From Leeuwenhoekiella polynyae (lineage in GTDB: Bacteria; Bacteroidota; Bacteroidia; Flavobacteriales; Flavobacteriaceae), in assembly GCF_004104075.1 (NCBI RefSeq), contig NZ_QOVK01000006.1, positions 62,001 to 126,000 on the forward strand: DNA of 64,000 bases, given 5' to 3'. The translations under genes were made by a program, and so were the position numbers. Shown piece by piece: positions 1 through 64,000 of this stretch. Each line of letters begins with the position of its first letter. The stretch's first letter is position 1. The notes under the pieces are model-generated. The model was not told the origin of the DNA. It saw only the letters and a program-made list of their open reading frames with translations, and did no database searches.

Positions 1-1563
1 CGAATAGAGACCTACAATGTTGACTTTATGCTTGTCTGCAAAAGTTTTATCATAGGTTAATAAATTTTCAATTACATAATCCTGAAATAAGTTGCTGCTG
101 TTTCCTGCGCTATTGGGTGCAAAAGGATCAATATTAGCAACTCCCTGCCCGTTAAAAAATCCATCACGGCTGGTACGTAGATTTAAACCAATATTAAGTC
201 TGTATTTTAATCCGTCAACTCCTGGGATACTTACTTCACCGTATAAGTTATTGTACGTACCAAAATCTTTCTGAAGATTCACTCGGCCTTCTCCCAAGCC
301 TTTAAGCGTACTGCGTGTAGTTACCCAGAAGTCATCAGCAGGCATACTTACCACACGCTTTAGACTTCCATCTTCGTTATAAGGATTAAGAATAGGTGTA
401 GCACTAAGATTTCCATAAATCCCGGTTCCGGCGGCATTGGTAACATTCCAATTCATAATTGAGTTAATACCAAAGCGGAAAGCACCTACCTGCTGATCGA
501 TCTGTGCTCTTAGCGAATAGCGCTGAAAATTTTCCACCGGCAATACTGAAGTTTCTTTAAAGTAACCTCCACCAAAACTGTAGCTTCCATTTTCTGTTCC
601 TCCTGTAACACTAAAGTCATGATTGGTTTGCAAGCCTGTGCCATAAATCAAACCCTGCCAGTCAGTATTTACATTGGGATCTTCATCTGCACCATAATTC
701 TCATAAATTGGAACCCCACTTTCTTGTTGTAATGCTGTAGCCTGACGAAGAGCTACAAACTGCGGTCCATTCATCATCGGATATTTTGCAAATACCTCTT
801 TAGTGGCATAATATGTATTGTAGCTGAAGGTTGCCTTTTGTCCCTTTTGACCCGATTTTGTGGTAATCAAAACAACTCCGTTTGCTCCTCTTGAACCGTA
901 AATTGCGGTAGCGGAAGCATCTTTAAGAATATCAATACTCGCTATGTCGTTAATACTAATGTCATTTAGCCCCCCTGAAAAAGGAATACCGTTTAAAACG
1001 ATTAAAGGGTCATTACTTCCTGAAAGTGAACGCACACCACGTATACGTATGGAAGCATTGTCAGCACCGGGTCTGGTACTTGTTGTTGTAATTTGTACCC
1101 CAGGAGCACGACCTTGTAAAGCCTGTTGAAAGTTTGCAACCTGTACTTCTTCAAGCTCATCGCCGTCTAGTGATACTACAGAACCGGTAACCGACTCTTT
1201 ATTCTGAGTACCGTAACCGATAACAACTACTTCACTTAAGGATTGAAGATCATTTTCAAGTACAGTATTTACCTGAGCTCTGTTGTTAACAGGTACCTCT
1301 TTTGCCTCATAGCCTACAAAGCTAAAGACTAATACACCGTCTCCCGGTACATTATTTAAGGTGTAATTTCCGTCAAAGTCGGTTACTGCACCATTGCTAG
1401 TACCTTTTACGATAACATTAACGCCTGGTATAGGGCCATTGCCATCACTCACAGTTCCCGTGATTGTTGATTGAGCGTAAATTCCTGAGCAGAAAAATAC
1501 ACTTAAGAAGAAGAGCCCCAGATACCTGAGTGTTTTCTTCTGAAAAAGTAAAATGCTTTCCAT
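1..1563 (-). CDS. SusC/RagA-family TonB-linked outer-membrane receptor (N-terminal 521 residues; 3' end outside window)
   Basis: The minus-strand frame is open from the ATG at 1561-1563 to the window edge, so only about the first half of a roughly 1000-residue receptor is visible. It begins with a signal peptide ending near SGIYAQ, then a carboxypeptidase-regulatory-like (CNA-B type) domain with the PGVNVIVKGT and DFDGNYTL motifs. The plug follows, with SEVVVIGYG, GRAPGVQI, DASATAIYGSRGANGV and ITTKSG, the usual SusC landmarks. It should import oligosaccharides across the outer membrane with a SusD lipoprotein, whose gene would lie left of the window. It is divergent from the glycosidase operon starting at 2170, and the shared upstream region carries LacI-type boxes. 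Family assignment is secure; the glycan is inferred only from the neighbours. Confidence 0.95.
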   Translation of the reverse strand, partial: MESILLFQKKTLRYLGLFFLSVFFCSGIYAQSTITGTVSDGNGPIPGVNVIVKGTSNGAVTDFDGNYTLNNVPGDGVLVFSFVGYEAKEVPVNNRAQVNTVLENDLQSLSEVVVIGYGTQNKESVTGSVVSLDGDELEEVQVANFQQALQGRAPGVQITTTSTRPGADNASIRIRGVRSLSGSNDPLIVLNGIPFSGGLNDISINDIASIDILKDASATAIYGSRGANGVVLITTKSGQKGQKATFSYNTYYATKEVFAKYPMMNGPQFVALRQATALQQESGVPIYENYGADEDPNVNTDWQGLIYGTGLQTNHDFSVTGGTENGSYSFGGGYFKETSVLPVENFQRYSLRAQIDQQVGAFRFGINSIMNWNVTNAAGTGIYGNLSATPILNPYNEDGSLKRVVSMPADDFWVTTRSTLKGLGEGRVNLQKDFGTYNNLYGEVSIPGVDGLKYRLNIGLNLRTSRDGFFNGQGVANIDPFAPNSAGNSSNLFQDYVIENLLTYDKTFADKHKVNIVGLYS

Positions 1564-1783
1564 AAAACTTAGTTTGATTGAATTAATTAGTCATTTGAGT
1601 TAATTTGAATTGATGCGTCTTCATATAATACTTTAGAAAACATTAACATTTATTATACACTCAATCGATTTCGCTAATAATAAAAGTTATAATAATTAAG
1701 AAAAATAAAATGTATTTATGACAGTTATTGTCTTTAGTACTATATGTATTATTTTCAAATGTATGTAAATCTCACGTACCACA

Positions 1784-1800
1784 CAACCGATTGCGTAAAT
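1784..1800. promoter_or_regulatory. LacI-family operator candidate 1
   Basis: The sequence CAACCGATTGCGTAAAT contains the LacI-family palindrome form CAAnCGnTTG with a central CpG. It recurs exactly at 2101-2117. It lies about 220 bp upstream of the SusC start. No LacI-type regulator is encoded in the window. Confidence 0.6.
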
Positions 1801-2100
1801 TTTGTTTTAATATTTTTTTAGTTCTGAATGAAGTCAATAAAATATTGATTGTTAATGCATTATAAATTAGGTTTATTTTCAACCTCAATAAAATAAAAGG
1901 AGCAAATCAAGTTTTTATGTATCAAAACTAGTTTTCAGATTGAAAGAGTTTTACATTTTAAAGTGTTTAATCCACACTATAGAAGCTAATTTTTCGATAT
2001 TTTACTAGTGTTAGTTGTAATTAGTAAGATGATAAATTTCTTTCTGGATGATATTATGTCTTTAAAAATGATGGTAAAATGCTAAATTATTTTTAGTTTG

Positions 2101-2117
2101 CAACCGATTGCGTAAAT
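2101..2117. promoter_or_regulatory. LacI-family operator candidate 2
   Basis: This is an exact second copy of CAACCGATTGCGTAAAT, in the same orientation, about 52 bp upstream of the GH3 start. Here the preceding G completes the longer LacI-type form GCAAnCGnTTGC. An imperfect -7 element abuts it, which suits repression of the enzyme operon. Confidence 0.65.
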
Positions 2118-2169
2118 GCTTTAACTATCATTTCCTTCATTCACTTTAAATTTTCAAATTTTAATATTT

Positions 2170-4437
2170 ATGAGTTATTTCTCTTCTTATCGTACGGCTC
2201 TTCTAATTATGAGTCTGATTATCCTGTCTTGTAATACTGATCAAAAAACGTCAGCGCAAACGATTGAAAAGGAAGAAATTTCAAACCCCGACTTTCTGTT
2301 CTATGATACTTCTTTATCAGTAGATGAGCGTGTAGCCGATTTGATTTCGCGATTATCTCTGGAAGAAAAGGCTGCGCAGATGATGAACAGTACCCCGGCA
2401 ATTGAACGATTCGGAATTCCGCCTTATGATTATTGGAATGAGGCCCTTCACGGGGTTGGCAGGGCTTCTGCAGCTACGGTTTTTCCGCAGGCTATAGGAA
2501 TCGGTGCCACTTTTGATGCAGATTTGGCGTATCGTATCTCCAATGCAATATCAGACGAAGCACGGGCTTTATATAATGCAACCAGTGAAAAGGGAAATTA
2601 TAACCGGTATAACGGTCTGAGTTTCTGGACACCCAATATCAACATATTTAGAGATCCGCGTTGGGGGAGAGGACAGGAGACTTATGGTGAAGATCCGTAT
2701 TTAATGTCTTTAATAGGAGTTGCTTTTGTCAAGGGCTTGCAGGGCGATGATCCTGATCATTTAAAAACTGCTGCCTGCGCCAAACACTTCGCCGTGCATA
2801 GCGGCCCTGAACAATTGCGCCATGAATTTAATGCTACGGCAAGCTTAAAAGATATGTATGAAACCTATTTGCCGGCTTTTGAAGCACTGGTAAATGAAAA
2901 TGTGGAGGCTGTAATGTGCGCTTACAACAGTACTAATGGCGAACCCTGCTGTACCAATAAGTATTTACTGGATGAGGTATTGCGAAAAAATTGGAATTTT
3001 GACGGACACATTCTGAGTGATTGTGCTGCTTTGGTAGATTTATACGTTGCAAAAGGTCAGGGTGGACACGGTATCGCGCCCTCTAAAGCCGGTGCTGCGG
3101 CTATGGCAGTAAAAAGCGGAGTGAGTTTAAACTGTGGTGACACCTACAGTGCCTTACCGGAAGCGGTTGAAAAGGGCTTGATTACCGAAGCGGAGATTGA
3201 CCAGCAGTTAGCTTTATTACTAAAAACACGTTTCAAGCTGGGATTATTCGACCCAAAAGGAAGCAACAAATACGATTCGCTTTCACTTGAAGTAGTAAAC
3301 AACGATGAACACCGCGCTCTGGCACGCGAATCTGCTCAAAAAAGTATCGTGCTTTTAAAGAATGACGGAATTCTTCCACTTAAAAAAGACCTTTCCAAGT
3401 ATTTTCTTACCGGGCCTAATGCTACGAGTACCGAAGTACTTTTAGGCAATTATTATGGCGTAAATTCGAATATGGTAACCATTCTTGAGGGTATCAGCAC
3501 AGCGATAATCCCTACCAGTCAGTTGCAATACCGCCAGGGTGCTATGTTGAATAAAGATTCCAGAAATCCCATTAATTATGCGACCGGTAATGCCGCGAAC
3601 AGCGATGTGACGCTGGTGGTTTTGGGCCTTTCAAGTACGCTTCAGGGCGAAGAAGGCGACTCTATAGATTCTGATACTGCGGGTGATCGTTTAGATTATG
3701 GTTTACCGCCTAATCAAATTCAATATCTGGAGGATTTAAGAGCTATGGCAGATAGAAACCCTGAAGATCGCAAACCACTTATTGCCATTGTAACCGGCGG
3801 AAGTCCGGTAGATCTTTCCAAAGTTCAGGAGCTGGCTGATGCCGTGCTCTATGTCTGGTATCCCGGTGAAGAAGGAGGTACTGCAATTGCAGATGTACTT
3901 TTTGGCGATGTTTCACCATCCGGGAGATTACCTATTACGTTTCCAAAATCTTTAGATCAGTTGCCTGCTTATGATGACTATTCTATGGAAGGTCGTACGT
4001 ATAAATATATGAATGGAGAGCCGATGTATCCGTTTGGATTTGGGCTTAGCTATACGCAATTTGAATACAGCAACGCTACTCTTGATAAAACAGAACTTTC
4101 TGCAGAAGAGTCTGTAAGCCTGGAGGTCACCGTTAAAAATACCGGAAATGTAAAGTCAGACGAGGTGGTTCAGGTGTATATTTCTGATTTGGAAGCTTCG
4201 GTACGCGTGCCGAATTCTCAATTTATAAATACCCGCCGTGTTACACTAGAACCCGGTGCTTCTGAAAAAGTTACATTCGAGATTAAGCCTGAAAGTTTTC
4301 AGGTTGTTCAGGAAGACGGGTCTAAAATTATTGAACCCGGTAAATTCAGACTATATGTAGGGGGATCAAGCCCTATGAAACGCAGTGAGGCATTGGGGGC
4401 TTCTAAAATGGCTGAAGTAGAATTTGCAGTAAACTAA
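2170..4437 (+). CDS. GH3 beta-xylosidase-type glycoside hydrolase, lipoprotein
   Basis: This 755-residue GH3 enzyme should release xylose (or glucose) from the non-reducing end of oligosaccharides. The N-terminus has a lipoprotein signal with lipobox LSC (Cys21), so it is probably anchored in the periplasm or outer membrane. Visible motifs are NEALHG (residues 90-95), RDPRWGRGQETYGEDP (161-176), KHF at 205-207, and GHILSDC with the likely nucleophile Asp284. The SDC form and the NEALHG motif resemble plant/fungal-type beta-xylosidases more than beta-glucosidases. The C-terminus after PFGFGLSYT is the usual Fn3-like domain. It is first in a plus-strand series with the acetylesterase 6 bp downstream, and a LacI-type box lies 52 bp upstream. 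Family is certain; xylosidase specificity is inferred. Confidence 0.93.
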   Translation: MSYFSSYRTALLIMSLIILSCNTDQKTSAQTIEKEEISNPDFLFYDTSLSVDERVADLISRLSLEEKAAQMMNSTPAIERFGIPPYDYWNEALHGVGRASAATVFPQAIGIGATFDADLAYRISNAISDEARALYNATSEKGNYNRYNGLSFWTPNINIFRDPRWGRGQETYGEDPYLMSLIGVAFVKGLQGDDPDHLKTAACAKHFAVHSGPEQLRHEFNATASLKDMYETYLPAFEALVNENVEAVMCAYNSTNGEPCCTNKYLLDEVLRKNWNFDGHILSDCAALVDLYVAKGQGGHGIAPSKAGAAAMAVKSGVSLNCGDTYSALPEAVEKGLITEAEIDQQLALLLKTRFKLGLFDPKGSNKYDSLSLEVVNNDEHRALARESAQKSIVLLKNDGILPLKKDLSKYFLTGPNATSTEVLLGNYYGVNSNMVTILEGISTAIIPTSQLQYRQGAMLNKDSRNPINYATGNAANSDVTLVVLGLSSTLQGEEGDSIDSDTAGDRLDYGLPPNQIQYLEDLRAMADRNPEDRKPLIAIVTGGSPVDLSKVQELADAVLYVWYPGEEGGTAIADVLFGDVSPSGRLPITFPKSLDQLPAYDDYSMEGRTYKYMNGEPMYPFGFGLSYTQFEYSNATLDKTELSAEESVSLEVTVKNTGNVKSDEVVQVYISDLEASVRVPNSQFINTRRVTLEPGASEKVTFEIKPESFQVVQEDGSKIIEPGKFRLYVGGSSPMKRSEALGASKMAEVEFAVN

Positions 4438-4443
4438 AAACAC

Positions 4444-6396
4444 ATGAAGTTTAAAAGAATAACCGGCATCACCCTTTTTATTTTAAGCTTAAGTCTTTCT
4501 GTACAGGCTGAAGTAAAATTACCTGTTTTAATAAGTGACGGGATGGTGTTGCAGCGGGATGCTAAAGTTCCGGTTTGGGGCTGGGCAGATCCCGGCGAAA
4601 AGATTACACTTTCGTTTAAAGGAAAGCAATATAAAACCACCACTGCTAAAGATGGAAAATGGAGCATAGAACTCCCTAAAATGAAAGCAGGCGGACCTTT
4701 TCAAATGCGCATTGCAGGTAAAAATGAGCTTGAAATCAATGATATTTTAATTGGAGACGTGTGGTTGTGCACCGGCCAGTCTAATATGGTACACCAGCTT
4801 GATATTCACGATGTGCGTTACGCGGAAGAAATTGCTACCGCAAATAATCCGAACATCAGACATTTCAAAGTGCCTACCACCCCTGTTTTGTCGGGTCCTG
4901 AGGAAGATATTACCGGAGGCGAATGGCAAAAAGCTGTGGGGGAGGAAGTCCGTTCTTTTTCGGCAGTTGCTTATTTCTTTGCTAAAAAAATCTATGAGAA
5001 ATACCAGATTCCTATTGGTTTAATCAATGCCAGCGTAGGCGGTACGCCCATTGAAGCCTGGATTCCTGAAGAAGGCTATACCAATTTTCCTGAAAAACTT
5101 GAGATCATTGAAGAAAATAAAGATACCGTGTTTGTAAACCGCCAGAAGCAATTTCAACCCGTTAATTCCGGCCCTAAAGAAATCAGGGATAAGGGTTTGA
5201 CAGGAGCACTTCCCTGGTATGATGTGAACTTTGAACCTAAAAACTGGAGACGAATTACTATTCCGGGTTACTGGGAAGATCAGGGAATTAAGGATCTAAA
5301 TGGCATAGTCTGGTATCGCAGAGAAGTGGAAATCCCAGAGTCTATGGTCGGTAAAAAAGGCCGACTGTTTATGGGGCGTATTGTTGATGCCGATGAGGTG
5401 TATATCAATGGCGTATTGGTGGGGAATAAAACCTATCAATACCCGCAACGCCGCTATGATGTGCCGGATACCCTACTTAAAGCCGGAAAAAATAATTTTA
5501 CCATTAAAGTCACCAATTACAATGGTAAAGGAGGCTTTGTGCCTGATAAACCCTATTACATTTTTACCGAGCAAGATACTGTTGACCTCAAAGGCTACTG
5601 GCAGTATAAAGTAGGAGAAGTGTTTAAACCTGTTGTTCGTTCCCGAAATAACTTATTGGGAGAACCGGTGCGCCGCATTAATCCACAAAATGAGCCTGCA
5701 GCCCTGTACAACGGGATGATTGCACCTTATGTGCAATTACCGGTCAAAGGTATTTTATGGTATCAGGGCGAAAGCAATGCAGGTAATCCAGAGGCTTACG
5801 CAGGCTATATGACGGCTTTGATTTCAGGTTTGCGCAGTGTTTTGCAGCAACCCGAAGCACCTTTTATATATGCACAGTTGCCTAATTTTATGGATGTTTC
5901 CTATTTACCGGAAGAAAGCAGTTGGGCCGAATTGAGGGAGTCGCAACTCAAAGCTTTACAGAATTCCAATACGGCGATGACGGTAAATATCGATTTGGGC
6001 GAATGGAACGACATTCACCCGGACAATAAAAAAGATGTGGGTGAGCGTATGGCACTGGCAGGATTGAAGTTGGCCTATGATGAAGATTTGGTGTATTCCG
6101 GTCCCATTTATAAAAGCTCCTCCGTTGAAGATGGAAAAGTGATTTTGAATTTTGAACATACAGGAAGTGGTCTGGTGAGTAATGATGGCGAACCTCTGAG
6201 CGAATTTGCACTGGCAGGGGAAGATGGCAAATTTGTGTGGGCGAATGCAAAAATTGAAGGTGATCAGGTTATCGTTTGGAGTGATGAGATCCCCGAACCA
6301 AAGTATTTGCGCTATGCCTGGGCAGACAACCCCGATAATCCCAATTTATACAATGAGGAAGGTTTACCGGCTTCACCTTTTAGAATTGAGTTATAA
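4444..6396 (+). CDS. SASA-domain carbohydrate acetylesterase (sialate O-acetylesterase-like) with inserted jelly-roll domain
   Basis: This 650-residue secreted protein has a signal peptide ending in VQA (about residue 22). The catalytic SASA/SGNH core shows CTGQSNM (nucleophile Ser113), NASVGGTPIEAW, WYQGESNAG and DIHP with His525. Between the two halves, roughly residues 250-390, lies a GH2-type sugar-binding jelly roll (WYRREVEIP, DEVYINGVLVG). This architecture is typical of polysaccharide-locus esterases that remove acetyl groups from plant glycans rather than from sialic acid. It follows the GH3 gene by 6 bp, so translation is probably coupled. In this setting it would de-acetylate xylan- or xyloglucan-derived oligosaccharides before the xylosidases act. 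That substrate is inference. Confidence 0.9.
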   Translation: MKFKRITGITLFILSLSLSVQAEVKLPVLISDGMVLQRDAKVPVWGWADPGEKITLSFKGKQYKTTTAKDGKWSIELPKMKAGGPFQMRIAGKNELEINDILIGDVWLCTGQSNMVHQLDIHDVRYAEEIATANNPNIRHFKVPTTPVLSGPEEDITGGEWQKAVGEEVRSFSAVAYFFAKKIYEKYQIPIGLINASVGGTPIEAWIPEEGYTNFPEKLEIIEENKDTVFVNRQKQFQPVNSGPKEIRDKGLTGALPWYDVNFEPKNWRRITIPGYWEDQGIKDLNGIVWYRREVEIPESMVGKKGRLFMGRIVDADEVYINGVLVGNKTYQYPQRRYDVPDTLLKAGKNNFTIKVTNYNGKGGFVPDKPYYIFTEQDTVDLKGYWQYKVGEVFKPVVRSRNNLLGEPVRRINPQNEPAALYNGMIAPYVQLPVKGILWYQGESNAGNPEAYAGYMTALISGLRSVLQQPEAPFIYAQLPNFMDVSYLPEESSWAELRESQLKALQNSNTAMTVNIDLGEWNDIHPDNKKDVGERMALAGLKLAYDEDLVYSGPIYKSSSVEDGKVILNFEHTGSGLVSNDGEPLSEFALAGEDGKFVWANAKIEGDQVIVWSDEIPEPKYLRYAWADNPDNPNLYNEEGLPASPFRIEL

Positions 6397-6426
6397 CTCG
6401 CACAAAACCCATTAATTGAATATTTT

Positions 6427-9400
6427 ATGATGCGCTTGACTTATTTTTTTGTTGTGGTTGCGTTTGCAGGGGCATTAAACTCCTGTAAAGACTCAGGTTT
6501 TCAGAAAAAGACGAGCACGGCAGAAACGCTTTTTACCGAAATCTCAAATGAAGACTCCGGGATTCATTTTAAGAATACCGTGACCGAAACAGCAGCCTTC
6601 AACATCCTCAATTACTACGATATGTATAATGGAGGCGGTGTAGCTATAGGTGACGTAAACAATGATGGTCTGGAAGATGTGTATTTCACTTCAAACCAAA
6701 ATTCGAATAAGCTTTACCTCAATAAAGGAGATTTTAAATTTGACGATATTACTGAAGCAGCCGGTGTGGCAGATGCCGAAGGCTGGACGACCGGGGTCAC
6801 GATGATCGACATCAATGCTGATGGCTGGCTGGATATTTACGTCTGTAAATCGGCTTCTCTGAATAACAGTTTAGAACGCCGAAACAAGCTGTTTATCAAT
6901 CAAAAAGACGGCACCTTTACCGAAGAAGCTGCCAAATGGGGCCTGGCTGACGATGGTTTTTCAATTCAGGCGTATTTTCTGGATTATGATAAGGACGGTG
7001 ATCTGGATATGTATTTGATCAACCATCGCGATGACTTTTTAAATTCGGTTGATCTTAATGCCATTGTCAATGACGAGCAGTTTTACCCGCAAACTTCAGA
7101 TCACCTGTACCGCAATGACGGCAATAGTTTTACCGATGTAACTCCGGGTAGCGGTTTGATCAACAAAGAATTCAGTCTGAGTGCTTCTATCGGAGATTTT
7201 AATAATGACGGCTGGCCCGATATTTTTGTAGCTAACGACTTCATCACGCCCGATAAGCTCTACATTAACAACAAAAACGGCACGTTTGCCAATGAGGTCA
7301 ATACCAAAATGAAGCACATCTCGTACAGCAGTATGGGCTCAGATTTTGCCGATGTCAACAACGACTTTTTACCCGATTTACTGGTTTTAGATATGTCTGC
7401 GGAAGATCATCAGCGTGGAAAACAAAATATGGCCAGTATGAATACCGAAGGATTTTGGTGGATTGTTGAGGCCGGCTTCCATTACCCATACATGTCAAAC
7501 GTACTTAACTTAAACAACGGGAATGGCTATTTTACCGATATCGCCCAGGTTTCCGGAGTGTCAAAAACCGACTGGAGCTGGGCGCCACTCATTGCCGATT
7601 TTGATGGCGATGGCTTTAAAGATATTTTCATCACAAATGGAATTAAACGCGAGATTGCCAATCAGGATTTTGGCAGGTTTCTCGATGCCAACGAGGGTTC
7701 GCTGGAGCAAATGCCTATTGACAGCATTCTCAAGGAAATGCCTTCAGACAAGCTTCAGAATTATGCATTTAAAAACAACAAAGACCTTTCCTTTAAAAAA
7801 GTAATCGAAGACTGGGGTTTTACTCAGGCGGTGAATTCAAACGGAGTGGCTTACGGGGATCTGGATAATGATGGTGATCTGGACCTGGTAGTAAACAATC
7901 TGGAGGATGAGGCCGGTATTTACCGCAACAATTCCACCGCAAATTATATAAGTATTAAGCTCAAAGGCGATGCTAAAAATCCCCTTGCAATAGGTTCTAA
8001 GGTAAAAGTGTTTACAGACAGCACAAAGCAGTATCAGGAACTCTATTTATCGCGGGGATATCAATCTTCCGTTTCTCCGGTTTTGAATTTTGGGGTAGGA
8101 GAAGAGCAACAAATTTCAAAAATAGAAGTGGTTTGGAATACGGGAAAGGTTTCGGTTTTAGAAAAGGTTCAGGCCAATCAAATCCTCAGCTTATCTGAGG
8201 CCGAGGCCACAAATTCAGTTGAAACGCCTTATGATCGTCCAGAACATTTTGAGCGTATAGATCCGCGAGAGCTTGGTTTGACTTATGCGCATGAAGAAAA
8301 TGATTTTAATGATTTTTCACGGCAGGTATTATTACCACAAAAACAATCGCAGCAAGGTCCGGCTTTTGAAGTGGCAGATGTAAATAATGACGGACTTGAA
8401 GATGTATTTCTGGGTGGTGGTCCTGGTCAGGCAGCTCAGTTGTACATTCAGCAAAAGGATGGAAAATTTGAACAAATCCCACAGGCCGCTTTTGAGTCAG
8501 ATAAAGCCTATGAAGATAATGGAGCGCATTTTTTTGATGCAGACGGGGATGGCGATTTGGATGTATACGTAGCCAGCAGCGGTTATGAGTTAGCGGAAAA
8601 TGATAGCAAACTACAGGATCGCCTCTACCTGAATGACGGAAAAGGAAGTTTTAGTGCTTCTTCGGCTTTGCCAAAAATGCTTACGGGATCTAAAGCGGTT
8701 GTTTCTTTAGATTACGATCAGGACGGTGATCTTGATTTAATTGTGGGCGGTAGAATAGTACCCGGAAAATATCCGCTGTCTCCGCGCTCTTATATTTTAG
8801 AAAACCAAAGTGGAAAATTTGTAGATGTTACCAAAACGGTTGCGCCAGATTTTGCTGAAGCCGGATTAATAAATGACCTGCTTTTGTCTGACTACGACGG
8901 CGATGGTGATTTTGACTTGCTGGTAGCAGGGGAGTGGATGCCCATTACGGTCTTTGAGAATCAAAACGGAAGCTTTCAGCCTTTAGAAATAGAAGCGTTA
9001 AAAGAGACGTCCGGCTGGTGGAATAGCATTGCTGAAATTGATTTTGACCAGGATGGGGATCTGGATTATTTCGTAGGAAACCTGGGTGCAAATAATAAGT
9101 TTCATCCCTCCTCAGAAAAGCCGCTGCATATCTACGGTAACAACTTCGATAGCGATGGTAATTATGATATGATTTTAAGTAAGGTGTACAAGGGCAGTTT
9201 AGTACCCGTTCGCGGCAAGGAATGTTCTACGATGCAGAATTCTTTTGTAAGCGAAAAAATCAAAACCTATAAAGAGTTTGCCAATTCTACACTAACTGAT
9301 ATTTATGGCAGTGAGCAGATTGCTAATTCGTATCACAAACAAGCTACCGAGTTTGAATCGGTTTATCTTGAAAATTTAGGAAATGGTGATTTTAGAATGA

Positions 9401-9714
9401 AACACCTGCCGGTTGTCGCGCAACTGGGGCCAACGATGTCGTTTGCATTTAGTGATATAAATAAAGACGGTCACCTGGATGTTGTGGGAATAGGCGCTAT
9501 TCACGAAGCTGAAGTAGAAACGGTTAAATACGATTCAAACGTGGGTTACGTATTGCTGGGAGATTCAAAAGGTGGGTTGAAGCCTTATAAAGACATCAGT
9601 TTTTATAATGACCTCAATGCAAAGCTTATGAAGCAGATGAATATTGGCAATGAAAGCTATTTAGTTATCGCCAATAATAACAGGCCTCTTACCATATTCA
9701 AAATCAAAGACTAA
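6427..9714 (+). CDS. CRTAC1-like FG-GAP/VCBS-repeat lipoprotein with ASPIC/UnbV domain
   Basis: This 1095-residue surface-type lipoprotein (lipobox LNSC, Cys20) carries two arrays of calcium-binding FG-GAP/VCBS blades with D-x-[DN]-x-D-G loops. Examples are DVNNDGLEDV, DYDKDGDLDM, DFNNDGWPDI, DFDGDGFKDI and DLDNDGDLDL, and later DADGDGDLDV, DYDQDGDLDL and DYDGDGDFDL. An ASPIC/UnbV module (VLNFGVGEEQQISKIEVVWN) sits between the arrays, around residues 550-590. Two seven-bladed beta-propellers are likely. Such proteins are frequent companions of SusC/SusD systems, but their role (glycan binding, adhesion or scaffold) is not settled. It starts 30 bp after the esterase and is very probably in the same operon. 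No catalytic motif was seen. Confidence 0.88.
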   Translation: MMRLTYFFVVVAFAGALNSCKDSGFQKKTSTAETLFTEISNEDSGIHFKNTVTETAAFNILNYYDMYNGGGVAIGDVNNDGLEDVYFTSNQNSNKLYLNKGDFKFDDITEAAGVADAEGWTTGVTMIDINADGWLDIYVCKSASLNNSLERRNKLFINQKDGTFTEEAAKWGLADDGFSIQAYFLDYDKDGDLDMYLINHRDDFLNSVDLNAIVNDEQFYPQTSDHLYRNDGNSFTDVTPGSGLINKEFSLSASIGDFNNDGWPDIFVANDFITPDKLYINNKNGTFANEVNTKMKHISYSSMGSDFADVNNDFLPDLLVLDMSAEDHQRGKQNMASMNTEGFWWIVEAGFHYPYMSNVLNLNNGNGYFTDIAQVSGVSKTDWSWAPLIADFDGDGFKDIFITNGIKREIANQDFGRFLDANEGSLEQMPIDSILKEMPSDKLQNYAFKNNKDLSFKKVIEDWGFTQAVNSNGVAYGDLDNDGDLDLVVNNLEDEAGIYRNNSTANYISIKLKGDAKNPLAIGSKVKVFTDSTKQYQELYLSRGYQSSVSPVLNFGVGEEQQISKIEVVWNTGKVSVLEKVQANQILSLSEAEATNSVETPYDRPEHFERIDPRELGLTYAHEENDFNDFSRQVLLPQKQSQQGPAFEVADVNNDGLEDVFLGGGPGQAAQLYIQQKDGKFEQIPQAAFESDKAYEDNGAHFFDADGDGDLDVYVASSGYELAENDSKLQDRLYLNDGKGSFSASSALPKMLTGSKAVVSLDYDQDGDLDLIVGGRIVPGKYPLSPRSYILENQSGKFVDVTKTVAPDFAEAGLINDLLLSDYDGDGDFDLLVAGEWMPITVFENQNGSFQPLEIEALKETSGWWNSIAEIDFDQDGDLDYFVGNLGANNKFHPSSEKPLHIYGNNFDSDGNYDMILSKVYKGSLVPVRGKECSTMQNSFVSEKIKTYKEFANSTLTDIYGSEQIANSYHKQATEFESVYLENLGNGDFRMKHLPVVAQLGPTMSFAFSDINKDGHLDVVGIGAIHEAEVETVKYDSNVGYVLLGDSKGGLKPYKDISFYNDLNAKLMKQMNIGNESYLVIANNNRPLTIFKIKD

Positions 9715-9833
9715 ACTTCTGTAAATAATTAGATTTCAACATAAATTCTTGCAGTTAGCTTTTAAATGTTTAAATTACATTTAAAACAAGTCGGTTTTTC
9801 GGCTTTCTAAAATTAACTTGAGACAGGTAACCC

Positions 9834-12287
9834 ATGAAATCTATTTTTTTAGGTGTTGTAAGCGCTTTTTTAATCTGTACGAGCTGTGCTCGCCAATCTT
9901 ATGAAACATCTAATTCTGGCGTAAAAACACAAATCGATTCTACACATGTGCGTATTGAATTTGTTTCTCCTTCTATAGTACGCATTCAAAAATATCGTGA
10001 GGGACATCCTTTTGAAAAAAAGAGCCTTTCCGTTATTAAAGAGCCAGAAGAGGTTTCTTTTGAAGTCAACGATATGAAGAACGGCTTTGCTTTGACCACG
10101 GCAGAATTACGTGTGGAGCTAGATACGCTAACCCAGGCGATACGTTTTTTTAAACCGGACGGAAGTCTTTTACTAAGCGAAAGCACAACTTCGTTTAAAC
10201 CTTTTGTAGATAATGGGAACGAAACATTTACCGTTAAACAAGGCTGGACTTTAGAAGCCGATGAGCCCATTTATGGTCTGGGGATTTTGCAAAATGGCAA
10301 AATGTCTCAACGCAATCAGGAAGTAAAAATGGTTCAAAATAATACCTGGGATTTTTCGACCTTTTTTCAATCTCCAAAAGGTTACGGCGTTTTTTGGGAT
10401 AATTACTCACCCACCACGTTTAAAGATGATACTGCTGAAACTTCTTTTTCTTCTCAGGTAGGTGATGGCATCGATTATTATGTGTTGGCGGGCGACAATG
10501 CTGATGCCGTTATTGCAGAAATGCGTGATCTTACAGGCGAAGTTCCTATGGTTCCGCTTTGGACCTATGGTTTTTGGCAAAGCCGGGAGCGCTATAAAAG
10601 TCAGGAAGAGACCGTAGGCGTGGTGCAAAAGCATCGCGAACTGGGAGTGCCACTGGACGGAATTATTCAGGATTGGCAATATTGGGGTGATAATTACCAT
10701 TGGAATGCGATGGATTTTGGAAATCCGGCATTTCCGGATCCTCAAAAATTTGTTGACGATGTTCACGGACTTAATGCGCATCTTATCATTTCAATTTGGT
10801 CTTCTTTTGGTCCTGAAACGCCTCAGTTTAAAGAACTGAAAGAAAAGAATATGTTGATGGACTTCCAGACCTGGCCACAATCAGGCAAAGAAGATTGGCC
10901 ACCCGATATGAATTATCCCTCAGGTGTGCAGGTTTACGATCCGTATAATCCGGAGGCACGTGATATTTACTGGGAATATTTAAGCAAGAATTTATTCTCT
11001 CTGGGTATTGATGGCTGGTGGATGGATTCTACCGAGCCTGATCATTTAGAGATTAAAGATGAAGACTATAACAATGAGACTTATCTGGGCTCTTTCCGCA
11101 AGGTGCGTAATGCGTTTCCGCTGGAGACGGTAGGAGGTGTTTATGATCATCAGCGCGAGGAAACATCAAATAAGCGGGTTTTTATTCTTACGCGTTCGGG
11201 CTTTGCTGGGCAGCAGCGTTATGGAGCCAACGTTTGGTCTGGTGATTTAGGTTCGTCCTGGCAGTCCTTACGCAACCAGATTCCTGCCGGTCTCAATTTT
11301 ACGCTTACCGGAAATCCTAATTTTAATACCGATATCGGTGGGTTTTTCGCGGGAGCTTATAACAAGTCGTGGAATGACGGCACAGCTTCTGTAAATCCAT
11401 TGTTTCAGGAATTATACGTGCGTTGGATGCAATACGGGGCGTTTACGCCAATGATGCGTTCACACGGTACTGAGATGAAACGCGAGATTTATCATTTTGG
11501 CGAAAAAGGCGAAGCCATTTACGATGCCATTCAGAATGCAATCGAACTCCGTTACAGTTTACTTCCCTATATCTACACGACTTCCTGGGAGGTTACTCAC
11601 AATCAGGATAGTTTTATGCGCGCTCTGGTAATGGATTTCCCGCAGGACAAAAAAACCTGGGATCTTAAGGACGAGTATATGTTTGGTGATGCAATTCTTG
11701 TGGCACCGGTATTGGAAGCCCAGTACACGCCTGAGAAAATTATAAAAGTAGATGAAGAAACCGGCTGGAATAAAGGCAAGGAGCGAGGAGCCGAAGGATA
11801 CCCCATAGTTGATTTTAAGGAGACCAAATCGGCAACGGTGTATTTACCCGAGGGAAGCGCATGGTATGATTACTGGACAAATGAGAAGTTTGACGGTGGG
11901 CAGGAAATCACAAAAGAAACAACTATAAATACGATTCCGCTGTATGTAAAAGCCGGAAGCATTTTACCCATAGGCCCTGAAGTGCAGTATGCCGAAGAAA
12001 AGCCCTGGAACAATCTGGAAATTCGTGTTTATGAAGGAGCTGACGGAAGTTTTAGCTTGTATGAAGATGAATTTGATAACTATAATTATGAAAATGGCGC
12101 CTATTCTACCATTTCATTCACGTGGAATGATGCGAACCAAACCCTGGAGATAGCAGATCGTAACGGAAACTTTGACGGGATGCTTCAGGAGCGCAGATTT
12201 ACTATTATAAAGATCAGTAAAGACGGTTCAGTTTCTGAGCCTAAAACCGTTGATTATTCCGGAGCTGCTGTTGAGGTAGAGTTTTAG
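9834..12287 (+). CDS. GH31 alpha-xylosidase-type glycoside hydrolase, lipoprotein
   Basis: This 817-residue GH31 enzyme has a lipoprotein signal (TSC, Cys18). Order of parts: N-terminal beta domain with the AIRFFKPDGSLLL region, (beta/alpha)8 barrel from about residue 240, and C-terminal beta domains with a DUF5110-like segment. Catalytic landmarks are DGWWMDSTEPD with nucleophile Asp398, WSGD with acid/base Asp471, and DWQYWG near residue 280. The STEPD form and bacterial lipoprotein layout match alpha-xylosidases such as xyloglucan-specific XylS relatives, though alpha-glucosidase cannot be excluded. It starts 119 bp after the FG-GAP gene and ends the cluster at a strong terminator. With GH3 and the esterase it forms a set suited to xyloglucan oligosaccharides. 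Confidence 0.92.
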   Translation: MKSIFLGVVSAFLICTSCARQSYETSNSGVKTQIDSTHVRIEFVSPSIVRIQKYREGHPFEKKSLSVIKEPEEVSFEVNDMKNGFALTTAELRVELDTLTQAIRFFKPDGSLLLSESTTSFKPFVDNGNETFTVKQGWTLEADEPIYGLGILQNGKMSQRNQEVKMVQNNTWDFSTFFQSPKGYGVFWDNYSPTTFKDDTAETSFSSQVGDGIDYYVLAGDNADAVIAEMRDLTGEVPMVPLWTYGFWQSRERYKSQEETVGVVQKHRELGVPLDGIIQDWQYWGDNYHWNAMDFGNPAFPDPQKFVDDVHGLNAHLIISIWSSFGPETPQFKELKEKNMLMDFQTWPQSGKEDWPPDMNYPSGVQVYDPYNPEARDIYWEYLSKNLFSLGIDGWWMDSTEPDHLEIKDEDYNNETYLGSFRKVRNAFPLETVGGVYDHQREETSNKRVFILTRSGFAGQQRYGANVWSGDLGSSWQSLRNQIPAGLNFTLTGNPNFNTDIGGFFAGAYNKSWNDGTASVNPLFQELYVRWMQYGAFTPMMRSHGTEMKREIYHFGEKGEAIYDAIQNAIELRYSLLPYIYTTSWEVTHNQDSFMRALVMDFPQDKKTWDLKDEYMFGDAILVAPVLEAQYTPEKIIKVDEETGWNKGKERGAEGYPIVDFKETKSATVYLPEGSAWYDYWTNEKFDGGQEITKETTINTIPLYVKAGSILPIGPEVQYAEEKPWNNLEIRVYEGADGSFSLYEDEFDNYNYENGAYSTISFTWNDANQTLEIADRNGNFDGMLQERRFTIIKISKDGSVSEPKTVDYSGAAVEVEF

Positions 12288-12309
12288 ATACAGTCATTAA
12301 TCTAAAACT

Positions 12310-12346
12310 AAAAAGCCCTTTGAAAATTTTTCAAAGGGCTTTTTTA
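12310..12346 (+). terminator. Rho-independent terminator of the glycosidase operon
   Basis: A perfect inverted repeat (AGCCCTTTGAAAA / TTTTCAAAGGGCT) is preceded by A and followed by a T run, 25 bp after the GH31 stop codon. Confidence 0.92.
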
Positions 12347-12396
12347 ATTCTGTTAAGCGAGCAGATACTCAGTCTAAAGAAACACTTATTTTACGT

Positions 12397-12522
12397 TTAT
12401 TTTAAAAAATCTAAGGTATCACTTTCTAGAAAGTACTCATCATTTTTTACATACCACAAGAACAGGCGGTTGGCGTTCCCTAATTTTTTCAAACAGTTTG
12501 CCACTACAAGCTCACGGTATTG
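12397..12522 (-). pseudogene. Unidentified coding remnant (about 41 codons)
   Basis: The minus strand between the two terminators keeps an open frame ending at the TAA at 12397-12399. It runs back to an in-frame stop at 12523-12525 and reads NCLKKLGNANRLFLWYVKND then EYFLESDTLDFLK. The composition looks like real coding sequence rather than intergenic AT-rich DNA. There is no ATG, only a GTG at 12502-12504. I do not recognise the parent protein. It may be the 3' end of a deleted gene, or chance. The rest of 12350-12600 holds only a short AAT repeat (12586-12600). Confidence 0.3.
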
Positions 12523-12603
12523 CTAGTTTAAAAGATGTAAAGTCTGTTCTGAATAATTTGTGATTTGACTAAAAGCAGCTAGTCAATAATAATAATAATA
12601 GAA

Positions 12604-12643
12604 AGAAACAGGCTGTCTAAAATATTTTAGGTTACCTGTTTCT
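12604..12643 (-). terminator. Probable terminator of pckA
   Basis: The outer arms AGAAACAGG / CCTGTTTCT and inner arms CTAAAAT / ATTTTAG are separated by a 4-bp internal bulge. On the minus strand a T-rich tract follows. It lies 33 bp beyond the pckA stop codon. Confidence 0.6.
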
Positions 12644-12675
12644 AAAAATTATCAAGGGATGAAAGAAAATTCAGG

Positions 12676-14295
12676 TCAAAAATCAAAACGCTGAGGACCT
12701 CCTCTTCGAATATCTTCATTAGCGTAGGATTCAAATTTTTCAAAGTTTTTACGGAACGCATTTGACAGTTTAAATGCGGCCTTATAATATGCTGAATCAT
12801 CATCCCAGGTTTTACGGGGACTCAATACCGAATCAGGGACACTTGGACAGGTTCTCGGTTGAGCAACTCCAAAAACCGAATGAATGTGATAGTTTTCATA
12901 TTTATATTCATGATCAATGCTTCCATCAAGAATAGCATTGATCATGGCTCTTGTATATTTTAGTTTTATACGGGTACCTACACCGTAAGCACCACCGGTC
13001 CATCCGGTATTGATCAACCATACCTGGGCACCACTGCGCTTGATTTTCTCATTTAACATTTCGGCATACTTTGTGGGGTGTAAAGGCATAAAAGGGGCTC
13101 CAAAACAAGCTGAGAATGAGGGTAGGGGTTCTACAATACCTGCTTCAGTACCGCCAAGTTTTGATGTGTATCCTGAAATAAAATGATAAGCAGCTTGACT
13201 TGCTGTCAATTTTGAAACCGGAGGTAATACGCCAAAGGCATCTGCAGTCAGGAAAAAGATATTTTTGGGGGTGCTTGCTACAGAGGGGATCTGTATATTG
13301 TCAATATGGTTAATGGGATAACTTACCCGGGTATTTTGAGTAATCGAGGCATCTTCAAAATCGACTACTCCATTTTCATCCATAATTACATTTTCTAAAA
13401 TAGCACCTTTCTTAATCGCCCCATAAATCTCAGGTTCCTGCTCTTCAGAAAGATTGATCACTTTAGCATAGCAACCGCCTTCAAAATTAAAAACACTATT
13501 TTCTGAAGTCCACCCGTGCTCATCATCACCTATTAATTTACGATTTGAGTCAGTAGAAAGCGTTGTTTTACCGGTGCCAGAAAGACCAAAAAAGATTGCG
13601 GTATCGCCATCTTTACCCACATTAGCAGAACAATGCATAGGCAATGCATCCCTATAAACGGGTAAAATAAAATTTAATGCCGAAAAAATACCTTTTTTGA
13701 TTTCGCCCGTATATCCGGTTCCTCCTATTAATGCAATTTTCTTTGTGAAATTTAATATCGCAAAATTGTGTTGTCTGGTGCCATCTACTACCGGATCAGC
13801 CATAAAACCCGGAGCATTGATAACCGTCCACTCCGGGTCAAAATCTTCTAGCTCATCTTCAGTAGGTCTTAAAAACATATTATAGGCAAACATGTTAGAC
13901 CAAGGGTATTCATTGACTACCCTTATGTTCAACCGATACTCTTTTTCTGCACATGCATAGGCATCACGAACATAAAGCTCCTTATCATTCAGGTACTCAA
14001 TTACCTTATCATAAAGCGCATCAAAAGCATCACTTTCAAAAGGAATATTGATGTTACCCCACCATACTCTATTTGCAGTAATATCGTCTTTTACGATAAA
14101 ACGATCCATAGGCGATCTACCGGTGAACTCTCCGGTATTTACGGCAAGAGCTCCCAGGGAGGATTCTTTGCCCATACCCTTGTCAAGGGTGATTTCTTGC
14201 AATTGCTCAGGACTTAACTGATACTGTATATTTTGGTGTGTAATTCCGTATTCTACTAAAGATAATGATTTGTTTGATTTGACATGATCTGTCAT
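12676..14295 (-). CDS. pckA: Phosphoenolpyruvate carboxykinase (ATP)
   Basis: This 539-residue cytoplasmic enzyme converts oxaloacetate and ATP to phosphoenolpyruvate, CO2 and ADP, the entry step of gluconeogenesis. Visible motifs are the kinase-1a P-loop GLSGTGKTTLS (residues 237-247), the metal-binding IGDDEHGW just after it, NFEGGCYAK, and TGRSPMDRF near the N-terminus. The P-loop identifies the ATP-dependent family. Length is normal. It stands alone, with a terminator behind it and a LacI-like palindrome about 40 bp upstream. Its position beside a C4-acid operon (14578-18910) fits use of dicarboxylates for sugar synthesis. The regulatory link is inference. Confidence 0.97.
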   Translation of the reverse strand: MTDHVKSNKSLSLVEYGITHQNIQYQLSPEQLQEITLDKGMGKESSLGALAVNTGEFTGRSPMDRFIVKDDITANRVWWGNINIPFESDAFDALYDKVIEYLNDKELYVRDAYACAEKEYRLNIRVVNEYPWSNMFAYNMFLRPTEDELEDFDPEWTVINAPGFMADPVVDGTRQHNFAILNFTKKIALIGGTGYTGEIKKGIFSALNFILPVYRDALPMHCSANVGKDGDTAIFFGLSGTGKTTLSTDSNRKLIGDDEHGWTSENSVFNFEGGCYAKVINLSEEQEPEIYGAIKKGAILENVIMDENGVVDFEDASITQNTRVSYPINHIDNIQIPSVASTPKNIFFLTADAFGVLPPVSKLTASQAAYHFISGYTSKLGGTEAGIVEPLPSFSACFGAPFMPLHPTKYAEMLNEKIKRSGAQVWLINTGWTGGAYGVGTRIKLKYTRAMINAILDGSIDHEYKYENYHIHSVFGVAQPRTCPSVPDSVLSPRKTWDDDSAYYKAAFKLSNAFRKNFEKFESYANEDIRRGGPQRFDF

Positions 14296-14331
14296 AAGAA
14301 GTGTTTTTAGTTATTTAGGTAAAGTTGATAA

Positions 14332-14346
14332 GCGAAAACGTTTGCT
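14332..14346. promoter_or_regulatory. LacI/CcpA-like palindrome upstream of pckA
   Basis: GCGAAAACGTTTGCT contains the perfect 8-bp palindrome AAACGTTT (14336-14343) with a central CpG, the typical core of LacI-family operators. It sits about 40 bp upstream of the pckA start. It differs from the boxes at 1784 and 2101, so a different LacI-type regulator would be expected. The remainder of 14296-14577 shows no gene. Confidence 0.4.
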
Positions 14347-14577
14347 AAACCCAATATTCTTTTTTTGATCTCTTTATTATAAGATGCAGTTTTTGGTAAA
14401 TACCCCTATTCATTTTGGAATAAATCTCTAAGTAAGGCTTTTGGAAACTTATCCTGCCAGACTGATTTTGACTATCTCTACATACCAAATAAATAGTATC
14501 AATTCATTTCTATTACAGCACAAAATTCGGCTCATGTAAAGGAGTTTTTATGCAAAGAATCTATTCATCAACCAGTA

Positions 14578-15636
14578 TTATTTAGTTTTTATATTTTGAA
14601 TTAACGCATCTGTTACCTGTACAGTTGAAGCATTTCCGCCTAAATCTGGCGTTAAAACCTTACCCTTAGCAGTTAGTTTCTCTATCGCATCTTCTATTAA
14701 TGCAGCAGCTTCATGTTCGCCAAAATGCGACAACATCATCGCCGCAGTCCAAACAGAAGCGATAGGATTTGCAACATTCTTACCGGCAATATCTGGTGCG
14801 CTGCCGTGTACGGGTTCAAACATGCTCGGAAACTCTTTCTCCGGGTTTAAATTGGCCCCAGGGGCAATTCCCATACCACCTATCACAGCCGGCCCTAAAT
14901 CTGAAAGGATATCACCAAAAAGATTGCTTGCTACCACGACATCAAATTCGTGAGGTCTTGTTACAAAATGCGCGGTCAGTATATCTATGTGAAACTGAGA
15001 TTGTATTACGCCTGGATACAATTCACCAATAGCCTTGAATCGCTCGTCCCAATAGGGCATGGTGTGAATGATGCCATTAGATTTGGTAGCACTCGTCAAC
15101 TTCTTATTTCTTTTGTTTGCTAATTCGTAAGCATACTTCATTACCCGGTCAACCCCTCGCTTTGTAAATATGCTCTCCTGCACGACTAACTCGTGTTCAG
15201 TACCTTCATTCAACCTTCCTCCAATTGAAGAATATTCTCCCTCGTTATTTTCCCGAACAATGTAGAAATATATGTTTCCGGGATTCTTCAAGGGTGAGTC
15301 AACTCCCTTAAGCAGTTTTACAGGTCTGAGATTTACATATTGCTGAAACGTTCTTCGAATAGGAACAAGTAAGCCCCAAAGGGAAACATGATCAGGAACT
15401 CCAGGATAACCAACAGCCCCCAAAAAGATACCGTCGCTATCTCTCAGTTTTTTTAGACCGTCATCATCCATCATTTTTCCGTGGTTTTTATAGTATTCAC
15501 ACGAATAGTCATAGTGTTTATACGAAATTTCAAAACCACACTGAGCCGCTACGGTATTGAGAAGCCGTATCGATTCAGGAACAACCTCATTTCCTATTCC
15601 ATCTCCCGGTATTACTGCTACTTCATACTTTTTCAT
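14578..15636 (-). CDS. D-malate / tartrate dehydrogenase-type beta-decarboxylating dehydrogenase
   Basis: This 352-residue protein belongs to the isocitrate/isopropylmalate dehydrogenase superfamily: GDGIG at residues 11-15, a substrate-binding segment with RRTFQQYVNLRP, RENNEGEYS, a catalytic lysine in TSATKSNGI, and metal-binding aspartates in NLFGDILSDLGP. The LLVPIRRTFQQYVNLRPVKL and REN-EGEYS patterns match the DmlA/TtuC group (D-malate or tartrate to pyruvate or a related product, with NAD+) better than LeuB. It starts 1 bp after the alpha/beta hydrolase gene and is last in the operon. Its likely job is to oxidise and decarboxylate the hydroxy-acid made by that hydrolase or imported by the DASS carrier. 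Exact substrate is unknown. Confidence 0.88.
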   Translation of the reverse strand: MKKYEVAVIPGDGIGNEVVPESIRLLNTVAAQCGFEISYKHYDYSCEYYKNHGKMMDDDGLKKLRDSDGIFLGAVGYPGVPDHVSLWGLLVPIRRTFQQYVNLRPVKLLKGVDSPLKNPGNIYFYIVRENNEGEYSSIGGRLNEGTEHELVVQESIFTKRGVDRVMKYAYELANKRNKKLTSATKSNGIIHTMPYWDERFKAIGELYPGVIQSQFHIDILTAHFVTRPHEFDVVVASNLFGDILSDLGPAVIGGMGIAPGANLNPEKEFPSMFEPVHGSAPDIAGKNVANPIASVWTAAMMLSHFGEHEAAALIEDAIEKLTAKGKVLTPDLGGNASTVQVTDALIQNIKTK

Positions 15637-15637
15637 G

Positions 15638-16531
15638 CTAATTTTTCGGTTTTAAAGGTTTAAAAAAATCAATCAAAGCTTTCGTTGTTTCAGTGGGGGC
15701 TTCTTCCGGCAAATAATGTCCGCAGGGCAACCCAAATCCAACTACATCATCCGACCATTTTTTCCATTCTTCAATAACATTATATTTTCGGCCAACGAAA
15801 GCTTTTTCGCCCCAAATACAGAGAACAGGACATGCTAATTTTTTGCCAGCATTGATGTCTAATTGATCTAACTCAAGGTCTATTGTTGCAGAAGCTCGAT
15901 AATCTTCACAACTAGAATGTATGGTTTCAGGAGTAAAACAGCGTAAATATTCTTGTCTTGCTTCTTTTGTTATGGCATTTTTATCCCTGCCCCATTGACC
16001 GAATTTTTTGTTCAAGAAGTACTCAGGGTCTTCTCCTATCATTTTTTCCGGAATGTCATTTGGTTGAATAAAAAAAAACCAATGGTAGTATGCAGTTGCA
16101 AATTCCATATCGGCTGTTTTGTACATCGTATAGGTCGGTGCAATGTCCAAAACCGCCAATTTCAATATGATTTTAGGATAATCTAACGCCATACGGTGGC
16201 CAACTCTACCGCCACGGTCATGACCGGCCAAATAGAATTGGTCAAACCCAAGAGATTGCATCAATAAAATTTGATCCATACCCATTTCACGTTTTGAATA
16301 GGGGAAATGTTCAGTATCGGTCGGTGGATTACCACTATCCCCGTAACCTCTTAAATCTGATGCGACAACCGTAAAGCATTTTGCGAGTTGGTCCGCTATT
16401 TTATGCCAGATATAATTCGTCTGCGGATAGCCATGTAATAAAAGTAGGGGAGGACCGCTACCTCCAATAACATAGTTTATTTTAACGCCGTTAACCTGTT
16501 TGATATGATTTTTAAATGCTTTGAAAATCAT
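15638..16531 (-). CDS. Alpha/beta hydrolase of the fluoroacetate dehalogenase type
   Basis: This 297-residue protein has the haloalkanoate/epoxide-hydrolase-type fold with an aspartate nucleophile. Nucleophile elbow AGHDRGGR gives Asp105 with Arg106 and Arg109; third-acid candidate is Asp129; the base is His272 (GHYLPEEAP). His150-Trp151 and Tyr211 (EDYRASATID) occupy the places that in characterised fluoroacetate dehalogenase (RPA1163; from memory Asp110, Arg111, Arg114, Asp134, His155-Trp156, Tyr219, His280) bind substrate carboxylate and halide. Spacings agree within 0-3 residues. It overlaps the DASS gene by 4 bp and is followed 1 bp later by the malate/tartrate-type dehydrogenase. No signal peptide, so cytoplasmic. 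An epoxy-acid hydrolase is the main alternative. Confidence 0.85.
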   Translation of the reverse strand: MIFKAFKNHIKQVNGVKINYVIGGSGPPLLLLHGYPQTNYIWHKIADQLAKCFTVVASDLRGYGDSGNPPTDTEHFPYSKREMGMDQILLMQSLGFDQFYLAGHDRGGRVGHRMALDYPKIILKLAVLDIAPTYTMYKTADMEFATAYYHWFFFIQPNDIPEKMIGEDPEYFLNKKFGQWGRDKNAITKEARQEYLRCFTPETIHSSCEDYRASATIDLELDQLDINAGKKLACPVLCIWGEKAFVGRKYNVIEEWKKWSDDVVGFGLPCGHYLPEEAPTETTKALIDFFKPLKPKN

Positions 16532-18003
16532 AATTTTTGTTTCAAATGCTTAGGAAAACTATCTATTGCGATGTCCCATAATTCCGGAAGCAGAAAATAG
16601 ACAAATAGTGTGAGTAGAACTATAGAAATTATGTTCATTAAAAAACCTTTATTCACCATATCCGGTATTCGAAGATAACCCGATCCGAATACTACCGCAT
16701 TAGGCGGTGTGGCAACGGGCAACATAAATGCACAGGAAGCTGCAACAGCTGCACCTACCATTAGAACAAAAGGATGTACATCTATATTTAAAGCCATAGG
16801 TGCCAAAACGGGTAACAACATTGCCGTAGTGGCCAGGTTTGAAGTAATCTCGGTCAAAAAATTAACAGCCGCTATTAAGATGAGCAACAGCAAAAATAGA
16901 TGAAGCCCGGATAAACTGCCCATTTGAGAGCCTATCCATATAGCTAAACCACTGGTTTCAAAACCTTGTGCGAGAGCCATTCCACCTCCAAAAAGTAATA
17001 TGATTCCCCAAGGCATTTTTACAGCTTCATCCCAGTTAATCAAAGTTCGCGTCCTTTTCTTATTGGGTATAAGAAATAATAATATGGAAAAAAACACCGC
17101 TATTATTGTATCATCAAGAGCAGGAAAAATTGCTTGTAACAGATAAGATCGTGTAATCCAGCAAAAAGCAGTCAGTCCAAAAACCATGGCGACCATCTTT
17201 TCTTCGTAACTGATCTTTCCTAAATTATTTAATAAGCGTTTAATTTCTGTTTTGCCTCCAGGAAACTTCTTTTGCTTAAATGTAAATGCATATCGGGTAA
17301 GATAGACCCAACAAATAAATAGTAATATTAGGGAAATAGGCAAACCAAACATAAACCATTGCATAAACGTAATTTCATACCCGTAGGTATCTGAGATTAC
17401 TCCAGCCAGCACCAAATTGGGAGGAGTACCTATGAGTGTCGCAACACCACCAATTGATGCACTGTAAGCGATGGCGAGCATAAGAGCCTTGCCAAAGGTC
17501 TGGTTCTCATCTTCAACAGTATCGGGGTTATCCTGCAATTGCTTTATGATAGCAACCCCTATAGGCAACATCATAACCGATGTGGCTGTGTTTGAAATCC
17601 ACATAGACAAAAATGCGGTTGCACACATAAACCCTAGAATGATCATACGAACGTTAGAACCTATGATGTTAATGATGTTCAGTGCAATGCGCTTATGGAG
17701 GTCCCATTTTTCAATAGCGATGGCAATTATAAAACCACCCATATACAGGAATATATATTTGTGCCCAAAAGAAGCTGCTGTGGTTTCCAAATCCAAACCG
17801 CCAGACAGCGGAAACAGGACAAGAGGTAACAAAGCTGTTATTGAAATAGGTAAGGCCTCGGTTATCCACCAAATGGCGACCCATGCAGTACCTGCCAAAA
17901 TTGCGACACCCTCCTTAGAGAGCCCTTCAGGATGGATGAATAAGTAAATTAGAAAAAAGGTGAGTGGACCAAGAATAAGGCCAATTATTTTCTTTGTATT
18001 CAT
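16528..18003 (-). CDS. DASS (SLC13) family sodium/dicarboxylate symporter
   Basis: This 491-residue inner-membrane carrier has about 11-12 hydrophobic segments. The two diagnostic motifs of the divalent anion:sodium symporter family are present: SNTATSVMMLP (SNT at 137-139) and EITSNLATT (388-390), each preceding a membrane helix, with a conserved PP in GTPPN and a matching TPPNA in the second half. Members carry succinate, malate, fumarate or tartrate with sodium. The start lies 1 bp from the end of the AEC permease gene and the end overlaps the dehalogenase-like gene by 4 bp (ATGA). That makes a translationally coupled operon. Confidence 0.93.
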   Translation of the reverse strand: MNTKKIIGLILGPLTFFLIYLFIHPEGLSKEGVAILAGTAWVAIWWITEALPISITALLPLVLFPLSGGLDLETTAASFGHKYIFLYMGGFIIAIAIEKWDLHKRIALNIINIIGSNVRMIILGFMCATAFLSMWISNTATSVMMLPIGVAIIKQLQDNPDTVEDENQTFGKALMLAIAYSASIGGVATLIGTPPNLVLAGVISDTYGYEITFMQWFMFGLPISLILLFICWVYLTRYAFTFKQKKFPGGKTEIKRLLNNLGKISYEEKMVAMVFGLTAFCWITRSYLLQAIFPALDDTIIAVFFSILLFLIPNKKRTRTLINWDEAVKMPWGIILLFGGGMALAQGFETSGLAIWIGSQMGSLSGLHLFLLLLILIAAVNFLTEITSNLATTAMLLPVLAPMALNIDVHPFVLMVGAAVAASCAFMLPVATPPNAVVFGSGYLRIPDMVNKGFLMNIISIVLLTLFVYFLLPELWDIAIDSFPKHLKQKL

Positions 18004-18004
18004 A

Positions 18005-18910
18005 TCAATAGATTATAAAATAAATTAGAATTACGGTCAAAATAGATACAGGTATACCCAGTCCCGGCATTAAAAAAGATAAATCTGGTTTTAGACCAAG
18101 TTCTGCAGCTACAATTGCAATGGTATTCATAGGTCCAAGACCAGCACCAAGTACACATACCTTTGCAACTAGCGTATTATGTTCTCCCAAAAAAAAGAAA
18201 AGTAAAAATACTAGAAGTGGAGCTATTATAAGTTTATAAGATTGTCCCAAGAGAAAATAGTTTTTATTCCGTTTTACAGATTTCATACTTACGTTAAGCC
18301 CAATGGTAAACAAAGCCAAAAATGAAAAGGGTTTTGCTAGTATGGCAAGTGTTTCATTCATAAAATCAGGAAATTTTGTATTGGTAAATAACAGTATAAA
18401 TGCCAGCACCATTGCTAAAAAGGGTGGAAATATAACAATATCTTTTATGAGCTTCACAGCACTTGTTTGTTTTTGGGCGTACCAAAAACCGGTAAAAACC
18501 CCTATGGTATTGCAAACCACAAAAGTACCTGCGAGGGAAAGAATAATACCTAATGCAAGACCTTTTGGACCTAAAAACATCTCAAAAATGGGAAAACCTG
18601 CAAATGAAATGCTTCCGATTCCCGAGGTCATTATGAGTACAGCTCTTGCTTTTCTTTCAATTGGTCTAATCAAATTAACCAGTTCAAAAAAAAGAAAGGA
18701 AAAACCATAAATGATCCACGGTGATACTATTAACCAGATGTGTTTTTCAGAAAATTCAATCTCCGGGAGATAGCGTAAGGTTAGTATAGGTATAAAAAAA
18801 TGAATAAGCAGTTTGTTGAGTTTGCCACCTAAGCCTTTGGGCGTTACGCTGTATTTTTTACAGAGTATGCCTATTAGTAAAAAAGCAAAAAGGACTATTG
18901 TTTTTTCCAT
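18005..18910 (-). CDS. AEC (auxin efflux carrier) family permease
   Basis: This predicted inner-membrane transporter has about ten hydrophobic helices, with the family-typical N-terminus MEKTIVLFAFLLIGILCKK and a late GLGPMNTIAIVAAELG segment. I chose the ATG at 18908-18910 (301 residues). The frame extends to 18955, but the 15 extra residues come from a stable hairpin (18921-18944) and are not signal-like. Bacterial AEC members include malonate and malate permeases, which suits an organic-acid operon. It follows the TonB receptor after the hairpin and is tightly joined to the DASS gene. Why the operon carries two carriers is unclear: import and product export, or mono- and dicarboxylate specificity, are options. 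Confidence 0.85.
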   Translation of the reverse strand: MEKTIVLFAFLLIGILCKKYSVTPKGLGGKLNKLLIHFFIPILTLRYLPEIEFSEKHIWLIVSPWIIYGFSFLFFELVNLIRPIERKARAVLIMTSGIGSISFAGFPIFEMFLGPKGLALGIILSLAGTFVVCNTIGVFTGFWYAQKQTSAVKLIKDIVIFPPFLAMVLAFILLFTNTKFPDFMNETLAILAKPFSFLALFTIGLNVSMKSVKRNKNYFLLGQSYKLIIAPLLVFLLFFFLGEHNTLVAKVCVLGAGLGPMNTIAIVAAELGLKPDLSFLMPGLGIPVSILTVILIYFIIY

Positions 18911-18944
18911 AATTTTAAAGAAGTGGCCCCCGTAGGAGCCACTT
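18911..18944 (-). terminator. UNCG-tetraloop hairpin between TonB receptor and permease genes (attenuator or partial terminator)
   Basis: On the minus strand AAGTGGCTCC and GGGGCCACTT pair over 10 bp (one G-U) around a C(TACG)G loop, the exceptionally stable UNCG class, followed by CTTTAAAATT. It lies about 40 bp after the receptor stop and directly before the AEC start. It probably reduces transcription into the transporter/enzyme genes or protects the receptor mRNA 3' end. The U tract is short, so full termination is doubtful. Confidence 0.65.
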
Positions 18945-18983
18945 TCTACAAACAATCTAACTCAAACAACGCAATTAGAATTT

Positions 18984-21900
18984 TTAAAAGTTAATGTTAA
19001 AACTTGTATAATAGTATGCTCCATTAAATCCAAATTGATTTGAATTTCTAGAATAGGGAATCTGACCACTTGAATAGTTAGAGGCCTGCCCTATAGCACC
19101 ATCTCTTGTATTGTTCCACTTATCTGGATACGTATCAAAAATATTGTTGCTACCTATAGACCATGTGAAGTTATCACTGAATCTAAAGGAGATTGATAAA
19201 TCGACTAGTGCTTTATCACTAAATACCTGTACCAGTCTATCTCCCGAATCACTTTCAATTACGTTAGGATCTTCCAAGGACAAACCACCACTTGCCGCTT
19301 GAACTTCTCCAAAGTGTGTCATACGACCTATAAAGCCAAATCTGCCCGTATTGTAATTAAGGCTGGCCAAAAGCTTGTATCGTGGCTGTGCTACTTCTAT
19401 TAATTGAGTTGCAATCTCACCTAGTAGTTTAAAATCCGGATCACCGCCAGCGGTAAGCTCAGCAGGCGCAGCTTGTTGACTTACCACCTCTGTTTGGTTT
19501 AAGGTCAAAGCTAAACTCCCTGAGAAATTACTTTTCTCTGAAAATCGCTCTTTGTAAGCTGCTACAATATCTACACCGGTTGTTTTGGTACTAATCGCAT
19601 TTGTGAAAAAGCGAATTTCACTCGCTTCTGGAAAGAGCGCTGCAACTGCCGGAAAATCACCTGTATCCAATCTTTCGGTAATAACAATTCGATCATTAAT
19701 ATCTATACGGAAAGCATCTGCGGTAAACAGTAACTTACCTCCAAGTAATTTAGCAGTAACACCTATATTATAGTTATTTGAAATTTCGGCCTCTGGATCC
19801 TTAACACCTAATTGCGCCAATCTTGGATCGTCACTCGATACCTGCTTAGTAATTACAATGACATCATTTTGTACCGTTGAAGTATTCACCCGGTTACCTA
19901 TTTGTGCTACAGATGGCGCTCTAAAACCTCTGTTGTAAGAACCTCGTAAGGCAATGTTTTCAGTAAGCTTGTAGCGACCTGCCAATTTACCGGATAAGTT
20001 ACCTCCAAAGTCACTGTAATTTTCATAGCGAACTGCTGCTCCTAATAAAAATCTGTCAGAAAAATCTTTTTCGACGTCTACATACATAGCAAAATTGCTT
20101 CTTGACAAATCATTTTCGTCAATATCAGCGATACCTGGTCTTGCACTGGATCCTATTGCCTTGCCTTCTGTAGCTAATGATCCAACTTCAAAGGATTCTG
20201 GTGAACCTTGCTTTAATAAAAATCTATCGGTACGATATTGTGTTCCAAAGGCTAAGTTAAAGGTTTCGCTAAGCGCTTTAGACATGTTGAACTCTCCTAT
20301 GGTTTGTCTAAAGTCATACCTTCCTACTTTAAATTCAGTAGGGGAGGCTGAACCTAAAGAAGGATTTACCGTATTATTAGCAAAAAGATCCAGATAGTTT
20401 CTACCGTAACTAAGACTTAAGTCATAGTTCCAACCTTCTCGTGTAATTCTATCCACACCTACCACAGTTGAAACATCTACAGAAGAACCGGGAAGTTCTG
20501 GTACAAAACCATCAGGAAAAATACCTAAAGCCGAATTTCCAAAATTGGAAGGTGCTCTAAAAAAACCATAGGCTAAAATATCTTTTCTGGATACACCTCC
20601 AAAACTGTATAATTTCCAGTCTTTTGTACCGATTGGCAACCCTGCGTTGTAAAATGCTTGATAGGTATCATTTTCATTTGAACCATAATTACCTACAACT
20701 ACATCTCCCTGTGGATAAAACCCTCTATCTTCTCTTGGATTAGCCGTATCATAAGGGAAGTTAGGAGTAGGACCCGTTTGATCGTAGTCATCTGGTGTCT
20801 CAGGATATATTCTTCCTGTATAAGAATCAGACCTGTTAGTTCCAGAAAAGGTAAACATTTCTAAGGTTGTGTTAAAATAACTCCCCTCTTTACCTAAACC
20901 AAAACCATAATTAATACTGTGCTTAAAGGTAACACCATCGCCTTCTTTATGAATACCTGCTGTACCAATGTAAGTACCCTCACCTACCGATTTATTTAAG
21001 TTTAAATTGATTATACCGGATATCGCATCTGAACCATACTGTGCGGCTCCACCATCACGTAATACTTCAATTCTGCTAAGTGCACCAGATGGGATGGAGT
21101 TGATATCAGTAACAATGGTACCTAAACCTGGAGAAACATTTAAATTCAAGGTTGAAAATTGATGTCTTCTTTTACCATTGATCAATACTAGCGATTGGTC
21201 TGGCGACATTCCTTTTAAGGTAGCTGGTTCAGCATAGTTGGTAGTTCCGTTCACACCATATTTTGCAGAGTTGAACGATGGGGAGGAAAATTGAATTTGC
21301 TGACCTAAATCTGTCTGTCCTGTTAAAGCCAATTCTTTTGCCTCTACCACGTCAACCGGTACTGGTCTATTTACATCTGTTCTGGGTTTACCTCTTGATC
21401 CTACAAGAACCACATCGTCAAGTTGCGCGGCAGCGGCTTCTAATTGCACTTCAATAGTATCTTTATCGGTAATGTCTATTTCAGTAGTTTTAAAGCCTAC
21501 ATAGGATATGACCAGAATATTCATATCCGCGGGCACCTCAATTGTAAAATTTCCATCAAAATCTGTCGTAGCCCCTATAGTTGTTCCTTTTACTAGGATA
21601 TTTGCTCCAGGCAATGGGTATCCTCCATCGTCTTTGACTACGCCCTCTATAACAGACTGCATGGAAACAAGAGTGGGACTGGACTGTTCTTTTTTGGTCA
21701 GGACAATTTGTTTCCCATTTATCACAAAATTGAAACCTGCTATATCAGAAAGATTTTCAAGCACTTTTTCAACAGTTTCTTTCTTAGCAGAAAAAGAAAT
21801 TTTTCTAACTACATCGATTTCGTTCACGTTATAAAAAAAACTGTAATCAGATTGTGATTCAATCTCATCCAATACTTTTTTTAATTGTACCTCTTTAACA

Positions 21901-22052
21901 TCAAAATCAATTTTCACTTGTGACAAAACCGTATTTGCAGGTAATTGAAATAAAGCAAAAAACGCTAAGACTAAACTTATTTTCATTTTAAAGTTCATTT
22001 TTTTTCCAGGTTCCTCTTTGAGAAAAACAAGGTTTCTTCCATGATTTTTCAT
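18984..22052 (-). CDS. TonB-dependent outer-membrane receptor with N-terminal STN signalling domain
   Basis: This 1022-residue receptor starts with a signal peptide (to about residue 45). It then has a secretin/TonB N-terminal (STN) domain at about 60-120 (VKEVQLKKVLDEIESQ, YSFFYNVNEI), a carboxypeptidase-regulatory-like domain at 135-210 (PGANILVKGTTIGATTDFDG), a plug (PVDVVEAKEL, IEVLRDGGAAQYGSDAISG) and a long beta-barrel ending in an aromatic residue (SFNINF). STN domains talk to FecR-type anti-sigma proteins, and a fecR gene lies directly upstream. No SusD partner follows. Instead come two organic-acid carriers and two catabolic enzymes. The substrate is therefore probably not a glycan, though this is inferred from context only. 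Confidence 0.94.
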   Translation of the reverse strand: MKNHGRNLVFLKEEPGKKMNFKMKISLVLAFFALFQLPANTVLSQVKIDFDVKEVQLKKVLDEIESQSDYSFFYNVNEIDVVRKISFSAKKETVEKVLENLSDIAGFNFVINGKQIVLTKKEQSSPTLVSMQSVIEGVVKDDGGYPLPGANILVKGTTIGATTDFDGNFTIEVPADMNILVISYVGFKTTEIDITDKDTIEVQLEAAAAQLDDVVLVGSRGKPRTDVNRPVPVDVVEAKELALTGQTDLGQQIQFSSPSFNSAKYGVNGTTNYAEPATLKGMSPDQSLVLINGKRRHQFSTLNLNVSPGLGTIVTDINSIPSGALSRIEVLRDGGAAQYGSDAISGIINLNLNKSVGEGTYIGTAGIHKEGDGVTFKHSINYGFGLGKEGSYFNTTLEMFTFSGTNRSDSYTGRIYPETPDDYDQTGPTPNFPYDTANPREDRGFYPQGDVVVGNYGSNENDTYQAFYNAGLPIGTKDWKLYSFGGVSRKDILAYGFFRAPSNFGNSALGIFPDGFVPELPGSSVDVSTVVGVDRITREGWNYDLSLSYGRNYLDLFANNTVNPSLGSASPTEFKVGRYDFRQTIGEFNMSKALSETFNLAFGTQYRTDRFLLKQGSPESFEVGSLATEGKAIGSSARPGIADIDENDLSRSNFAMYVDVEKDFSDRFLLGAAVRYENYSDFGGNLSGKLAGRYKLTENIALRGSYNRGFRAPSVAQIGNRVNTSTVQNDVIVITKQVSSDDPRLAQLGVKDPEAEISNNYNIGVTAKLLGGKLLFTADAFRIDINDRIVITERLDTGDFPAVAALFPEASEIRFFTNAISTKTTGVDIVAAYKERFSEKSNFSGSLALTLNQTEVVSQQAAPAELTAGGDPDFKLLGEIATQLIEVAQPRYKLLASLNYNTGRFGFIGRMTHFGEVQAASGGLSLEDPNVIESDSGDRLVQVFSDKALVDLSISFRFSDNFTWSIGSNNIFDTYPDKWNNTRDGAIGQASNYSSGQIPYSRNSNQFGFNGAYYYTSFNINF

Positions 22053-22135
22053 AATTTTAGGTGTGTTTAGATTGTTAGAATTATTACTGATGATCTATTA
22101 TTAAAAGGGGGTGTTCGCAGCACTTCCTTTTTCTT

Positions 22136-23299
22136 TTAATTAGATATTGTTATAACGTTATTATTTTTTTCATAGTTAAACGGTGTGCTTAATTCAATGG
22201 TTTTTAAGATTGTTTCCAAGTCTTCGTTATTAAATTCTCCTTTAAAAATTTCATTATCTAGGTTTTTAGCCTTGTTTATAAATTTCACATCGTACATGCG
22301 CTCCAATTTTATCAGGATTTCTGAAAACTTTAGATTATTTATAATCAATTTGCCCTGCATCCACGCGGTGTAGATATCTGTATCTACCACGGCTTTATCA
22401 AGCTTACCATCCTTTTTATTATAAGAAGCCTGATAACTGGGGGTTAATCTCAACTCTTCTTCCGGAGTACTGTTTCTGTAAACACTTACGGCTCCTTCTA
22501 CCAAAGTTGCAGTTACAGACTCATTAGTATCATAAGATGATACATTGAATTTGGTACCTAAAACTTTTACATCTATATCTTTAGCATTAACTATGAAAGG
22601 TTTTTTTGCGTTTTTGGTTACTTCAAAGAAACCTTCGCCCTCGAGAAATACTTTTCGCTCCGCTAATGAACTCACAAATCGCTGCGGAAAACGCAACTTA
22701 GAACCAGAATTTAAATGCACTGTTGTACCATCTGACAAAATGATCTTAAACTTTTCTCCGAAGGGAATGTATATTTCGTTATAGACTAATTTTTCTGAAC
22801 TTGAAGATTCGTTTGCTAAGAATGACAGGGAATTATGATCATTTTTAGCAACGATGTTCCCTTCTTTATCTTTAATCTGGTTATCATTTTTAGTGCTAAT
22901 TACTTTCTGGGTACCATCAGCAAGTGTTATAATAATTTCATCTTTAGGATCAAGAGTATTTTCATGAAGTGTCACATTTTCATTTACAAGTTTTTCGCTG
23001 GTATACTCTTTTACTTGATAACCTATAGTAAATAACAGCGCAAAAACAGCAGCGTACTTAAGCAATCGATAAGTTAACTTAGGAGTCTGCTTTTTAGCTT
23101 TTGTAGCACTTATAAATTTTTGATAGGCCTTTTCTGCATTAAAATCAATCGAGCTATCTGGATTGTATTTTTGTATCTTCTTTTTAAAAACCTCTAAATG
23201 ATCAGGATCCTCAAGAACCCATTTTTTTAATTCAAGCTTTTCCTTACTGGAAATAGTCCCTTTTAATAATTTATTGATAAGTATTATTTCTGATTTCAT
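22136..23299 (-). CDS. FecR-family anti-sigma factor
   Basis: This is an inner-membrane anti-sigma regulator of about 387 residues. The N-terminal cytoplasmic part (LINKLLKGTISSKEKLELKKW) is followed by one transmembrane helix near LLKYAAVFALLFTIGYQV, then a periplasmic FecR domain with FGEKFKIILSDGTTVHLNSGS and VFLEGEGFFEVTK, and a C-terminal domain that would contact the STN domain. I took the ATG at 23297-23299 (MKSEI) because the upstream extension to 23335 has unlikely composition. It lies 83 bp before the STN receptor on the same strand and diverges from the ECF sigma gene. It should hold the sigma factor inactive until the receptor binds its ligand. Confidence 0.92.
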   Translation of the reverse strand: MKSEIILINKLLKGTISSKEKLELKKWVLEDPDHLEVFKKKIQKYNPDSSIDFNAEKAYQKFISATKAKKQTPKLTYRLLKYAAVFALLFTIGYQVKEYTSEKLVNENVTLHENTLDPKDEIIITLADGTQKVISTKNDNQIKDKEGNIVAKNDHNSLSFLANESSSSEKLVYNEIYIPFGEKFKIILSDGTTVHLNSGSKLRFPQRFVSSLAERKVFLEGEGFFEVTKNAKKPFIVNAKDIDVKVLGTKFNVSSYDTNESVTATLVEGAVSVYRNSTPEEELRLTPSYQASYNKKDGKLDKAVVDTDIYTAWMQGKLIINNLKFSEILIKLERMYDVKFINKAKNLDNEIFKGEFNNEDLETILKTIELSTPFNYEKNNNVITISN

Positions 23300-23397
23300 T
23301 ATTGATATAGTCAGTTTGTCAACTCTATGATACAATTTTGATAAAAAACCCCTATCTATTTTTAATTTTTATTAATTTAGAATTTCTGATATACTAA

Positions 23398-23934
23398 ATG
23401 GACGATAAAAAATTATTAAAAAAGTTACGGAAAGGAGATACCGCTGCGTATAAATATTTGTTTTCAACATATTATACCTGGTTGTGTAATTATGTCTTAA
23501 AACTTTGTAACGATCCCAGTCTGGCAGAGGATATAGTGCAAGATACGATGATTAATTTTTGGGAGAAACGAGACACAATTTTAATAACAACTTCCTTAAA
23601 GAGCTACTTATTCCGTTCTTGTCACAATCAATTCTTACAACATATAAGAAAACAAAAAATAAAGTTTGATTTTCTGGATAATATACGATGGGAAGTTATC
23701 GCAAGTGCTCAAAAAGAAGATACCAGTGCCAGAGATCGTGATTTAGAGAAATTAAATAATCTTATAGATAAGCTACCACCACGGTGTAAAGAAATTTTTA
23801 TTAAAAATAAAATTCAGAAAAAAAAGTATAGAGAAATTGCTGTTGATATGGGGATTTCAATAAAGACTGTAGAGAATCAAATGTCTAAAGCCCTTCACTT
23901 TTTAAAGGAGAATGCCAATTCATTTCTAATCTAA
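23398..23934 (+). CDS. ECF-type RNA polymerase sigma factor (FecI-like, Bacteroidota type)
   Basis: This 178-residue sigma-70 family protein has region 2 at about residues 15-80 (YKYLFSTYYTWLCNYVLKL, AEDIVQDTMINFWEKR) and region 4 at about 120-175 (LPPRCKEIFIKNKIQKKKYR, IAVDMGISIKTVENQMSKAL). It is the sigma partner of the FecR protein but is transcribed divergently, with only about 100 bp between starts. It most likely drives the receptor operon on the minus strand. No sequence after its stop suggests a co-transcribed gene; a decayed region follows. Confidence 0.93.
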   Translation: MDDKKLLKKLRKGDTAAYKYLFSTYYTWLCNYVLKLCNDPSLAEDIVQDTMINFWEKRDTILITTSLKSYLFRSCHNQFLQHIRKQKIKFDFLDNIRWEVIASAQKEDTSARDRDLEKLNNLIDKLPPRCKEIFIKNKIQKKKYREIAVDMGISIKTVENQMSKALHFLKENANSFLI

Positions 23935-24010
23935 CTGGTGCAGCTGGAAGCACATTTATCGATTTATTTTTTAGTATATATAATATTGGACTTTAAAAAT
24001 TTTATTGTTC

Positions 24011-24965
24011 TTAAAACATTTTATCTTCTTTAAGATATTTGCGTTTACATCCTTTAATACTGCTTGAATGCGTAATCCTATTTGTTTTGTTATTTAAAGC
24101 CTGAAGGCAACAATAGTGCATAACATTATTAATATTATCGCCGGTGATGTCATATGTTTTAGCCATTAATGATAAATCGACCTCTACTAAAACTAAACTT
24201 GTGAGATAAAGAATTTTCCCAAAGTTAAGTCTTGAAGCATAATCTGGCGTGGTAAAGTGTATTATAGACTGAAACCTGCGAGTAAAGGAGGCATCTATAT
24301 TTGATTTAAAATTAGAAGCTAAAATATTAATCCCCGCAGTTCTTCAATCTCCCTTTTTGTTTTTTCAGCTAAAATAAGATCATCCCACGTGAGGGGTGTT
24401 TCTAATTTTTTAGCAGAAAATTCTATGCTCAATTTAGGGTCTGGTATTTTTCCTGTAATTTGGAGCTGTGCATAGTCTTTTTCTAAGACGAGTTGTCTAT
24501 TCATTATAGATTCGTCCTAAAGTGGTTTTTCAATTGAATAACTTGATTTTTGATAAGCGCAGTTTCGGCATCAAAATATAGTCAAGCAAATGCTCGTTGT
24601 TCTACTTGAGCACCACCTATTAGATATATTGCAGTTTCTCCGGTAGGTAAAAATCCGTGATGATTTGTACCGTTTAATCCTCCTAATTGTGGAAGTTCTC
24701 CACCTTCAGGATAGACATCATTTACAGTTTTTGAAATCAATTCAGGAGCTAAATGTGGGTAAGTGTAAGGAGAAGAATTGCAATTTCTTCTTATGCTAGA
24801 TCAAGCACTTTTATATTTTTTTTTAAAGAATCAGCAAGCGTATCCACTTTAAGAGCAGATGCATTTTTAAAATCCAACGACGGATTTTTTCAACGCCAGC
24901 TTAACAAGTGCTACAAATTGCATTGCGCTTTCAAAACCAGCATTAGCCTTATCAGTCTGAGCCAT
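24011..24965 (-). pseudogene. Broken AAA+ ATPase (contractile-injection-system type), Walker core deleted
   Basis: Reading the minus strand across several frames recovers pieces of one AAA ATPase in the right order. These are MAQTDKANAGFESAMQF (from 24965), then frameshifted ALKVDTLADSLKK, then HLAPELISKTVNDVYPEGG with LPQLGGLNGTNHGFLPTGET, an in-frame TGA, then SIEFSAKKLETPLTWDDLIL with TKREIEELRG. After a frame change come ILASNFKSNIDASFTRRFQS and AKTYDITGDNINNVMHYCC, ending at the TAA at 24011-24013. The stretch that should carry Walker A and Walker B, between IEELRG and ILASNF, is missing. Several frameshifts, a stop and the deletion make it non-functional. The pattern resembles the ATPases of extracellular contractile injection systems. 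The identification is from recognised motifs, not a search. Confidence 0.8.
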
Positions 24966-24966
24966 T

Positions 24967-25113
24967 CTAGTTGTCTAACTCTTGATTTTCCTTATTAAGA
25001 TTATCTATAAAGTGAGCAATAGAATCTAAAGATACCTTGTCTGAGACCAGACCATAATCATTTATATAGATCGCTACTTGCTCACGTAATATTTCAGGGG
25101 CTTCGTAAAGCAT
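24967..25113 (-). pseudogene. DUF4255/Pvc16-like N-terminal stub
   Basis: A 48-codon frame starts at the ATG at 25111-25113 and reads MLYEAPEILREQVAIYINDY, then LVSDKVSLDSIAHFIDNLNK, stopping at the TAG at 24967-24969. It resembles the first part of DUF4255 (Pvc16_N-like) proteins, where a short helical start is followed by a VxLxNIA-type strand, but about three quarters of such a protein is absent. The stop comes one base before the ATG of the broken AAA ATPase. DUF4255 and AAA ATPase genes are neighbours in contractile injection clusters, which supports the reading. Similarity is modest, so family assignment is uncertain. Confidence 0.5.
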
Positions 25114-25224
25114 ATTAATGGAGCATTAGATTTTTTGTCTTTTTTAAATATTTGTTTATAATAGCTGATAATCAGGTGTATAAACCTGAAAAAGCTTGCT
25201 TAGAATCCCTTTTTTTAATTCCTG

Positions 25225-25254
25225 AAAACCCCTATCAATTAAGGGGTTTTTACC
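25225..25254. terminator. Hairpin with T tract (orphan terminator)
   Basis: AAAACCCCT / AGGGGTTTT arms with an 8-base loop are followed by T residues. It sits between the decayed region and the lipoprotein gene at 25325 and may be left over from the lost cluster. 25114-25224 shows nothing else. Confidence 0.6.
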
Positions 25255-25324
25255 CTATTTTATTGAATAATAGATTCTTAGATTTAAAATGGTTTATTTT
25301 AAAAATCTAAATAAATATTTAATT

Positions 25325-25831
25325 ATGAATCGTAAACTTTTAAACAGAACATTGCTTGTTTTGGTAACCTTTACTTTAGTCCTTACATATGGCTGTATGG
25401 ATCAAAAAGACCAGTCAGCGAAGCCTCCTAAAGGAGTAATTTCAATTGAAGAGGCAAAAATACTAGACCGAACATTTACTGAAACACGAGTTGAAGCCAT
25501 TAATAAGGCCATAGGTATGCCAGATAGCCGATCTGGCTGGTGGTCTATTGAAGATCTGGAGCAATATATAGCTTATGCTAAATCACAAGCAGCAGAAAAA
25601 GGATCAAAGGTAAATGGATTGAGAGTATATTTTGGTGCTTATCCTAAAGACCATTCTGATGAGGATGTAGCTGGCTACTCAACACTGTTTATTGTTCCTA
25701 CCGGAATGAAAGCAGTTGAAAAAGCCGGCTTGATAAATTTCAATTCTTTTTTACAAAGTAATGAAGATCTAGAGATCGCACCGCTTAATATGGGGCACTT
25801 GAGAAAGCCACCTCCAGAAGATTACCAATAG
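25325..25831 (+). CDS. Conserved lipoprotein of unknown function
   Basis: A protein of 168 residues when started at the ATG at 25325 (MNRKLLNRTLLVLV), which gives a normal lipoprotein signal with lipobox TYGC. The longer frame from 25289 adds 12 residues that spoil the signal. The mature part contains ILDRTFTETRVEAINKAIG, then SRSGWWSIEDLEQYIAYAK and GLRVYFGAYP. I do not recognise a named domain. It lies 13 bp before the 7TM protein gene and may be co-transcribed with the two-component system that follows, perhaps as its periplasmic or outer-membrane accessory. That role is a guess from position. Confidence 0.75.
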   Translation: MNRKLLNRTLLVLVTFTLVLTYGCMDQKDQSAKPPKGVISIEEAKILDRTFTETRVEAINKAIGMPDSRSGWWSIEDLEQYIAYAKSQAAEKGSKVNGLRVYFGAYPKDHSDEDVAGYSTLFIVPTGMKAVEKAGLINFNSFLQSNEDLEIAPLNMGHLRKPPPEDYQ

Positions 25832-25844
25832 AAGCTAGAATCAT

Positions 25845-26510
25845 ATGCAGGAATTGAGCTCATATTCTCAGTATTTAGAGTTTATCGCGATCGTGATAGG
25901 ATTTCTTAGATATAAGGAGATTAAAGATTTTAAATTTAAGTATGTTTTATTCTTTCTGATTTATGTTTTTATAACTGAAATTTTTGCCGGTGTGTGTTAT
26001 GATCTTTTTGGATTTGTAAACACACCGGTCTATAATGTTTACGTATTAGTAAACTTTGCATTTTTTATTGCCTGGTATCATTCGGTACTAAAGTCACTTA
26101 TACGCAAAAGAATAATCAAGATATTATTTTTATTTTATGTTTCATTCTGGCTTATAGATGCTGTTTTTTTAGAACAGTTTCTTGTAGATTATTTGACATA
26201 TTCTTTTTCTTTAGGAACGCTATTCCTTATTGTTTCAGTTTCTTTTTATTTTATTGAAATGCTCAATAGAGAAGTCGTGATGCACATAACTAAGTCTCCT
26301 TATTTCTGGGTTTCGTTTGGCATATTAGTTTACTGTGTTACGTTCTTACCGTTTTATATAACTTATTTATTTTTTCTTCAAGAAAACCCTATAATTTTAA
26401 GCATCGTATTATTTTTAATCAATTGTATTCAGTATTGTTGCTTTGCTATTGCCTTTGTAAGGGCAGATCGTTTTACGATAGAGCATCCTGTTGATAACAA
26501 CTCACTTTAA
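25845..26510 (+). CDS. Seven-helix integral membrane protein of unknown function
   Basis: A 221-residue, strongly hydrophobic protein with about seven predicted membrane segments, for example YVLFFLIYVFITEIFAGVCY, VYNVYVLVNFAFFIAWYH and LGTLFLIVSVSFYFIEML. No catalytic motif is visible. It lies between a lipoprotein gene and a histidine kinase gene (4-bp spacing to the latter). The kinase has only one membrane helix and no sensing domain. The 7TM protein may therefore be the sensory input of the kinase. This is inference from gene order. Confidence 0.8.
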   Translation: MQELSSYSQYLEFIAIVIGFLRYKEIKDFKFKYVLFFLIYVFITEIFAGVCYDLFGFVNTPVYNVYVLVNFAFFIAWYHSVLKSLIRKRIIKILFLFYVSFWLIDAVFLEQFLVDYLTYSFSLGTLFLIVSVSFYFIEMLNREVVMHITKSPYFWVSFGILVYCVTFLPFYITYLFFLQENPIILSIVLFLINCIQYCCFAIAFVRADRFTIEHPVDNNSL

Positions 26511-26513
26511 GCG

Positions 26514-27311
26514 ATGAATCCTATAAGATTTTATGATTTACAAGAATCTTTTGAGTTACTCATTTTTGTGTGTTCATTGGTGCTGCTCGCATTTCTAATT
26601 TTAGTTTTCATTTTATTTACAGTTTTTCAAAAGCGAAAAATAAAATTCATCACAGAACGTAATGAAGCAATTTTGAGATATCAGGAAGAGGTTGCACGTA
26701 CACAGCTTGAAATACAGGAAGCTACGCTAAAGAACGTAAGTTGGGAGTTGCACGATAACATTGGTCAATTGCTATCTGTTGCAAACTTAGAACTCAATAT
26801 TCTCACAAATACACCAACTTATAGAGATGAAGAACCGTTAATTGAAATTAAAGGTTTAATAGGTAAATCGTTACAAGAAATACGATCGCTATCTCGCAAC
26901 TTAAATAGAGAGGTAATTAATCAAATAGGGCTGATTGAAAGCACAAAAAACGAACTAAACAGATTAGAACGTTTAAAGATTCTAGATACTACCCTTAATA
27001 CTTCAGGTGCGATCTGGCAACCACCCCAAGACGATGCGCTTATACTTTTTAGAATTATACAGGAGTTTTTAAACAATGTCATAAAACACGCAAAAGCATC
27101 TCTTTTAAATATAGATTTTGAGTTCAGTGAACACGAAATTTTGATAAAAGCAGAAGATAATGGTATCGGCTTTGACATAAATCTGATAGCTGTTAGTTCG
27201 GGTTTGGTAAATATGAAAAGTAGGGCAGCTCTTATTAATGCTGAGTATAGTCTGCATTCTGTAAAAGAAAAAGGTACTGTTTTAATAATCAGGTATTTAA
27301 AACGAACATGA
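26514..27311 (+). CDS. Sensor histidine kinase (HisKA_3 / NarX-type)
   Basis: This 265-residue kinase has one N-terminal membrane helix (about residues 15-38), a coiled-coil linker, a HisKA_3-type dimerisation domain with phospho-acceptor His80 in SWELHDNIGQLL, and a HATPase_c domain with FRIIQEFLNNVIKHAKAS (N box) and AEDNGIGFD (G1 box). It lacks a recognisable periplasmic sensor. It follows the 7TM gene by 3 bp and precedes its cognate LuxR-type regulator by 54 bp. It would autophosphorylate at the membrane and phosphorylate that regulator. Confidence 0.92.
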   Translation: MNPIRFYDLQESFELLIFVCSLVLLAFLILVFILFTVFQKRKIKFITERNEAILRYQEEVARTQLEIQEATLKNVSWELHDNIGQLLSVANLELNILTNTPTYRDEEPLIEIKGLIGKSLQEIRSLSRNLNREVINQIGLIESTKNELNRLERLKILDTTLNTSGAIWQPPQDDALILFRIIQEFLNNVIKHAKASLLNIDFEFSEHEILIKAEDNGIGFDINLIAVSSGLVNMKSRAALINAEYSLHSVKEKGTVLIIRYLKRT

Positions 27312-27323
27312 AAGAATTATAAC

Positions 27324-27331
27324 TACCTTTG
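27324..27331 (+). promoter_or_regulatory. Candidate -7 promoter element for the response regulator
   Basis: TACCTTTG matches the Bacteroidota -7 consensus TAnnTTTG and lies 34 bp before the response regulator start. No clear -33 TTTG was found. It may add a separate promoter inside the two-component cluster. Confidence 0.4.
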
Positions 27332-27365
27332 TAAAATTACAAGTATCAACTAACCAAATTTTATT

Positions 27366-28013
27366 ATGAATAATTACGTAGTGGGGGTCGTTGACGATCA
27401 CGTACTCTTTGCTCAATCGTTGCAGGGACTCATCAATAGTTTTGATGGGTTTGAGGTAGCTTTTATGGCTCGTAATGGTAATGATCTAATTGGTAAAATG
27501 AGCCAGACTTCTAAAGAACCTGATATTATTTTATTAGATATCAATATGCCGGTAATGAACGGTTTTGAAACCTTAAACTGGCTAAATGAAAACCATCCCA
27601 ACATAAAAACGATAACCTTATCTATGGATGATGAAGAAGAAACCATTATCAATATGCTTAAGGCAGGAAGCAAGGGCTATTTATTAAAAGACATTCATCC
27701 AGATACTTTACATTTGGCTCTTAACGAGGTGATAAGTAAAGGCCATTTTTATACAGACAATGTGACGACGGCTTTATTAAAAGGTGTTTCTAGAAAAGAT
27801 GAGGACGAACTTCAAGATAATTTTTCTCAACGTGAATTAGAGTTTATGGCGCTTGCCTGCTCTGATAAGACTTACAAGCAAATTGCTAGCGAAATGTGTC
27901 TAAGTCCCAAAACAATAGATAATTACCGCGATACTTTATTTAGAAAACTGGAAGTTCGCAGTAGAATAGGCCTGGTTCTATATGCTTTAAAGAATAAAAT
28001 AGTGAGCAATTAG
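27366..28013 (+). CDS. NarL/LuxR-family response regulator
   Basis: This 215-residue regulator has a receiver domain (acidic pocket Asp10-Asp11, phospho-acceptor Asp58 in IILLDINMP, conserved Lys in GYLLKD) and a C-terminal GerE-type helix-turn-helix at about 150-212 (SQRELEFMALACSDKTYKQI, MCLSPKTIDNYRDTLFRKL). It is the natural partner of the kinase 54 bp upstream. Its stop overlaps the stop of the convergent DinB gene by 4 bp. No target sites could be identified by eye. Confidence 0.94.
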   Translation: MNNYVVGVVDDHVLFAQSLQGLINSFDGFEVAFMARNGNDLIGKMSQTSKEPDIILLDINMPVMNGFETLNWLNENHPNIKTITLSMDDEEETIINMLKAGSKGYLLKDIHPDTLHLALNEVISKGHFYTDNVTTALLKGVSRKDEDELQDNFSQRELEFMALACSDKTYKQIASEMCLSPKTIDNYRDTLFRKLEVRSRIGLVLYALKNKIVSN

Positions 28014-28522
28014 TCTGCTTTTAAAACACTAACTGTTACAAGTAGCTGGCCTAGATGTCGTTGGCTGTGCTCACCGGCATGAAAGAGTAAACCAAATAGC
28101 GTGGATGGTAATTCTTTTCTTCCAACCGTTCGGGTTTCTGTGAGAGTTTCTGAATCTAAAGTTTTAAAAAAACTTAAAGCTTCTTCAACGTTATCTTCAA
28201 AAGCTTTCAAGAGTTCTTTTATTGATAGTGCATTATTTTGAACTCCTTCGAGTTTTATATATTGAAATTGATCTTCACTTAATTTTTTAGCTTTAGCATA
28301 GGTAAGCATTCGATCTAAAACACCGGTTAAATGTTGTAAATGAAACGCAACACTTGCACGTCCTGAAGGCTTTTTCCAAAGTTTTTCCTGAGGAAACTCA
28401 CTGAGCCAAAAATGCAATTCTTCTATTGTTTGCAATAAAGCAAAGGCAACAGGTTGTAGTAATACAGGAATATCTTCAACTGGACCTCTTAGCCACACTT
28501 CAGGTTGTTTTAATTTTTCCAT
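28010..28522 (-). CDS. DinB-family metal-binding four-helix protein
   Basis: A 170-residue DinB/YfiT-like protein. The metal-binding histidines of the four-helix bundle are visible in VAFHLQHLTGVLDRML and LFHAGEHSQRHLGQL. Family members include thiol-dependent transferases and stress-induced proteins of unknown activity, so no substrate can be given. It lies 9 bp after the lipoprotein gene at 28532 on the same strand and ends convergently with the response regulator. Confidence 0.85.
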   Translation of the reverse strand: MEKLKQPEVWLRGPVEDIPVLLQPVAFALLQTIEELHFWLSEFPQEKLWKKPSGRASVAFHLQHLTGVLDRMLTYAKAKKLSEDQFQYIKLEGVQNNALSIKELLKAFEDNVEEALSFFKTLDSETLTETRTVGRKELPSTLFGLLFHAGEHSQRHLGQLLVTVSVLKAD

Positions 28523-28531
28523 AGAAAGGAT

Positions 28532-28912
28532 TTAGCAACCACATTCCCCATAAATAGGAGTAGTATAAATTGAACCGTCAGCAGCAGTAACCTTAAGTGT
28601 ACCTTCTCTGTGAAATAACTCTTGATCTAATTGAACTTCCTTCTCAATATCAAATTCAACTTTATAGTATGTGTTAGATTTGGGATCAACAGGAACGAGC
28701 GTATCTGCAATACTTATAAAAGCCGGCGTAGCCTCATAGCTGTCTAAGTAAATAAAGCGCTGGTTTTTGAAGTTTTCTTCTGAAGTGGCATAATAACAAC
28801 TACATCCCATAATTTCAGAAGGGAATCCTTCAATAGTGCTTAATTTTAAATTTTTATCTGGTTTACAAGAGAGTAACAAAGTACAGGTTAAGAGAGATAA
28901 GAAGTAACGCAT
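28532..28912 (-). CDS. Small lipoprotein of unknown function
   Basis: This 126-residue protein has a lipoprotein signal (LLLSC, MRYFLSLLTCTLLLSC). The mature part has a GCSCYYATSEENF segment near its start and ends YGECGC, so at least five cysteines beyond the lipobox may bind metal or form disulfides. I do not recognise the family. It is co-directional with, and close to, the DinB gene. Confidence 0.75.
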   Translation of the reverse strand: MRYFLSLLTCTLLLSCKPDKNLKLSTIEGFPSEIMGCSCYYATSEENFKNQRFIYLDSYEATPAFISIADTLVPVDPKSNTYYKVEFDIEKEVQLDQELFHREGTLKVTAADGSIYTTPIYGECGC

Positions 28913-28953
28913 TATATTGTTTTTGAAGTCTAAAATTACAAATTCTAGTAATG

Positions 28954-31413
28954 CTAAAAACTCAGTCCAAACATAAATGCACCGTCTTTATTGGGACCGT
29001 TAATAGAGCGAACGTAATCTATTCTTAAAAATTTCAGCTTACCAAAACCAAGATTACCTATACCCGCAGAAAACTCATAATAGGGTTTGTTTTCCTGTGT
29101 TATTAAACTGTGACCTCCAAGTATAAGATTTGCATTTAAAGCTCGTATTCCAGGTATTTTACCAAGAACAAAACCTTTAAAATTATGTTCCAGATGTCCT
29201 TCAAAATAGCTGTTGTTTGTACTAAAATCATAATAGGGCAACAGATTAAAACTGTTAAGATGTCGCCCTTCTATATTAATTCTAGTTTGATTGCCTGAGA
29301 AATGCTGGTAATCTACAAAACTAATGTTATCTGAACTTAAGAATGTACCACCCCGTAAATTATAACCAAAACTTCCTTTATTTGATATATCAAACTCTTG
29401 TTTAAGCTGTGCCGCAAACTGTGTAAAATTATAATCACTGTTTGAAGCTGCAAAGGTTTGCTCGACATCGAGGGTTAGCGTTGGATATTTAGATTCACCA
29501 ATATTGAATTTTCCGTCTGGATAGCTCATATATTTTTGATCAAAATTAATAATAGCTCGTGCATTAAATTTACCCAGTTGATGTGTTTGAATTGCTGCAG
29601 TATTAAAATCTTCAGGTGCTAATGGATTATTTGAGGTATAGTCAACACGGTTTTTGATCCATACCTGATCTGTCGTGTTAAAGAGCGGCGAACGCTTTTC
29701 ATAAGAAGCGTTTGCATAGAATTTAAATCCATTAAAAAGTTCTTCACTATAAAATAGTCGGGCATAATCCAGTTCATATACTTTCATATAATTACGCTCC
29801 CAGAATAATGTAGAAATACTATTTATTAAAGTTGAAATAGGTTCTCTTGCGTTAAACTGTTGAACTTTTGTACCTCCAGAGACACCTATACTTCTGTTTG
29901 AAATTCGATTAAAACGTTTCGTTAAACTCCCCGTAAAACGTAAACGGTCATCATCTATTCCGTAATTGGCATCCAGACTAGCATAAGTAGCTTGTTTGTA
30001 ATCTTCAGTCCAGGTACTATAAAATAAACCTGTCGAGGCATTAAACCCCTGTACGGTATTGAAACGCAGTTCTGGTAACGGACCTTTATATCCCACACGC
30101 CAGCGCTCATAAGTATTGGTGTATGAGTACCCCAACAAAGGGTCTGCAAAGCTGAATTTGTTACTCACCCCATCAATAGAATCCTTATACGGTCTAGAAT
30201 CGCGTATTTCTTGCAGACTATCTTTTACTACATAATCAGAGCGTTCTTCTATAGTTAACGGCACCGGACGTATTTTTTGCCAAAACAAACTGTCTTTTTT
30301 ATTGGCTTCAGTCTGAAAGCTCAACACTTCGTTACTAAAACTCGACTTTTCAAATTGGGGTTCAAAGTTGTAATTGCTATATACAGCGGTAAATCTTCCG
30401 TTACCACCAAAACCTAGAAGTTTAAAGCTAAAGTCTATACTTTGTGAAATTTTAACCCAGAGTTCTTTTTCGGCATCGTATTTAAAATTGTGCTTAAAAA
30501 CCAATTCCTCAACAAACGGAACTTGTATCGCAGCTCCTGTAGTTTTAAGGTCTGCACCATACAATTGCCAATCATCTTCTACAACATAAATGATTCCTTC
30601 AAAAATGCGATCATTTTTACGTTTAGGTGTGACTTCAATTTTATTGATGAGTTTTTCGCCTTCGCGAAAAGCACCCACGAGCTTATAATTGTAATAATTA
30701 AACGCATTATCAGCTATGGGAGAAACCAACTGCGAATTGATCTCAAGCGTGTTGTTGTAAAAAGAATAATCAGCCTCCTGAGCACTGTTGAAGCTAAAAC
30801 CATTATCGTTACCGCTCACTTTACTCGCGGTAATCGTTTCTTTAAAATCATCAGGAGCTTGATATGCAATTTTAGAAATGGTCTCACTCAAATAAACTAT
30901 ACCGGTTCTAGTAGAGTCAAGCCCACCACCTAAATCACCTATTTCCTGACCTAAAAATTTCTCGGGAGCATTTTCTACACGCCACAAACCTCTGGAATAA
31001 AAGTCAGCGGTATAAGCATTTTGCTTTTTTAAGATTTCAGGTTTTTTATTGATTACTTCCCTGATGATACGATCTGCAGGATTACCTTTTGCATCTACAA
31101 CTACTTCATCAAGCGAAGTGGTTTCTTCAGCTAAAACTGTATTGAGCTCATATGGAAATTGATCAATATCAACATCAACTTCCTTTGTTTTATATCCTAA
31201 AAACTGAAAAATCACTGTGTGTTTTCCGGTTTTAGAAAGTGATAGTGAGTAGTTTCCGTCACCGTTAGTTGCCGTTCCGGTAGCAGAATTTTTTAAATAA
31301 ATATTTACGTAGGGCAGAGGCTCGTTGTCATTATTTGTGACTAGCCCGGTGATTTGGCTGTAACCGTTAAAACATAAACATAGCGCTAAGAAAACAAGTA
31401 GCTTTTGGGTCAT
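28954..31413 (-). CDS. DUF5686 outer-membrane protein with carboxypeptidase-regulatory-like domain
   Basis: This 819-residue protein has a signal peptide (FNGYSQ), an N-terminal carboxypeptidase-regulatory-like beta-sandwich (ITGLVTNNDNEPLPYVNIYL, ATNGDGNYSL) at about 20-100, then the DUF5686 region starting near SLDEVVVDAKGNPADRIIRE and a long beta-rich part ending in a phenylalanine, as for an outer-membrane barrel. It is a common Bacteroidota protein of unknown function that resembles TonB receptors without a plug. It contains one copy of a 23-bp palindromic repeat (30650-30672) encoding AFREGEK. Confidence 0.88.
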   Translation of the reverse strand: MTQKLLVFLALCLCFNGYSQITGLVTNNDNEPLPYVNIYLKNSATGTATNGDGNYSLSLSKTGKHTVIFQFLGYKTKEVDVDIDQFPYELNTVLAEETTSLDEVVVDAKGNPADRIIREVINKKPEILKKQNAYTADFYSRGLWRVENAPEKFLGQEIGDLGGGLDSTRTGIVYLSETISKIAYQAPDDFKETITASKVSGNDNGFSFNSAQEADYSFYNNTLEINSQLVSPIADNAFNYYNYKLVGAFREGEKLINKIEVTPKRKNDRIFEGIIYVVEDDWQLYGADLKTTGAAIQVPFVEELVFKHNFKYDAEKELWVKISQSIDFSFKLLGFGGNGRFTAVYSNYNFEPQFEKSSFSNEVLSFQTEANKKDSLFWQKIRPVPLTIEERSDYVVKDSLQEIRDSRPYKDSIDGVSNKFSFADPLLGYSYTNTYERWRVGYKGPLPELRFNTVQGFNASTGLFYSTWTEDYKQATYASLDANYGIDDDRLRFTGSLTKRFNRISNRSIGVSGGTKVQQFNAREPISTLINSISTLFWERNYMKVYELDYARLFYSEELFNGFKFYANASYEKRSPLFNTTDQVWIKNRVDYTSNNPLAPEDFNTAAIQTHQLGKFNARAIINFDQKYMSYPDGKFNIGESKYPTLTLDVEQTFAASNSDYNFTQFAAQLKQEFDISNKGSFGYNLRGGTFLSSDNISFVDYQHFSGNQTRINIEGRHLNSFNLLPYYDFSTNNSYFEGHLEHNFKGFVLGKIPGIRALNANLILGGHSLITQENKPYYEFSAGIGNLGFGKLKFLRIDYVRSINGPNKDGAFMFGLSF
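30650..30672. repeat. 23-bp palindromic repeat, copy 1 (inside DUF5686 gene)
   Basis: TTTTTCGCCTTCGCGAAAAG plus flanking bases is identical to 43299-43321 in moaA. It holds the palindrome TTCGCGAA and, read on the minus strand, encodes AFREGEK in the same frame in both proteins. A shorter variant (GCTTCGCGAAAGC) is at 44316-44328. Confidence 0.7.
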
Positions 31414-31567
31414 AATAGAAGTTTTTGCTCGGAGATTAAATTATAATAAGCTAAAAGCTAGTTTATTGGCACCGCCAATGGGTTTAATTCCCAGATATAG
31501 TTTACTATTCTTTAATTTTCTCGAAGTAAGTTTCTTTAAAGACGCTCACTACTTTTTAAGTGTTGCA

Positions 31568-32032
31568 CTAATTGTTAAAAGCTTTTTTAATTTGACCTAA
31601 TCTTTTCTTAGAGTCCCGGTCTTTAATAGCTTCACGCTTATCGTATAGTTTTTTACCTTTAGCCAGTGCGATTTGCATTTTAGCCAGACCGCGATCGTTT
31701 ATAAATAAACGTAATGGTACAATTGTGAGTCCGCTATTGCGCACTTCTTTAAGCAACTTGTTAAGTTCACGGCGGTTGAGTAATAACTTACGACTACTCT
31801 TAGGATTATGGTTAAAATAAGTAGCGTGAGAATACTCTTGAATGGTCATATTGATCACAAAAAGTTCATCCCCCTCAAACTCGCAAAAACTTTCTGCGAT
31901 AGAAGCTTTACCTTCTCTAATCGATTTAATTTCGGTACCGGCAAGTTTGATACCCGCGGTATATTTATCAAGAATCTCATATTCAAAACGAGCCTTCTTG
32001 TTTTTGATATTAATTGTATTGGTCTGTTTCAT
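31568..32032 (-). CDS. smpB: SsrA-binding protein SmpB
   Basis: This 154-residue protein binds tmRNA and brings it to stalled ribosomes for trans-translation. Typical motifs are NKKARFEYEILDKYTAGIKL, GTEIKSIREGKASIAESFCE, TYFNHNPKSSRKLLLNRREL and the basic C-terminal tail KRLGQIKKAFNN. Length is normal. A good -7 promoter element (TATTTTTG, minus strand 32040-32047) lies just upstream. A hairpin (ATTGGC/GCCAAT near 31464-31479) lies behind it but lacks a clear U tract. Confidence 0.96.
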   Translation of the reverse strand: MKQTNTINIKNKKARFEYEILDKYTAGIKLAGTEIKSIREGKASIAESFCEFEGDELFVINMTIQEYSHATYFNHNPKSSRKLLLNRRELNKLLKEVRNSGLTIVPLRLFINDRGLAKMQIALAKGKKLYDKREAIKDRDSKKRLGQIKKAFNN

Positions 32033-32039
32033 AACACTG

Positions 32040-32047
32040 CAAAAATA
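32040..32047 (-). promoter_or_regulatory. Candidate -7 promoter element for smpB
   Basis: On the minus strand TATTTTTG fits TAnnTTTG, 8 bp before the smpB start codon. Transcription would start at or very near the coding region, giving a nearly leaderless mRNA. Confidence 0.45.
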
Positions 32048-32086
32048 CTAATTTCTTAGTTGGACTACTATTGCTTTTAATTGCTT

Positions 32087-32094
32087 TAATTTTG
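32087..32094 (+). promoter_or_regulatory. Candidate -7 promoter element for the DUF6503 lipoprotein
   Basis: TAATTTTG fits TAnnTTTG and lies 60 bp before the ATG at 32155. Confidence 0.4.
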
Positions 32095-32154
32095 TGGTTA
32101 AATAACCCTAGAACGCGCAATAAATTTATAGCCGCTACCCTTAAATCAATTAAA

Positions 32155-32904
32155 ATGAAATATAGAATTCTTTATATATTAAGCGCTTTATTTATCTTTT
32201 CCTGCAAAGAAGAATCTAAAAAACTTGATGCAGATACCATCATACAAAAAGCAATTTCTCAAGTTGGGGGTAAAACTATAGATACGTCTACAATTACATT
32301 TAAATTTAGGGATAAATACTACAGAGCGAAACGCAATAACGGTTTATACCGTTTAGAGCGTAGTACCAATGCCGCTTTTAAAGATACGTTGGATCAATTG
32401 ACCAATTCTGATTTTAAACGTTTTATTAATGAAAAAGAAGTGCCTGTTGCAGATTCGTTAATCAGCTCACTTTCCGGAAGTGTAAACTCTGTGCATTATT
32501 TTTCGGTTCTACCGTATGGCTTAGATGCCGAAGCGGTAAATGCTAAAAAGGTTGGAGAGACTACGATAAACGGAAAAACCTATTATGAGATTCAAGTAAC
32601 CTTTAGTCAAGAAGGTGGTGGAGAGGATTTTGAAGATGAATATATGTATTGGATAAATACCAAACATTTTACTGTAGATTTTTTAGCTTATAATTATCAC
32701 GTAAATGAAGGAGGAACGCGTTTTAGAGAAGCATATAACATAAGAGAAATCGAAGGAATTCGATTTGTGGATTACCGCAATTTTAAACCTAATGAACAAT
32801 TTCCGCCATTAGAAAGCCTTGATAGTTTATTTGCAAATGGTGAGCTTGATTTGCTTTCTAAAATAGAACTACAAGATGTTACCGTTTCTGAAAATCAAAA
32901 ATAA
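32155..32904 (+). CDS. DUF6503-family lipoprotein
   Basis: About 249 residues when started at the ATG at 32155 (MKYRILYILSALFIFSC), which gives a standard lipoprotein signal. The frame is open from 32071 but the added residues are not signal-like and overlap the promoter element. The mature protein has a DTIIQKAISQVGGKTIDTST start and repeated beta-strand patterns (YYEIQVTFSQEGGGEDFEDE, YWINTKHFTVDFLAYNYH) as in Bacteroidota DUF6503 proteins, probably a LolA/outer-membrane-lipoprotein-like fold. Function unknown. Confidence 0.82.
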   Translation: MKYRILYILSALFIFSCKEESKKLDADTIIQKAISQVGGKTIDTSTITFKFRDKYYRAKRNNGLYRLERSTNAAFKDTLDQLTNSDFKRFINEKEVPVADSLISSLSGSVNSVHYFSVLPYGLDAEAVNAKKVGETTINGKTYYEIQVTFSQEGGGEDFEDEYMYWINTKHFTVDFLAYNYHVNEGGTRFREAYNIREIEGIRFVDYRNFKPNEQFPPLESLDSLFANGELDLLSKIELQDVTVSENQK

Positions 32905-32929
32905 ATAGGGAGGGTTTCCCAAAGGGGAT

Positions 32930-33469
32930 TTACTCTTGGCTCCAGCTGTTAAAATCTTTTATTTCAACTTCGGTGTTGCCATTATCTACTTTTACAACAT
33001 ATAGATAACCATATTTAGAGTCATCAATCTCATCATATTTGTTTTCACCCACAATAGCATTTACAAAAGCTGGAGTGGTATTACTATGACCTACGATCAA
33101 AACAGTTTTCCCTGCTGTTTCCTGTTGAAATACTGTGTTATATAGATTTGTAGGGTCATAAAGTTGTATCTGCAAATCGTTTTGATTTGCTGTAGGTAGG
33201 GCAGTGCTTTTTGTTCTTTTAAAATCAGTGCTATAAACCGCATCAAAATCAACATCTTTTAATTCATCTGCCCAGAATTTTGCTCGTGCTTCTCCAATTT
33301 CTGTTAGAGCAGGATCATCACCAGCATTTGGGCCTCGTTCTTTGTCGGAATGTCTTATAAGGTAATAGGTAGCTTCCTGAGGATCACTATTGGCCATAGC
33401 AGTTTCCTTCGGCTTGTCTTTACAAGAAAGGATAAAAATGGCGAGCAGTGGTAAAAGCAATTTAATCAT
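32930..33469 (-). CDS. Histidine phosphatase (SixA/phosphoglycerate-mutase-like) lipoprotein
   Basis: A 179-residue protein with lipobox LSC (MIKLLLPLLAIFILSC). The histidine phosphatase core has YYLIRHSDKERG (catalytic His in the RH motif, with S in place of the usual G), VYSTDFKRTKSTALP (phosphate-binding Arg) and VLIVGHSNTTPAFV (second catalytic His). Being exported and lipid-anchored, it probably acts on a small phosphorylated compound or has lost protein targets. Substrate unknown. It converges with the DUF6503 gene. Confidence 0.87.
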   Translation of the reverse strand: MIKLLLPLLAIFILSCKDKPKETAMANSDPQEATYYLIRHSDKERGPNAGDDPALTEIGEARAKFWADELKDVDFDAVYSTDFKRTKSTALPTANQNDLQIQLYDPTNLYNTVFQQETAGKTVLIVGHSNTTPAFVNAIVGENKYDEIDDSKYGYLYVVKVDNGNTEVEIKDFNSWSQE

Positions 33470-33588
33470 GAGATGATAGTTTTAAGCAAATTTAACGCTT
33501 GTCAAGCAAAGATTAGCGTTTTATTAGCGCAAATAGTCTATGCTTCAGACTAATTTTAGGTATAACTAATAATTAAAAAGTCAAAGCT

Positions 33589-33774
33589 ATGAATAGTGAT
33601 CAATTAGAAGGAAAATGGAAACAAGTAAAAGGAAAATTTAAAGAAGAGTACGGTGATGTGACTGATGATGATACAACTCACGCTGAAGGTAAATTTGACC
33701 AGATGCTTGGTAAGCTTCAAGAAAAAACCGGAAAAACTAAAGAAGAACTTAAAGACTGGATTGACAAGCAGTAA
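33589..33774 (+). CDS. CsbD-family stress protein
   Basis: A 61-residue, hydrophilic CsbD-like protein starting MNSDQLEGKWKQVKGKFKEE and containing GKFDQMLGKLQEKTGKTKEE. Members are abundant, general-stress-induced and mostly disordered; function is unclear. It is monocistronic, with its own terminator. Confidence 0.93.
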   Translation: MNSDQLEGKWKQVKGKFKEEYGDVTDDDTTHAEGKFDQMLGKLQEKTGKTKEELKDWIDKQ

Positions 33775-33795
33775 TTGTTTTTCAATTTATTACAG

Positions 33796-33822
33796 AACCG
33801 CTAAGAAATTAGCGGTTTTTTT
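33796..33822 (+). terminator. Rho-independent terminator of csbD
   Basis: AACCGCTAA / TTAGCGGTT with a 4-base loop and a run of seven T residues, 22 bp after the stop codon. Confidence 0.92.
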
Positions 33823-33850
33823 ATGCGCTAAACTGTAATTTCGCAAATCT

Positions 33851-35143
33851 ATGCGAATTGTAAAATCTAAAAAGCTTCCGCTAAATTGTGATATAATCGA
33901 TCTTCTTCTGGATTGGATTGAAGATGAGCCGGTAAGTTGCTTATTTAGCTCAAATACGCATAAAGATATTTACGGATGTTTTGATGTTTTGTTGGGCATA
34001 GGAGCAGAGCATTTACTTAAGGCTTCAGTAGGAAATGCATTTTCTCAACTCGCTAACTTTCGTAGTGAACGTAACGATTGGATACTAGGATACCTTTCTT
34101 ACGATCTAAAAAACGAACTGGAAGATCTACATTCTCAAAATAATGATAAACTCGATTTCCCGGATCTTTGTTTCTTTCAGCCTAAAAAATTGATACGAAT
34201 ACAAGGAGGGATTATTGAGTTTTTATATTTACCTCTTTATGTGGATGAAATAGAAATAGATTTTCAAAATATTTTCAAATCGCCTTCTTGTAAAAATGTA
34301 GTAAAGCCTTCACCTGCTCCTAAAATAAAAATGCGATTCAGCAAAAAAAAATATTGTGAACAGGTATCTAAAATGCTAGATCACATCAACCGTGGAGATA
34401 TTTATGAGGCTAATTTTTGCCAGGAATTTTATACGGAAGAAAAAATCAATCCTATTTCTTGTTTTAAAAAACTCAATTCACTTTCTGAGGCACCATTTGC
34501 AGCTTATATGAGACTTAATGGGCACTACGCATTATGCTCTTCTCCAGAACGCTTTTTGGCCAAAAGAGGAAACCAACTCATCAGCCAACCCATAAAAGGA
34601 ACAGCACGTAGAAGTATCGATCCTACTGAAGATTTAAAACTCGCCGAACAACTTGCTAAAGATCCAAAAGAGCGTACCGAAAATATTATGATCACTGACC
34701 TGGTACGTAATGATCTTTCTAAGCTTGCTAAGAAAGGTAGTGTGGAGGTTAAAGAATTGTGCAAGGTATATACTTACAAGCAAGTACATCAGATGATCTC
34801 AACTGTAACTTCAATAATTGATGAAGAAGCAGAGCCTGTTGAATTTATAAAAAAGGCATATCCTATGGGGAGTATGACTGGCGCTCCTAAAGTTTCTGCA
34901 TTACAAATTATAGAAGCATTAGAAAATTCTAAAAGGGGTTTGTACAGTGGCTCTATGGGATATTTTACTCCCGAAGGTGACTTTGATTTTAATGTAGTAA
35001 TTCGTAGTATTTTGTATAATTCTGCAAAACCTTACGTATCTTTTTCTGTGGGTAGCGCGATCACAGCAATGGCGTTACCTCAAAATGAATATGAAGAGTG
35101 CTTACTTAAAGCTAAGGCGATGCTGGAGACTTTAGACAACTAG
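33851..35143 (+). CDS. pabB: Aminodeoxychorismate synthase component I
   Basis: A 430-residue chorismate-utilising enzyme. The C-terminal chorismate-binding domain shows MLDHINRGDIYEANFCQEF, SSPERFLA, QPIKGTARRSIDP, RTENIMITDLVRNDLSKLA and MGSMTGAPKVSALQIIEALE. The residue pattern (PIKGT with a lysine) is that of PabB, which makes 4-amino-4-deoxychorismate for folate, rather than TrpE or MenF. The N-terminal half is divergent, as usual for PabB. The glutaminase partner is not in the window. Its stop overlaps the convergent Crp-family gene by 4 bp. Confidence 0.9.
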   Translation: MRIVKSKKLPLNCDIIDLLLDWIEDEPVSCLFSSNTHKDIYGCFDVLLGIGAEHLLKASVGNAFSQLANFRSERNDWILGYLSYDLKNELEDLHSQNNDKLDFPDLCFFQPKKLIRIQGGIIEFLYLPLYVDEIEIDFQNIFKSPSCKNVVKPSPAPKIKMRFSKKKYCEQVSKMLDHINRGDIYEANFCQEFYTEEKINPISCFKKLNSLSEAPFAAYMRLNGHYALCSSPERFLAKRGNQLISQPIKGTARRSIDPTEDLKLAEQLAKDPKERTENIMITDLVRNDLSKLAKKGSVEVKELCKVYTYKQVHQMISTVTSIIDEEAEPVEFIKKAYPMGSMTGAPKVSALQIIEALENSKRGLYSGSMGYFTPEGDFDFNVVIRSILYNSAKPYVSFSVGSAITAMALPQNEYEECLLKAKAMLETLDN

Positions 35144-35775
35144 TTTAAGTCTAGTAATTCTATTTTATTTCGGTTAATTTTTAGCTTTCCTTCTAATTCT
35201 AATTTTTTAAGTAAGCGTGAAATTACTACTCTGGAGGTATGCATTTCATAAGCAATGTCTTGATGTGTGCTGTGTATTTCGTCAAGCTGGGTAAGGTTTT
35301 GCTTGTCTCTCAAATACTTCAGTAAGCGCTCATCCATACGCATAAATGCGATACTGTCTAAGGTGTCCAGCATTTCTTCAAGTCTGTTCTGGTAGCTGTC
35401 AAAAATAAAATTGCGCCAGGATTTATATTTAGAACTCCATTCTTCCATTTTTTGGATAGGAATCATAACCAGCACCGTATGCAATTCTGCAATGGCACGT
35501 ATTTCGCTTTTTCTTTGACCACGGGTAAATGAGAGCGTGAGTGCACACGTATCTCCTTTTTCAAGAAAATAGAGTAGGAGTTCGTCACCGTTTTGATCTT
35601 CTCTCAATATTTTAATAGCACCACTAATGAGCAAGGGCATAGCAGTGATATACTGACCAATATCCATAAGCATTTCACCTTCTTTAGCCTCTTTTAAGAT
35701 TCCGGCTTCAGAAATTTCTTTTAAAAGTTCTGTTTCAAAAAGATGCGCGTAATTGAGGTTCAGTAATTCTTCCAT
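35140..35775 (-). CDS. Crp/Fnr-family transcriptional regulator
   Basis: A 211-residue regulator with an N-terminal cyclic-nucleotide-binding-like domain (EGEMLMDIGQYITAMPLLIS, SGAIKILREDQNGDELLLYF) and a C-terminal Crp-type helix-turn-helix (HQDIAYEMHTSRVVISRLLK). It has scattered cysteine use but no N-terminal cysteine cluster of the FNR type, so it is not an obvious iron-sulfur sensor. Effector and regulon are unknown. The upstream region shared with yebC carries a dispersed repeat. Confidence 0.9.
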   Translation of the reverse strand: MEELLNLNYAHLFETELLKEISEAGILKEAKEGEMLMDIGQYITAMPLLISGAIKILREDQNGDELLLYFLEKGDTCALTLSFTRGQRKSEIRAIAELHTVLVMIPIQKMEEWSSKYKSWRNFIFDSYQNRLEEMLDTLDSIAFMRMDERLLKYLRDKQNLTQLDEIHSTHQDIAYEMHTSRVVISRLLKKLELEGKLKINRNKIELLDLN

Positions 35776-35802
35776 ACCTTAAAAATAGCGTTAAAAATGT
35801 TT

Positions 35803-35896
35803 TTTACTCGATAATCGAGATTTAAATGCTTCGAGAATTTTCTCGTCTAAAAATATATTATTCAGTTTAATGCTTTCCGGGCTTGCCCCGAAGTAG
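35803..35896. repeat. Dispersed intergenic repeat, copy 1
   Basis: About 94 bp closely resembling 57518-57612. It begins with the perfect palindrome CTCGATAATCGAG (35807-35819), followed by AAATGCTTCGAGA, a TAAAAATATATTATTCAGTTT block and a GC-rich hairpin (CGGGCTTGCCCCG). It lies between the divergent Crp-family and yebC genes. It has the look of a small non-autonomous or REP-like element; no transposase is linked. Confidence 0.7.
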
Positions 35897-36000
35897 TTAT
35901 CTAAGCTATATCCATCCCTATAAAATTTAAAAAAGGGTTAAAATACTGGCAATCTGTATACAATCTTTTATATTGATTTTAGACATAAAATACAGTTGAA

Positions 36001-36771
36001 ATGGCAGGACATAGTAAATGGGCTAATATAAAACACCGCAAAGGAGCTCAGGATAAAAAACGTGCAAAAGAATTTACCAGAGCGATCAAAGAGATTACGG
36101 TAGCTATTAAGGAAAATAATCAAAACGGGGATCCAGATTCTAATCCGGTTTTGCGAAATGCTATACAAAATGCTAAGGGGGTAAATATGCCTAAGGATAC
36201 TATAGAACGAGCTATAAAGAAAGCATCTGGTGCAAATGCTGATTCTTATGAGCAACTCACCTTTGAAGGTTATGGTTCCAACGGAATCGCATTTTTTATA
36301 GAATGCACCACAGATAATTCTAATCGAACTATAGCCTCAATACGTTCGATTTTTTCTAAAAATGGAGGAAGCTTGGGAACTAATGGTTCGCTTGAATTTT
36401 TATTTGATCGCAAAGGAGTTTTTACCTTAGATAAGACTAAAATAGAACGGGATTTTGAAATGCTTCAATTAGAGCTTATTGAAGGCGGGGCAGAGTCTTT
36501 TGAAAATCACGAGGACGTTTTTGTAGTATACACGCAGTTTACAGATTTTGGTAAAATGTCTCAACATCTTGAAGAACTTAATATTGAAACTAAAAATGCC
36601 GAATTGCAACGTATTCCTTTAAATACAATTGAATTACCCGTTGATCAAGCACGGAAAATATTGAATCTCATAGAAAAGTTTGAAGATGATGATGATGTAC
36701 AAAATGTTTTCCACACCTTAGAATTCACGGAAGAATTAGAGCTTGCTTTAAATGACGAAGAGGAAGAATAA
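36001..36771 (+). CDS. YebC/PmpR-family protein
   Basis: A 256-residue protein starting with the family hallmark MAGHSKWANIKHRKGAQDKK, with NMPKDTIERAIKKASG, YEGYG-like segment TFEGYGSNGIAFFIECTTDN and NGGSLGTNGSLEFLFDRKGV. Bacterial YebC proteins have been described as transcription regulators and, more recently, as factors that help ribosomes pass proline stretches. The acidic tail DEEEE is encoded by one arm of a 13-bp hairpin covering the stop codon. Confidence 0.95.
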   Translation: MAGHSKWANIKHRKGAQDKKRAKEFTRAIKEITVAIKENNQNGDPDSNPVLRNAIQNAKGVNMPKDTIERAIKKASGANADSYEQLTFEGYGSNGIAFFIECTTDNSNRTIASIRSIFSKNGGSLGTNGSLEFLFDRKGVFTLDKTKIERDFEMLQLELIEGGAESFENHEDVFVVYTQFTDFGKMSQHLEELNIETKNAELQRIPLNTIELPVDQARKILNLIEKFEDDDDVQNVFHTLEFTEELELALNDEEEE

Positions 36772-36785
36772 AATTCTTCCTCTTC
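36757..36785. terminator. Perfect hairpin spanning the yebC stop codon
   Basis: GAAGAGGAAGAAT (36757-36769) pairs exactly with ATTCTTCCTCTTC (36773-36785) around an AAA loop. The left arm encodes the end of the DEEEE tail and the loop contains the stop region. A T-rich stretch follows at 36797-36810. It may end transcripts from both yebC and the convergent MscS gene. Confidence 0.55.
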
Positions 36786-36819
36786 AGATAACATTATTAT
36801 CTTTTCTTTATAAAGTTTA

Positions 36820-38625
36820 CTAATCTTTAGATAGCTCGTCCTTTTTTTCGTTTTTCGTTCTCTTTTTAGGTTTAGAACCTATATCTGCCACCAACTTATT
36901 TTCAAACTGAATACGAGATTTAGAAAGGTGTTTACCGTCTTCTAAAGTAGAAATATATTTAATAAGCTTTTCGCGTAGGATACAGTGTAAATCCCAAGTG
37001 GCAGAAGCATCTTTAGCACTACATAATGCTCTTAACTTGATTGAATTTTCGGTAACATCTACAACCTGAACGCTGGGTGGTGTATCGCGATCCCAATCTT
37101 CCTCATCCTCTAACAATTCATAAAATTTACTGCGTACATCTTCCACATTAATTTTATAATCTGCATAGATAATAATTGGTCGTACCTGATGTGCGCTGGT
37201 CATCGACCAGTTTTCAAAAGTATTAGAAATTACATATTTCAAAGGCACAACTAAGCGTCTCAAATCCCAGGTGCGTACGACCATATAAGTAAACCTGATG
37301 TCTTCAACATAGCCCCAATCTTCTTTTATTATTACCGTGTCACCAATACGTGCAGGGCGTGTAATTGCGATTTGTATACCCGCAATAATATTACCTAAAG
37401 TACTTTGTGCAGCAACACCAAGAATTACTGTTGCCAAACCTGCGGAAGCTATTAATGAAATCCCCAGTTTTTCTAAAGACCTGAATTGAGATAGTATAAC
37501 CGAAGCTCCCACGATAATTACTACAAACGTGATCACCCTGCGCGCTACAGATATATAAGTCATCATCATTCGAGCTTCGTTATTTTCCTCGGGGTTCGCG
37601 TCGCCTATTTTGGTTTCGGCTACATAGACCATAAATGAATCGATAAAGCGCATAATAAACCAAGTAATCGTTCCTATTACAGCAATTAAAAGAATTGCGT
37701 ATAAAGTGCTTGCAAAAGAACCTCCAAAAGAAATGAGCTTATTCAGAGCTATGTAAAAGAACAAAACGCCTATTGCCCAGCCGGCTGGAGTAGCCAAACG
37801 TTTTGCAATGGTTTTTACCCAGACTTTATCAGATTTCCTAAACATTCTGCGTAAAATAAATAAACTCAATTTACCCAAAAAGTAACTTAGTATAATAAGA
37901 ATCAGCGTTCCTACAACTTTCCAAATAGGCATATTGAGAAACCGTATACGCGCCCAGTCTGGCATCATTCGGTCTAATTCACGTGGACCGTAAACAGCGT
38001 AAAGGCTATCTATATTTTCAACTGTGTTTGCAGAGATCAACCAGAAGGCTCCAAACTCTTTATACTTTACTCGCTGCATACGTAAAACAACATCTTTTCC
38101 ATCGAGATCAATTTCACCAAAAACTACACTACGCATTGGTTTACCGGCGATAGCTTGATTGGTGTTTGTACTCATATCTATTTGACCATCTGGACGATCA
38201 GATAATCCTCCCCAGTCTATTTTCACACGTTGATTGAGTACAAAATATAATTTTTCAGCTAGGGTTTCAGCTTGTTCTTTAGTTAGGTTATCTGGTAGTA
38301 GATTAAGGTTTAAGGCATATGCAGCATCTTCAAAATTACCATTGCGAGAACTTACTATAAAGTGTTCTAAAGTGGCTTGAGGAGACTGAAAATTGAATGT
38401 ATTGGGCGGTAACCCTATAGGTATATTGAGTCTGTTTAAAATGAAATAAGCTTCATTATATTCTTTAATTGCATTGGGTAAATAACGCCCGTCTTCTGGC
38501 ACTGTAGGCTTACTAGAGGGTAAATCTCTACCGGATGTTGTTTGTGTAGAATCTTGAGCAATACTGCTTAGAAAACAAAGATTTAACAATAGGATAAGGA
38601 GAAAGCTGCTTTGGTTAGTTTTCAT
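36820..38625 (-). CDS. MscS-family mechanosensitive ion channel with large periplasmic N-terminal region
   Basis: A 601-residue inner-membrane protein with a signal peptide (FLSSIAQ), a periplasmic domain to about residue 225, then about five membrane helices (IWKVVGTLILIILSYFLGKL onward), and the MscS pore and beta domains: SLIASAGLATVILGVAAQST, LGNIIAGIQIAITRPARIGD and VEDIRFTYMVVRTWDLRRLV. The last helix precedes a cytoplasmic vestibule and a charged tail. It should release solutes under hypo-osmotic shock. It converges with yebC. Confidence 0.93.
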   Translation of the reverse strand: MKTNQSSFLLILLLNLCFLSSIAQDSTQTTSGRDLPSSKPTVPEDGRYLPNAIKEYNEAYFILNRLNIPIGLPPNTFNFQSPQATLEHFIVSSRNGNFEDAAYALNLNLLPDNLTKEQAETLAEKLYFVLNQRVKIDWGGLSDRPDGQIDMSTNTNQAIAGKPMRSVVFGEIDLDGKDVVLRMQRVKYKEFGAFWLISANTVENIDSLYAVYGPRELDRMMPDWARIRFLNMPIWKVVGTLILIILSYFLGKLSLFILRRMFRKSDKVWVKTIAKRLATPAGWAIGVLFFYIALNKLISFGGSFASTLYAILLIAVIGTITWFIMRFIDSFMVYVAETKIGDANPEENNEARMMMTYISVARRVITFVVIIVGASVILSQFRSLEKLGISLIASAGLATVILGVAAQSTLGNIIAGIQIAITRPARIGDTVIIKEDWGYVEDIRFTYMVVRTWDLRRLVVPLKYVISNTFENWSMTSAHQVRPIIIYADYKINVEDVRSKFYELLEDEEDWDRDTPPSVQVVDVTENSIKLRALCSAKDASATWDLHCILREKLIKYISTLEDGKHLSKSRIQFENKLVADIGSKPKKRTKNEKKDELSKD

Positions 38626-39028
38626 ATTTTGAAATTTACACTCAAAATATAAATTCAGGTATTAGCGTTTCGTTAAAACTCAATTTTTCAGCAGTATAAA
38701 TGATTAGTTAAACTTATAAAATCTGCTATTTTTATTGAAAAACTATTCCTAACGAGGATATTTTATACAAGCATAAAATATGTGATAATTTTATTGATTT
38801 TATATTTAGAATTAACCTTTAATTAATATTATAAATAATAATTTTATAAAGTTTACATAGTTAAAGAAAGGTTTTGAATGAAAACATCTGCAATTAACTC
38901 GTGAAATGGATATTATGATGAATAATGACTGATTGAGTGTCGATTTACTAATTATTAGGGGTGTAAATTAAAAATATATCAAAGACCTTTTTTTGATATG
39001 AAAATTTATAACAGATCAAAATCAACTA
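38626..39028. other. AT-rich intergenic region upstream of the MscS and glycogen synthase genes
   Basis: About 400 bp between divergent genes. No ORF with coding character, no RNA gene and no strong hairpin was seen beyond a weak ATTTTAT/ATAAAAT pair near 38760-38780. It must hold both promoters, but no convincing -7/-33 pair stands out. Confidence 0.5.
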
Positions 39029-40564
39029 ATGAGGAATTTTTTATTTGTTTCTGCTGAAAATGACGCCCTTGCAGATTGCAAAGCGGGAGGTATGGCAGAT
39101 GTTGTAAGAGACATACCCCGGCAAATTGCTACAACTGGAGATCAGGTGCATGTTATTGTACCAGCCTATAATAGACTTCATAAAAAGGGGCTCTTAATAA
39201 CAGAACTTAAATTCAATATTAGAGGGCAAGAGACTGTTGCAGAACTTTATGAGGTTAAGCCTAAAAAAGAATTTACGGGCATTACCCATTACGTAATACA
39301 TCATCCGGAAATTGTAGAAGGTAATATCGCTCATATTTACAACGATGATCCTGAAGAGCCTTTTTTTACAGACACGATTAAGTATTTCATTTTTAATACA
39401 GCAGTAGCACAGGCTATTAAACAAAATATTTTTGATCACATAGATGTTGTTCATTTACACGACTGGCACACGGCGCTATTGTTGTTTCATAGAAAATTTC
39501 ATCAAGATTTTGCTATTTTAAAACAGAGTTGGTTTGTTTACAGCATACATAATTTGAGCTTGCAGGGTATACGACCGTTGAATGACAATTTTGCTTCTTT
39601 AAATAATTTTTTCCCGCAAGTCGGTTACGAGTATGAGGTTGTGAAAGATGATCGTTATAACGACTGCATCAATTTGATGGCCGTGGGAATTCGCCTTGCA
39701 GATGAAGTGCATACGGTGAGCCCTTCATATATGCAAGATATTATGAAGCCCAGCCATAAACCAGAATTTATAGGGGGTGAAAGTCTTGAAGAAGATTTGA
39801 AGAGAGCTTTTGCAGAAGGACGCTTACACGGAATACTAAATGGTGTAAATTATCACAATATGCGTGTCGCTCAAAAGGGGAAATTATATCCTAACATTCT
39901 TCGTCAATTATTTAAATGGATACAGGAAGAGTCTAAAAAATACAAAGCAGATATTCTTGCCAATACGGGGGAAAAGGTAGTAGATCTTATTGAGAACCCA
40001 CCTAGTTTTGTGGTTTCTAGCGTCGCCAGAATGACCGAGCAAAAATTCTATTTCTTCAAACAACAACCCGAAGCACTCAAAGAGATCTTAAGAAAACTAG
40101 AAGAACGTAACGGTATATTTATTTTGTTGGGAACTGGAGAACCGGAATATGAAATGCTTATGCGGGAGATTAGTTATGAGCATCCTAATTTTATTTTTAT
40201 AAATGGCCAGTCTGAAGATATTATAGATTCTATTTATCTGGAATCTGATCTTTATTTTATGCCTAGTCTTTTTGAACCTTGCGGAATAAGCCAGATGCTT
40301 GCCATGCGTAACGGGGTCTTATGTTTAGTACACCACACCGGTGGATTAATTGATACGGTAGATACGGGTAAGAATGGATTTTCATTCAAAGGTGAAAATA
40401 TAACAGATACCATTGCAAATATGGTAGCCTCTTTTGATAGTTGTATGGATGTATATTTTGGGGATAGAGTCAAATGGAATAAAATGAGACGCAAAGCGAA
40501 AGCGGTACGTTTTTCTTGGGAAAATTCTATTAAGGAGTACTACAGTAAATTATATACGTATTAG
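39029..40564 (+). CDS. glgA: Glycogen/starch synthase, GT5 family
   Basis: This 511-residue glycosyltransferase would transfer glucose from ADP- or UDP-glucose to an alpha-1,4-glucan. The N-terminal GT5 domain shows SAENDALADCKAGGMADVVR (KxGG with A in place of T), VVHLHDWHTALL and VYSIHNLSLQG. The C-terminal GT1-type domain shows SSVARMTEQKFYFF, GTGEPEYE and MPSLFEPCGISQMLAMRNGV. No other glycogen gene is beside it. Its stop overlaps the convergent APC permease gene by 4 bp. Confidence 0.9.
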   Translation: MRNFLFVSAENDALADCKAGGMADVVRDIPRQIATTGDQVHVIVPAYNRLHKKGLLITELKFNIRGQETVAELYEVKPKKEFTGITHYVIHHPEIVEGNIAHIYNDDPEEPFFTDTIKYFIFNTAVAQAIKQNIFDHIDVVHLHDWHTALLLFHRKFHQDFAILKQSWFVYSIHNLSLQGIRPLNDNFASLNNFFPQVGYEYEVVKDDRYNDCINLMAVGIRLADEVHTVSPSYMQDIMKPSHKPEFIGGESLEEDLKRAFAEGRLHGILNGVNYHNMRVAQKGKLYPNILRQLFKWIQEESKKYKADILANTGEKVVDLIENPPSFVVSSVARMTEQKFYFFKQQPEALKEILRKLEERNGIFILLGTGEPEYEMLMREISYEHPNFIFINGQSEDIIDSIYLESDLYFMPSLFEPCGISQMLAMRNGVLCLVHHTGGLIDTVDTGKNGFSFKGENITDTIANMVASFDSCMDVYFGDRVKWNKMRRKAKAVRFSWENSIKEYYSKLYTY

Positions 40565-42294
40565 ATTACCAGTCTAACCTCTCCTAATTCTTCGACTGAA
40601 AAAACGGAATCTTCGCTAGGAGAACCTATAAACATAAAATTGGTTGGTATATTCCAGCGCTTTGATAATTCATTTATTTTTTCAGGACAAAATGTACCGG
40701 GCTCTATGATGTATTCTATATCAATTTCAGGATAGGCCCGGTCTAAAACCTTAATATCACTGGGCAGCGTTGAAGCTTCTATTTCATCGGAATCTCCTAC
40801 ACTTACAATTTTTAGTCGTTTTGTAGGTTCGTTATGAGAGACATATTGCATAACCTTGTTCAGCGTTGCGATGTTATCATTTTTTGTGAAAAATACAAAC
40901 TGCTGACTGTTGACCTTGTTGAGAAGTTCTTTTGTTTTTCGGTTTAAACGTGCAAAAAGTTTTCCGCCGTCAGGAAAAATATAGTCTAATAGTTTTAAAA
41001 ATGCCTTGAATATACTTACCCGATACAGCATAAAAAACACTACAAACAATGTAGGAATAAGGTATTCAAAGAAAATAACGAGATAACCCGGATTGAGAAT
41101 GATGTTACCTATAATTGCTGCAGTAACAGCTGCAATGGCAATAAAAAGACCTATCCATGAAGAACGTTCTGGTCTTGGAAGCTGACTTCTTTTTATCTTT
41201 AAAAGGACCGTACCTATACCAAACAAGACCATTACAAGCAAAAAGGCAATGGTGTAAATACCCGCAAGCTGAGCAAGGTCTCCACCGGTAACTAAAAGTA
41301 TTGAAGCGCAAAGACCAAAGAAAAGAATAAAGATTATATAGGAGCTTCCTTTTGTATTTTTATTTAATAAAGGACTAGGAAGAATTCGATCTAACGCCAT
41401 ACGCTCCATCAGACCACCAACACCTACAAATGATGTTAACACCGCTCCACTAAGTACCAGAGCCGCATCTATTCCTACAATTAGAGATAGCCAGTTTCCT
41501 CCAGAAAGTCTGCCTAAGTACGATAATAAGGCATCTTGATTATCCACAACTGTATTGATAGGAATGATCGCTAATGCTAAAAATGCAATCAACGGATTGA
41601 AGATGGTTACCACAATCCACATGTTGCGTAGCGTTTTTGGAAAGACCCCTTTTTTCTGCTCTTCCACATAATTTGCCGAGCTCTCAAAACCACTTATACC
41701 CAGCATCGCTGCAGAAAAACCTAAGAATAATGCAGTTGTAATACTGGTTTTAATAGGATGATTAAAATTTTGAATCAGCGTGTCAAAACCTTCGGTTAAA
41801 AAGAAATATATACAAAAACCACAAAGTAAAGTAAGCGAGGTAAGATGAAACAAAAAGATTGCGATAGCTACCTTAGAAGATTCACCAATCCCCAGAATTA
41901 CAAGTCCCATAAAAATCAGCATAAGACCTATGGTTACCGGGATAACAGGAATAAATTCCCAGATACTATGAACATATTTAATAGCTTCGGTTGCAGAGAT
42001 GACACAGGTAGCCATATAGCTCAGCACGGTGAGAGCTGCAGCTAGAGAAGCTGTAGATTTTTTGGTTGTATTCAAGAGGGCGTTGTATGCACCGCCATTT
42101 AAAGGTAATGCGCCAACAACTTCCCCATAAATTTTTCTAAAAAAGAAAAGAACTCCCGCAACAATTAAAAGAGATACCCAGGCATATTGCCCGGCATATA
42201 CAATGGCCAATGCCGATACATAAAGGCAAGAGGAGCTAATATCATTACCACAAATTGCCGTTGCTTCGAGTTGGTTGAGCTTTTTCTTTGACAT
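40561..42294 (-). CDS. APC-family amino acid permease with C-terminal cytoplasmic domain
   Basis: A 577-residue inner-membrane carrier with about 12 membrane helices in residues 1-440 (start LEATAICGNDISSSCLYVSA, SGFESSANYVEEQKKG in helix 6, typical APC features). A soluble tail of about 130 residues follows (FFTKNDNIATLNKVMQYVSH, LPSDIKVLDRAYPEIDIEYI) that may be a universal-stress-protein-like regulatory domain. Substrate cannot be inferred. Confidence 0.88.
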   Translation of the reverse strand: MSKKKLNQLEATAICGNDISSSCLYVSALAIVYAGQYAWVSLLIVAGVLFFFRKIYGEVVGALPLNGGAYNALLNTTKKSTASLAAALTVLSYMATCVISATEAIKYVHSIWEFIPVIPVTIGLMLIFMGLVILGIGESSKVAIAIFLFHLTSLTLLCGFCIYFFLTEGFDTLIQNFNHPIKTSITTALFLGFSAAMLGISGFESSANYVEEQKKGVFPKTLRNMWIVVTIFNPLIAFLALAIIPINTVVDNQDALLSYLGRLSGGNWLSLIVGIDAALVLSGAVLTSFVGVGGLMERMALDRILPSPLLNKNTKGSSYIIFILFFGLCASILLVTGGDLAQLAGIYTIAFLLVMVLFGIGTVLLKIKRSQLPRPERSSWIGLFIAIAAVTAAIIGNIILNPGYLVIFFEYLIPTLFVVFFMLYRVSIFKAFLKLLDYIFPDGGKLFARLNRKTKELLNKVNSQQFVFFTKNDNIATLNKVMQYVSHNEPTKRLKIVSVGDSDEIEASTLPSDIKVLDRAYPEIDIEYIIEPGTFCPEKINELSKRWNIPTNFMFIGSPSEDSVFSVEELGEVRLVI

Positions 42295-42575
42295 GCGAAT
42301 ATTGATTTTTAAACAGATTAAAAGTACAACATCTTAAAGCTGTTCTATAAAAGTGAGCAGGTTTAGTAATAGATTAACAAGTTTTTTTTAGAATAAAATT
42401 CGATGAATAGAAACTATAAATAGTAAAAGAGAAGTTATATATTAAAATGTTCTTCTGATTTTTAACTTTCTTTAGTGCTTTGCTTAACAATGAATAACTT
42501 TGGTTCATATCAGCGCTATTAAACAATTACGTCTTGATTTTAAATCAATTCGAAAACCAAAATATACATTTGAGC

Positions 42576-43154
42576 ATGACAAAATTTCAACAAGCTATAA
42601 AGGCAATAGATAAAGAAAATTCTCAAGATCCTAATAGAGAACTTGTTGAAGGAAAAAGCTATCCTAAAGAGCTTTTATATTCTGAAAGAATGACGCGGCA
42701 ATTACTTTTATTTGAGCCTAAAGCTTCAAAAGAACTACAAATTGCCGCACGAGCACAGCATATTTGTCGTTGGAAAAGTCCGCGGGAGGATTATCCTATG
42801 GATCGTATAGGCTATTTAAAATGGCGGGAAGATCTAAAAAAAATGCACGCTAAGCTTACAACCAATATCTTAGAACAATCAGATTTTGAAAAAGACTTTA
42901 TTGATCGAGTTCAGTTTTTGATCAAGAAAAAACTCATAAAAAAAGATGAAGAAACTCAAACTTTAGAAGATGTGATCTGCCTGGTTTTTCTACAGTACTA
43001 TTTTGAAGATTTTGCGTCAAAACACAAAGATGAAAAAGTCATAGACATCATTCAAAAAACTTGGTTGAAGATGTCTCAAAGAGGACAGGCAGAAGCTTTA
43101 AAACTTCCTTTAAATGATAAAACTTTAGAATTAGTAGGTAGGGCGTTAGCTTAA
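42576..43154 (+). CDS. DUF4202-family protein
   Basis: About 192 residues from the ATG at 42576 (MTKFQQAIKAIDKENSQDPN). A 14-residue upstream extension is possible but unlikely. Motifs such as YPKELLYSERMTRQLLLFEP, AARAQHICRWKSPREDYPMD and VICLVFLQYYFEDFA match DUF4202, a soluble helical family with conserved His and Glu/Asp residues reminiscent of HD-type hydrolases. Function is unknown. It converges with moaA. Confidence 0.85.
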   Translation: MTKFQQAIKAIDKENSQDPNRELVEGKSYPKELLYSERMTRQLLLFEPKASKELQIAARAQHICRWKSPREDYPMDRIGYLKWREDLKKMHAKLTTNILEQSDFEKDFIDRVQFLIKKKLIKKDEETQTLEDVICLVFLQYYFEDFASKHKDEKVIDIIQKTWLKMSQRGQAEALKLPLNDKTLELVGRALA

Positions 43155-43171
43155 TTAAAGTCTGTTTTAGT

Positions 43172-44179
43172 TTACCCGCCAATCGCGATCATACTGCGGT
43201 TATTGTTGTGCAAATCAGGATTGGTCAATTGATCAAAGTCAGTCATCCCGGCACGTACAGCTTTCTTTTTATTGAGGGCCAGGTCTATGAGCTCTTCTAG
43301 TTTTTCGCCTTCGCGAAAAGCTTTCAGAAGATTTGTTTCTTTATTAGAAAAAAGACAGTTTTTTAATTTTCCATCTGCTGTGAGTCTGATACGGTTGCAA
43401 CTGTCACAAAAGGGATTGGTCACCGAACTTATGATACCAAAACTTCCTTTAAAACCTTCAACCTTAAAATTACGAGCTGTAAAATTTTGCTCATTTGCGA
43501 GCGGCTTTAAAGCTTCAATGCCAAAATAGTTTGTTACTCGATTTATGATTTCAGCTTGACTAACCAATTTATTTTTGTTCCATTCGTTTCCGTCAAAAGG
43601 CATAAACTCAATAAAACGCACATTGATATCTTGATTTTTAGTGAGTTTGATGAAATCTACAATCTCGTCCTCGTTAAAGTCTTTCATCAAAACTGCATTG
43701 ATCTTTACATAAAAACCTTCCGTTACGAGTTGGTTGATATTTTCAAAAGCCTTTTTGTACTGATCTCTACGGGTGATTAACTTGAATTTTTCAGCATCTA
43801 AGCTATCTAAACTTACATTGATATCATTTAAGCCATAACGTTTAAAATCATCAATATAACGATGCGTTAACAATGCATTTGTAGTAATAGATAGTCTTAC
43901 GGGCAGGTTTGATAAGCGTCTGAGAATATCAGTAAAATCTTTACGAACGAGCGGTTCACCGCCCGTTAGCCGTATTTTATCAACACCATTTGCTACAAAA
44001 ACTTTAGCAAAGGCTTCTATCTCATCTGCGGTCATAAGATTTGACCGCGGACTCAACGGTATCCCGTCGTGCGGCATACAATAGGTGCAACGTAAATTGC
44101 ACTTTTCGCTGAGCGAAATGCGCAAATAGTTATGCGTTCTGCCGTGTGTATCTGTTAATATTGAGGTTACGTTATTCAT
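43172..44179 (-). CDS. moaA: GTP 3',8-cyclase MoaA (molybdopterin step 1)
   Basis: A 335-residue radical-SAM enzyme converting GTP to 3',8-cyclo-GTP. The N-terminal cluster motif is CNLRCTYC (Cys27, Cys31, Cys34), the C-terminal [4Fe-4S] cluster is FCDSCNRIRLTADGKLKNC, and the protein ends in the required GG (MIAIGG). The gene is last in the molybdopterin operon and its start overlaps moaCB by 8 bp. It holds one copy of the 23-bp palindromic repeat, encoding KAFREGEKL. Confidence 0.97.
   Translation of the reverse strand: MNNVTSILTDTHGRTHNYLRISLSEKCNLRCTYCMPHDGIPLSPRSNLMTADEIEAFAKVFVANGVDKIRLTGGEPLVRKDFTDILRRLSNLPVRLSITTNALLTHRYIDDFKRYGLNDINVSLDSLDAEKFKLITRRDQYKKAFENINQLVTEGFYVKINAVLMKDFNEDEIVDFIKLTKNQDINVRFIEFMPFDGNEWNKNKLVSQAEIINRVTNYFGIEALKPLANEQNFTARNFKVEGFKGSFGIISSVTNPFCDSCNRIRLTADGKLKNCLFSNKETNLLKAFREGEKLEELIDLALNKKKAVRAGMTDFDQLTNPDLHNNNRSMIAIGG
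43299..43321. repeat. 23-bp palindromic repeat, copy 2 (inside moaA)
   Basis: Identical to 30650-30672, same orientation, same reading frame (AFREGEK on the minus strand), in a gene with no relationship to DUF5686. See copy 1. Confidence 0.7.
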
Positions 44180-45089
44180 TTTTGTTGTGTTGAGCGCCTC
44201 TTAAGATTTTAAAGACATGCAATAAATGCGGGAAAACAGCATCCATAGATTCTTTTGCGCCATTAGTAGAGCCGGGGAGTGCAAGTACTAGACAATTGCC
44301 TAAAGTTCCCACTACGCTTCGCGAAAGCATCGCATACGGCATACGATCCTGGCCATATTTGCGTATGGCTTCTTCAACCCCAGGAATGCGTCGTTCAAGA
44401 ATAGGTTCTAGAGCTTCTGGTGTTACATCGCGAATGCTTAAGCCAGTACCGCCTGTATATATAAGTAGGTTTACTGTCTCTGAAAGTTCTATTGCTTTGT
44501 TACGTATGGTTTGCAAATCATCTGGAACAATCTCATACCCCTGAATCTGTACATCATGAGACTGCAGGTTTTCAATAATAGCTTTCCCGGCTTTATCTTC
44601 TTTTTTTCCTTCAGAAATAGAGTCTGAACATACAATAATATGTGCGCTCAAGCGCGATGGATTCTGATCTTTAAAGCTGCTTTTGCCTCCTTTTTTATGG
44701 AGAAGCTTTACATTATTGATCTCGATACCTTTATCTATAGGTTTCAACATATCATACATTGTAAGCGCAATAACCGATGCTCCGTGCATTGCCTCAACTT
44801 CTACGCCCGTTTTGTAAACCGTTTTTATGGTTATCTCTATAAAAACGTTTAAACCTTCAATTTTATAATCAACCGCAGTGTATTCAATAGGTAGTGGGTG
44901 ACAATCCGGGATGCTGGTATGTGTATTCTTAACCGCAAAAAGTCCGGCAGTTTTGGCCATTTCAAAAACATTCCCTTTCGGGACTGTATTTTTTTGAAGA
45001 GCCTCAATCGTTTCAATTTTGCTCACCGTGACCGTTGCTTGCGCAGTTGCTATACGTAGCGTGTTTATTTTATGGGTGATATCTACCAT
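44172..45089 (-). CDS. Bifunctional MoaC-MoaB/MogA fusion (molybdopterin synthesis)
   Basis: 305 residues. The first ~143 are MoaC (cyclic pyranopterin monophosphate synthase: HPLPIEYTAVDYKI, GVEVEAMHGASVIALTMYDM with the conserved HG). The rest is MoaB/MogA (molybdopterin adenylyltransferase: LIYTGGTGLSIRDVTPEALE, LPGSTNGAKESMDAV). Fusion of these two is known in several Bacteroidota. It overlaps moaA by 8 bp. The MogA part contains a short variant of the palindromic repeat. Confidence 0.95.
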   Translation of the reverse strand: MVDITHKINTLRIATAQATVTVSKIETIEALQKNTVPKGNVFEMAKTAGLFAVKNTHTSIPDCHPLPIEYTAVDYKIEGLNVFIEITIKTVYKTGVEVEAMHGASVIALTMYDMLKPIDKGIEINNVKLLHKKGGKSSFKDQNPSRLSAHIIVCSDSISEGKKEDKAGKAIIENLQSHDVQIQGYEIVPDDLQTIRNKAIELSETVNLLIYTGGTGLSIRDVTPEALEPILERRIPGVEEAIRKYGQDRMPYAMLSRSVVGTLGNCLVLALPGSTNGAKESMDAVFPHLLHVFKILRGAQHNKNE

Positions 45090-45130
45090 AATCTTATTCT
45101 GTATCTGTTGTTTACCAAAAATCCTTTAGA

Positions 45131-45559
45131 CTAGCTGTTCACTTTCCACTGGTGAGTTTCATCTTCAAAGATCTCTTTCCCATAAATAGGCGTGCGATCT
45201 TTTACTTGATTGACTAACCATTCTGTTGCGGCATAAACTTCTTTTCTACGCTTTGCGGAAACAAAAACAAAGAAGCATACTTCGCCGGTTTTGATCGTAC
45301 CCAGACTGTGATAAATATGCATACAAATCAAATCGAATTTCTCAAAAGCCTCTTCCCGAATCTCATGCAGTTTTGTATTTGCCAATTCTTCATAGCAGGT
45401 ATATTCAATTGCAGCTACTTTTTTGCCGTCAACTTCATCTGCACGTACCTGACCTAAAAATATGTTATGCGCACCGATACTGGTTTTGGTCTGATGTTTA
45501 GCAATAGATTCTCCTATAAAATCGCTGGATATGGGACCGCTTATAAATACTTTTTTCAT
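45131..45559 (-). CDS. moaE: Molybdopterin synthase large subunit MoaE
   Basis: 142 residues, with GAHNIFLGQVRADEVDGKKV, IEYTCYEELANTKLHEIREE, HSLGTIKTGEVCFFVFVSAK RRKEVYAATEWLVNQVK-type motifs and a C-terminal GKEIFEDETHQWKVN. Together with MoaD it adds two sulfurs to precursor Z to make molybdopterin. The start is 2 bp from the MoeB gene, within the operon. Confidence 0.95.
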   Translation of the reverse strand: MKKVFISGPISSDFIGESIAKHQTKTSIGAHNIFLGQVRADEVDGKKVAAIEYTCYEELANTKLHEIREEAFEKFDLICMHIYHSLGTIKTGEVCFFVFVSAKRRKEVYAATEWLVNQVKDRTPIYGKEIFEDETHQWKVNS

Positions 45560-45561
45560 TA

Positions 45562-46614
45562 TTACTGTTTTAAAACTGAAGCATTAGTAATTAATACTTC
45601 TAATTGAGAAGCACTCTCTTGAAGTGCTCTGGTATTTTTAAAATTATGTTCTTGTAATATAGTTTCAGCTTTTGCTGCTCGAATTCCACTTTTGCAGAAG
45701 ACTAAATAGGCTTGCTCTTTATCCAACTGATTCAATGTTTCTTTAAAATTAGATAGGGGCAGCTCAAGAATATTTTGATGTTGTATTCGTGGGTGTTCAT
45801 TCAATTCCCGAACATCTATCAATGTATACTTTTCTAATAGACTCGGATGGAATGACTCAGGTTCTATTTTTTCTGAAGTATATTCAGTATCGAAAAATTC
45901 GTGTGTAATTTCAATCTGTTCATTTTTAGAAAATTGAAACTTGTGCTGACTGGCAGTAAGCGTATTATATATCAGTAACTCTCCTGAAAGCACGTTCTCA
46001 CTGCCTAAAATAATTTTCAATACTTCTTGTGCCTGCATCATTCCAATCAAACCTACACTCGTTCCTAAAACTCCTGCTTCAGCACAACTTGGCACTTCAA
46101 TAGCTTTAGGGAATAAGCAACGATACGTAGGGCCATTACTATAATTAAATACTGAAACCTGACCTTCAAACCGGTGTATGCTTCCGTAAACAAAAGGTTT
46201 TCCTGTTAATACAGCGGCATCATTTATAAGATATCTAATTGCTATACGATCTGTTGCATCAACAATAATATCATATTTTTCAAATAGTTGTAATGCATTT
46301 TCAGCCGTTAAATATTCAGTATAGACAGTTATGCTGCAAGCCGGATTTTGGTTGTTTAGAAAAACTTGAGCTTCTTCAGCTTTAAACTTCCCTATAGAAT
46401 TATTAGAAAATAAGATCTGTCTGTGCAAATTAGACTCTTCAACACGATCACCATCAACAATTCCTAAGTTTCCAATTCCAGAGGCAACCAGATAGGGGAG
46501 TAGAGCACAACCGAGACCTCCAGCGCCAATAACAAGCACTCGGGCTTCAGTCAGTTTTTGCTGACCTTTTTCTCCTATTTGAGGAAGTATTATTTGGCGT
46601 TGATATCTACTCAT
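45562..46614 (-). CDS. moeB: MoeB-type adenylyltransferase fused to a rhodanese domain
   Basis: 350 residues. The N-terminal ThiF/E1-like domain (GAGGLGCALLPYLVASGIG, DGDRVEESNLHRQILF, VDATDRIAIRYLINDA, PSCAEAGVLG) would adenylate the MoaD C-terminus. The C-terminal rhodanese domain (about 255-340) with active-site Cys in CKSGIRA would supply sulfur. This arrangement allows one protein to form the MoaD thiocarboxylate. It sits 9 bp after moaD. Confidence 0.93.
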   Translation of the reverse strand: MSRYQRQIILPQIGEKGQQKLTEARVLVIGAGGLGCALLPYLVASGIGNLGIVDGDRVEESNLHRQILFSNNSIGKFKAEEAQVFLNNQNPACSITVYTEYLTAENALQLFEKYDIIVDATDRIAIRYLINDAAVLTGKPFVYGSIHRFEGQVSVFNYSNGPTYRCLFPKAIEVPSCAEAGVLGTSVGLIGMMQAQEVLKIILGSENVLSGELLIYNTLTASQHKFQFSKNEQIEITHEFFDTEYTSEKIEPESFHPSLLEKYTLIDVRELNEHPRIQHQNILELPLSNFKETLNQLDKEQAYLVFCKSGIRAAKAETILQEHNFKNTRALQESASQLEVLITNASVLKQ

Positions 46615-46623
46615 ATTAGTTAG

Positions 46624-46872
46624 TTAACCACCTGCATAAGGAGGTAATAATGCAATCACATCTCCATCATTCAATTTTTTTGACTCTTCCTGATCTATCA
46701 AGACATCATTTATTGCCAGTTGAAACGGAATGTGACTTATAGGGTTATTTTGTTTCATTTGCTCTAGTAATTCATTAGAATTCTTCACGTCAATCTCTTG
46801 GGTTTCTTCGTGATTACCCATCACATCAACCAATTGTCCAAAATATTTTAGTGTAACTTTCATACTATTCAA
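46624..46872 (-). CDS. moaD: Molybdopterin synthase small subunit MoaD
   Basis: 82 residues, ubiquitin-like fold, ending in the essential diglycine (LLPPYAGG) that carries the thiocarboxylate. It overlaps mobA by 8 bp, consistent with translational coupling. Confidence 0.94.
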   Translation of the reverse strand: MNSMKVTLKYFGQLVDVMGNHEETQEIDVKNSNELLEQMKQNNPISHIPFQLAINDVLIDQEESKKLNDGDVIALLPPYAGG

Positions 46873-47437
46873 TTTGCTCCAGTTGTTTCAATTCTTCAGG
46901 AAAATTAATGTTGGTTAGTGACTTAGAGTCTTCTATTTCGATCTCCTGATACTGGTGTTCTTTTATAAAATTTATAAGTTTTAAACGGTCATTTTCTATA
47001 GCATTTTCTATAGCTGATAAAAGGCTTTTTGAATAAATCCCGACTAAAGGATGCCAGTTTTTACCAGAGGTTGCAAAAGATATTTTAGCATCATTTTCTG
47101 CCTTTTTCAAAAGGGTAAATAGTGTATCAACAGTTAGGAGTGGAATATCACAACTCAGCATAAAAACCTTTTCACTTTGTGTATGATTGAGCGCTGTTTG
47201 AATACCTCCCAACGGACCTCTGTCTTTATAATTATCACTAAGCAAAGGAAATCCAAAACTCAAGTAATCCTGATTATCTGTCACTAAAAAAATATTAATT
47301 GTAATTTTTTTTAAAGAACTGATAATATTAGTAATAAGTGGCTTATCTTGAAGTATTACTAAACCTTTATCTCTGCCCATACGGGAGCTTTTTCCTCCAC
47401 ATAAAATATAAGCTGGTATGTTAGCTAAAGCATTCAT
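46865..47437 (-). CDS. mobA: Molybdenum cofactor guanylyltransferase MobA
   Basis: 190 residues with the nucleotidyltransferase signature LCGGKSSRMGRDKGLV and the substrate segment DRGPLGGIQTAL, followed by SCDIPLL. It attaches GMP to molybdopterin, giving the MGD form used by DMSO-reductase-family enzymes. This fits the divergent YdeP/FdhF-like oxidoreductase at 49207. Located between the ModE-like gene and moaD. Confidence 0.93.
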   Translation of the reverse strand: MNALANIPAYILCGGKSSRMGRDKGLVILQDKPLITNIISSLKKITINIFLVTDNQDYLSFGFPLLSDNYKDRGPLGGIQTALNHTQSEKVFMLSCDIPLLTVDTLFTLLKKAENDAKISFATSGKNWHPLVGIYSKSLLSAIENAIENDRLKLINFIKEHQYQEIEIEDSKSLTNINFPEELKQLEQIE

Positions 47438-47441
47438 AAAA

Positions 47442-47783
47442 CTAGCTTTTGACCTCTTTTAGCGTATTAAATTTTTCATTTAAAAATGCTTCACACGCTT
47501 TGTTTAGCGTTTCAAATTCTTCTATCATTTTGTGGCCATAATCTGTAATAGCCGTCCCGCCACCATCTTTACCACCAGTATTTGTAATTACGAGAGGTTG
47601 TGATGAGCTGGTGTTCATTGTGTTTATGAGATTCCATGCCTTTTTATAAGACATCCCGATGGCTTTTGCCGCAGCACTTATTGATCGTGTTTCGGCCACT
47701 TTTTTAAGTAAGATTACACGACCATAGCCTAAGAAAACTTCTCCTTCTTTTTCAATCCAAATTCTGCTTTTTACTTGTTTCAT
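47442..47783 (-). CDS. ModE-type DNA-binding protein lacking the molybdate-binding domain
   Basis: 113 residues corresponding to only the N-terminal winged helix-turn-helix of ModE (VAETRSISAAAKAIGMSYKK, AWNLINTMN, TGGKDGGGTAITDYGHKMI). The C-terminal Mop/TOBE molbindin domain that senses molybdate in E. coli ModE is absent. It is co-transcribed with the cofactor genes. A sequence almost identical to the E. coli ModE operator lies at 48972-48995, immediately upstream of the operon, so autoregulation is likely. How molybdate would be sensed is open. Confidence 0.9.
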   Translation of the reverse strand: MKQVKSRIWIEKEGEVFLGYGRVILLKKVAETRSISAAAKAIGMSYKKAWNLINTMNTSSSQPLVITNTGGKDGGGTAITDYGHKMIEEFETLNKACEAFLNEKFNTLKEVKS

Positions 47784-47785
47784 AT

Positions 47786-48961
47786 TTAAAAGCTTAGATC
47801 TATATAATTTACCAGATCACCTGTCTTTAATGCAGTTTCTGTTTCAGGAACGACAAGTAAAGCATTGCTCAGAGCATAGGTGTTGAGCATAGAGCTCGCT
47901 TGCCCGGTGTAAGGTGTGATTTTAGTAGTTGAAACGCCCGCTTTTAAGAAGAGGGTTTTGCCAATCTTGTTGTTTATATCTTCAGTAAGTTCTGCTTTTC
48001 GTTCATTTAGGAAGGGTTTTAAACTACCCATTCTGCTATGTAAATGCGGTAATACATATATATAAAATGCCGTAAGGCTAGAAGCCGGATTACCAGGTAA
48101 GCCAAAAACTGATCTATTTTCAGTTGTACCAAACCATAAGGGTTTTCCGGGTTTTTGATTTACTTTATAAAAGTGTTCTTTAACGCAATTATTCAGTAAT
48201 GCTTTTTGCACAAAATCATAATCACCTACTGAAATTCCGCCGGAAACCAAGAGAACATCAGAATGTTGTAGTGCTTTTTTAACTGCTTCTTGAGTGGCTG
48301 CTAGTGTATCTTCAGCTTTTGAGATTTGAACCTCAGTAATACCTATTCGGCTTAAAGCATTTTTAAGCATTATCCCGTTGCTCTCATAAATATGATTGGG
48401 TTTTAACGGGGTACCGGGTTTTTGCAATTCATTACCCGTCGTTAAAATTGTCACCGAAGGTTTGCGGTAAACTTCAATTTGCGTAATACCGAGACCAGCT
48501 AAAAAACCTATTGTAGCCTCATTAACCTGATGCCCTTTTTTAAGTACATGAGTTCCCTCGGTAATTTGCTCACCAACAGGTCTGACATTAGCTTTTCTAT
48601 TTGGTAACCTTTCAAGAATGAGTTCGTCTCCACTACGTATGGTATGTTCTTGTATAACAACAGTATCAGCAGCATCAGGAACCGGTGCTCCTGTAAAAAT
48701 ACGAATTGCTTCTCCTTCTTTCAGGTCAGGGATTTGAGTATCGCCGGCTTGTACCTGCCCTACGATTTTTAATTGAGTTTTACCGGTATGAATAAAGGCA
48801 TAACCGTCCATCGCAGATTGTCTAAAGGAGGGAAGGTTGATTGGTGCCATTAAATCTTCAGCTAAAAAATAACCGAACGTATTTTCAAGATCAACCGTTA
48901 CAGTATCAAGTTGTTTTGCATTCTGAATGATAAGTTTTTGAGCTTCGGTTACTGAAATCAT
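47786..48961 (-). CDS. moeA: Molybdopterin molybdenumtransferase MoeA
   Basis: 391 residues. MoeA motifs: SFRQSAMDGYAF, IFTGAPVPDAADTVV, TTGNELQKPGTPLKPNHIYE, SGGISVGDYDFV and FGLPGNPASSLTAFY. It inserts molybdate into adenylated molybdopterin. First gene of the operon; a ModE-type site begins 10 bp upstream of its start codon. Confidence 0.96.
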   Translation of the reverse strand: MISVTEAQKLIIQNAKQLDTVTVDLENTFGYFLAEDLMAPINLPSFRQSAMDGYAFIHTGKTQLKIVGQVQAGDTQIPDLKEGEAIRIFTGAPVPDAADTVVIQEHTIRSGDELILERLPNRKANVRPVGEQITEGTHVLKKGHQVNEATIGFLAGLGITQIEVYRKPSVTILTTGNELQKPGTPLKPNHIYESNGIMLKNALSRIGITEVQISKAEDTLAATQEAVKKALQHSDVLLVSGGISVGDYDFVQKALLNNCVKEHFYKVNQKPGKPLWFGTTENRSVFGLPGNPASSLTAFYIYVLPHLHSRMGSLKPFLNERKAELTEDINNKIGKTLFLKAGVSTTKITPYTGQASSMLNTYALSNALLVVPETETALKTGDLVNYIDLSF

Positions 48962-48971
48962 ACATTTAAAG

Positions 48972-48995
48972 CGTTATGTCTTAGCGAATATAACG
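48972..48995. promoter_or_regulatory. ModE-type operator in the moeA / YdeP divergent region
   Basis: The minus strand reads CGTTATATT, CGCTAA, GACATAACG: 8-bp inverted arms CGTTAT[AG]T in a 24-bp frame. From memory, the E. coli modA operator has the same arms (CGTTATATT and ACATAACG) and the same overall length. It overlaps the expected moeA transcription start. Confidence 0.75.
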
Positions 48996-49030
48996 ATATG
49001 TTTTAGCAGTTAGGTAAGGATTACCAGCTA

Positions 49031-49117
49031 TTAACAGCTTTTTATCAATTTGAAATAACTTGCTAATTCATCGATACCTGTTTTCTTTGAAGCTTTTAGT
49101 TTTTTCTTAGTAGTCAT
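49031..49117 (-). CDS. Candidate 28-residue small ORF upstream of moeA
   Basis: The minus strand reads MTTKKKLKASKKTGIDELAS and then YFKLIKSC before TAA. It is lysine-rich with an amphipathic second half. It lies between the ModE operator and the divergent YdeP-like gene. It could be a small protein, a leader peptide or chance; nothing besides composition supports translation. Confidence 0.28.
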   Translation of the reverse strand: MTTKKKLKASKKTGIDELASYFKLIKSC

Positions 49118-49206
49118 CCCTATATTTTATGGTTAAATTGATTGAAAATAAATGGGAGAATTACAGCGTGTTTCTTCTCTGATTGTAAACGAATTAAAAG
49201 ATCAAA

Positions 49207-51528
49207 ATGGCTAACGACTTTAAGAGAAATGTATCTATAACGGGAATTGAAGAATTTACTAATATAAGATTAGGAGAACCTGTGCGTGATGCAGCAGGAA
49301 TGCTGGGGGTTAAGGAAGCGCTGAAACACGGCTTTAAAGAAATGGGTGTTTTAAGATCTATGGGTGCATTGCTCAAAATGAATCAGAAAGATGGTTTTGA
49401 TTGTCCCAGTTGTGCGTGGCCAGATCCTGAAAACAGATCTCCGGTAGCTGAATATTGTGAAAATGGAGCCAAGGCACTAGCTGATGAAGCAACTACTGCA
49501 AAGGCAGATGCTGGTTTGTTTAAAAAATGGACGGTTGAAGAATTATCTCAACTTTCGGACTACGAACTCAATAAATTTGGGCGTTTGATAGAGCCATTAG
49601 TTCTTAGGCCCAATAGTGTGCACTATGAGCCAATTACCTGGACAGAAGCTTATGGTTTAATCGCTAAACACCTTGAAAGATTAGATCATCCTGACGAAGC
49701 GATCTTTTATACGTCTGGCCGCTCTAGCAATGAAGCTGCATTTTTATACGGGATGTTTGCTAGAGCTTTTGGTACTAATAATATGCCCGACTGCTCCAAT
49801 ATGTGCCACGAGTCTAGTGGTGTAGCGCTGGGTGAAACTTTAGGAATAGGTAAGGGGTCAACTGTTTTAGAAGATTTATATGAAGCTGAAGTAATCATCA
49901 TTGCTGGTCAAAATCCGGGAACTAATCATCCGCGTATGATGTCTGCTCTGGAAAAATGTAAAAATAACGGAGGAAAGATAATCAGTATCAATCCGCTGGA
50001 AGAGTCAGGGTTGGTGAATTTTAAAAATCCGCAGCATTTAAGTGGCACCCTTGGTGGTGGCGTGCAGATGGCAGATTTGCATCTTCCCGTACAGATCAAT
50101 CAGGATATTCCGCTGATGAAATTGATTCTTAAAAAGTTAGCCACTTTAGATTCTATAGATCAAAAGGTTTTTGACCATGCTTTTATAGAAAAATATACCG
50201 CCGGTTATGATGCGTTTTTAGAGGACATCATGCAATACGATGAAGCAGATCTGTTAGCCCGTGCCGGTGTGCAGGAATCTGATGTGAACAAAGCCGTAGC
50301 AATGCTTCGTAATTCTGAACGAATTATTGTTTGCTGGGCTATGGGATTAACTCAACATAAGAATGGTGTAGAAAATATACGAGAGTTTGTAAACCTGTTA
50401 TTATTAAAAGGAGCCTTAGGAAAACCTGGCGCCGGTACCTGTCCGGTAAGAGGTCATAGCAATGTACAAGGTGACCGTAGTGTGGGTATTCAGCATTTTG
50501 TTGACGAAGCGATGAATGCGCGGATAAAAGAATTTATGTATTTTAATCCGCCTACCAAAAAAGGATTAGATGTGGTTGAGTCTATGGAAGCGATGCACGA
50601 CGGCAAAGCAAAAGCATTCTTTTGCCTAGGTGGGAATTTCCTGATGGCCGCCTCAGACACAAAATATACCGCTGAAGCCATACAGAACTGCGAGCTTTCA
50701 GTACAAATAAGTACAAAACTTAATAGAACCCATTTGGTTACTGGCAAAACGGCTTTGATCCTACCAACACTAGGACGTTCCGAGAAAGATAACATCAAAG
50801 GAAAACAGCAATACTTTACCGTAGAAAATAGTATGGGAAAAGTGAGTCAGTCTAAAGGAATTCTAAAACCAGCTTCAGGAAATGTAAAAAGTGAACCACT
50901 TATAATTGCCGAGATAGCCGATGCCTATTTTAAAAGTAACCATCCTGTAAATTGGATGGCAATGGGAGAAGATTATGGGATTATAAGAGAATATATTGAC
51001 CTCGTAGCTAAAGGCTTTAATGATACTTCTAAGCGCTCTGAAGGTCACGGGTATTATTTGCCTAACAATGTGCGTAATCTTGATTTTAGTATGCTTCCGG
51101 GAGGGAGAGCACAAATTACGGTTAATAAGTTACCGCAGCATACTTTAGCAGAAGATGAATTTATGTTGATGACCATTAGATCACATGACCAGTTCAACAC
51201 GACAATTTATGGCCTTGACGATAGATATCGTGGAGTTTATAATGAACGTCGAGTAGTTTTTATGAACCAAAAGGATATGGATAAACTTGGTTTGCAAAAA
51301 TTAGATGTGGTTGATATCACAAGTGAATATGATGGCATACTGCGTAAAGCGAATAAATTTCTAATGATACCTTATAATATCCCAAAAGGGAATATCGCTT
51401 CATATTTTCCCGAAACTAATATTTTGGTTCCGTACAATCATTTTGCAGAACGTAGTCAAACACCAATTAGTAAATCTGTGAGAGTGAAAATTCATAAACA
51501 AATCAAAAAAGTAGATGAATTGGTTTAA
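49207..51528 (+). CDS. YdeP/FdhF-family molybdopterin oxidoreductase
   Basis: 773 residues, alpha-subunit-like member of the DMSO-reductase superfamily. N-terminal cysteines Cys66 and Cys69 (DCPSCAWPD) and Cys84; candidate molybdenum ligand Cys200 in SNMCHESSGVALGE; cofactor-binding segments IIAGQNPGTNHPRM, ISINPLEESGLV, CWAMGLTQHKNGVENI and RGHSNVQGDRSVGI; C-terminal MGD domain with TIRSHDQFNTTIYGLDDRYR. No Tat signal, so cytoplasmic. The family resembles formate dehydrogenase H but its reaction is not established; E. coli YdeP is linked to acid resistance. It is the only molybdoenzyme in the window and is divergent from the cofactor operon. Confidence 0.93.
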   Translation: MANDFKRNVSITGIEEFTNIRLGEPVRDAAGMLGVKEALKHGFKEMGVLRSMGALLKMNQKDGFDCPSCAWPDPENRSPVAEYCENGAKALADEATTAKADAGLFKKWTVEELSQLSDYELNKFGRLIEPLVLRPNSVHYEPITWTEAYGLIAKHLERLDHPDEAIFYTSGRSSNEAAFLYGMFARAFGTNNMPDCSNMCHESSGVALGETLGIGKGSTVLEDLYEAEVIIIAGQNPGTNHPRMMSALEKCKNNGGKIISINPLEESGLVNFKNPQHLSGTLGGGVQMADLHLPVQINQDIPLMKLILKKLATLDSIDQKVFDHAFIEKYTAGYDAFLEDIMQYDEADLLARAGVQESDVNKAVAMLRNSERIIVCWAMGLTQHKNGVENIREFVNLLLLKGALGKPGAGTCPVRGHSNVQGDRSVGIQHFVDEAMNARIKEFMYFNPPTKKGLDVVESMEAMHDGKAKAFFCLGGNFLMAASDTKYTAEAIQNCELSVQISTKLNRTHLVTGKTALILPTLGRSEKDNIKGKQQYFTVENSMGKVSQSKGILKPASGNVKSEPLIIAEIADAYFKSNHPVNWMAMGEDYGIIREYIDLVAKGFNDTSKRSEGHGYYLPNNVRNLDFSMLPGGRAQITVNKLPQHTLAEDEFMLMTIRSHDQFNTTIYGLDDRYRGVYNERRVVFMNQKDMDKLGLQKLDVVDITSEYDGILRKANKFLMIPYNIPKGNIASYFPETNILVPYNHFAERSQTPISKSVRVKIHKQIKKVDELV

Positions 51529-51643
51529 AAAAATCTAATAACACCCGATATTTAATCGATTTACCTACTATATTTAAGTTATAAATTATTGATAATGCTA
51601 ATTGAATTTAACCTTAGTAATAGTATTCATTAAAAGAATTATT

Positions 51644-53224
51644 TTGAAATTAAAAGTATTCATTTCTTTTGTTGTTCTTGCATCTATAGCAAGCGCTACA
51701 TTTTTAATAAGCTGGAAGGATAAACCCCTTAACCTTGTTCAAAGTGAAAGTACTGCGATCAATCTATATTTAGATTCTAAAACAACCTTTCAATATATAG
51801 ACAATTTCGGGGCATCTGATGCTTGGTCTGTACAGTTTGTGGGTAGAAACTGGCCCTTATCAAAACGCGAGAAAATTGCAGATCTGCTTTTTAGTACAGA
51901 AAATGATAGTTCTGCTAATCCTAAAGGAATAGGCTTGAGTCTCTGGAGGTTTAATCTAGGTGCAGGAAGCGCAGAACAGGGTGATGAAAGTGGTATAAAA
52001 GATGAGTGGAGAAGAGCTGAATCTTTTTACGGAGAAGGTGATACTTATGATTGGGATAAGCATCAAGGGCAAGTGTGGTTTGCAAATGCTGCAAAACAGA
52101 GAGGAGTTAAAGATCTTTTGCTTTTTTCCAATAGTCCGCCGGTTAAATTTACACGTAATAATAAGGCCTATACTAGTAATAAAAACAGATCTAATCTCAG
52201 AGCTAAGAATTATAGCGACTTTGCTAAGTATTTGGCAGACGTAGCGCAACAATTAGAGAAAAATGGCTTAAAAGTAAATTATATAAGTCCGGTTAACGAG
52301 CCTCAATGGGACTGGGCAGACGGTGGTCAGGAGGGTACTCCATTTTGGAACCATGAGATTTCAGATTTAGTACGTGCTTTAGATTATGAATTAGAAAGCA
52401 GAAACCTGGATAATACATTTATAGACATCGCAGAAACGGCTCAAATTAACTATCTAACAGAGTCTGGAAACAAAACGGGTAGAGGAGATGTGATTAATTC
52501 ATTTTTTGATAATTCTTCAGAAAATTACTTAGGACACCTAGCACACGTGAATCCAGCAGTTTCGGCACACAGCTACTTTACAACTTCACCTTTTAAAAAT
52601 ATGGTGAAGCAACGTCAAGATTTAGGTGATGCAATTGCAGAAGTTTCAGATTTACACTTTTGGATGAGTGAATACTGTATTCTGGGTGATAATAATGGTG
52701 AAATAAACGGAAACGGTAGAGACTTAGGAATGGATTCAGCATTATATATGGCTCAGGTGATTCATAGTGATCTCGTTTTTGCAAACGCAAGTGCCTGGCA
52801 TTGGTGGACTGCTATTTCTGCTTATGACTATAAAGACGGTTTGGTTTATATTGACAAGAACAAATATGATGGTAATTTTTATGAAAGTAAAATGTTATGG
52901 GCTTTAGGTAATTACAGCAGGTTCATCAGACCGGGATATCAACGAGTAGCCCTTAAAGGATTTGAGCAAGATATACTTAATGAAGATTTCGTTTATTCAG
53001 CATATAAAAGTCCTGATGATTCAAGAACAGTACTTGTTTTTATCAATTCTGCTTTAGAAAACAAAATAATCAACCTCAACTTTGAGGAGGAAGTAAAACC
53101 TTTTACGGTTGAAAGTTATGTGACATCAGAGGGTTCTGATCTTGAAAAAATACAACTCTTTAAACATGAAGAGTTAAGAATTCCATCACGTTCAGTAACT
53201 ACCATAATACTAAATACTGAATGA
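51644..53224 (+). CDS. GH30-family glycoside hydrolase
   Basis: About 526 residues if started at the TTG at 51644 (giving MKLKVFISFVVLASIASA, a clean signal peptide); no ATG is available, and a TTG at 51602 is also possible. Catalytic acid/base Glu219 in SPVNEPQWDW and nucleophile Glu343 in FWMSEYC; ASAWHWWTAIS and the C-terminal beta-sandwich (VLVFINSALENKIINLNF) complete a GH30 enzyme. The NEPQWDWADGGQEG pattern resembles beta-1,6-galactanase-like members, but substrate is uncertain. It stands alone with a terminator. Confidence 0.88.
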   Translation: MKLKVFISFVVLASIASATFLISWKDKPLNLVQSESTAINLYLDSKTTFQYIDNFGASDAWSVQFVGRNWPLSKREKIADLLFSTENDSSANPKGIGLSLWRFNLGAGSAEQGDESGIKDEWRRAESFYGEGDTYDWDKHQGQVWFANAAKQRGVKDLLLFSNSPPVKFTRNNKAYTSNKNRSNLRAKNYSDFAKYLADVAQQLEKNGLKVNYISPVNEPQWDWADGGQEGTPFWNHEISDLVRALDYELESRNLDNTFIDIAETAQINYLTESGNKTGRGDVINSFFDNSSENYLGHLAHVNPAVSAHSYFTTSPFKNMVKQRQDLGDAIAEVSDLHFWMSEYCILGDNNGEINGNGRDLGMDSALYMAQVIHSDLVFANASAWHWWTAISAYDYKDGLVYIDKNKYDGNFYESKMLWALGNYSRFIRPGYQRVALKGFEQDILNEDFVYSAYKSPDDSRTVLVFINSALENKIINLNFEEEVKPFTVESYVTSEGSDLEKIQLFKHEELRIPSRSVTTIILNTE

Positions 53225-53298
53225 ACCAGCGAAAAATAAAAACACCTGTTTAAATGTTAATTACAAGTGTGTTATTTTACCATTAAACAGCAACGAGA

Positions 53299-53324
53299 CC
53301 TCAATTTTATTGAGGCTTTTTTTT
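53299..53324 (+). terminator. Rho-independent terminator after the GH30 gene
   Basis: CCTCAA / TTGAGG arms with a 5-base loop and a run of eight T residues, 75 bp after the GH30 stop, before the convergent AsmA-like gene. Confidence 0.88.
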
Positions 53325-53359
53325 ATCAGCTAAAATCAATTAGTACTAGAACTAGTATA

Positions 53360-56300
53360 TCATTCTTCTTCAGAGTTTTTCAATTTGCTATTCCACAATT
53401 TGATTTTGAAGTGAAGTTTTTGTTTTCGTTTTTTCACACTCTCTTGATCTTGAAGGAGGTTGATGTAGAATTTAGCACCAGCCTCATCAAAAGTGGTCTT
53501 TTTCGGTAATGAAAGTCCGTCATTTGACTTTAAATTCTTCCAAGGCACAGAAAACCAAATATTGACATAGTCATCTAGTTTGATTGTTCCTTCAGCAAAA
53601 ACCTGAATTGCAGAAGATTGAATTTCAGTCCGTGGAATAATTATTTCCCCATTTACCACTTTAAAGGTTTGATTAATAGGTCTAAACTCTAATTCTTTAA
53701 AGCGATTTTCTTTAAGTAAAACAACACTTTCCATCAAAGGTTTGTAGTTATGCAGCGTGAGGTTTTGAAGATTCAACTGCAGTTCACCATTTAGACTATC
53801 AGGATTTAGCGTTCCATCATTATTGAGTACTCCTGTTGCAAGAAGATTCAAGTTTATTATTCCACCCAGTTTAGCTATGTCCTCTAAGTTTTTACTCCCA
53901 AAATACTCAAGACCTTCAGCAAATTTTTTAATATCTACGTTAGTTGCATCAATAGTAAGAGATACTGGTAAATTATTGGGTTCAGATATATTGGCAACAG
54001 CTTCAATATGCAATTTACCCTCATAGAAGTCAATATTGCTTTTTTGAATTTTCAGATTTTCTTTATTGTCAAAAAGGAGGTACGTGTCAAAATCTGTCAG
54101 CCTTAAATTTTTATGAATGAGTGTATCAATTGCAATGTTTCCCTGTGGATAATAGGAGTCATTAATGGTATTCAGAATATCCTTTAGGTTTTGAATCTTT
54201 AGGGGGTTTTTGTTTAATCTGTCTTTATTTTTTTTTCTCGAATCAAAAAGAGTCACAACATCTGCAGTGTTGAGATAGGGGGAACTGATATCAAAAGTTG
54301 AAATGTGCTCTTCATTTTCTATTGAATTATTGATGAAATCAGAGAAATTATTAATAGATCCAGAAACACGCAATGCACTTTTACCGGGCAGGTTTATATT
54401 TAAAGTTTCGAGATTAGCAAAATCGTTATTGATCTCTAAGCGAAGACTATCTATAGGTATCTGAATATCTGCTAACGGAAAATTAACTTTAGAATCTACC
54501 AATTTTAAACTTCCTGTTGCATCTGTATTGAAAATGGCTAAGTCTGAAGCTTCCCCGTTGTACTCACCTTCAAACTCAAATTTTCCCGACTCAAATATAA
54601 AATTGATTGTTTTTAAATAGTCATTAAGGTCAGTAGTATTGCCCGAAGCATTTGCCTTAAATTTAAAATCGAATGGGCTTTCATTACCGTTTTCAATCTT
54701 TTTTAATGATCGAATGCTTCCGGTCAGGGAAGCTTGAGAATTTTTGTAGTTGACATTGAGGTAATCTAATTTTAAAACCGAATCGTTCACAAAATAGACC
54801 GAAGCATCAACGTCTTTAGTGATCAATTCCTTGTATTTTAAAGAGTCGATATTTAGAGAAAGCTTAGGTTTTAATCTGTTGATATCTTCAAAAGCCTTTG
54901 GTAATTTTCTTAATTTTGTTTTAGAATTTGATTCTTCTTTTTTGCCTAAAGAGTTAACGACCTCAATCCACTGGTCTCCATCTACAAAAGGAGCTTCTAC
55001 ATTTAGATAGACACTGCCTCTTTCGTTTTGATTATTTAAAAGGATATTGGTGAAATTATTTATAGTTCCATTTAAAATAAAAGGATGCAAGGCACCCACT
55101 TCTAGCTCTACCTGATCTAAAATGATATTAGAATTTGTAATATTTACTGATAACGAATCAAAGTCGATATCAAGCCCAGCATTAGGATAGTAGAAGTTTG
55201 CATTTTTTAACTTTAAAGTACCCTTGGCATTATCCAGAAGTTGATTAAATTTTTGAATGTTTCCGGCTACACTTCCTGAAAATTCAAAGTCACCGGCATT
55301 GATATTTACTAATTTTATCTCAAATAAATCTTGAAAAACAGCAAGAGTACCCTGAGACTTTGCTTTAATATTAAGATGAATGGGTTGGCTGTTAGCATTA
55401 TCTGTTCTAGGCACAACTAAACTTCCATTTAAGTCGGTTTCAGATCCTTGATAATTGATGTGAAAATCATTAATGCTAATGTTCTCAGTACTTGTCAATT
55501 CAATATCTGAACTTACATTTTGATACTGAATTGAGTTGTAAACAACATTGTCTAAGTTGAGTTTAAATCGGGGATGAAATTTATTAAAAATAGTCGTGAG
55601 GACTTCATTTATGGTTTTACGGTCGTCCTTGCTTTTATCAGATTCCGGAATCATTTCTTTAGCTGTAGCAATGAGTTCATCTACATTCAAAGATTCAGAT
55701 TTTAACTCCACATAACTACTTGTGGGTTCCACTGGATTATTTGATATCAAAGAAGATATATTATTGAGATGGCCTGTAAAAACGAGATTCTCGCTTCTTT
55801 CAAGTTCAATGTTTAGCTCTTCTAAAAGTGATTTTTTATTATCTAAACTAAGCTTGATGGTTTTTACGGGTAATTGCAATCCATTTTTCTTCAGAACAAC
55901 TTGACTATTGTTGAGTAAAAAGTTTCCTTCTGCAAAGTTGAATAGATTTTCAGGATGATCAATATCTCCGCTAAGCTTAGCATTTAAAGTAAAATCCCCT
56001 CCTTTAAAATCAAAATTTTCATTGTTTAATACTTGGGCGATCGATTCGTTTTTACCCGCTATATTTAGATTTGCTACGACATAATTATGATACTCAGGTG
56101 TAGATTGATAATAACTATTGTCTAAGTTTAAAACCATCCCTTTGAGATTACCAGTGACCTTATTGAAAACTATTTTGATATCTTTTTTAGTGCCTTTTAA
56201 GCTCTGAAGGCTATCAGATTCATATATCTTATTCGTTAAGTTTCCTTCAAAACTGGTATTTGAGAGCGTATAATTATCGCTAAAACTTACCGTATTATCT

Positions 56301-57304
56301 GTGCTTTTAAAATCGGCATTGATCTCTGGTGTATTTCTAAATTGAAATAAGCCATCTAGGGTGAGACTTGTCTTAATAGGTTTTTTGATTGCATACGGCG
56401 CAATCTTTTTTGCAATGCTATCAGAAAGAAATTTGTGTAAAGAATCAAAGTGAAGCTTGTCGTTTGAAAGACTAAGGTGATAGGAAGGTTCTATTAAATC
56501 AAAGCTAGAACTCACCCTAAATTGCTCTCCATCTAATGTTAGTATAAAATCGGAAACATTTAAAACATTTGTATCTGTATCTAAGGTGAATTCAGGATTG
56601 CCTGATACTTTGGTTCTTTTTAAGAAGCTCCCTTTTTTTGTATTAAACCCCAGCTTATTGACATCAGCTTCAAAACTCAAAGAACCCTTTATAACTGATT
56701 TATTCATTTTAAGTTCACTACGAATATTGTGAAACGCTATATCAAAATGCTTGTGAAACATACTATCCTTCGCAACATATTTTAGTTGTTTGACTCTAAA
56801 TTTTGTAGCGTTAGGATCTATCCAAGAAGGAAAAACAAAAGGAGAATTAGTATTAGAAAGATTGTTTAATTTTTGCTTTACGTGATATTCATAAGACTTA
56901 TCAGAGACTACTTCAGAATAAATAGAAACACTATCAATATTTATGCGCTTAAATTGAAAGTCTCCGCGAATAAGATCACGAGTACTAATCGTCACTAAGG
57001 CTTTATCAATAAAAATTGATTTCCTTTTAAAAGTAATAGAATCCTTTTCACTTTGAAAAATGTTGTTGATCGTAAAACCAACATTGGGAAAACCGGTTAA
57101 AAAAGTAGCCTCTACATCACCAATTTTTAAAGTTCCCTCTTGATTGGCGTTATACCATTCCTGTAAACCATCTATAATTAAATTTCGACTTTGCCATCCT
57201 AAGGTGAATAGACCTATTGGTACCAAAATTATAAGTCCCAAAATAAGTCCAAAATAACGCTTGCGTTTGGTTGATTTCTTTTTCTGTTTATCAGGTTTTG
57301 TCAA
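53360..57304 (-). CDS. Very large AsmA/TamB-superfamily inner-membrane protein
   Basis: 1314 residues. After a basic N-terminus (DKQKKKSTKRKR) comes one membrane helix (YFGLILGLIILVPIGLFTLG), then the AsmA start (LKIGDVEATFLTGFPNVGFT). Over 1200 residues of repeated beta-strand pattern follow, with recurring 'LxGxLxxxxN' and 'SLDxLxY' blocks. Such proteins form long lipid-transporting grooves bridging the periplasm (AsmA, YhdP, TamB group). A soluble C-terminus with KKRKQKLHFKIKLWNSK ends it. It probably helps move phospholipids to the outer membrane; the exact relation to characterised members is not resolvable by eye. Confidence 0.88.
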   Translation of the reverse strand: MTKPDKQKKKSTKRKRYFGLILGLIILVPIGLFTLGWQSRNLIIDGLQEWYNANQEGTLKIGDVEATFLTGFPNVGFTINNIFQSEKDSITFKRKSIFIDKALVTISTRDLIRGDFQFKRINIDSVSIYSEVVSDKSYEYHVKQKLNNLSNTNSPFVFPSWIDPNATKFRVKQLKYVAKDSMFHKHFDIAFHNIRSELKMNKSVIKGSLSFEADVNKLGFNTKKGSFLKRTKVSGNPEFTLDTDTNVLNVSDFILTLDGEQFRVSSSFDLIEPSYHLSLSNDKLHFDSLHKFLSDSIAKKIAPYAIKKPIKTSLTLDGLFQFRNTPEINADFKSTDNTVSFSDNYTLSNTSFEGNLTNKIYESDSLQSLKGTKKDIKIVFNKVTGNLKGMVLNLDNSYYQSTPEYHNYVVANLNIAGKNESIAQVLNNENFDFKGGDFTLNAKLSGDIDHPENLFNFAEGNFLLNNSQVVLKKNGLQLPVKTIKLSLDNKKSLLEELNIELERSENLVFTGHLNNISSLISNNPVEPTSSYVELKSESLNVDELIATAKEMIPESDKSKDDRKTINEVLTTIFNKFHPRFKLNLDNVVYNSIQYQNVSSDIELTSTENISINDFHINYQGSETDLNGSLVVPRTDNANSQPIHLNIKAKSQGTLAVFQDLFEIKLVNINAGDFEFSGSVAGNIQKFNQLLDNAKGTLKLKNANFYYPNAGLDIDFDSLSVNITNSNIILDQVELEVGALHPFILNGTINNFTNILLNNQNERGSVYLNVEAPFVDGDQWIEVVNSLGKKEESNSKTKLRKLPKAFEDINRLKPKLSLNIDSLKYKELITKDVDASVYFVNDSVLKLDYLNVNYKNSQASLTGSIRSLKKIENGNESPFDFKFKANASGNTTDLNDYLKTINFIFESGKFEFEGEYNGEASDLAIFNTDATGSLKLVDSKVNFPLADIQIPIDSLRLEINNDFANLETLNINLPGKSALRVSGSINNFSDFINNSIENEEHISTFDISSPYLNTADVVTLFDSRKKNKDRLNKNPLKIQNLKDILNTINDSYYPQGNIAIDTLIHKNLRLTDFDTYLLFDNKENLKIQKSNIDFYEGKLHIEAVANISEPNNLPVSLTIDATNVDIKKFAEGLEYFGSKNLEDIAKLGGIINLNLLATGVLNNDGTLNPDSLNGELQLNLQNLTLHNYKPLMESVVLLKENRFKELEFRPINQTFKVVNGEIIIPRTEIQSSAIQVFAEGTIKLDDYVNIWFSVPWKNLKSNDGLSLPKKTTFDEAGAKFYINLLQDQESVKKRKQKLHFKIKLWNSKLKNSEEE

Positions 57305-57842
57305 CTGTATTTTGATTGAAAATAAGAAATTAATGATTCTGTAGCACTTTCTATTGATGAGAAAACATCTGCTGCATAGGGAATATCAAAAATAGGCTAG
57401 AATTGTATGGAAGTCGATAAATTAATTCTAAAGAATTGTCAAATGTTTCATTTAGTGTGAAAGCTTACATGTTTTTAAAGCATTCATCTCTGTTATAAAC
57501 CATATTTTTTATATTCATTTTACTCGATAATCGAGATTAAATGCTCCGAGACTTGCCTCGTTCTAAAAATGTATTGTTCAGTTTAGTGCTTCTTGGACCT
57601 GCCTTTGTCGGCCAGATAGGCTTACCCTTAGTAGTTTACTTTAATTTTAAAGTATGATATAAAGTTGGTATAAATAGAAGGTTATCACTTTTCCAAATCC
57701 ACAAGATGCATAGTCAAATCTATTAATAGTGATTTTGGTGATTGGCAACTTCTCAAATCTCACTACTAAAATTAAAAACCTGACATATATCATATTTTAA
57801 ACGGTAGCTACTTTTCATCTTTGGGTATTAAACTAAAAATAA
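57305..57842. other. Intergenic region between the AsmA-like gene and the unknown 598-residue gene
   Basis: About 540 bp with no gene. It contains copy 2 of the dispersed repeat at 57518-57612; the rest is AT-rich with no strong hairpin or RNA gene. Confidence 0.6.
57518..57612. repeat. Dispersed intergenic repeat, copy 2
   Basis: Matches 35803-35896 in order: CTCGATAATCGAG palindrome (57523-57535), AAATGCTCCGAGACTTGCCT, CTAAAAATGTATTGTTCAGT, TTAGTGCTTCTTGGACCTGC. Differences are substitutions and 1-bp indels. Like copy 1 it lies between divergent genes. Confidence 0.7.
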
Positions 57843-59639
57843 ATGAAAAACGCCATATCCCCACATCAATTTCATATCCCGGTAATGGGCATTGCTTACA
57901 CCATAGACACACCGTTAAAAGTGGCGCATTTTGGAATAAATTCTTCCATTTCAATTATTGAAGATCACCTTATCGAAAAAATGCGTGCGTATTATTACAA
58001 ATTGAACAACGAGCCTTTTAAGCCTATAAGCAAAAAAGAACCTGATTTTAGAGCCAAACGGATAACTGATTATTTGAATCTGATTGGTGAAGAAGTGAAA
58101 AAGAAGGTAGAAGAGATGAAAACCGCTGCTTTTTCAGGCACTTCAGAAATTACCAAGTATTTCGAAATGCTGCCTGAAGTTTCTGACTTAAAACAGAAAT
58201 ACCTTAAATTTCTTCAGCTAACTGATCCTTCAGAAAAAGAAAATCTGGAAACTGAGTTGAGAAAAGAGGTTACACCCGGTGCGATTGAAGTCAATATTAT
58301 GACGAAGATTGATAGCGATCAAATCGATGAAAACAAAGAAGTTATAGAAAATGGATCTGATGCCTTACAGGCTTTAAAAGGGTATGCAGAAAGTAATTTA
58401 GAGAATTCAACCCTAGTTTTTTCAGCAGGAATGAATCCAAGATTATTTAATTATCTGTCTTCTTTTACAACCTTTCATCCCGATAGCAACGGAAAATTCA
58501 ACAAAGCCATCGCTATAAAAGTCAGCGATTACCGTTCGGCTTTAATTCAGGGAAAATACCTCGCCAAACGTGGTATTTGGGTAAGTGAATTTAGAATCGA
58601 ATCAGGCCTAAATTGCGGTGGTCACGCTTTTGCAACTGATGGTTATTTAATGGGCCCGATAATGGAAGAATTTAAGCAGAATAAAGCTGAATTACAATCA
58701 GAATTATCGGCACTTTACCGAAGTGTTATTACTGAAGAAGCTGAAACTTTTGAATTACCCGAAATAAAGATTACCGTTCAGGGTGGAATCGGAACTTTTG
58801 AAGAAAACAACTTGTTGAAAGATTATTTTCAGGCTGATGCGACCGGTTGGGGATCCCCATTTTTACTGTGTCCGGAAGTAACTAATGTCGATGAGGAAAC
58901 CCTAAGGAAACTTCAAAAATCGAAAGAAGAAGATATTGTTTTAAGCCATAGTTCTCCATTGGGAGTTCGGTTTAATTACCTGAAGGGAGCTAGCGGAGAA
59001 GAATTCCGAAGAAAAAATATTTTAAGAAATAAACCCGGCAGTTCGTGCCCCGAGAAATTATTAGAATCGAATACGGAATTTACCGAAAAACCGATTTGTA
59101 CCGCTTCGCATAAATATCAAAAATTGAAACTGAAGCAAATTCAACATTCCGATTTATCGAGTACTGAAAAGGCAAAGCAAGCTGATCTGTTGTTTCAGAA
59201 AGAATGTTTATGTACCGGTTTGTGCAATAGTGTCGCTAAAAATTACAATTTCAGTTTTGTAAAGAAAATGGATTTTGTGACCGTTTGTCCCGGTCCAAAT
59301 TTGGCCTATTTCTCGGGTAACTATTCTTTAAAAGAACTCACCGATCATATTTATGGACGAAAGAATGTGCTAAGCGGTTACCGTCCACATGTATTTATTA
59401 AAGAACTGCAATTGTATATCAATTACTTAAAGGAACTTGTAGACAGCACCGATTTTTCGAATAAACGAGAAGCAAAAAAGTTTACCCGATTTACACAAAA
59501 TCTGGAAGAAGGCATTGACTATTACAAGAATTTATTTTTCAAAAAGGTAATCAAAGAACGCCAGTTTTTAACCGATCTGCTGGTTTGCGAAAACCGAATT
59601 TTAGAAATCAACCAGCAGGTTGAAGTGCTTAGCTATTAG
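57843..59639 (+). CDS. Conserved protein of unknown function, possible flavin-type TIM barrel
   Basis: 598 residues, no signal peptide or membrane helix, so probably cytoplasmic. It starts MKNAISPHQFHIPVMGIAYT then IDTPLKVAHFGINSSISIIED. A helical charged segment (about 60-170) is followed by a core with LVFSAGMNPRLFNYLSSF, VSDYRSALIQGKYLAKRGIW, ESGLNCGGHAFATDGYLMGP and ITVQGGIGTFEENNLLKDYF. The NCGGHA and QGGIGTFEE segments recall nitronate-monooxygenase/FMN-barrel active sites. The C-terminal third is cysteine-rich (SCPEK, PICTASHKYQ, CLCTGLCNS, CPGPN) and might bind iron-sulfur or zinc. I do not know the function. It stands alone, divergent from the AsmA-like gene. Confidence 0.85.
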   Translation: MKNAISPHQFHIPVMGIAYTIDTPLKVAHFGINSSISIIEDHLIEKMRAYYYKLNNEPFKPISKKEPDFRAKRITDYLNLIGEEVKKKVEEMKTAAFSGTSEITKYFEMLPEVSDLKQKYLKFLQLTDPSEKENLETELRKEVTPGAIEVNIMTKIDSDQIDENKEVIENGSDALQALKGYAESNLENSTLVFSAGMNPRLFNYLSSFTTFHPDSNGKFNKAIAIKVSDYRSALIQGKYLAKRGIWVSEFRIESGLNCGGHAFATDGYLMGPIMEEFKQNKAELQSELSALYRSVITEEAETFELPEIKITVQGGIGTFEENNLLKDYFQADATGWGSPFLLCPEVTNVDEETLRKLQKSKEEDIVLSHSSPLGVRFNYLKGASGEEFRRKNILRNKPGSSCPEKLLESNTEFTEKPICTASHKYQKLKLKQIQHSDLSSTEKAKQADLLFQKECLCTGLCNSVAKNYNFSFVKKMDFVTVCPGPNLAYFSGNYSLKELTDHIYGRKNVLSGYRPHVFIKELQLYINYLKELVDSTDFSNKREAKKFTRFTQNLEEGIDYYKNLFFKKVIKERQFLTDLLVCENRILEINQQVEVLSY

Positions 59640-59963
59640 ATAGCTTTGCTTTTAGAAATTTAAATATAGATAATAGGGCGCTTTACTTTTAGAGAATAGA
59701 AACTGGACTTTATAGTAAACATGTTATCTTGTAGTCTTGCTCATTTCACGCCATACCTCCCTGCAGTTTAGTGCCAGTCTAAACCTGTTTTATCGTAAAC
59801 AAAATCAGAGAATCATTGAGTTTTTAAACATTTCATAACCAAATAATCTATTAAAAGTTAAGCTTTTGTTTGTCCGAAATTCTCTAGTTTTAATATGATT
59901 TATAGAGAGCAGGCCATTCCCAGTGAAGTAAACCTCTGCATTTTCATTTCAGTGCAGAGTAGT
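59640..59963. other. Intergenic region with a hairpin
   Basis: About 320 bp without a gene. CTCTGCA (59934-59940) and TGCAGAG (59953-59959) form a stem with a T-rich tract on the plus-strand side; it may end the 57843 transcript or the decayed cytochrome transcript. An 11-bp match to part of the dispersed repeat at 59763-59773 is probably chance. Confidence 0.45.
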
Positions 59964-61034
59964 TTATTTTTTATCAGGTTCTAGTAAAAAACTTACAATA
60001 GCATCCATTTCCTCTTTAGATAATGCTCCGCCATAAGCCGGCATGTTTTCGGCACCGTTTACAATTCTAATGATAATCTGTTCTTTGGTCAATCTATTTT
60101 GAACTTTGGTAAGTTCCGGTCCACGTATACCACCCTGATCACCAATTTTATGGCAGTAGAGACAACCTACGGTGTTAAAAAGTTCTATGCCTTTCTCTAT
60201 TTTTTTAGAAGTCTTAGGTACCGTAGTATATTTAGATAAAGGTTTGGCATCAAAACGCGGTGACTAGGGTGCTTTAATTCCTATATACCACAAGGAACAA
60301 ATGGAAAGTATGATAAAAGTAACACCGGCTATTGCCCAAGGTCTTCGCAACGGGTGCCGTTCACCTTTGTTTGATAAGAAAGGAATGGAAAAAAGCAAAA
60401 AACCTCCCAATAGAGGCCCCAAAAACATAACATACGATTCTATTTGTCGAGGCATTAACGCAAAAAGCGCGAATATCCAGGTAAAATACCAATCGGGTTT
60501 GGGATCGGCATTTACATTGGTCAAGTCGGGTTCTGAGGTAAGTGCAGGAGCACCAATAAACCAAGCGAGACAAACCAGTATAAGGAATACCAAAGCGCTA
60601 AATACAGCATCACGCCAGATGGCATCTGGAAAAAGAGGAACCCCTTTTTTCATCAGCATGTCTTCATACCATTTTCTATAGGTTTTTGGTTTTAGAAGTT
60701 TGCCAACTTTAGGAGGTTCTGAGATCCCATTTTTAAATACAAGGTATAAATGATAAGTAACGATTAAAAATAATAATGCCGGGAATAAGAATACATGCAT
60801 CGCAAAGAAACGATTGAGTGTTTCTCCACCTATGGTATCTCCACCCAATAAAAAATAAGCAATAGAATCGCCTATTAAGGGTATTCTTCCCATTTGCTCT
60901 GCAGCGACCACTGCAGACCATACTCCGTTATTATCCCATCGTAATAATTGTCCTGTAAACGCCATAACTATGGTGATGACCATAAGTACCACTCCCGTAA
61001 TCCAGCTCATTTCCCACTTGGAAAACCTAAGTGA
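59964..61034 (-). pseudogene. Decayed cytochrome b / cytochrome c (bc-complex) gene with in-frame TAG and lost 5' end
   Basis: A 248-residue cytochrome b fragment (60264-61010) begins in mid-protein at SKWEMSWITGVVLMVITIVM. Homology starts at about 61028 and an in-frame TAA follows at 61035-61037, so the first ~120 residues, including the helix-B heme histidines, are missing. Helix D (FFAMHVFLFPALLFLIVTYH, both histidines) and a PDWYF quinol-site motif remain. The frame ends IKAP-TAG (60264-60266) but continues without shift into SPRFDAKPLSKY and a c-type cytochrome domain with CLYCH (heme motif), GGIRGPEL and MPAYGGALSKEEMDAIVSFL, ending at 59964. The intact ancestor was thus probably a b-c fusion. 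Both lesions point to a pseudogene. Confidence 0.8.
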
Positions 61035-61139
61035 TTATTGTAATTTTTGTTTATTTCTGAAATTATTCAAAATCAGATATCTTGCACGTTTTAAGTATGA
61101 CTATTTTTGATCCAACGTTTTCTATTTGAGAATATCTCT

Positions 61140-61910
61140 ATGAACTACATAATTATAGTGGTTGCATTGCTTTTGTTGGCCTTTGCAATTATTACACTAA
61201 GCAGGCAGCAAAAGCGAAAAGCCGCTACATTTCCACCTGGCTGGCATAATTTATTATGTCAACACGTTCACTTTTATGACCAGCTCACCGCTACAGAACA
61301 GAAGCGTTTTCAAAAGCGGATGATGCAATTTTTGAGTGAAGTTTATATAGAAAGTATTGATTTTGAGTTAGAAGATCTTGACAAATTATTAGTAGCCGCA
61401 AGTGCTATTATTCCTGTTTTCGCATTTCCCGACTGGCATTATATTAATCTGAGTACCGTGCTTATATATCCAGATCATTTTAACGATGATCTAAATTTTG
61501 GACATAAAGATGAACAGAAACATATTGCCGGGATGGTAGGTTCAGGACGCTTCAATCATCAGATGATACTCTCACGAAAAGCACTTCATGAAGGTTTTGA
61601 TAAAAAATCAGATCTGCACAATACTGGCATTCACGAGTTCGTACACTTGATAGATATGACAGATGGTGTCGCAGATGGTACCCCCGAGCGACTTATTGCT
61701 CACTCGTATAGTATTCCCTGGCTAAAATTAATTCATAGAGAAATGGAGGCCATTAATGACAATAAATCTGATATACGCAGTTACGGAGGCACTAATGAAG
61801 CGGAGTTTTTTGCGGTAGCTTCAGAATATTTTTTCGAAAATCCCATTTTGCTTAAAAAGAACCATCCAGAACTCTATGAAATGCTTAGCGCGTGTTTTCA
61901 TAAAAAATAA
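61140..61910 (+). CDS. MtfA-family zinc peptidase, membrane-anchored
   Basis: About 256 residues from the ATG at 61140 (MNYIIIVVALLLLAFAIITL), giving one N-terminal membrane anchor. MtfA (Mlc titration factor) family features: FPPGWHNLLCQHVHFYDQLT, VAASAIIPVFAFPDWHYINL, the zinc motif HEFVH (165-169), and NEAEFFAVASEYFFENP with the third zinc ligand. E. coli MtfA is a soluble aminopeptidase that binds Mlc; this one is anchored and no Mlc/LacI gene is nearby. It converges with the fucose operon. Confidence 0.88.
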   Translation: MNYIIIVVALLLLAFAIITLSRQQKRKAATFPPGWHNLLCQHVHFYDQLTATEQKRFQKRMMQFLSEVYIESIDFELEDLDKLLVAASAIIPVFAFPDWHYINLSTVLIYPDHFNDDLNFGHKDEQKHIAGMVGSGRFNHQMILSRKALHEGFDKKSDLHNTGIHEFVHLIDMTDGVADGTPERLIAHSYSIPWLKLIHREMEAINDNKSDIRSYGGTNEAEFFAVASEYFFENPILLKKNHPELYEMLSACFHKK

Positions 61911-61964
61911 CTGGATGGATTTTGGTATAGAATAGAATGTTCTGTAATCTAAAATTTATTGTGA

Positions 61965-62828
61965 TTATTTAATTGCTGAATAAGCCTTTGCAGTTTGCTT
62001 GGAAGTACCTAAACCTTCGATACCCAATTCAACTACATCGCCCGGTTTGAGGTAGCGTGGTGGCTTAAAGCCCATTCCTACACCAAAAGGAGTTCCGGTT
62101 GAAATGACATCTCCCGGAAGTAGGGTCATAAACTGGCTGATGTAGCTCACCACCTGCTGCACATTAAATACAAAATCTGAAGTATTGCTGTTTTGCAATT
62201 CCTCACCATTCAATTTTAGCCACAGGTTGAGGTTGTTAGGATCTTTGATTTCGTCTTTGGTCGCTATAAAAGGACCTAAAGGCGCAAAGGTGTCGCAGCT
62301 TTTTCCCTTTACCCATTGCCCGGCACGTTCGATCTGAAAGGCACGTTCGCTGTAATCGTTGTGTAGGGTATAACCTGCTACATAATCTAAAGCTTCGGCT
62401 TCACTCACATAAGAGGCTTTTTTGCCGATTACCACAGCGAGTTCAACCTCCCAATCTGTCTTTTCACTTCCCTTGGGAATGATCACATCGTCATTGGGAC
62501 CCACAATTGCCGAGGTCGCTTTAAAGAACAAAATGGGTTCTTTAGGGACTTCCATCCCGGTTTCTTTAGCGTGAGAAACGTAATTAAGACCAATGCATAC
62601 AATTTTTGATGGCCGCATCAGAGGTGCTCCCAGACGGGTTTCTGCGGAAACTTCCGGACAATTGTCCAGTTCTTTGCTTAACCATGTATTGAGTCGGTCA
62701 AGACCATTTGTTTCAAAAAATGCTTCGGTGTAATCTTCACCAAAACCCGATACATCTATGCGTTTTCCGGAGTCTAAAAGCACTCCCGGTTTTTCATTTC
62801 CGGCTTCGCCGAAACGTATTAATTTCAT
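61965..62828 (-). CDS. FAH-family hydrolase, probably 2,4-diketo-3-deoxy-L-fuconate hydrolase
   Basis: 287 residues of the fumarylacetoacetate hydrolase fold: CIGLNYVSHAKETGMEVP, FFKATSAIVGPNDDVIIP, metal ligands in DWEVELAVVIGKKASYV, HNDYSERAFQIERAGQW and GDVISTGTPFGVGMGF. The family includes several diketo-acid hydrolases. Placement behind an SDR and an alpha-L-fucosidase fits the non-phosphorylating fucose pathway, where it would split 2,4-diketo-3-deoxy-L-fuconate to pyruvate and lactate. Last gene of the operon. Confidence 0.87.
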   Translation of the reverse strand: MKLIRFGEAGNEKPGVLLDSGKRIDVSGFGEDYTEAFFETNGLDRLNTWLSKELDNCPEVSAETRLGAPLMRPSKIVCIGLNYVSHAKETGMEVPKEPILFFKATSAIVGPNDDVIIPKGSEKTDWEVELAVVIGKKASYVSEAEALDYVAGYTLHNDYSERAFQIERAGQWVKGKSCDTFAPLGPFIATKDEIKDPNNLNLWLKLNGEELQNSNTSDFVFNVQQVVSYISQFMTLLPGDVISTGTPFGVGMGFKPPRYLKPGDVVELGIEGLGTSKQTAKAYSAIK

Positions 62829-62846
62829 AATCTTCCAGTTAAAAAG

Positions 62847-63623
62847 TTATCCATTTAGTTTTATAAATCCGCCGTCAATAGGGAAGTCTGTCCCGGTGAT
62901 AAAAGATGCTTCATCAGAGGCGAGGTACAGCGCTAAATGCGCGATTTCTACAGGTTTGCCCATGCGGCCTAATGGCTGTGTTTTAGATAGTTTCTCAAAC
63001 ATCTCTTCCTGATTGTCGGGGTAATTTTTTGCAATAAAACCATCTACAAAAGGCGTATGCACGCGGGCAGGGGAGATGCTGTTGCATCTGATGCCCTCAT
63101 CAACATAATCTTTAGCGATGGAATAGGTCATCGTGAGTACGGCGCCTTTTGACATCGAGTACGCAAAACGGTCTGAGATCCCAACCGAAGATGCAATGGA
63201 AGCCATATTGAGAATGACTCCGTTTTTGCCTTTCATGTGTTTAATCACGGCTTTTGCGCAGTTAAATACACCCTTGATGTTTATGGCATAAATACGGTCG
63301 AGATCTGCTTCGGTGGTATTTTCAATGTTTCCCACGTGGGCAACCCCTGCATTATTAACCAATATATCAAGCGAATTTTCATCGGCGATCTCATCAATCA
63401 CGTGCTGTACTTGATCTTCTTTAGAAACATCGCATATTTTATAGTGCAGCTCCAAGTTATCAGCTCTAAAGGTTTCAACAACTTCTTTTGCCTGCGTTTC
63501 ATTATAGTCAAGAATGTAAACCTGAGCTCCGTTTTTAGCAAATACTTCTGCGATGGCACGTCCTATACCGCTGGCTCCACCGGTAATTAGTGCTGTTTTT
63601 CCAGATAAATTAAAAGGGGTCAT
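62847..63623 (-). CDS. SDR dehydrogenase, probably 2-keto-3-deoxy-L-fuconate dehydrogenase
   Basis: 258 residues, classical short-chain dehydrogenase: TGGASGIG (14-21), NNAGVAHVG, catalytic Ser and YSMSKG (Tyr-x3-Lys, about residue 153-158) and a C-terminal GTDFPIDGGFIKLNG. NAD specificity is suggested by LDYNE after the second strand. 18 bp before the FAH gene and 6 bp after the fucosidase gene, so likely the oxidation step before cleavage. Confidence 0.88.
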   Translation of the reverse strand: MTPFNLSGKTALITGGASGIGRAIAEVFAKNGAQVYILDYNETQAKEVVETFRADNLELHYKICDVSKEDQVQHVIDEIADENSLDILVNNAGVAHVGNIENTTEADLDRIYAINIKGVFNCAKAVIKHMKGKNGVILNMASIASSVGISDRFAYSMSKGAVLTMTYSIAKDYVDEGIRCNSISPARVHTPFVDGFIAKNYPDNQEEMFEKLSKTQPLGRMGKPVEIAHLALYLASDEASFITGTDFPIDGGFIKLNG

Positions 63624-63629
63624 TTCAAA

Positions 63630-64000
63630 TTATTTTAAAGTGAGTTTAATAATAGTATCTACCGCATCGCGATGCGCTTCATCCAGATAGATCGTCAATA
63701 TATTTTTCTTAAGCTTGTATTTAACCGGCTTACCATCATCAAACCAACTTAGTGTTTTAACGCGTTTTTTGGCGAAAGGGATACTCAGGGTATTCAGATC
63801 ACTATTTAAAACATGCAGATAGGTAGTTTGGTCTTTTTCAGTCGAAACATAATCGGTGCCCTGAAACATGCCGCCACGCGTGTCATAAATACTTTCTCCG
63901 TTTTCTTGCAGCCATGAACCCATTTGCAGCAACAAATCCTGATGCTCCTGCTGTATTTTTCCGTTAGGCATAGGACCTACATTAAGCAAAAAATTAGCAT
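63630..64000 (-). CDS. GH29 alpha-L-fucosidase, C-terminal fragment (5' part beyond window)
   Basis: The visible ~123 codons read ANFLLNVGPMPNGKI, the GH29 hallmark after the catalytic barrel, then QEHQDLLLQMGSWLQENGES and IYDTRGG, with a C-terminal beta-sandwich ending TIIKLTLK. The frame is open to the right edge, so the catalytic residues lie outside. It would release fucose from plant or algal glycans for the two downstream enzymes. Confidence 0.9.
   Translation of the reverse strand, partial: ANFLLNVGPMPNGKIQQEHQDLLLQMGSWLQENGESIYDTRGGMFQGTDYVSTEKDQTTYLHVLNSDLNTLSIPFAKKRVKTLSWFDDGKPVKYKLKKNILTIYLDEAHRDAVDTIIKLTLK

Follow-up and report, generated by a model that had tools for sequence, protein, structure and literature searches.

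A candidate C4-diacid island in Leeuwenhoekiella that joins a fluoroacetate-dehalogenase-like hydrolase to a tartrate/D-malate-type dehydrogenase

In the marine bacterium Leeuwenhoekiella polynyae, an eight-gene accessory island probably serves to bring in an uncommon four-carbon acid, which a dehalogenase-like enzyme would open and a tartrate dehydrogenase would then process. Our leading reading, to which we give a probability of roughly 0.45, is that the island lets the cell take up and use a C4 diacid on induction, most likely epoxysuccinate that is converted to tartrate. The island lies in the window, by which we mean the whole stretch of 64,000 nucleotides that was analysed (contig NZ_QOVK01000006.1), and comprises the following genes:

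12676..14295, minus strand: second ATP-type PEP carboxykinase (PEPCK2), the eighth island gene; TIGR00224
14578..15636, minus strand: tartrate / D-malate dehydrogenase (TDH); TIGR02089, NF006048
15638..16531, minus strand: fluoroacetate-dehalogenase-family alpha/beta hydrolase (HYD); 57.3% identical to NOS0089 (3qyj)
16528..18003, minus strand: DASS/SLC13-type dicarboxylate symporter (DASS); TIGR00785
18005..18910, minus strand: AEC-like permease, weak family call; TIGR00946 below cut-off
18984..22052, minus strand: TonB-dependent receptor with STN, CarboxypepD_reg_2, plug and barrel; domain search
22136..23299, minus strand: FecR-type anti-sigma factor with FecR_C; Pfam FecR, FecR_C
23398..23934, plus strand: ECF sigma-70 factor, divergent from FecR; TIGR02985

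All seven open reading frames described by the initial annotation were found at 14578-23934, and so was the tight spacing it reported, with 1 bp between the AEC-like and DASS genes, a 4-bp overlap between DASS and HYD, and 1 bp between HYD and TDH. That list had overlooked PEPCK2. Its grouping of sigma factor, FecR and receptor is right as to adjacency, but the ECF sigma gene lies on the plus strand, opposite to the other genes. Two frames open with TTG (AEC-like, 18955; FecR, 23335), and the ATG codons at 18910 and 23299 are the preferred starts. The gap between PEPCK2 and TDH holds no terminator-like site and a 16-pair hairpin lies beyond PEPCK2 (12310-12344), in a region where the count of terminator-like sites is at chance level. 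The arrangement itself is not due to chance, since the seven listed genes form a conserved block, with protein identities of 80-97%, in two other Leeuwenhoekiella genomes. HYD, the receptor and PEPCK2 co-occur in the same three of 13 Leeuwenhoekiella genomes; while every one of the 13 carries a PEP carboxykinase 67-71% identical to PEPCK2, the extra copy (93-100%) is confined to these three.

The enzymes of the island can be assigned with varying precision. HYD retains D110, R111, R114, D134, H155, W156, W185, Y219 and H280 (RPA1163 numbering; D110 and H155 are D105 and H150 of HYD itself), and with them the Asp-His-Asp triad, the R111/R114 pair and the halide pocket H155/W156/Y219 of the fluoroacetate dehalogenase family; its AlphaFold model (pLDDT 88) has 3qyj as its top PDB match (TM 0.94). 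Judged by sequence, the predicted Asp-nucleophile hydrolase resembling fluoroacetate dehalogenases holds up, with all checked catalytic and halide-pocket residues present, but the pocket alone cannot separate halide from epoxide substrates. TDH is 58.5% identical, over the aligned stretch, to the P. putida enzyme 3flk, and the putative D-malate/tartrate-type assignment made earlier agrees with its scores against TIGR02089 (537.7 bits, cut-off 470.4) and NF006048 (527.7 bits, cut-off 501), models which to our knowledge make no distinction between enzymes for tartrate and those for D-malate. Members of this family convert tartrate to D-glycerate and CO2, and D-malate to pyruvate. DASS reaches 312.5 bits against TIGR00785 (cut-off 198.6), its closest solved chains being SLC13A2, Na/dicarboxylate cotransporter 3 and the Na/citrate cotransporter, and PEPCK2 reaches 707.1 bits against TIGR00224 (cut-off 590.05). 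The earlier label of AEC permease, on the other hand, is weak: with 38 bits against TIGR00946 (E 1e-9, cut-off 246) and no Pfam family at 1e-3, the protein would be a distant AEC relative at best.

The signalling genes are clearer. An ECF sigma factor (TIGR02985, 150.8 bits, cut-off 126.4), a FecR protein (Pfam FecR 59.2 bits and FecR_C 61.7 bits, both above cut-off) and a receptor whose residues 70-121 form an STN domain (Pfam, 33.4 bits, cut-off 28.4) are adjacent, as in FecI/FecR/FecA systems; unlike in those, the sigma gene is divergent and the downstream cargo is carbon catabolism rather than SusC/SusD. A SusCD polysaccharide utilisation locus was rejected, as the receptor scores 129 bits against the SusC model TIGR04056 (cut-off 368). 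In a search covering the 13 Leeuwenhoekiella genomes, the receptor was present at no less than 94% identity in three, and two others had a relative of only 36-37%. The initial annotation tied this kind of signalling to the use of haloacids or epoxy-acids; the gene anatomy is in place, though only in those three genomes, and the ligand could be such an acid.

Gene content, conservation, catalytic residues and the recurring HYD-TDH linkage are observed directly; the substrate, the inducer and the direction of regulation we infer, with the signalling and transport steps drawn from family membership. Binding of a ligand at the STN-domain receptor would act through FecR on the divergently encoded ECF sigma factor and switch the island on, and DASS, perhaps together with the AEC-like permease, would move the acid across the inner membrane. 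HYD would open it via a covalent ester intermediate, most likely turning epoxysuccinate into tartrate (trans-epoxysuccinate into meso-tartrate), and TDH would convert tartrate to D-glycerate and CO2 or, if the substrate were a halosuccinate, D-malate to pyruvate. Glycerate could enter glycolysis via the sole glycerate kinase found in the genome, and PEPCK2 could serve gluconeogenesis from C4 acids that enter by the same carrier. PEPCK2 is unneeded for glycerate and fits a pyruvate/oxaloacetate route, and so counts against the epoxysuccinate reading.

The HYD-TDH pair recurs: the two genes are adjacent in the three Leeuwenhoekiella genomes, in two further Flavobacteriaceae genera (genomes G197 and G663), and in Jannaschia, Ruegeria and Embleya. 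Synteny conserved without the hydrolase and dehydrogenase, which the initial annotation had named as the outcome speaking against it, was not seen. Among plasmid records HYD and TDH are joined in 3 of 978, and the one control pairing, HYD with aldehyde dehydrogenase, in 0 of 3468. It counts against the leading reading that most of the HYD relatives inspected lack such a partner. No TDH lies beside the HYD relatives at 19 genome-contig loci (L021-L039), some of which have short flanks, or at 15 of 16 plasmid loci; at L023 a 27%-identical TDH relative is found about 9 kb from the HYD relative. Several neighbours of the pair and of its parts point towards tartrate: a homologue of D-tartrate dehydratase (2dw7/1tzz, E ~1e-172) lies just upstream of the pair in Jannaschia, TDH adjoins this homologue in Acuticoccus and in Indioceanicola as well, the set in G197 has next to it a glycerate kinase (TIGR00045, 384 bits, cut-off 168), and LeuCD-type dehydratases stand beside HYD homologues at 6 of the 16 plasmid loci. 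These neighbours, among them dehydratases of the aconitase type beside homologous hydrolases, lead us to take tartrate as the probable product, and hence an epoxide as the probable substrate. The hydrolase-to-dehydrogenase route drawn previously keeps its Asp-nucleophile hydrolase, tartrate/D-malate-type dehydrogenase and dicarboxylate carrier, whereas the halosuccinate given as its example is disfavoured by these neighbours. Two further candidates were set aside: in Indioceanicola the stretch that separates TDH from the tartrate dehydratase homologue holds a reverse-strand LysR-like frame in six-frame reading and not HYD, and the enolase-superfamily neighbour of the hydrolase at L021 (Saprospiraceae), considered as a tartrate dehydratase, has other enolase-superfamily entries as its top PDB matches and was not counted.

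The conversion of epoxysuccinate to tartrate appears preferable to that of halosuccinate to malate, but the latter has merits. We hold it unlikely that HYD inverts (S)-2-halosuccinate to D-malate, from which TDH would make pyruvate, with PEPCK2 drawing on the pool of pyruvate and oxaloacetate for gluconeogenesis, and what keeps this route alive is the extra PEPCK2 copy within the island together with the intact halide pocket (H155, W156, Y219). The (S) to (R) inversion is known for RPA1163, enzymes of the TDH/DmlA family classically act on D-malate, and Leisingera has a run of genes that includes both a TDH and a HAD type II dehalogenase; however, we know of no natural supply of halosuccinate, and the enolase- and aconitase-type dehydratases and glycerate kinase near the pair or its homologues are a better fit to a dihydroxy-diacid. 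A 2024 paper places epoxysuccinate hydrolases, too, near the HAD-II enzymes, which tells against the halosuccinate route as well. Equally, we consider it unlikely that the island is a general C4-dicarboxylate operon (succinate, malate, fumarate, tartrate) to which HYD is an accessory that clears toxic halo- or epoxy-analogues brought in through the shared carrier. While DASS has SLC13 dicarboxylate/citrate carriers as its nearest matches, the island includes PEPCK2, and genome G052 retains DASS but only an 86-aa remnant of HYD, the HYD-TDH pair persists in G663 (where the contig ends after TDH), Jannaschia, Ruegeria and Embleya with no DASS seen beside it, and this persistence suggests a committed step.

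The closest assayed relative of HYD, NOS0089 (57% identity), is a dehalogenase that removes fluoride from fluoroacetate and difluoroacetate (available part of PMC11022551), which, like the intact halide pocket, counts against the epoxysuccinate reading. That the island serves the utilisation or detoxification of fluoroacetate or haloacetate is nonetheless very improbable, because no fluoride-handling genes are linked to it. A genuine fluoroacetate cluster holds the fluoride exporter CrcB, a fluoroacetyl-CoA thioesterase and an aconitate methyltransferase (as given in the accessible portion of PMC11812338). The eight island genes (12676-23934) include neither fluoride exporter nor fluoroacetyl-CoA thioesterase families, a comparison of the window with Rfam gave nothing at gathering score and so no fluoride riboswitch at that level, and the sole CrcB found in the genome sits on another contig (C2). 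Moreover, glycolate is not known as a TDH-type substrate. Another view, which we regard as quite unlikely, is that receptor and FecI/FecR genes form a separate iron- or siderophore-type unit, next to a catabolic operon by coincidence. Together with the pair they are seen in Leeuwenhoekiella only, since no such genes adjoin it in Jannaschia, Ruegeria, Embleya or the available stretches of G197 and G663, and the receptor's PDB sequence matches, all weak, are mostly siderophore and colicin receptors, besides SusC/RagA-type and one plain TonB-receptor entry. Yet the AEC-like gene begins 73 bp after the receptor gene on the same strand, all three of the three genomes retain the complete block although its flanks differ in one, and within the genus the receptor occurs only alongside the HYD-TDH pair.

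Compared with known systems, HYD resembles NOS0089/Alr0039 (3QYJ), RPA1163 and DAR3835 in fold, Asp-His-Asp triad, two carboxylate arginines and halide pocket, but unlike them it shares an operon with TDH and carriers for dicarboxylates and has no fluoride-resistance genes linked to it. TDH passes the tartrate dehydrogenase models, which aligns it with the P. putida tartrate dehydrogenase/decarboxylase (3FLK), E. coli DmlA and the A. vitis Ttu operons, and the glycerate kinase near the set in G197 recalls the one near the Agrobacterium vitis tartrate operons (PMC2063504, in the part available to us); unlike in those systems, the TDH substrate is apparently made by an Asp-nucleophile hydrolase, under putative FecI/FecR control. 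Of the cis-epoxysuccinate hydrolases, CESH[D] is a TIM barrel according to a 2019 review, and CESH[L], for which that review had guessed an alpha/beta hydrolase fold, was solved as HAD-like in the 2024 paper; that these cloned enzymes have other folds than HYD counts against the epoxysuccinate reading. The proposed HYD reaction is of their type, including the two-step Asp chemistry of CESH[L], but HYD belongs to a different superfamily, the alpha/beta hydrolases; on fold it is not a known CESH-type enzyme, and it could be a different enzyme type with the same reaction. Formation of meso-tartrate would match trans-epoxysuccinate hydrolase (EC 3.3.2.4), reportedly known from P. putida biochemistry of 1969, an activity whose link to a gene we only propose. 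Our literature search, with few subscription papers in its scope, returned no mention of trans-epoxysuccinate hydrolase or tartrate epoxidase among the papers listed, and no paper joining tartrate dehydrogenase with fluoroacetate dehalogenase or with epoxysuccinate, or FecR signalling with dicarboxylate; given that scope and the Pseudomonas reports, we claim no priority. In favour of the leading reading, (2S,3S)-trans-epoxysuccinate is a product of fungal enzymes and one cyanobacterial enzyme (available part of PMC12568646).

Should the epoxysuccinate reading be true, it would give a natural role to part of a C-F-bond-breaking enzyme family, supply a gene family that may underlie a long-known biochemical activity (epoxysuccinate to tartrate), and add small organic acids to the iron and glycans of FecI/FecR surface signalling. 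Labels of 'haloacetate dehalogenase' near tartrate genes, or near LeuCD on Klebsiella/Pantoea plasmids, may then misstate the substrate. A bolder proposal, which we hold to be doubtful, is that a subset of the 'fluoroacetate dehalogenase' family are natural epoxysuccinate hydrolases of a third fold feeding tartrate pathways, and that the Leeuwenhoekiella receptor and FecI/FecR sense an epoxysuccinate-bearing natural product, in what would be the first surface-signalled catabolic island for an organic acid (neither iron nor glycan) in Bacteroidota. The presence of the HYD-TDH pair in unrelated bacteria makes the pathway testable. The paired hydrolases need not have a common substrate, as the pocket His is gone from the Ruegeria partner. 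A paralogue of HYD in the same genome (L069), 33% identical, has lost both R111 and R114 and was not considered part of the system. In the HYD tree, which left out Embleya, the TDH-linked members fall into three different starred clades, each also holding rows not linked to TDH; three label changes were counted, and the starred branches force two.

All seven genes that the initial annotation had joined in a haloacid or epoxy-acid operon were found in the window, and their family fits are good except for the AEC-like permease, whose family assignment is weak (score 38 bits, cut-off 246; zero Pfam matches). The tight packing described for the four inner genes was also recovered, with 1 bp between the AEC-like gene and the dicarboxylate symporter (DASS), a 4-bp overlap between DASS and the hydrolase, and 1 bp between the hydrolase and the dehydrogenase. 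The ECF sigma and FecR genes are indeed neighbours, but they are transcribed divergently: the sigma gene is read from the plus strand, and the gap between the two is 98 bp when counted from the preferred FecR ATG at 23299. Beyond these seven, a PEP carboxykinase gene downstream of the dehydrogenase is the eighth island gene. The features discussed below are:

12676-14295, minus strand, second PEP carboxykinase (PEPCK2)
14578-15636, minus strand, tartrate/D-malate dehydrogenase (TDH)
15638-16531, minus strand, fluoroacetate-dehalogenase-family hydrolase (HYD)
22103-22131, plus strand, terminator-like hairpin in the gap between FecR and the TonB receptor, against the direction of transcription

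PEPCK2 and TDH are separated by 282 bp, in which a pattern scan found no terminator-like sites; the same scan, whose total is at chance level (9 against 8.5 expected), placed a two-way hairpin of 16 pairs at 12310-12344. We take 12676-23934 to be a single accessory island with PEPCK2 as a putative co-transcribed member. The receptor carries STN, carboxypeptidase-regulatory, plug and barrel domains and has weak sequence matches in the PDB; a family profile search ruled out SusC. The stretch adjoining the island, at 2170-12287, is partly a glycan-type cluster and carries GH3, sialate-acetylesterase-like, FG-GAP/UnbV and GH31 genes.

The island is, as judged from gene content, real, conserved and surface-signalled, with a recurrent HYD-TDH module. 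All 13 congeneric genomes searched, the genus being Leeuwenhoekiella, have a PEP carboxykinase at 67-71% identity to PEPCK2, and exactly three (the source genome, G144 and G257) hold an extra copy at 93-100%. Among these 13, HYD (E 1e-50) and a receptor of at least 94% identity are likewise confined to those three genomes, two others having only a 36-37% relative of the receptor; the block running from PEPCK2 through TDH, HYD, DASS, the AEC-like gene and the receptor to FecR/ECF is conserved in 3/3. GH31 and the genes right of sigma did not turn up in the G257 stretches compared (L019, L090; about 2 kb rightward), where the left-flank FG-GAP gene has a 64% relative.

In a 249-genome family sample, HYD (E <=1e-90) and TDH (at least 76% identity) occurred in the same three genomes, namely the source, G144 and G197, a member of another genus; G227 has a 33% HYD relative, and twenty further genomes have a TDH-like protein at 45-50% without HYD. 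One more HYD, that of G663 and likewise adjoining TDH, came from a larger draw of 397 genomes; a 395-genome phylum sample returned HYD at 1e-70 or TDH at 1e-120 from the source genome only. G052, from the 249-genome sample, retains an intact DASS gene, but the HYD next to it is cut down to a remnant of 86 aa (L017, 10118-10333); the pair is complete in G663, which carries the same genus label (g53), and the remnant is perhaps a recent loss.

In bacteria outside Bacteroidota, the order is TDH then HYD in Ruegeria conchae and Embleya, and HYD then TDH, gapless, in Jannaschia W003. A query joining HYD to TDH found both in 3 of the 978 plasmid records that it matched, and a single control query joining HYD to an aldehyde dehydrogenase found both in 0 of 3468. 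TDH accompanies HYD at one of 16 plasmid loci (Ruegeria), hand-picked from search lists of which one had 201 records at 1e-50, and at none of the 19 loci on genome contigs (L021-L039), whose flanks reach 10 kb at most and are shorter in some cases; L023 has a 27%-identical TDH relative about 9 kb away. Conversely, the eight plasmid TDH loci L105-L112 include one with HYD (Jannaschia) and one with a HAD-type dehalogenase (Leisingera). In a 40-row HYD tree, which leaves out Embleya, TDH-linked hydrolases are spread over three starred clades (Flavobacteriaceae; Jannaschia with Pacificitalea; Ruegeria within a mostly LeuCD-linked clade). Since the program counts three label changes, two of them forced by starred branches, the pairing was likely assembled repeatedly; one gain followed by losses is possible.

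The nearest solved chain to HYD is 3qyj (Alr0039/NOS0089) at 57.3% identity, and its AlphaFold model (pLDDT 88.2) matches 3qyj at TM 0.94. HYD retains D110, R111, R114, D134, H155, W156, W185, Y219 and H280 (numbering of the fluoroacetate dehalogenase RPA1163), which we take to be functional residues, several of them being named in PDB titles. With an Asp nucleophile, enzymes of this fold act as dehalogenases or epoxide hydrolases. The window's enzyme has an intact halide pocket, whereas the pocket His is Trp in Ruegeria and in four of six LeuCD-linked relatives (L072, L073, L079, L083), so a shared HYD-TDH pair is no proof of a shared substrate, and the haloacetate dehalogenase annotation of those four is doubtful. 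LeuC/LeuD-type dehydratase genes adjoin HYD homologues at 6 of the 16 plasmid loci (L072, a Klebsiella plasmid, 2986-6843; L073, L076, L079, L083, L084) and a fumarylacetoacetate-hydrolase-family gene at two; of 675 records matched by a query joining HYD to LeuC, 78 have both, and the 40 listed among these are all Klebsiella.

Neighbouring genes bear on the product. The gene upstream of the Jannaschia pair matches 2dw7/1tzz/2dw6 (Bll6730; E about 1e-172), presumably D-tartrate dehydratase of Bradyrhizobium japonicum, and its homologue adjoins TDH in Acuticoccus and Indioceanicola. That B. japonicum has a D-tartrate dehydratase is reported (PMC10079672), and glycerate is described as an intermediate of tartrate use (PMC2063504). 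In G197 a glycerate kinase gene lies near HYD-TDH-DASS, past a divergent TetR gene, and the source genome has one PF02595 glycerate kinase, adjoining a GntP-like permease. Taken with the LeuC/LeuD-type neighbours above and the Leisingera and CESH[L] observations below, this suggests that the HYD product would be a hydroxylated C4 diacid, for which tartrate fits better than malate, and epoxysuccinate would thus be a better substrate than halosuccinate. We tentatively favour a route in which HYD would convert epoxysuccinate to tartrate, leading on to glycerate (probability about 0.45). For a D-tartrate dehydratase, the tartrate formed from cis-epoxysuccinate would be a better match than that from the trans isomer. 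Enzymes of fungi, and one of a cyanobacterium, make (2S,3S)-trans-epoxysuccinate (PMC12568646).

Against an epoxide preference counts the intact halide pocket, and PEPCK2, which glycerate does not need, suits a pyruvate or oxaloacetate route. Both leave some room for halosuccinate to D-malate (the initial annotation gave 2-halosuccinate to malate as its example), as do the TDH family models, which to our knowledge do not tell tartrate from D-malate enzymes, yet the neighbouring genes taken together fit tartrate better and make that route unlikely. PEPCK2 would equally suit ordinary dicarboxylates imported via DASS, with HYD as an accessory detoxification enzyme, a reading we consider slightly less likely still. 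Fluoroacetate, which one review lists with difluoroacetate as a substrate of Alr0039/NOS0089 (PMC11022551), seems a very improbable substrate here. That the signalling genes are an unrelated unit is rather improbable, and would bear on control, not on substrate.

Several loci add minor observations. Leisingera plasmid L107 (3173-7059) holds, in a single run, a HAD type II dehalogenase, an Lrp regulator, succinate-semialdehyde dehydrogenase and TDH; a C4 TRAP carrier is encoded upstream, and the run may represent the same scheme built on an unrelated fold. Identity between the cis-epoxysuccinate hydrolase CESH[L] and L-2-haloacid dehalogenases is put at over 60% in one source (PMC10869282) and at about 30% in an earlier review (PMC6429283). 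A Saprospiraceae HYD homologue, 70% identical to the window's (L021, 128-2968), adjoins an enolase-superfamily gene with an apparent N-terminal export signal, and no TDH was seen on that 10-kb contig. The pair in G663 (L088, 9924-11967) is preceded by a PLP gene of histidine-decarboxylase type with no evident place in these schemes; it scores 470 bits with NF002748 (cut-off 305) and lies 46 bp before HYD.
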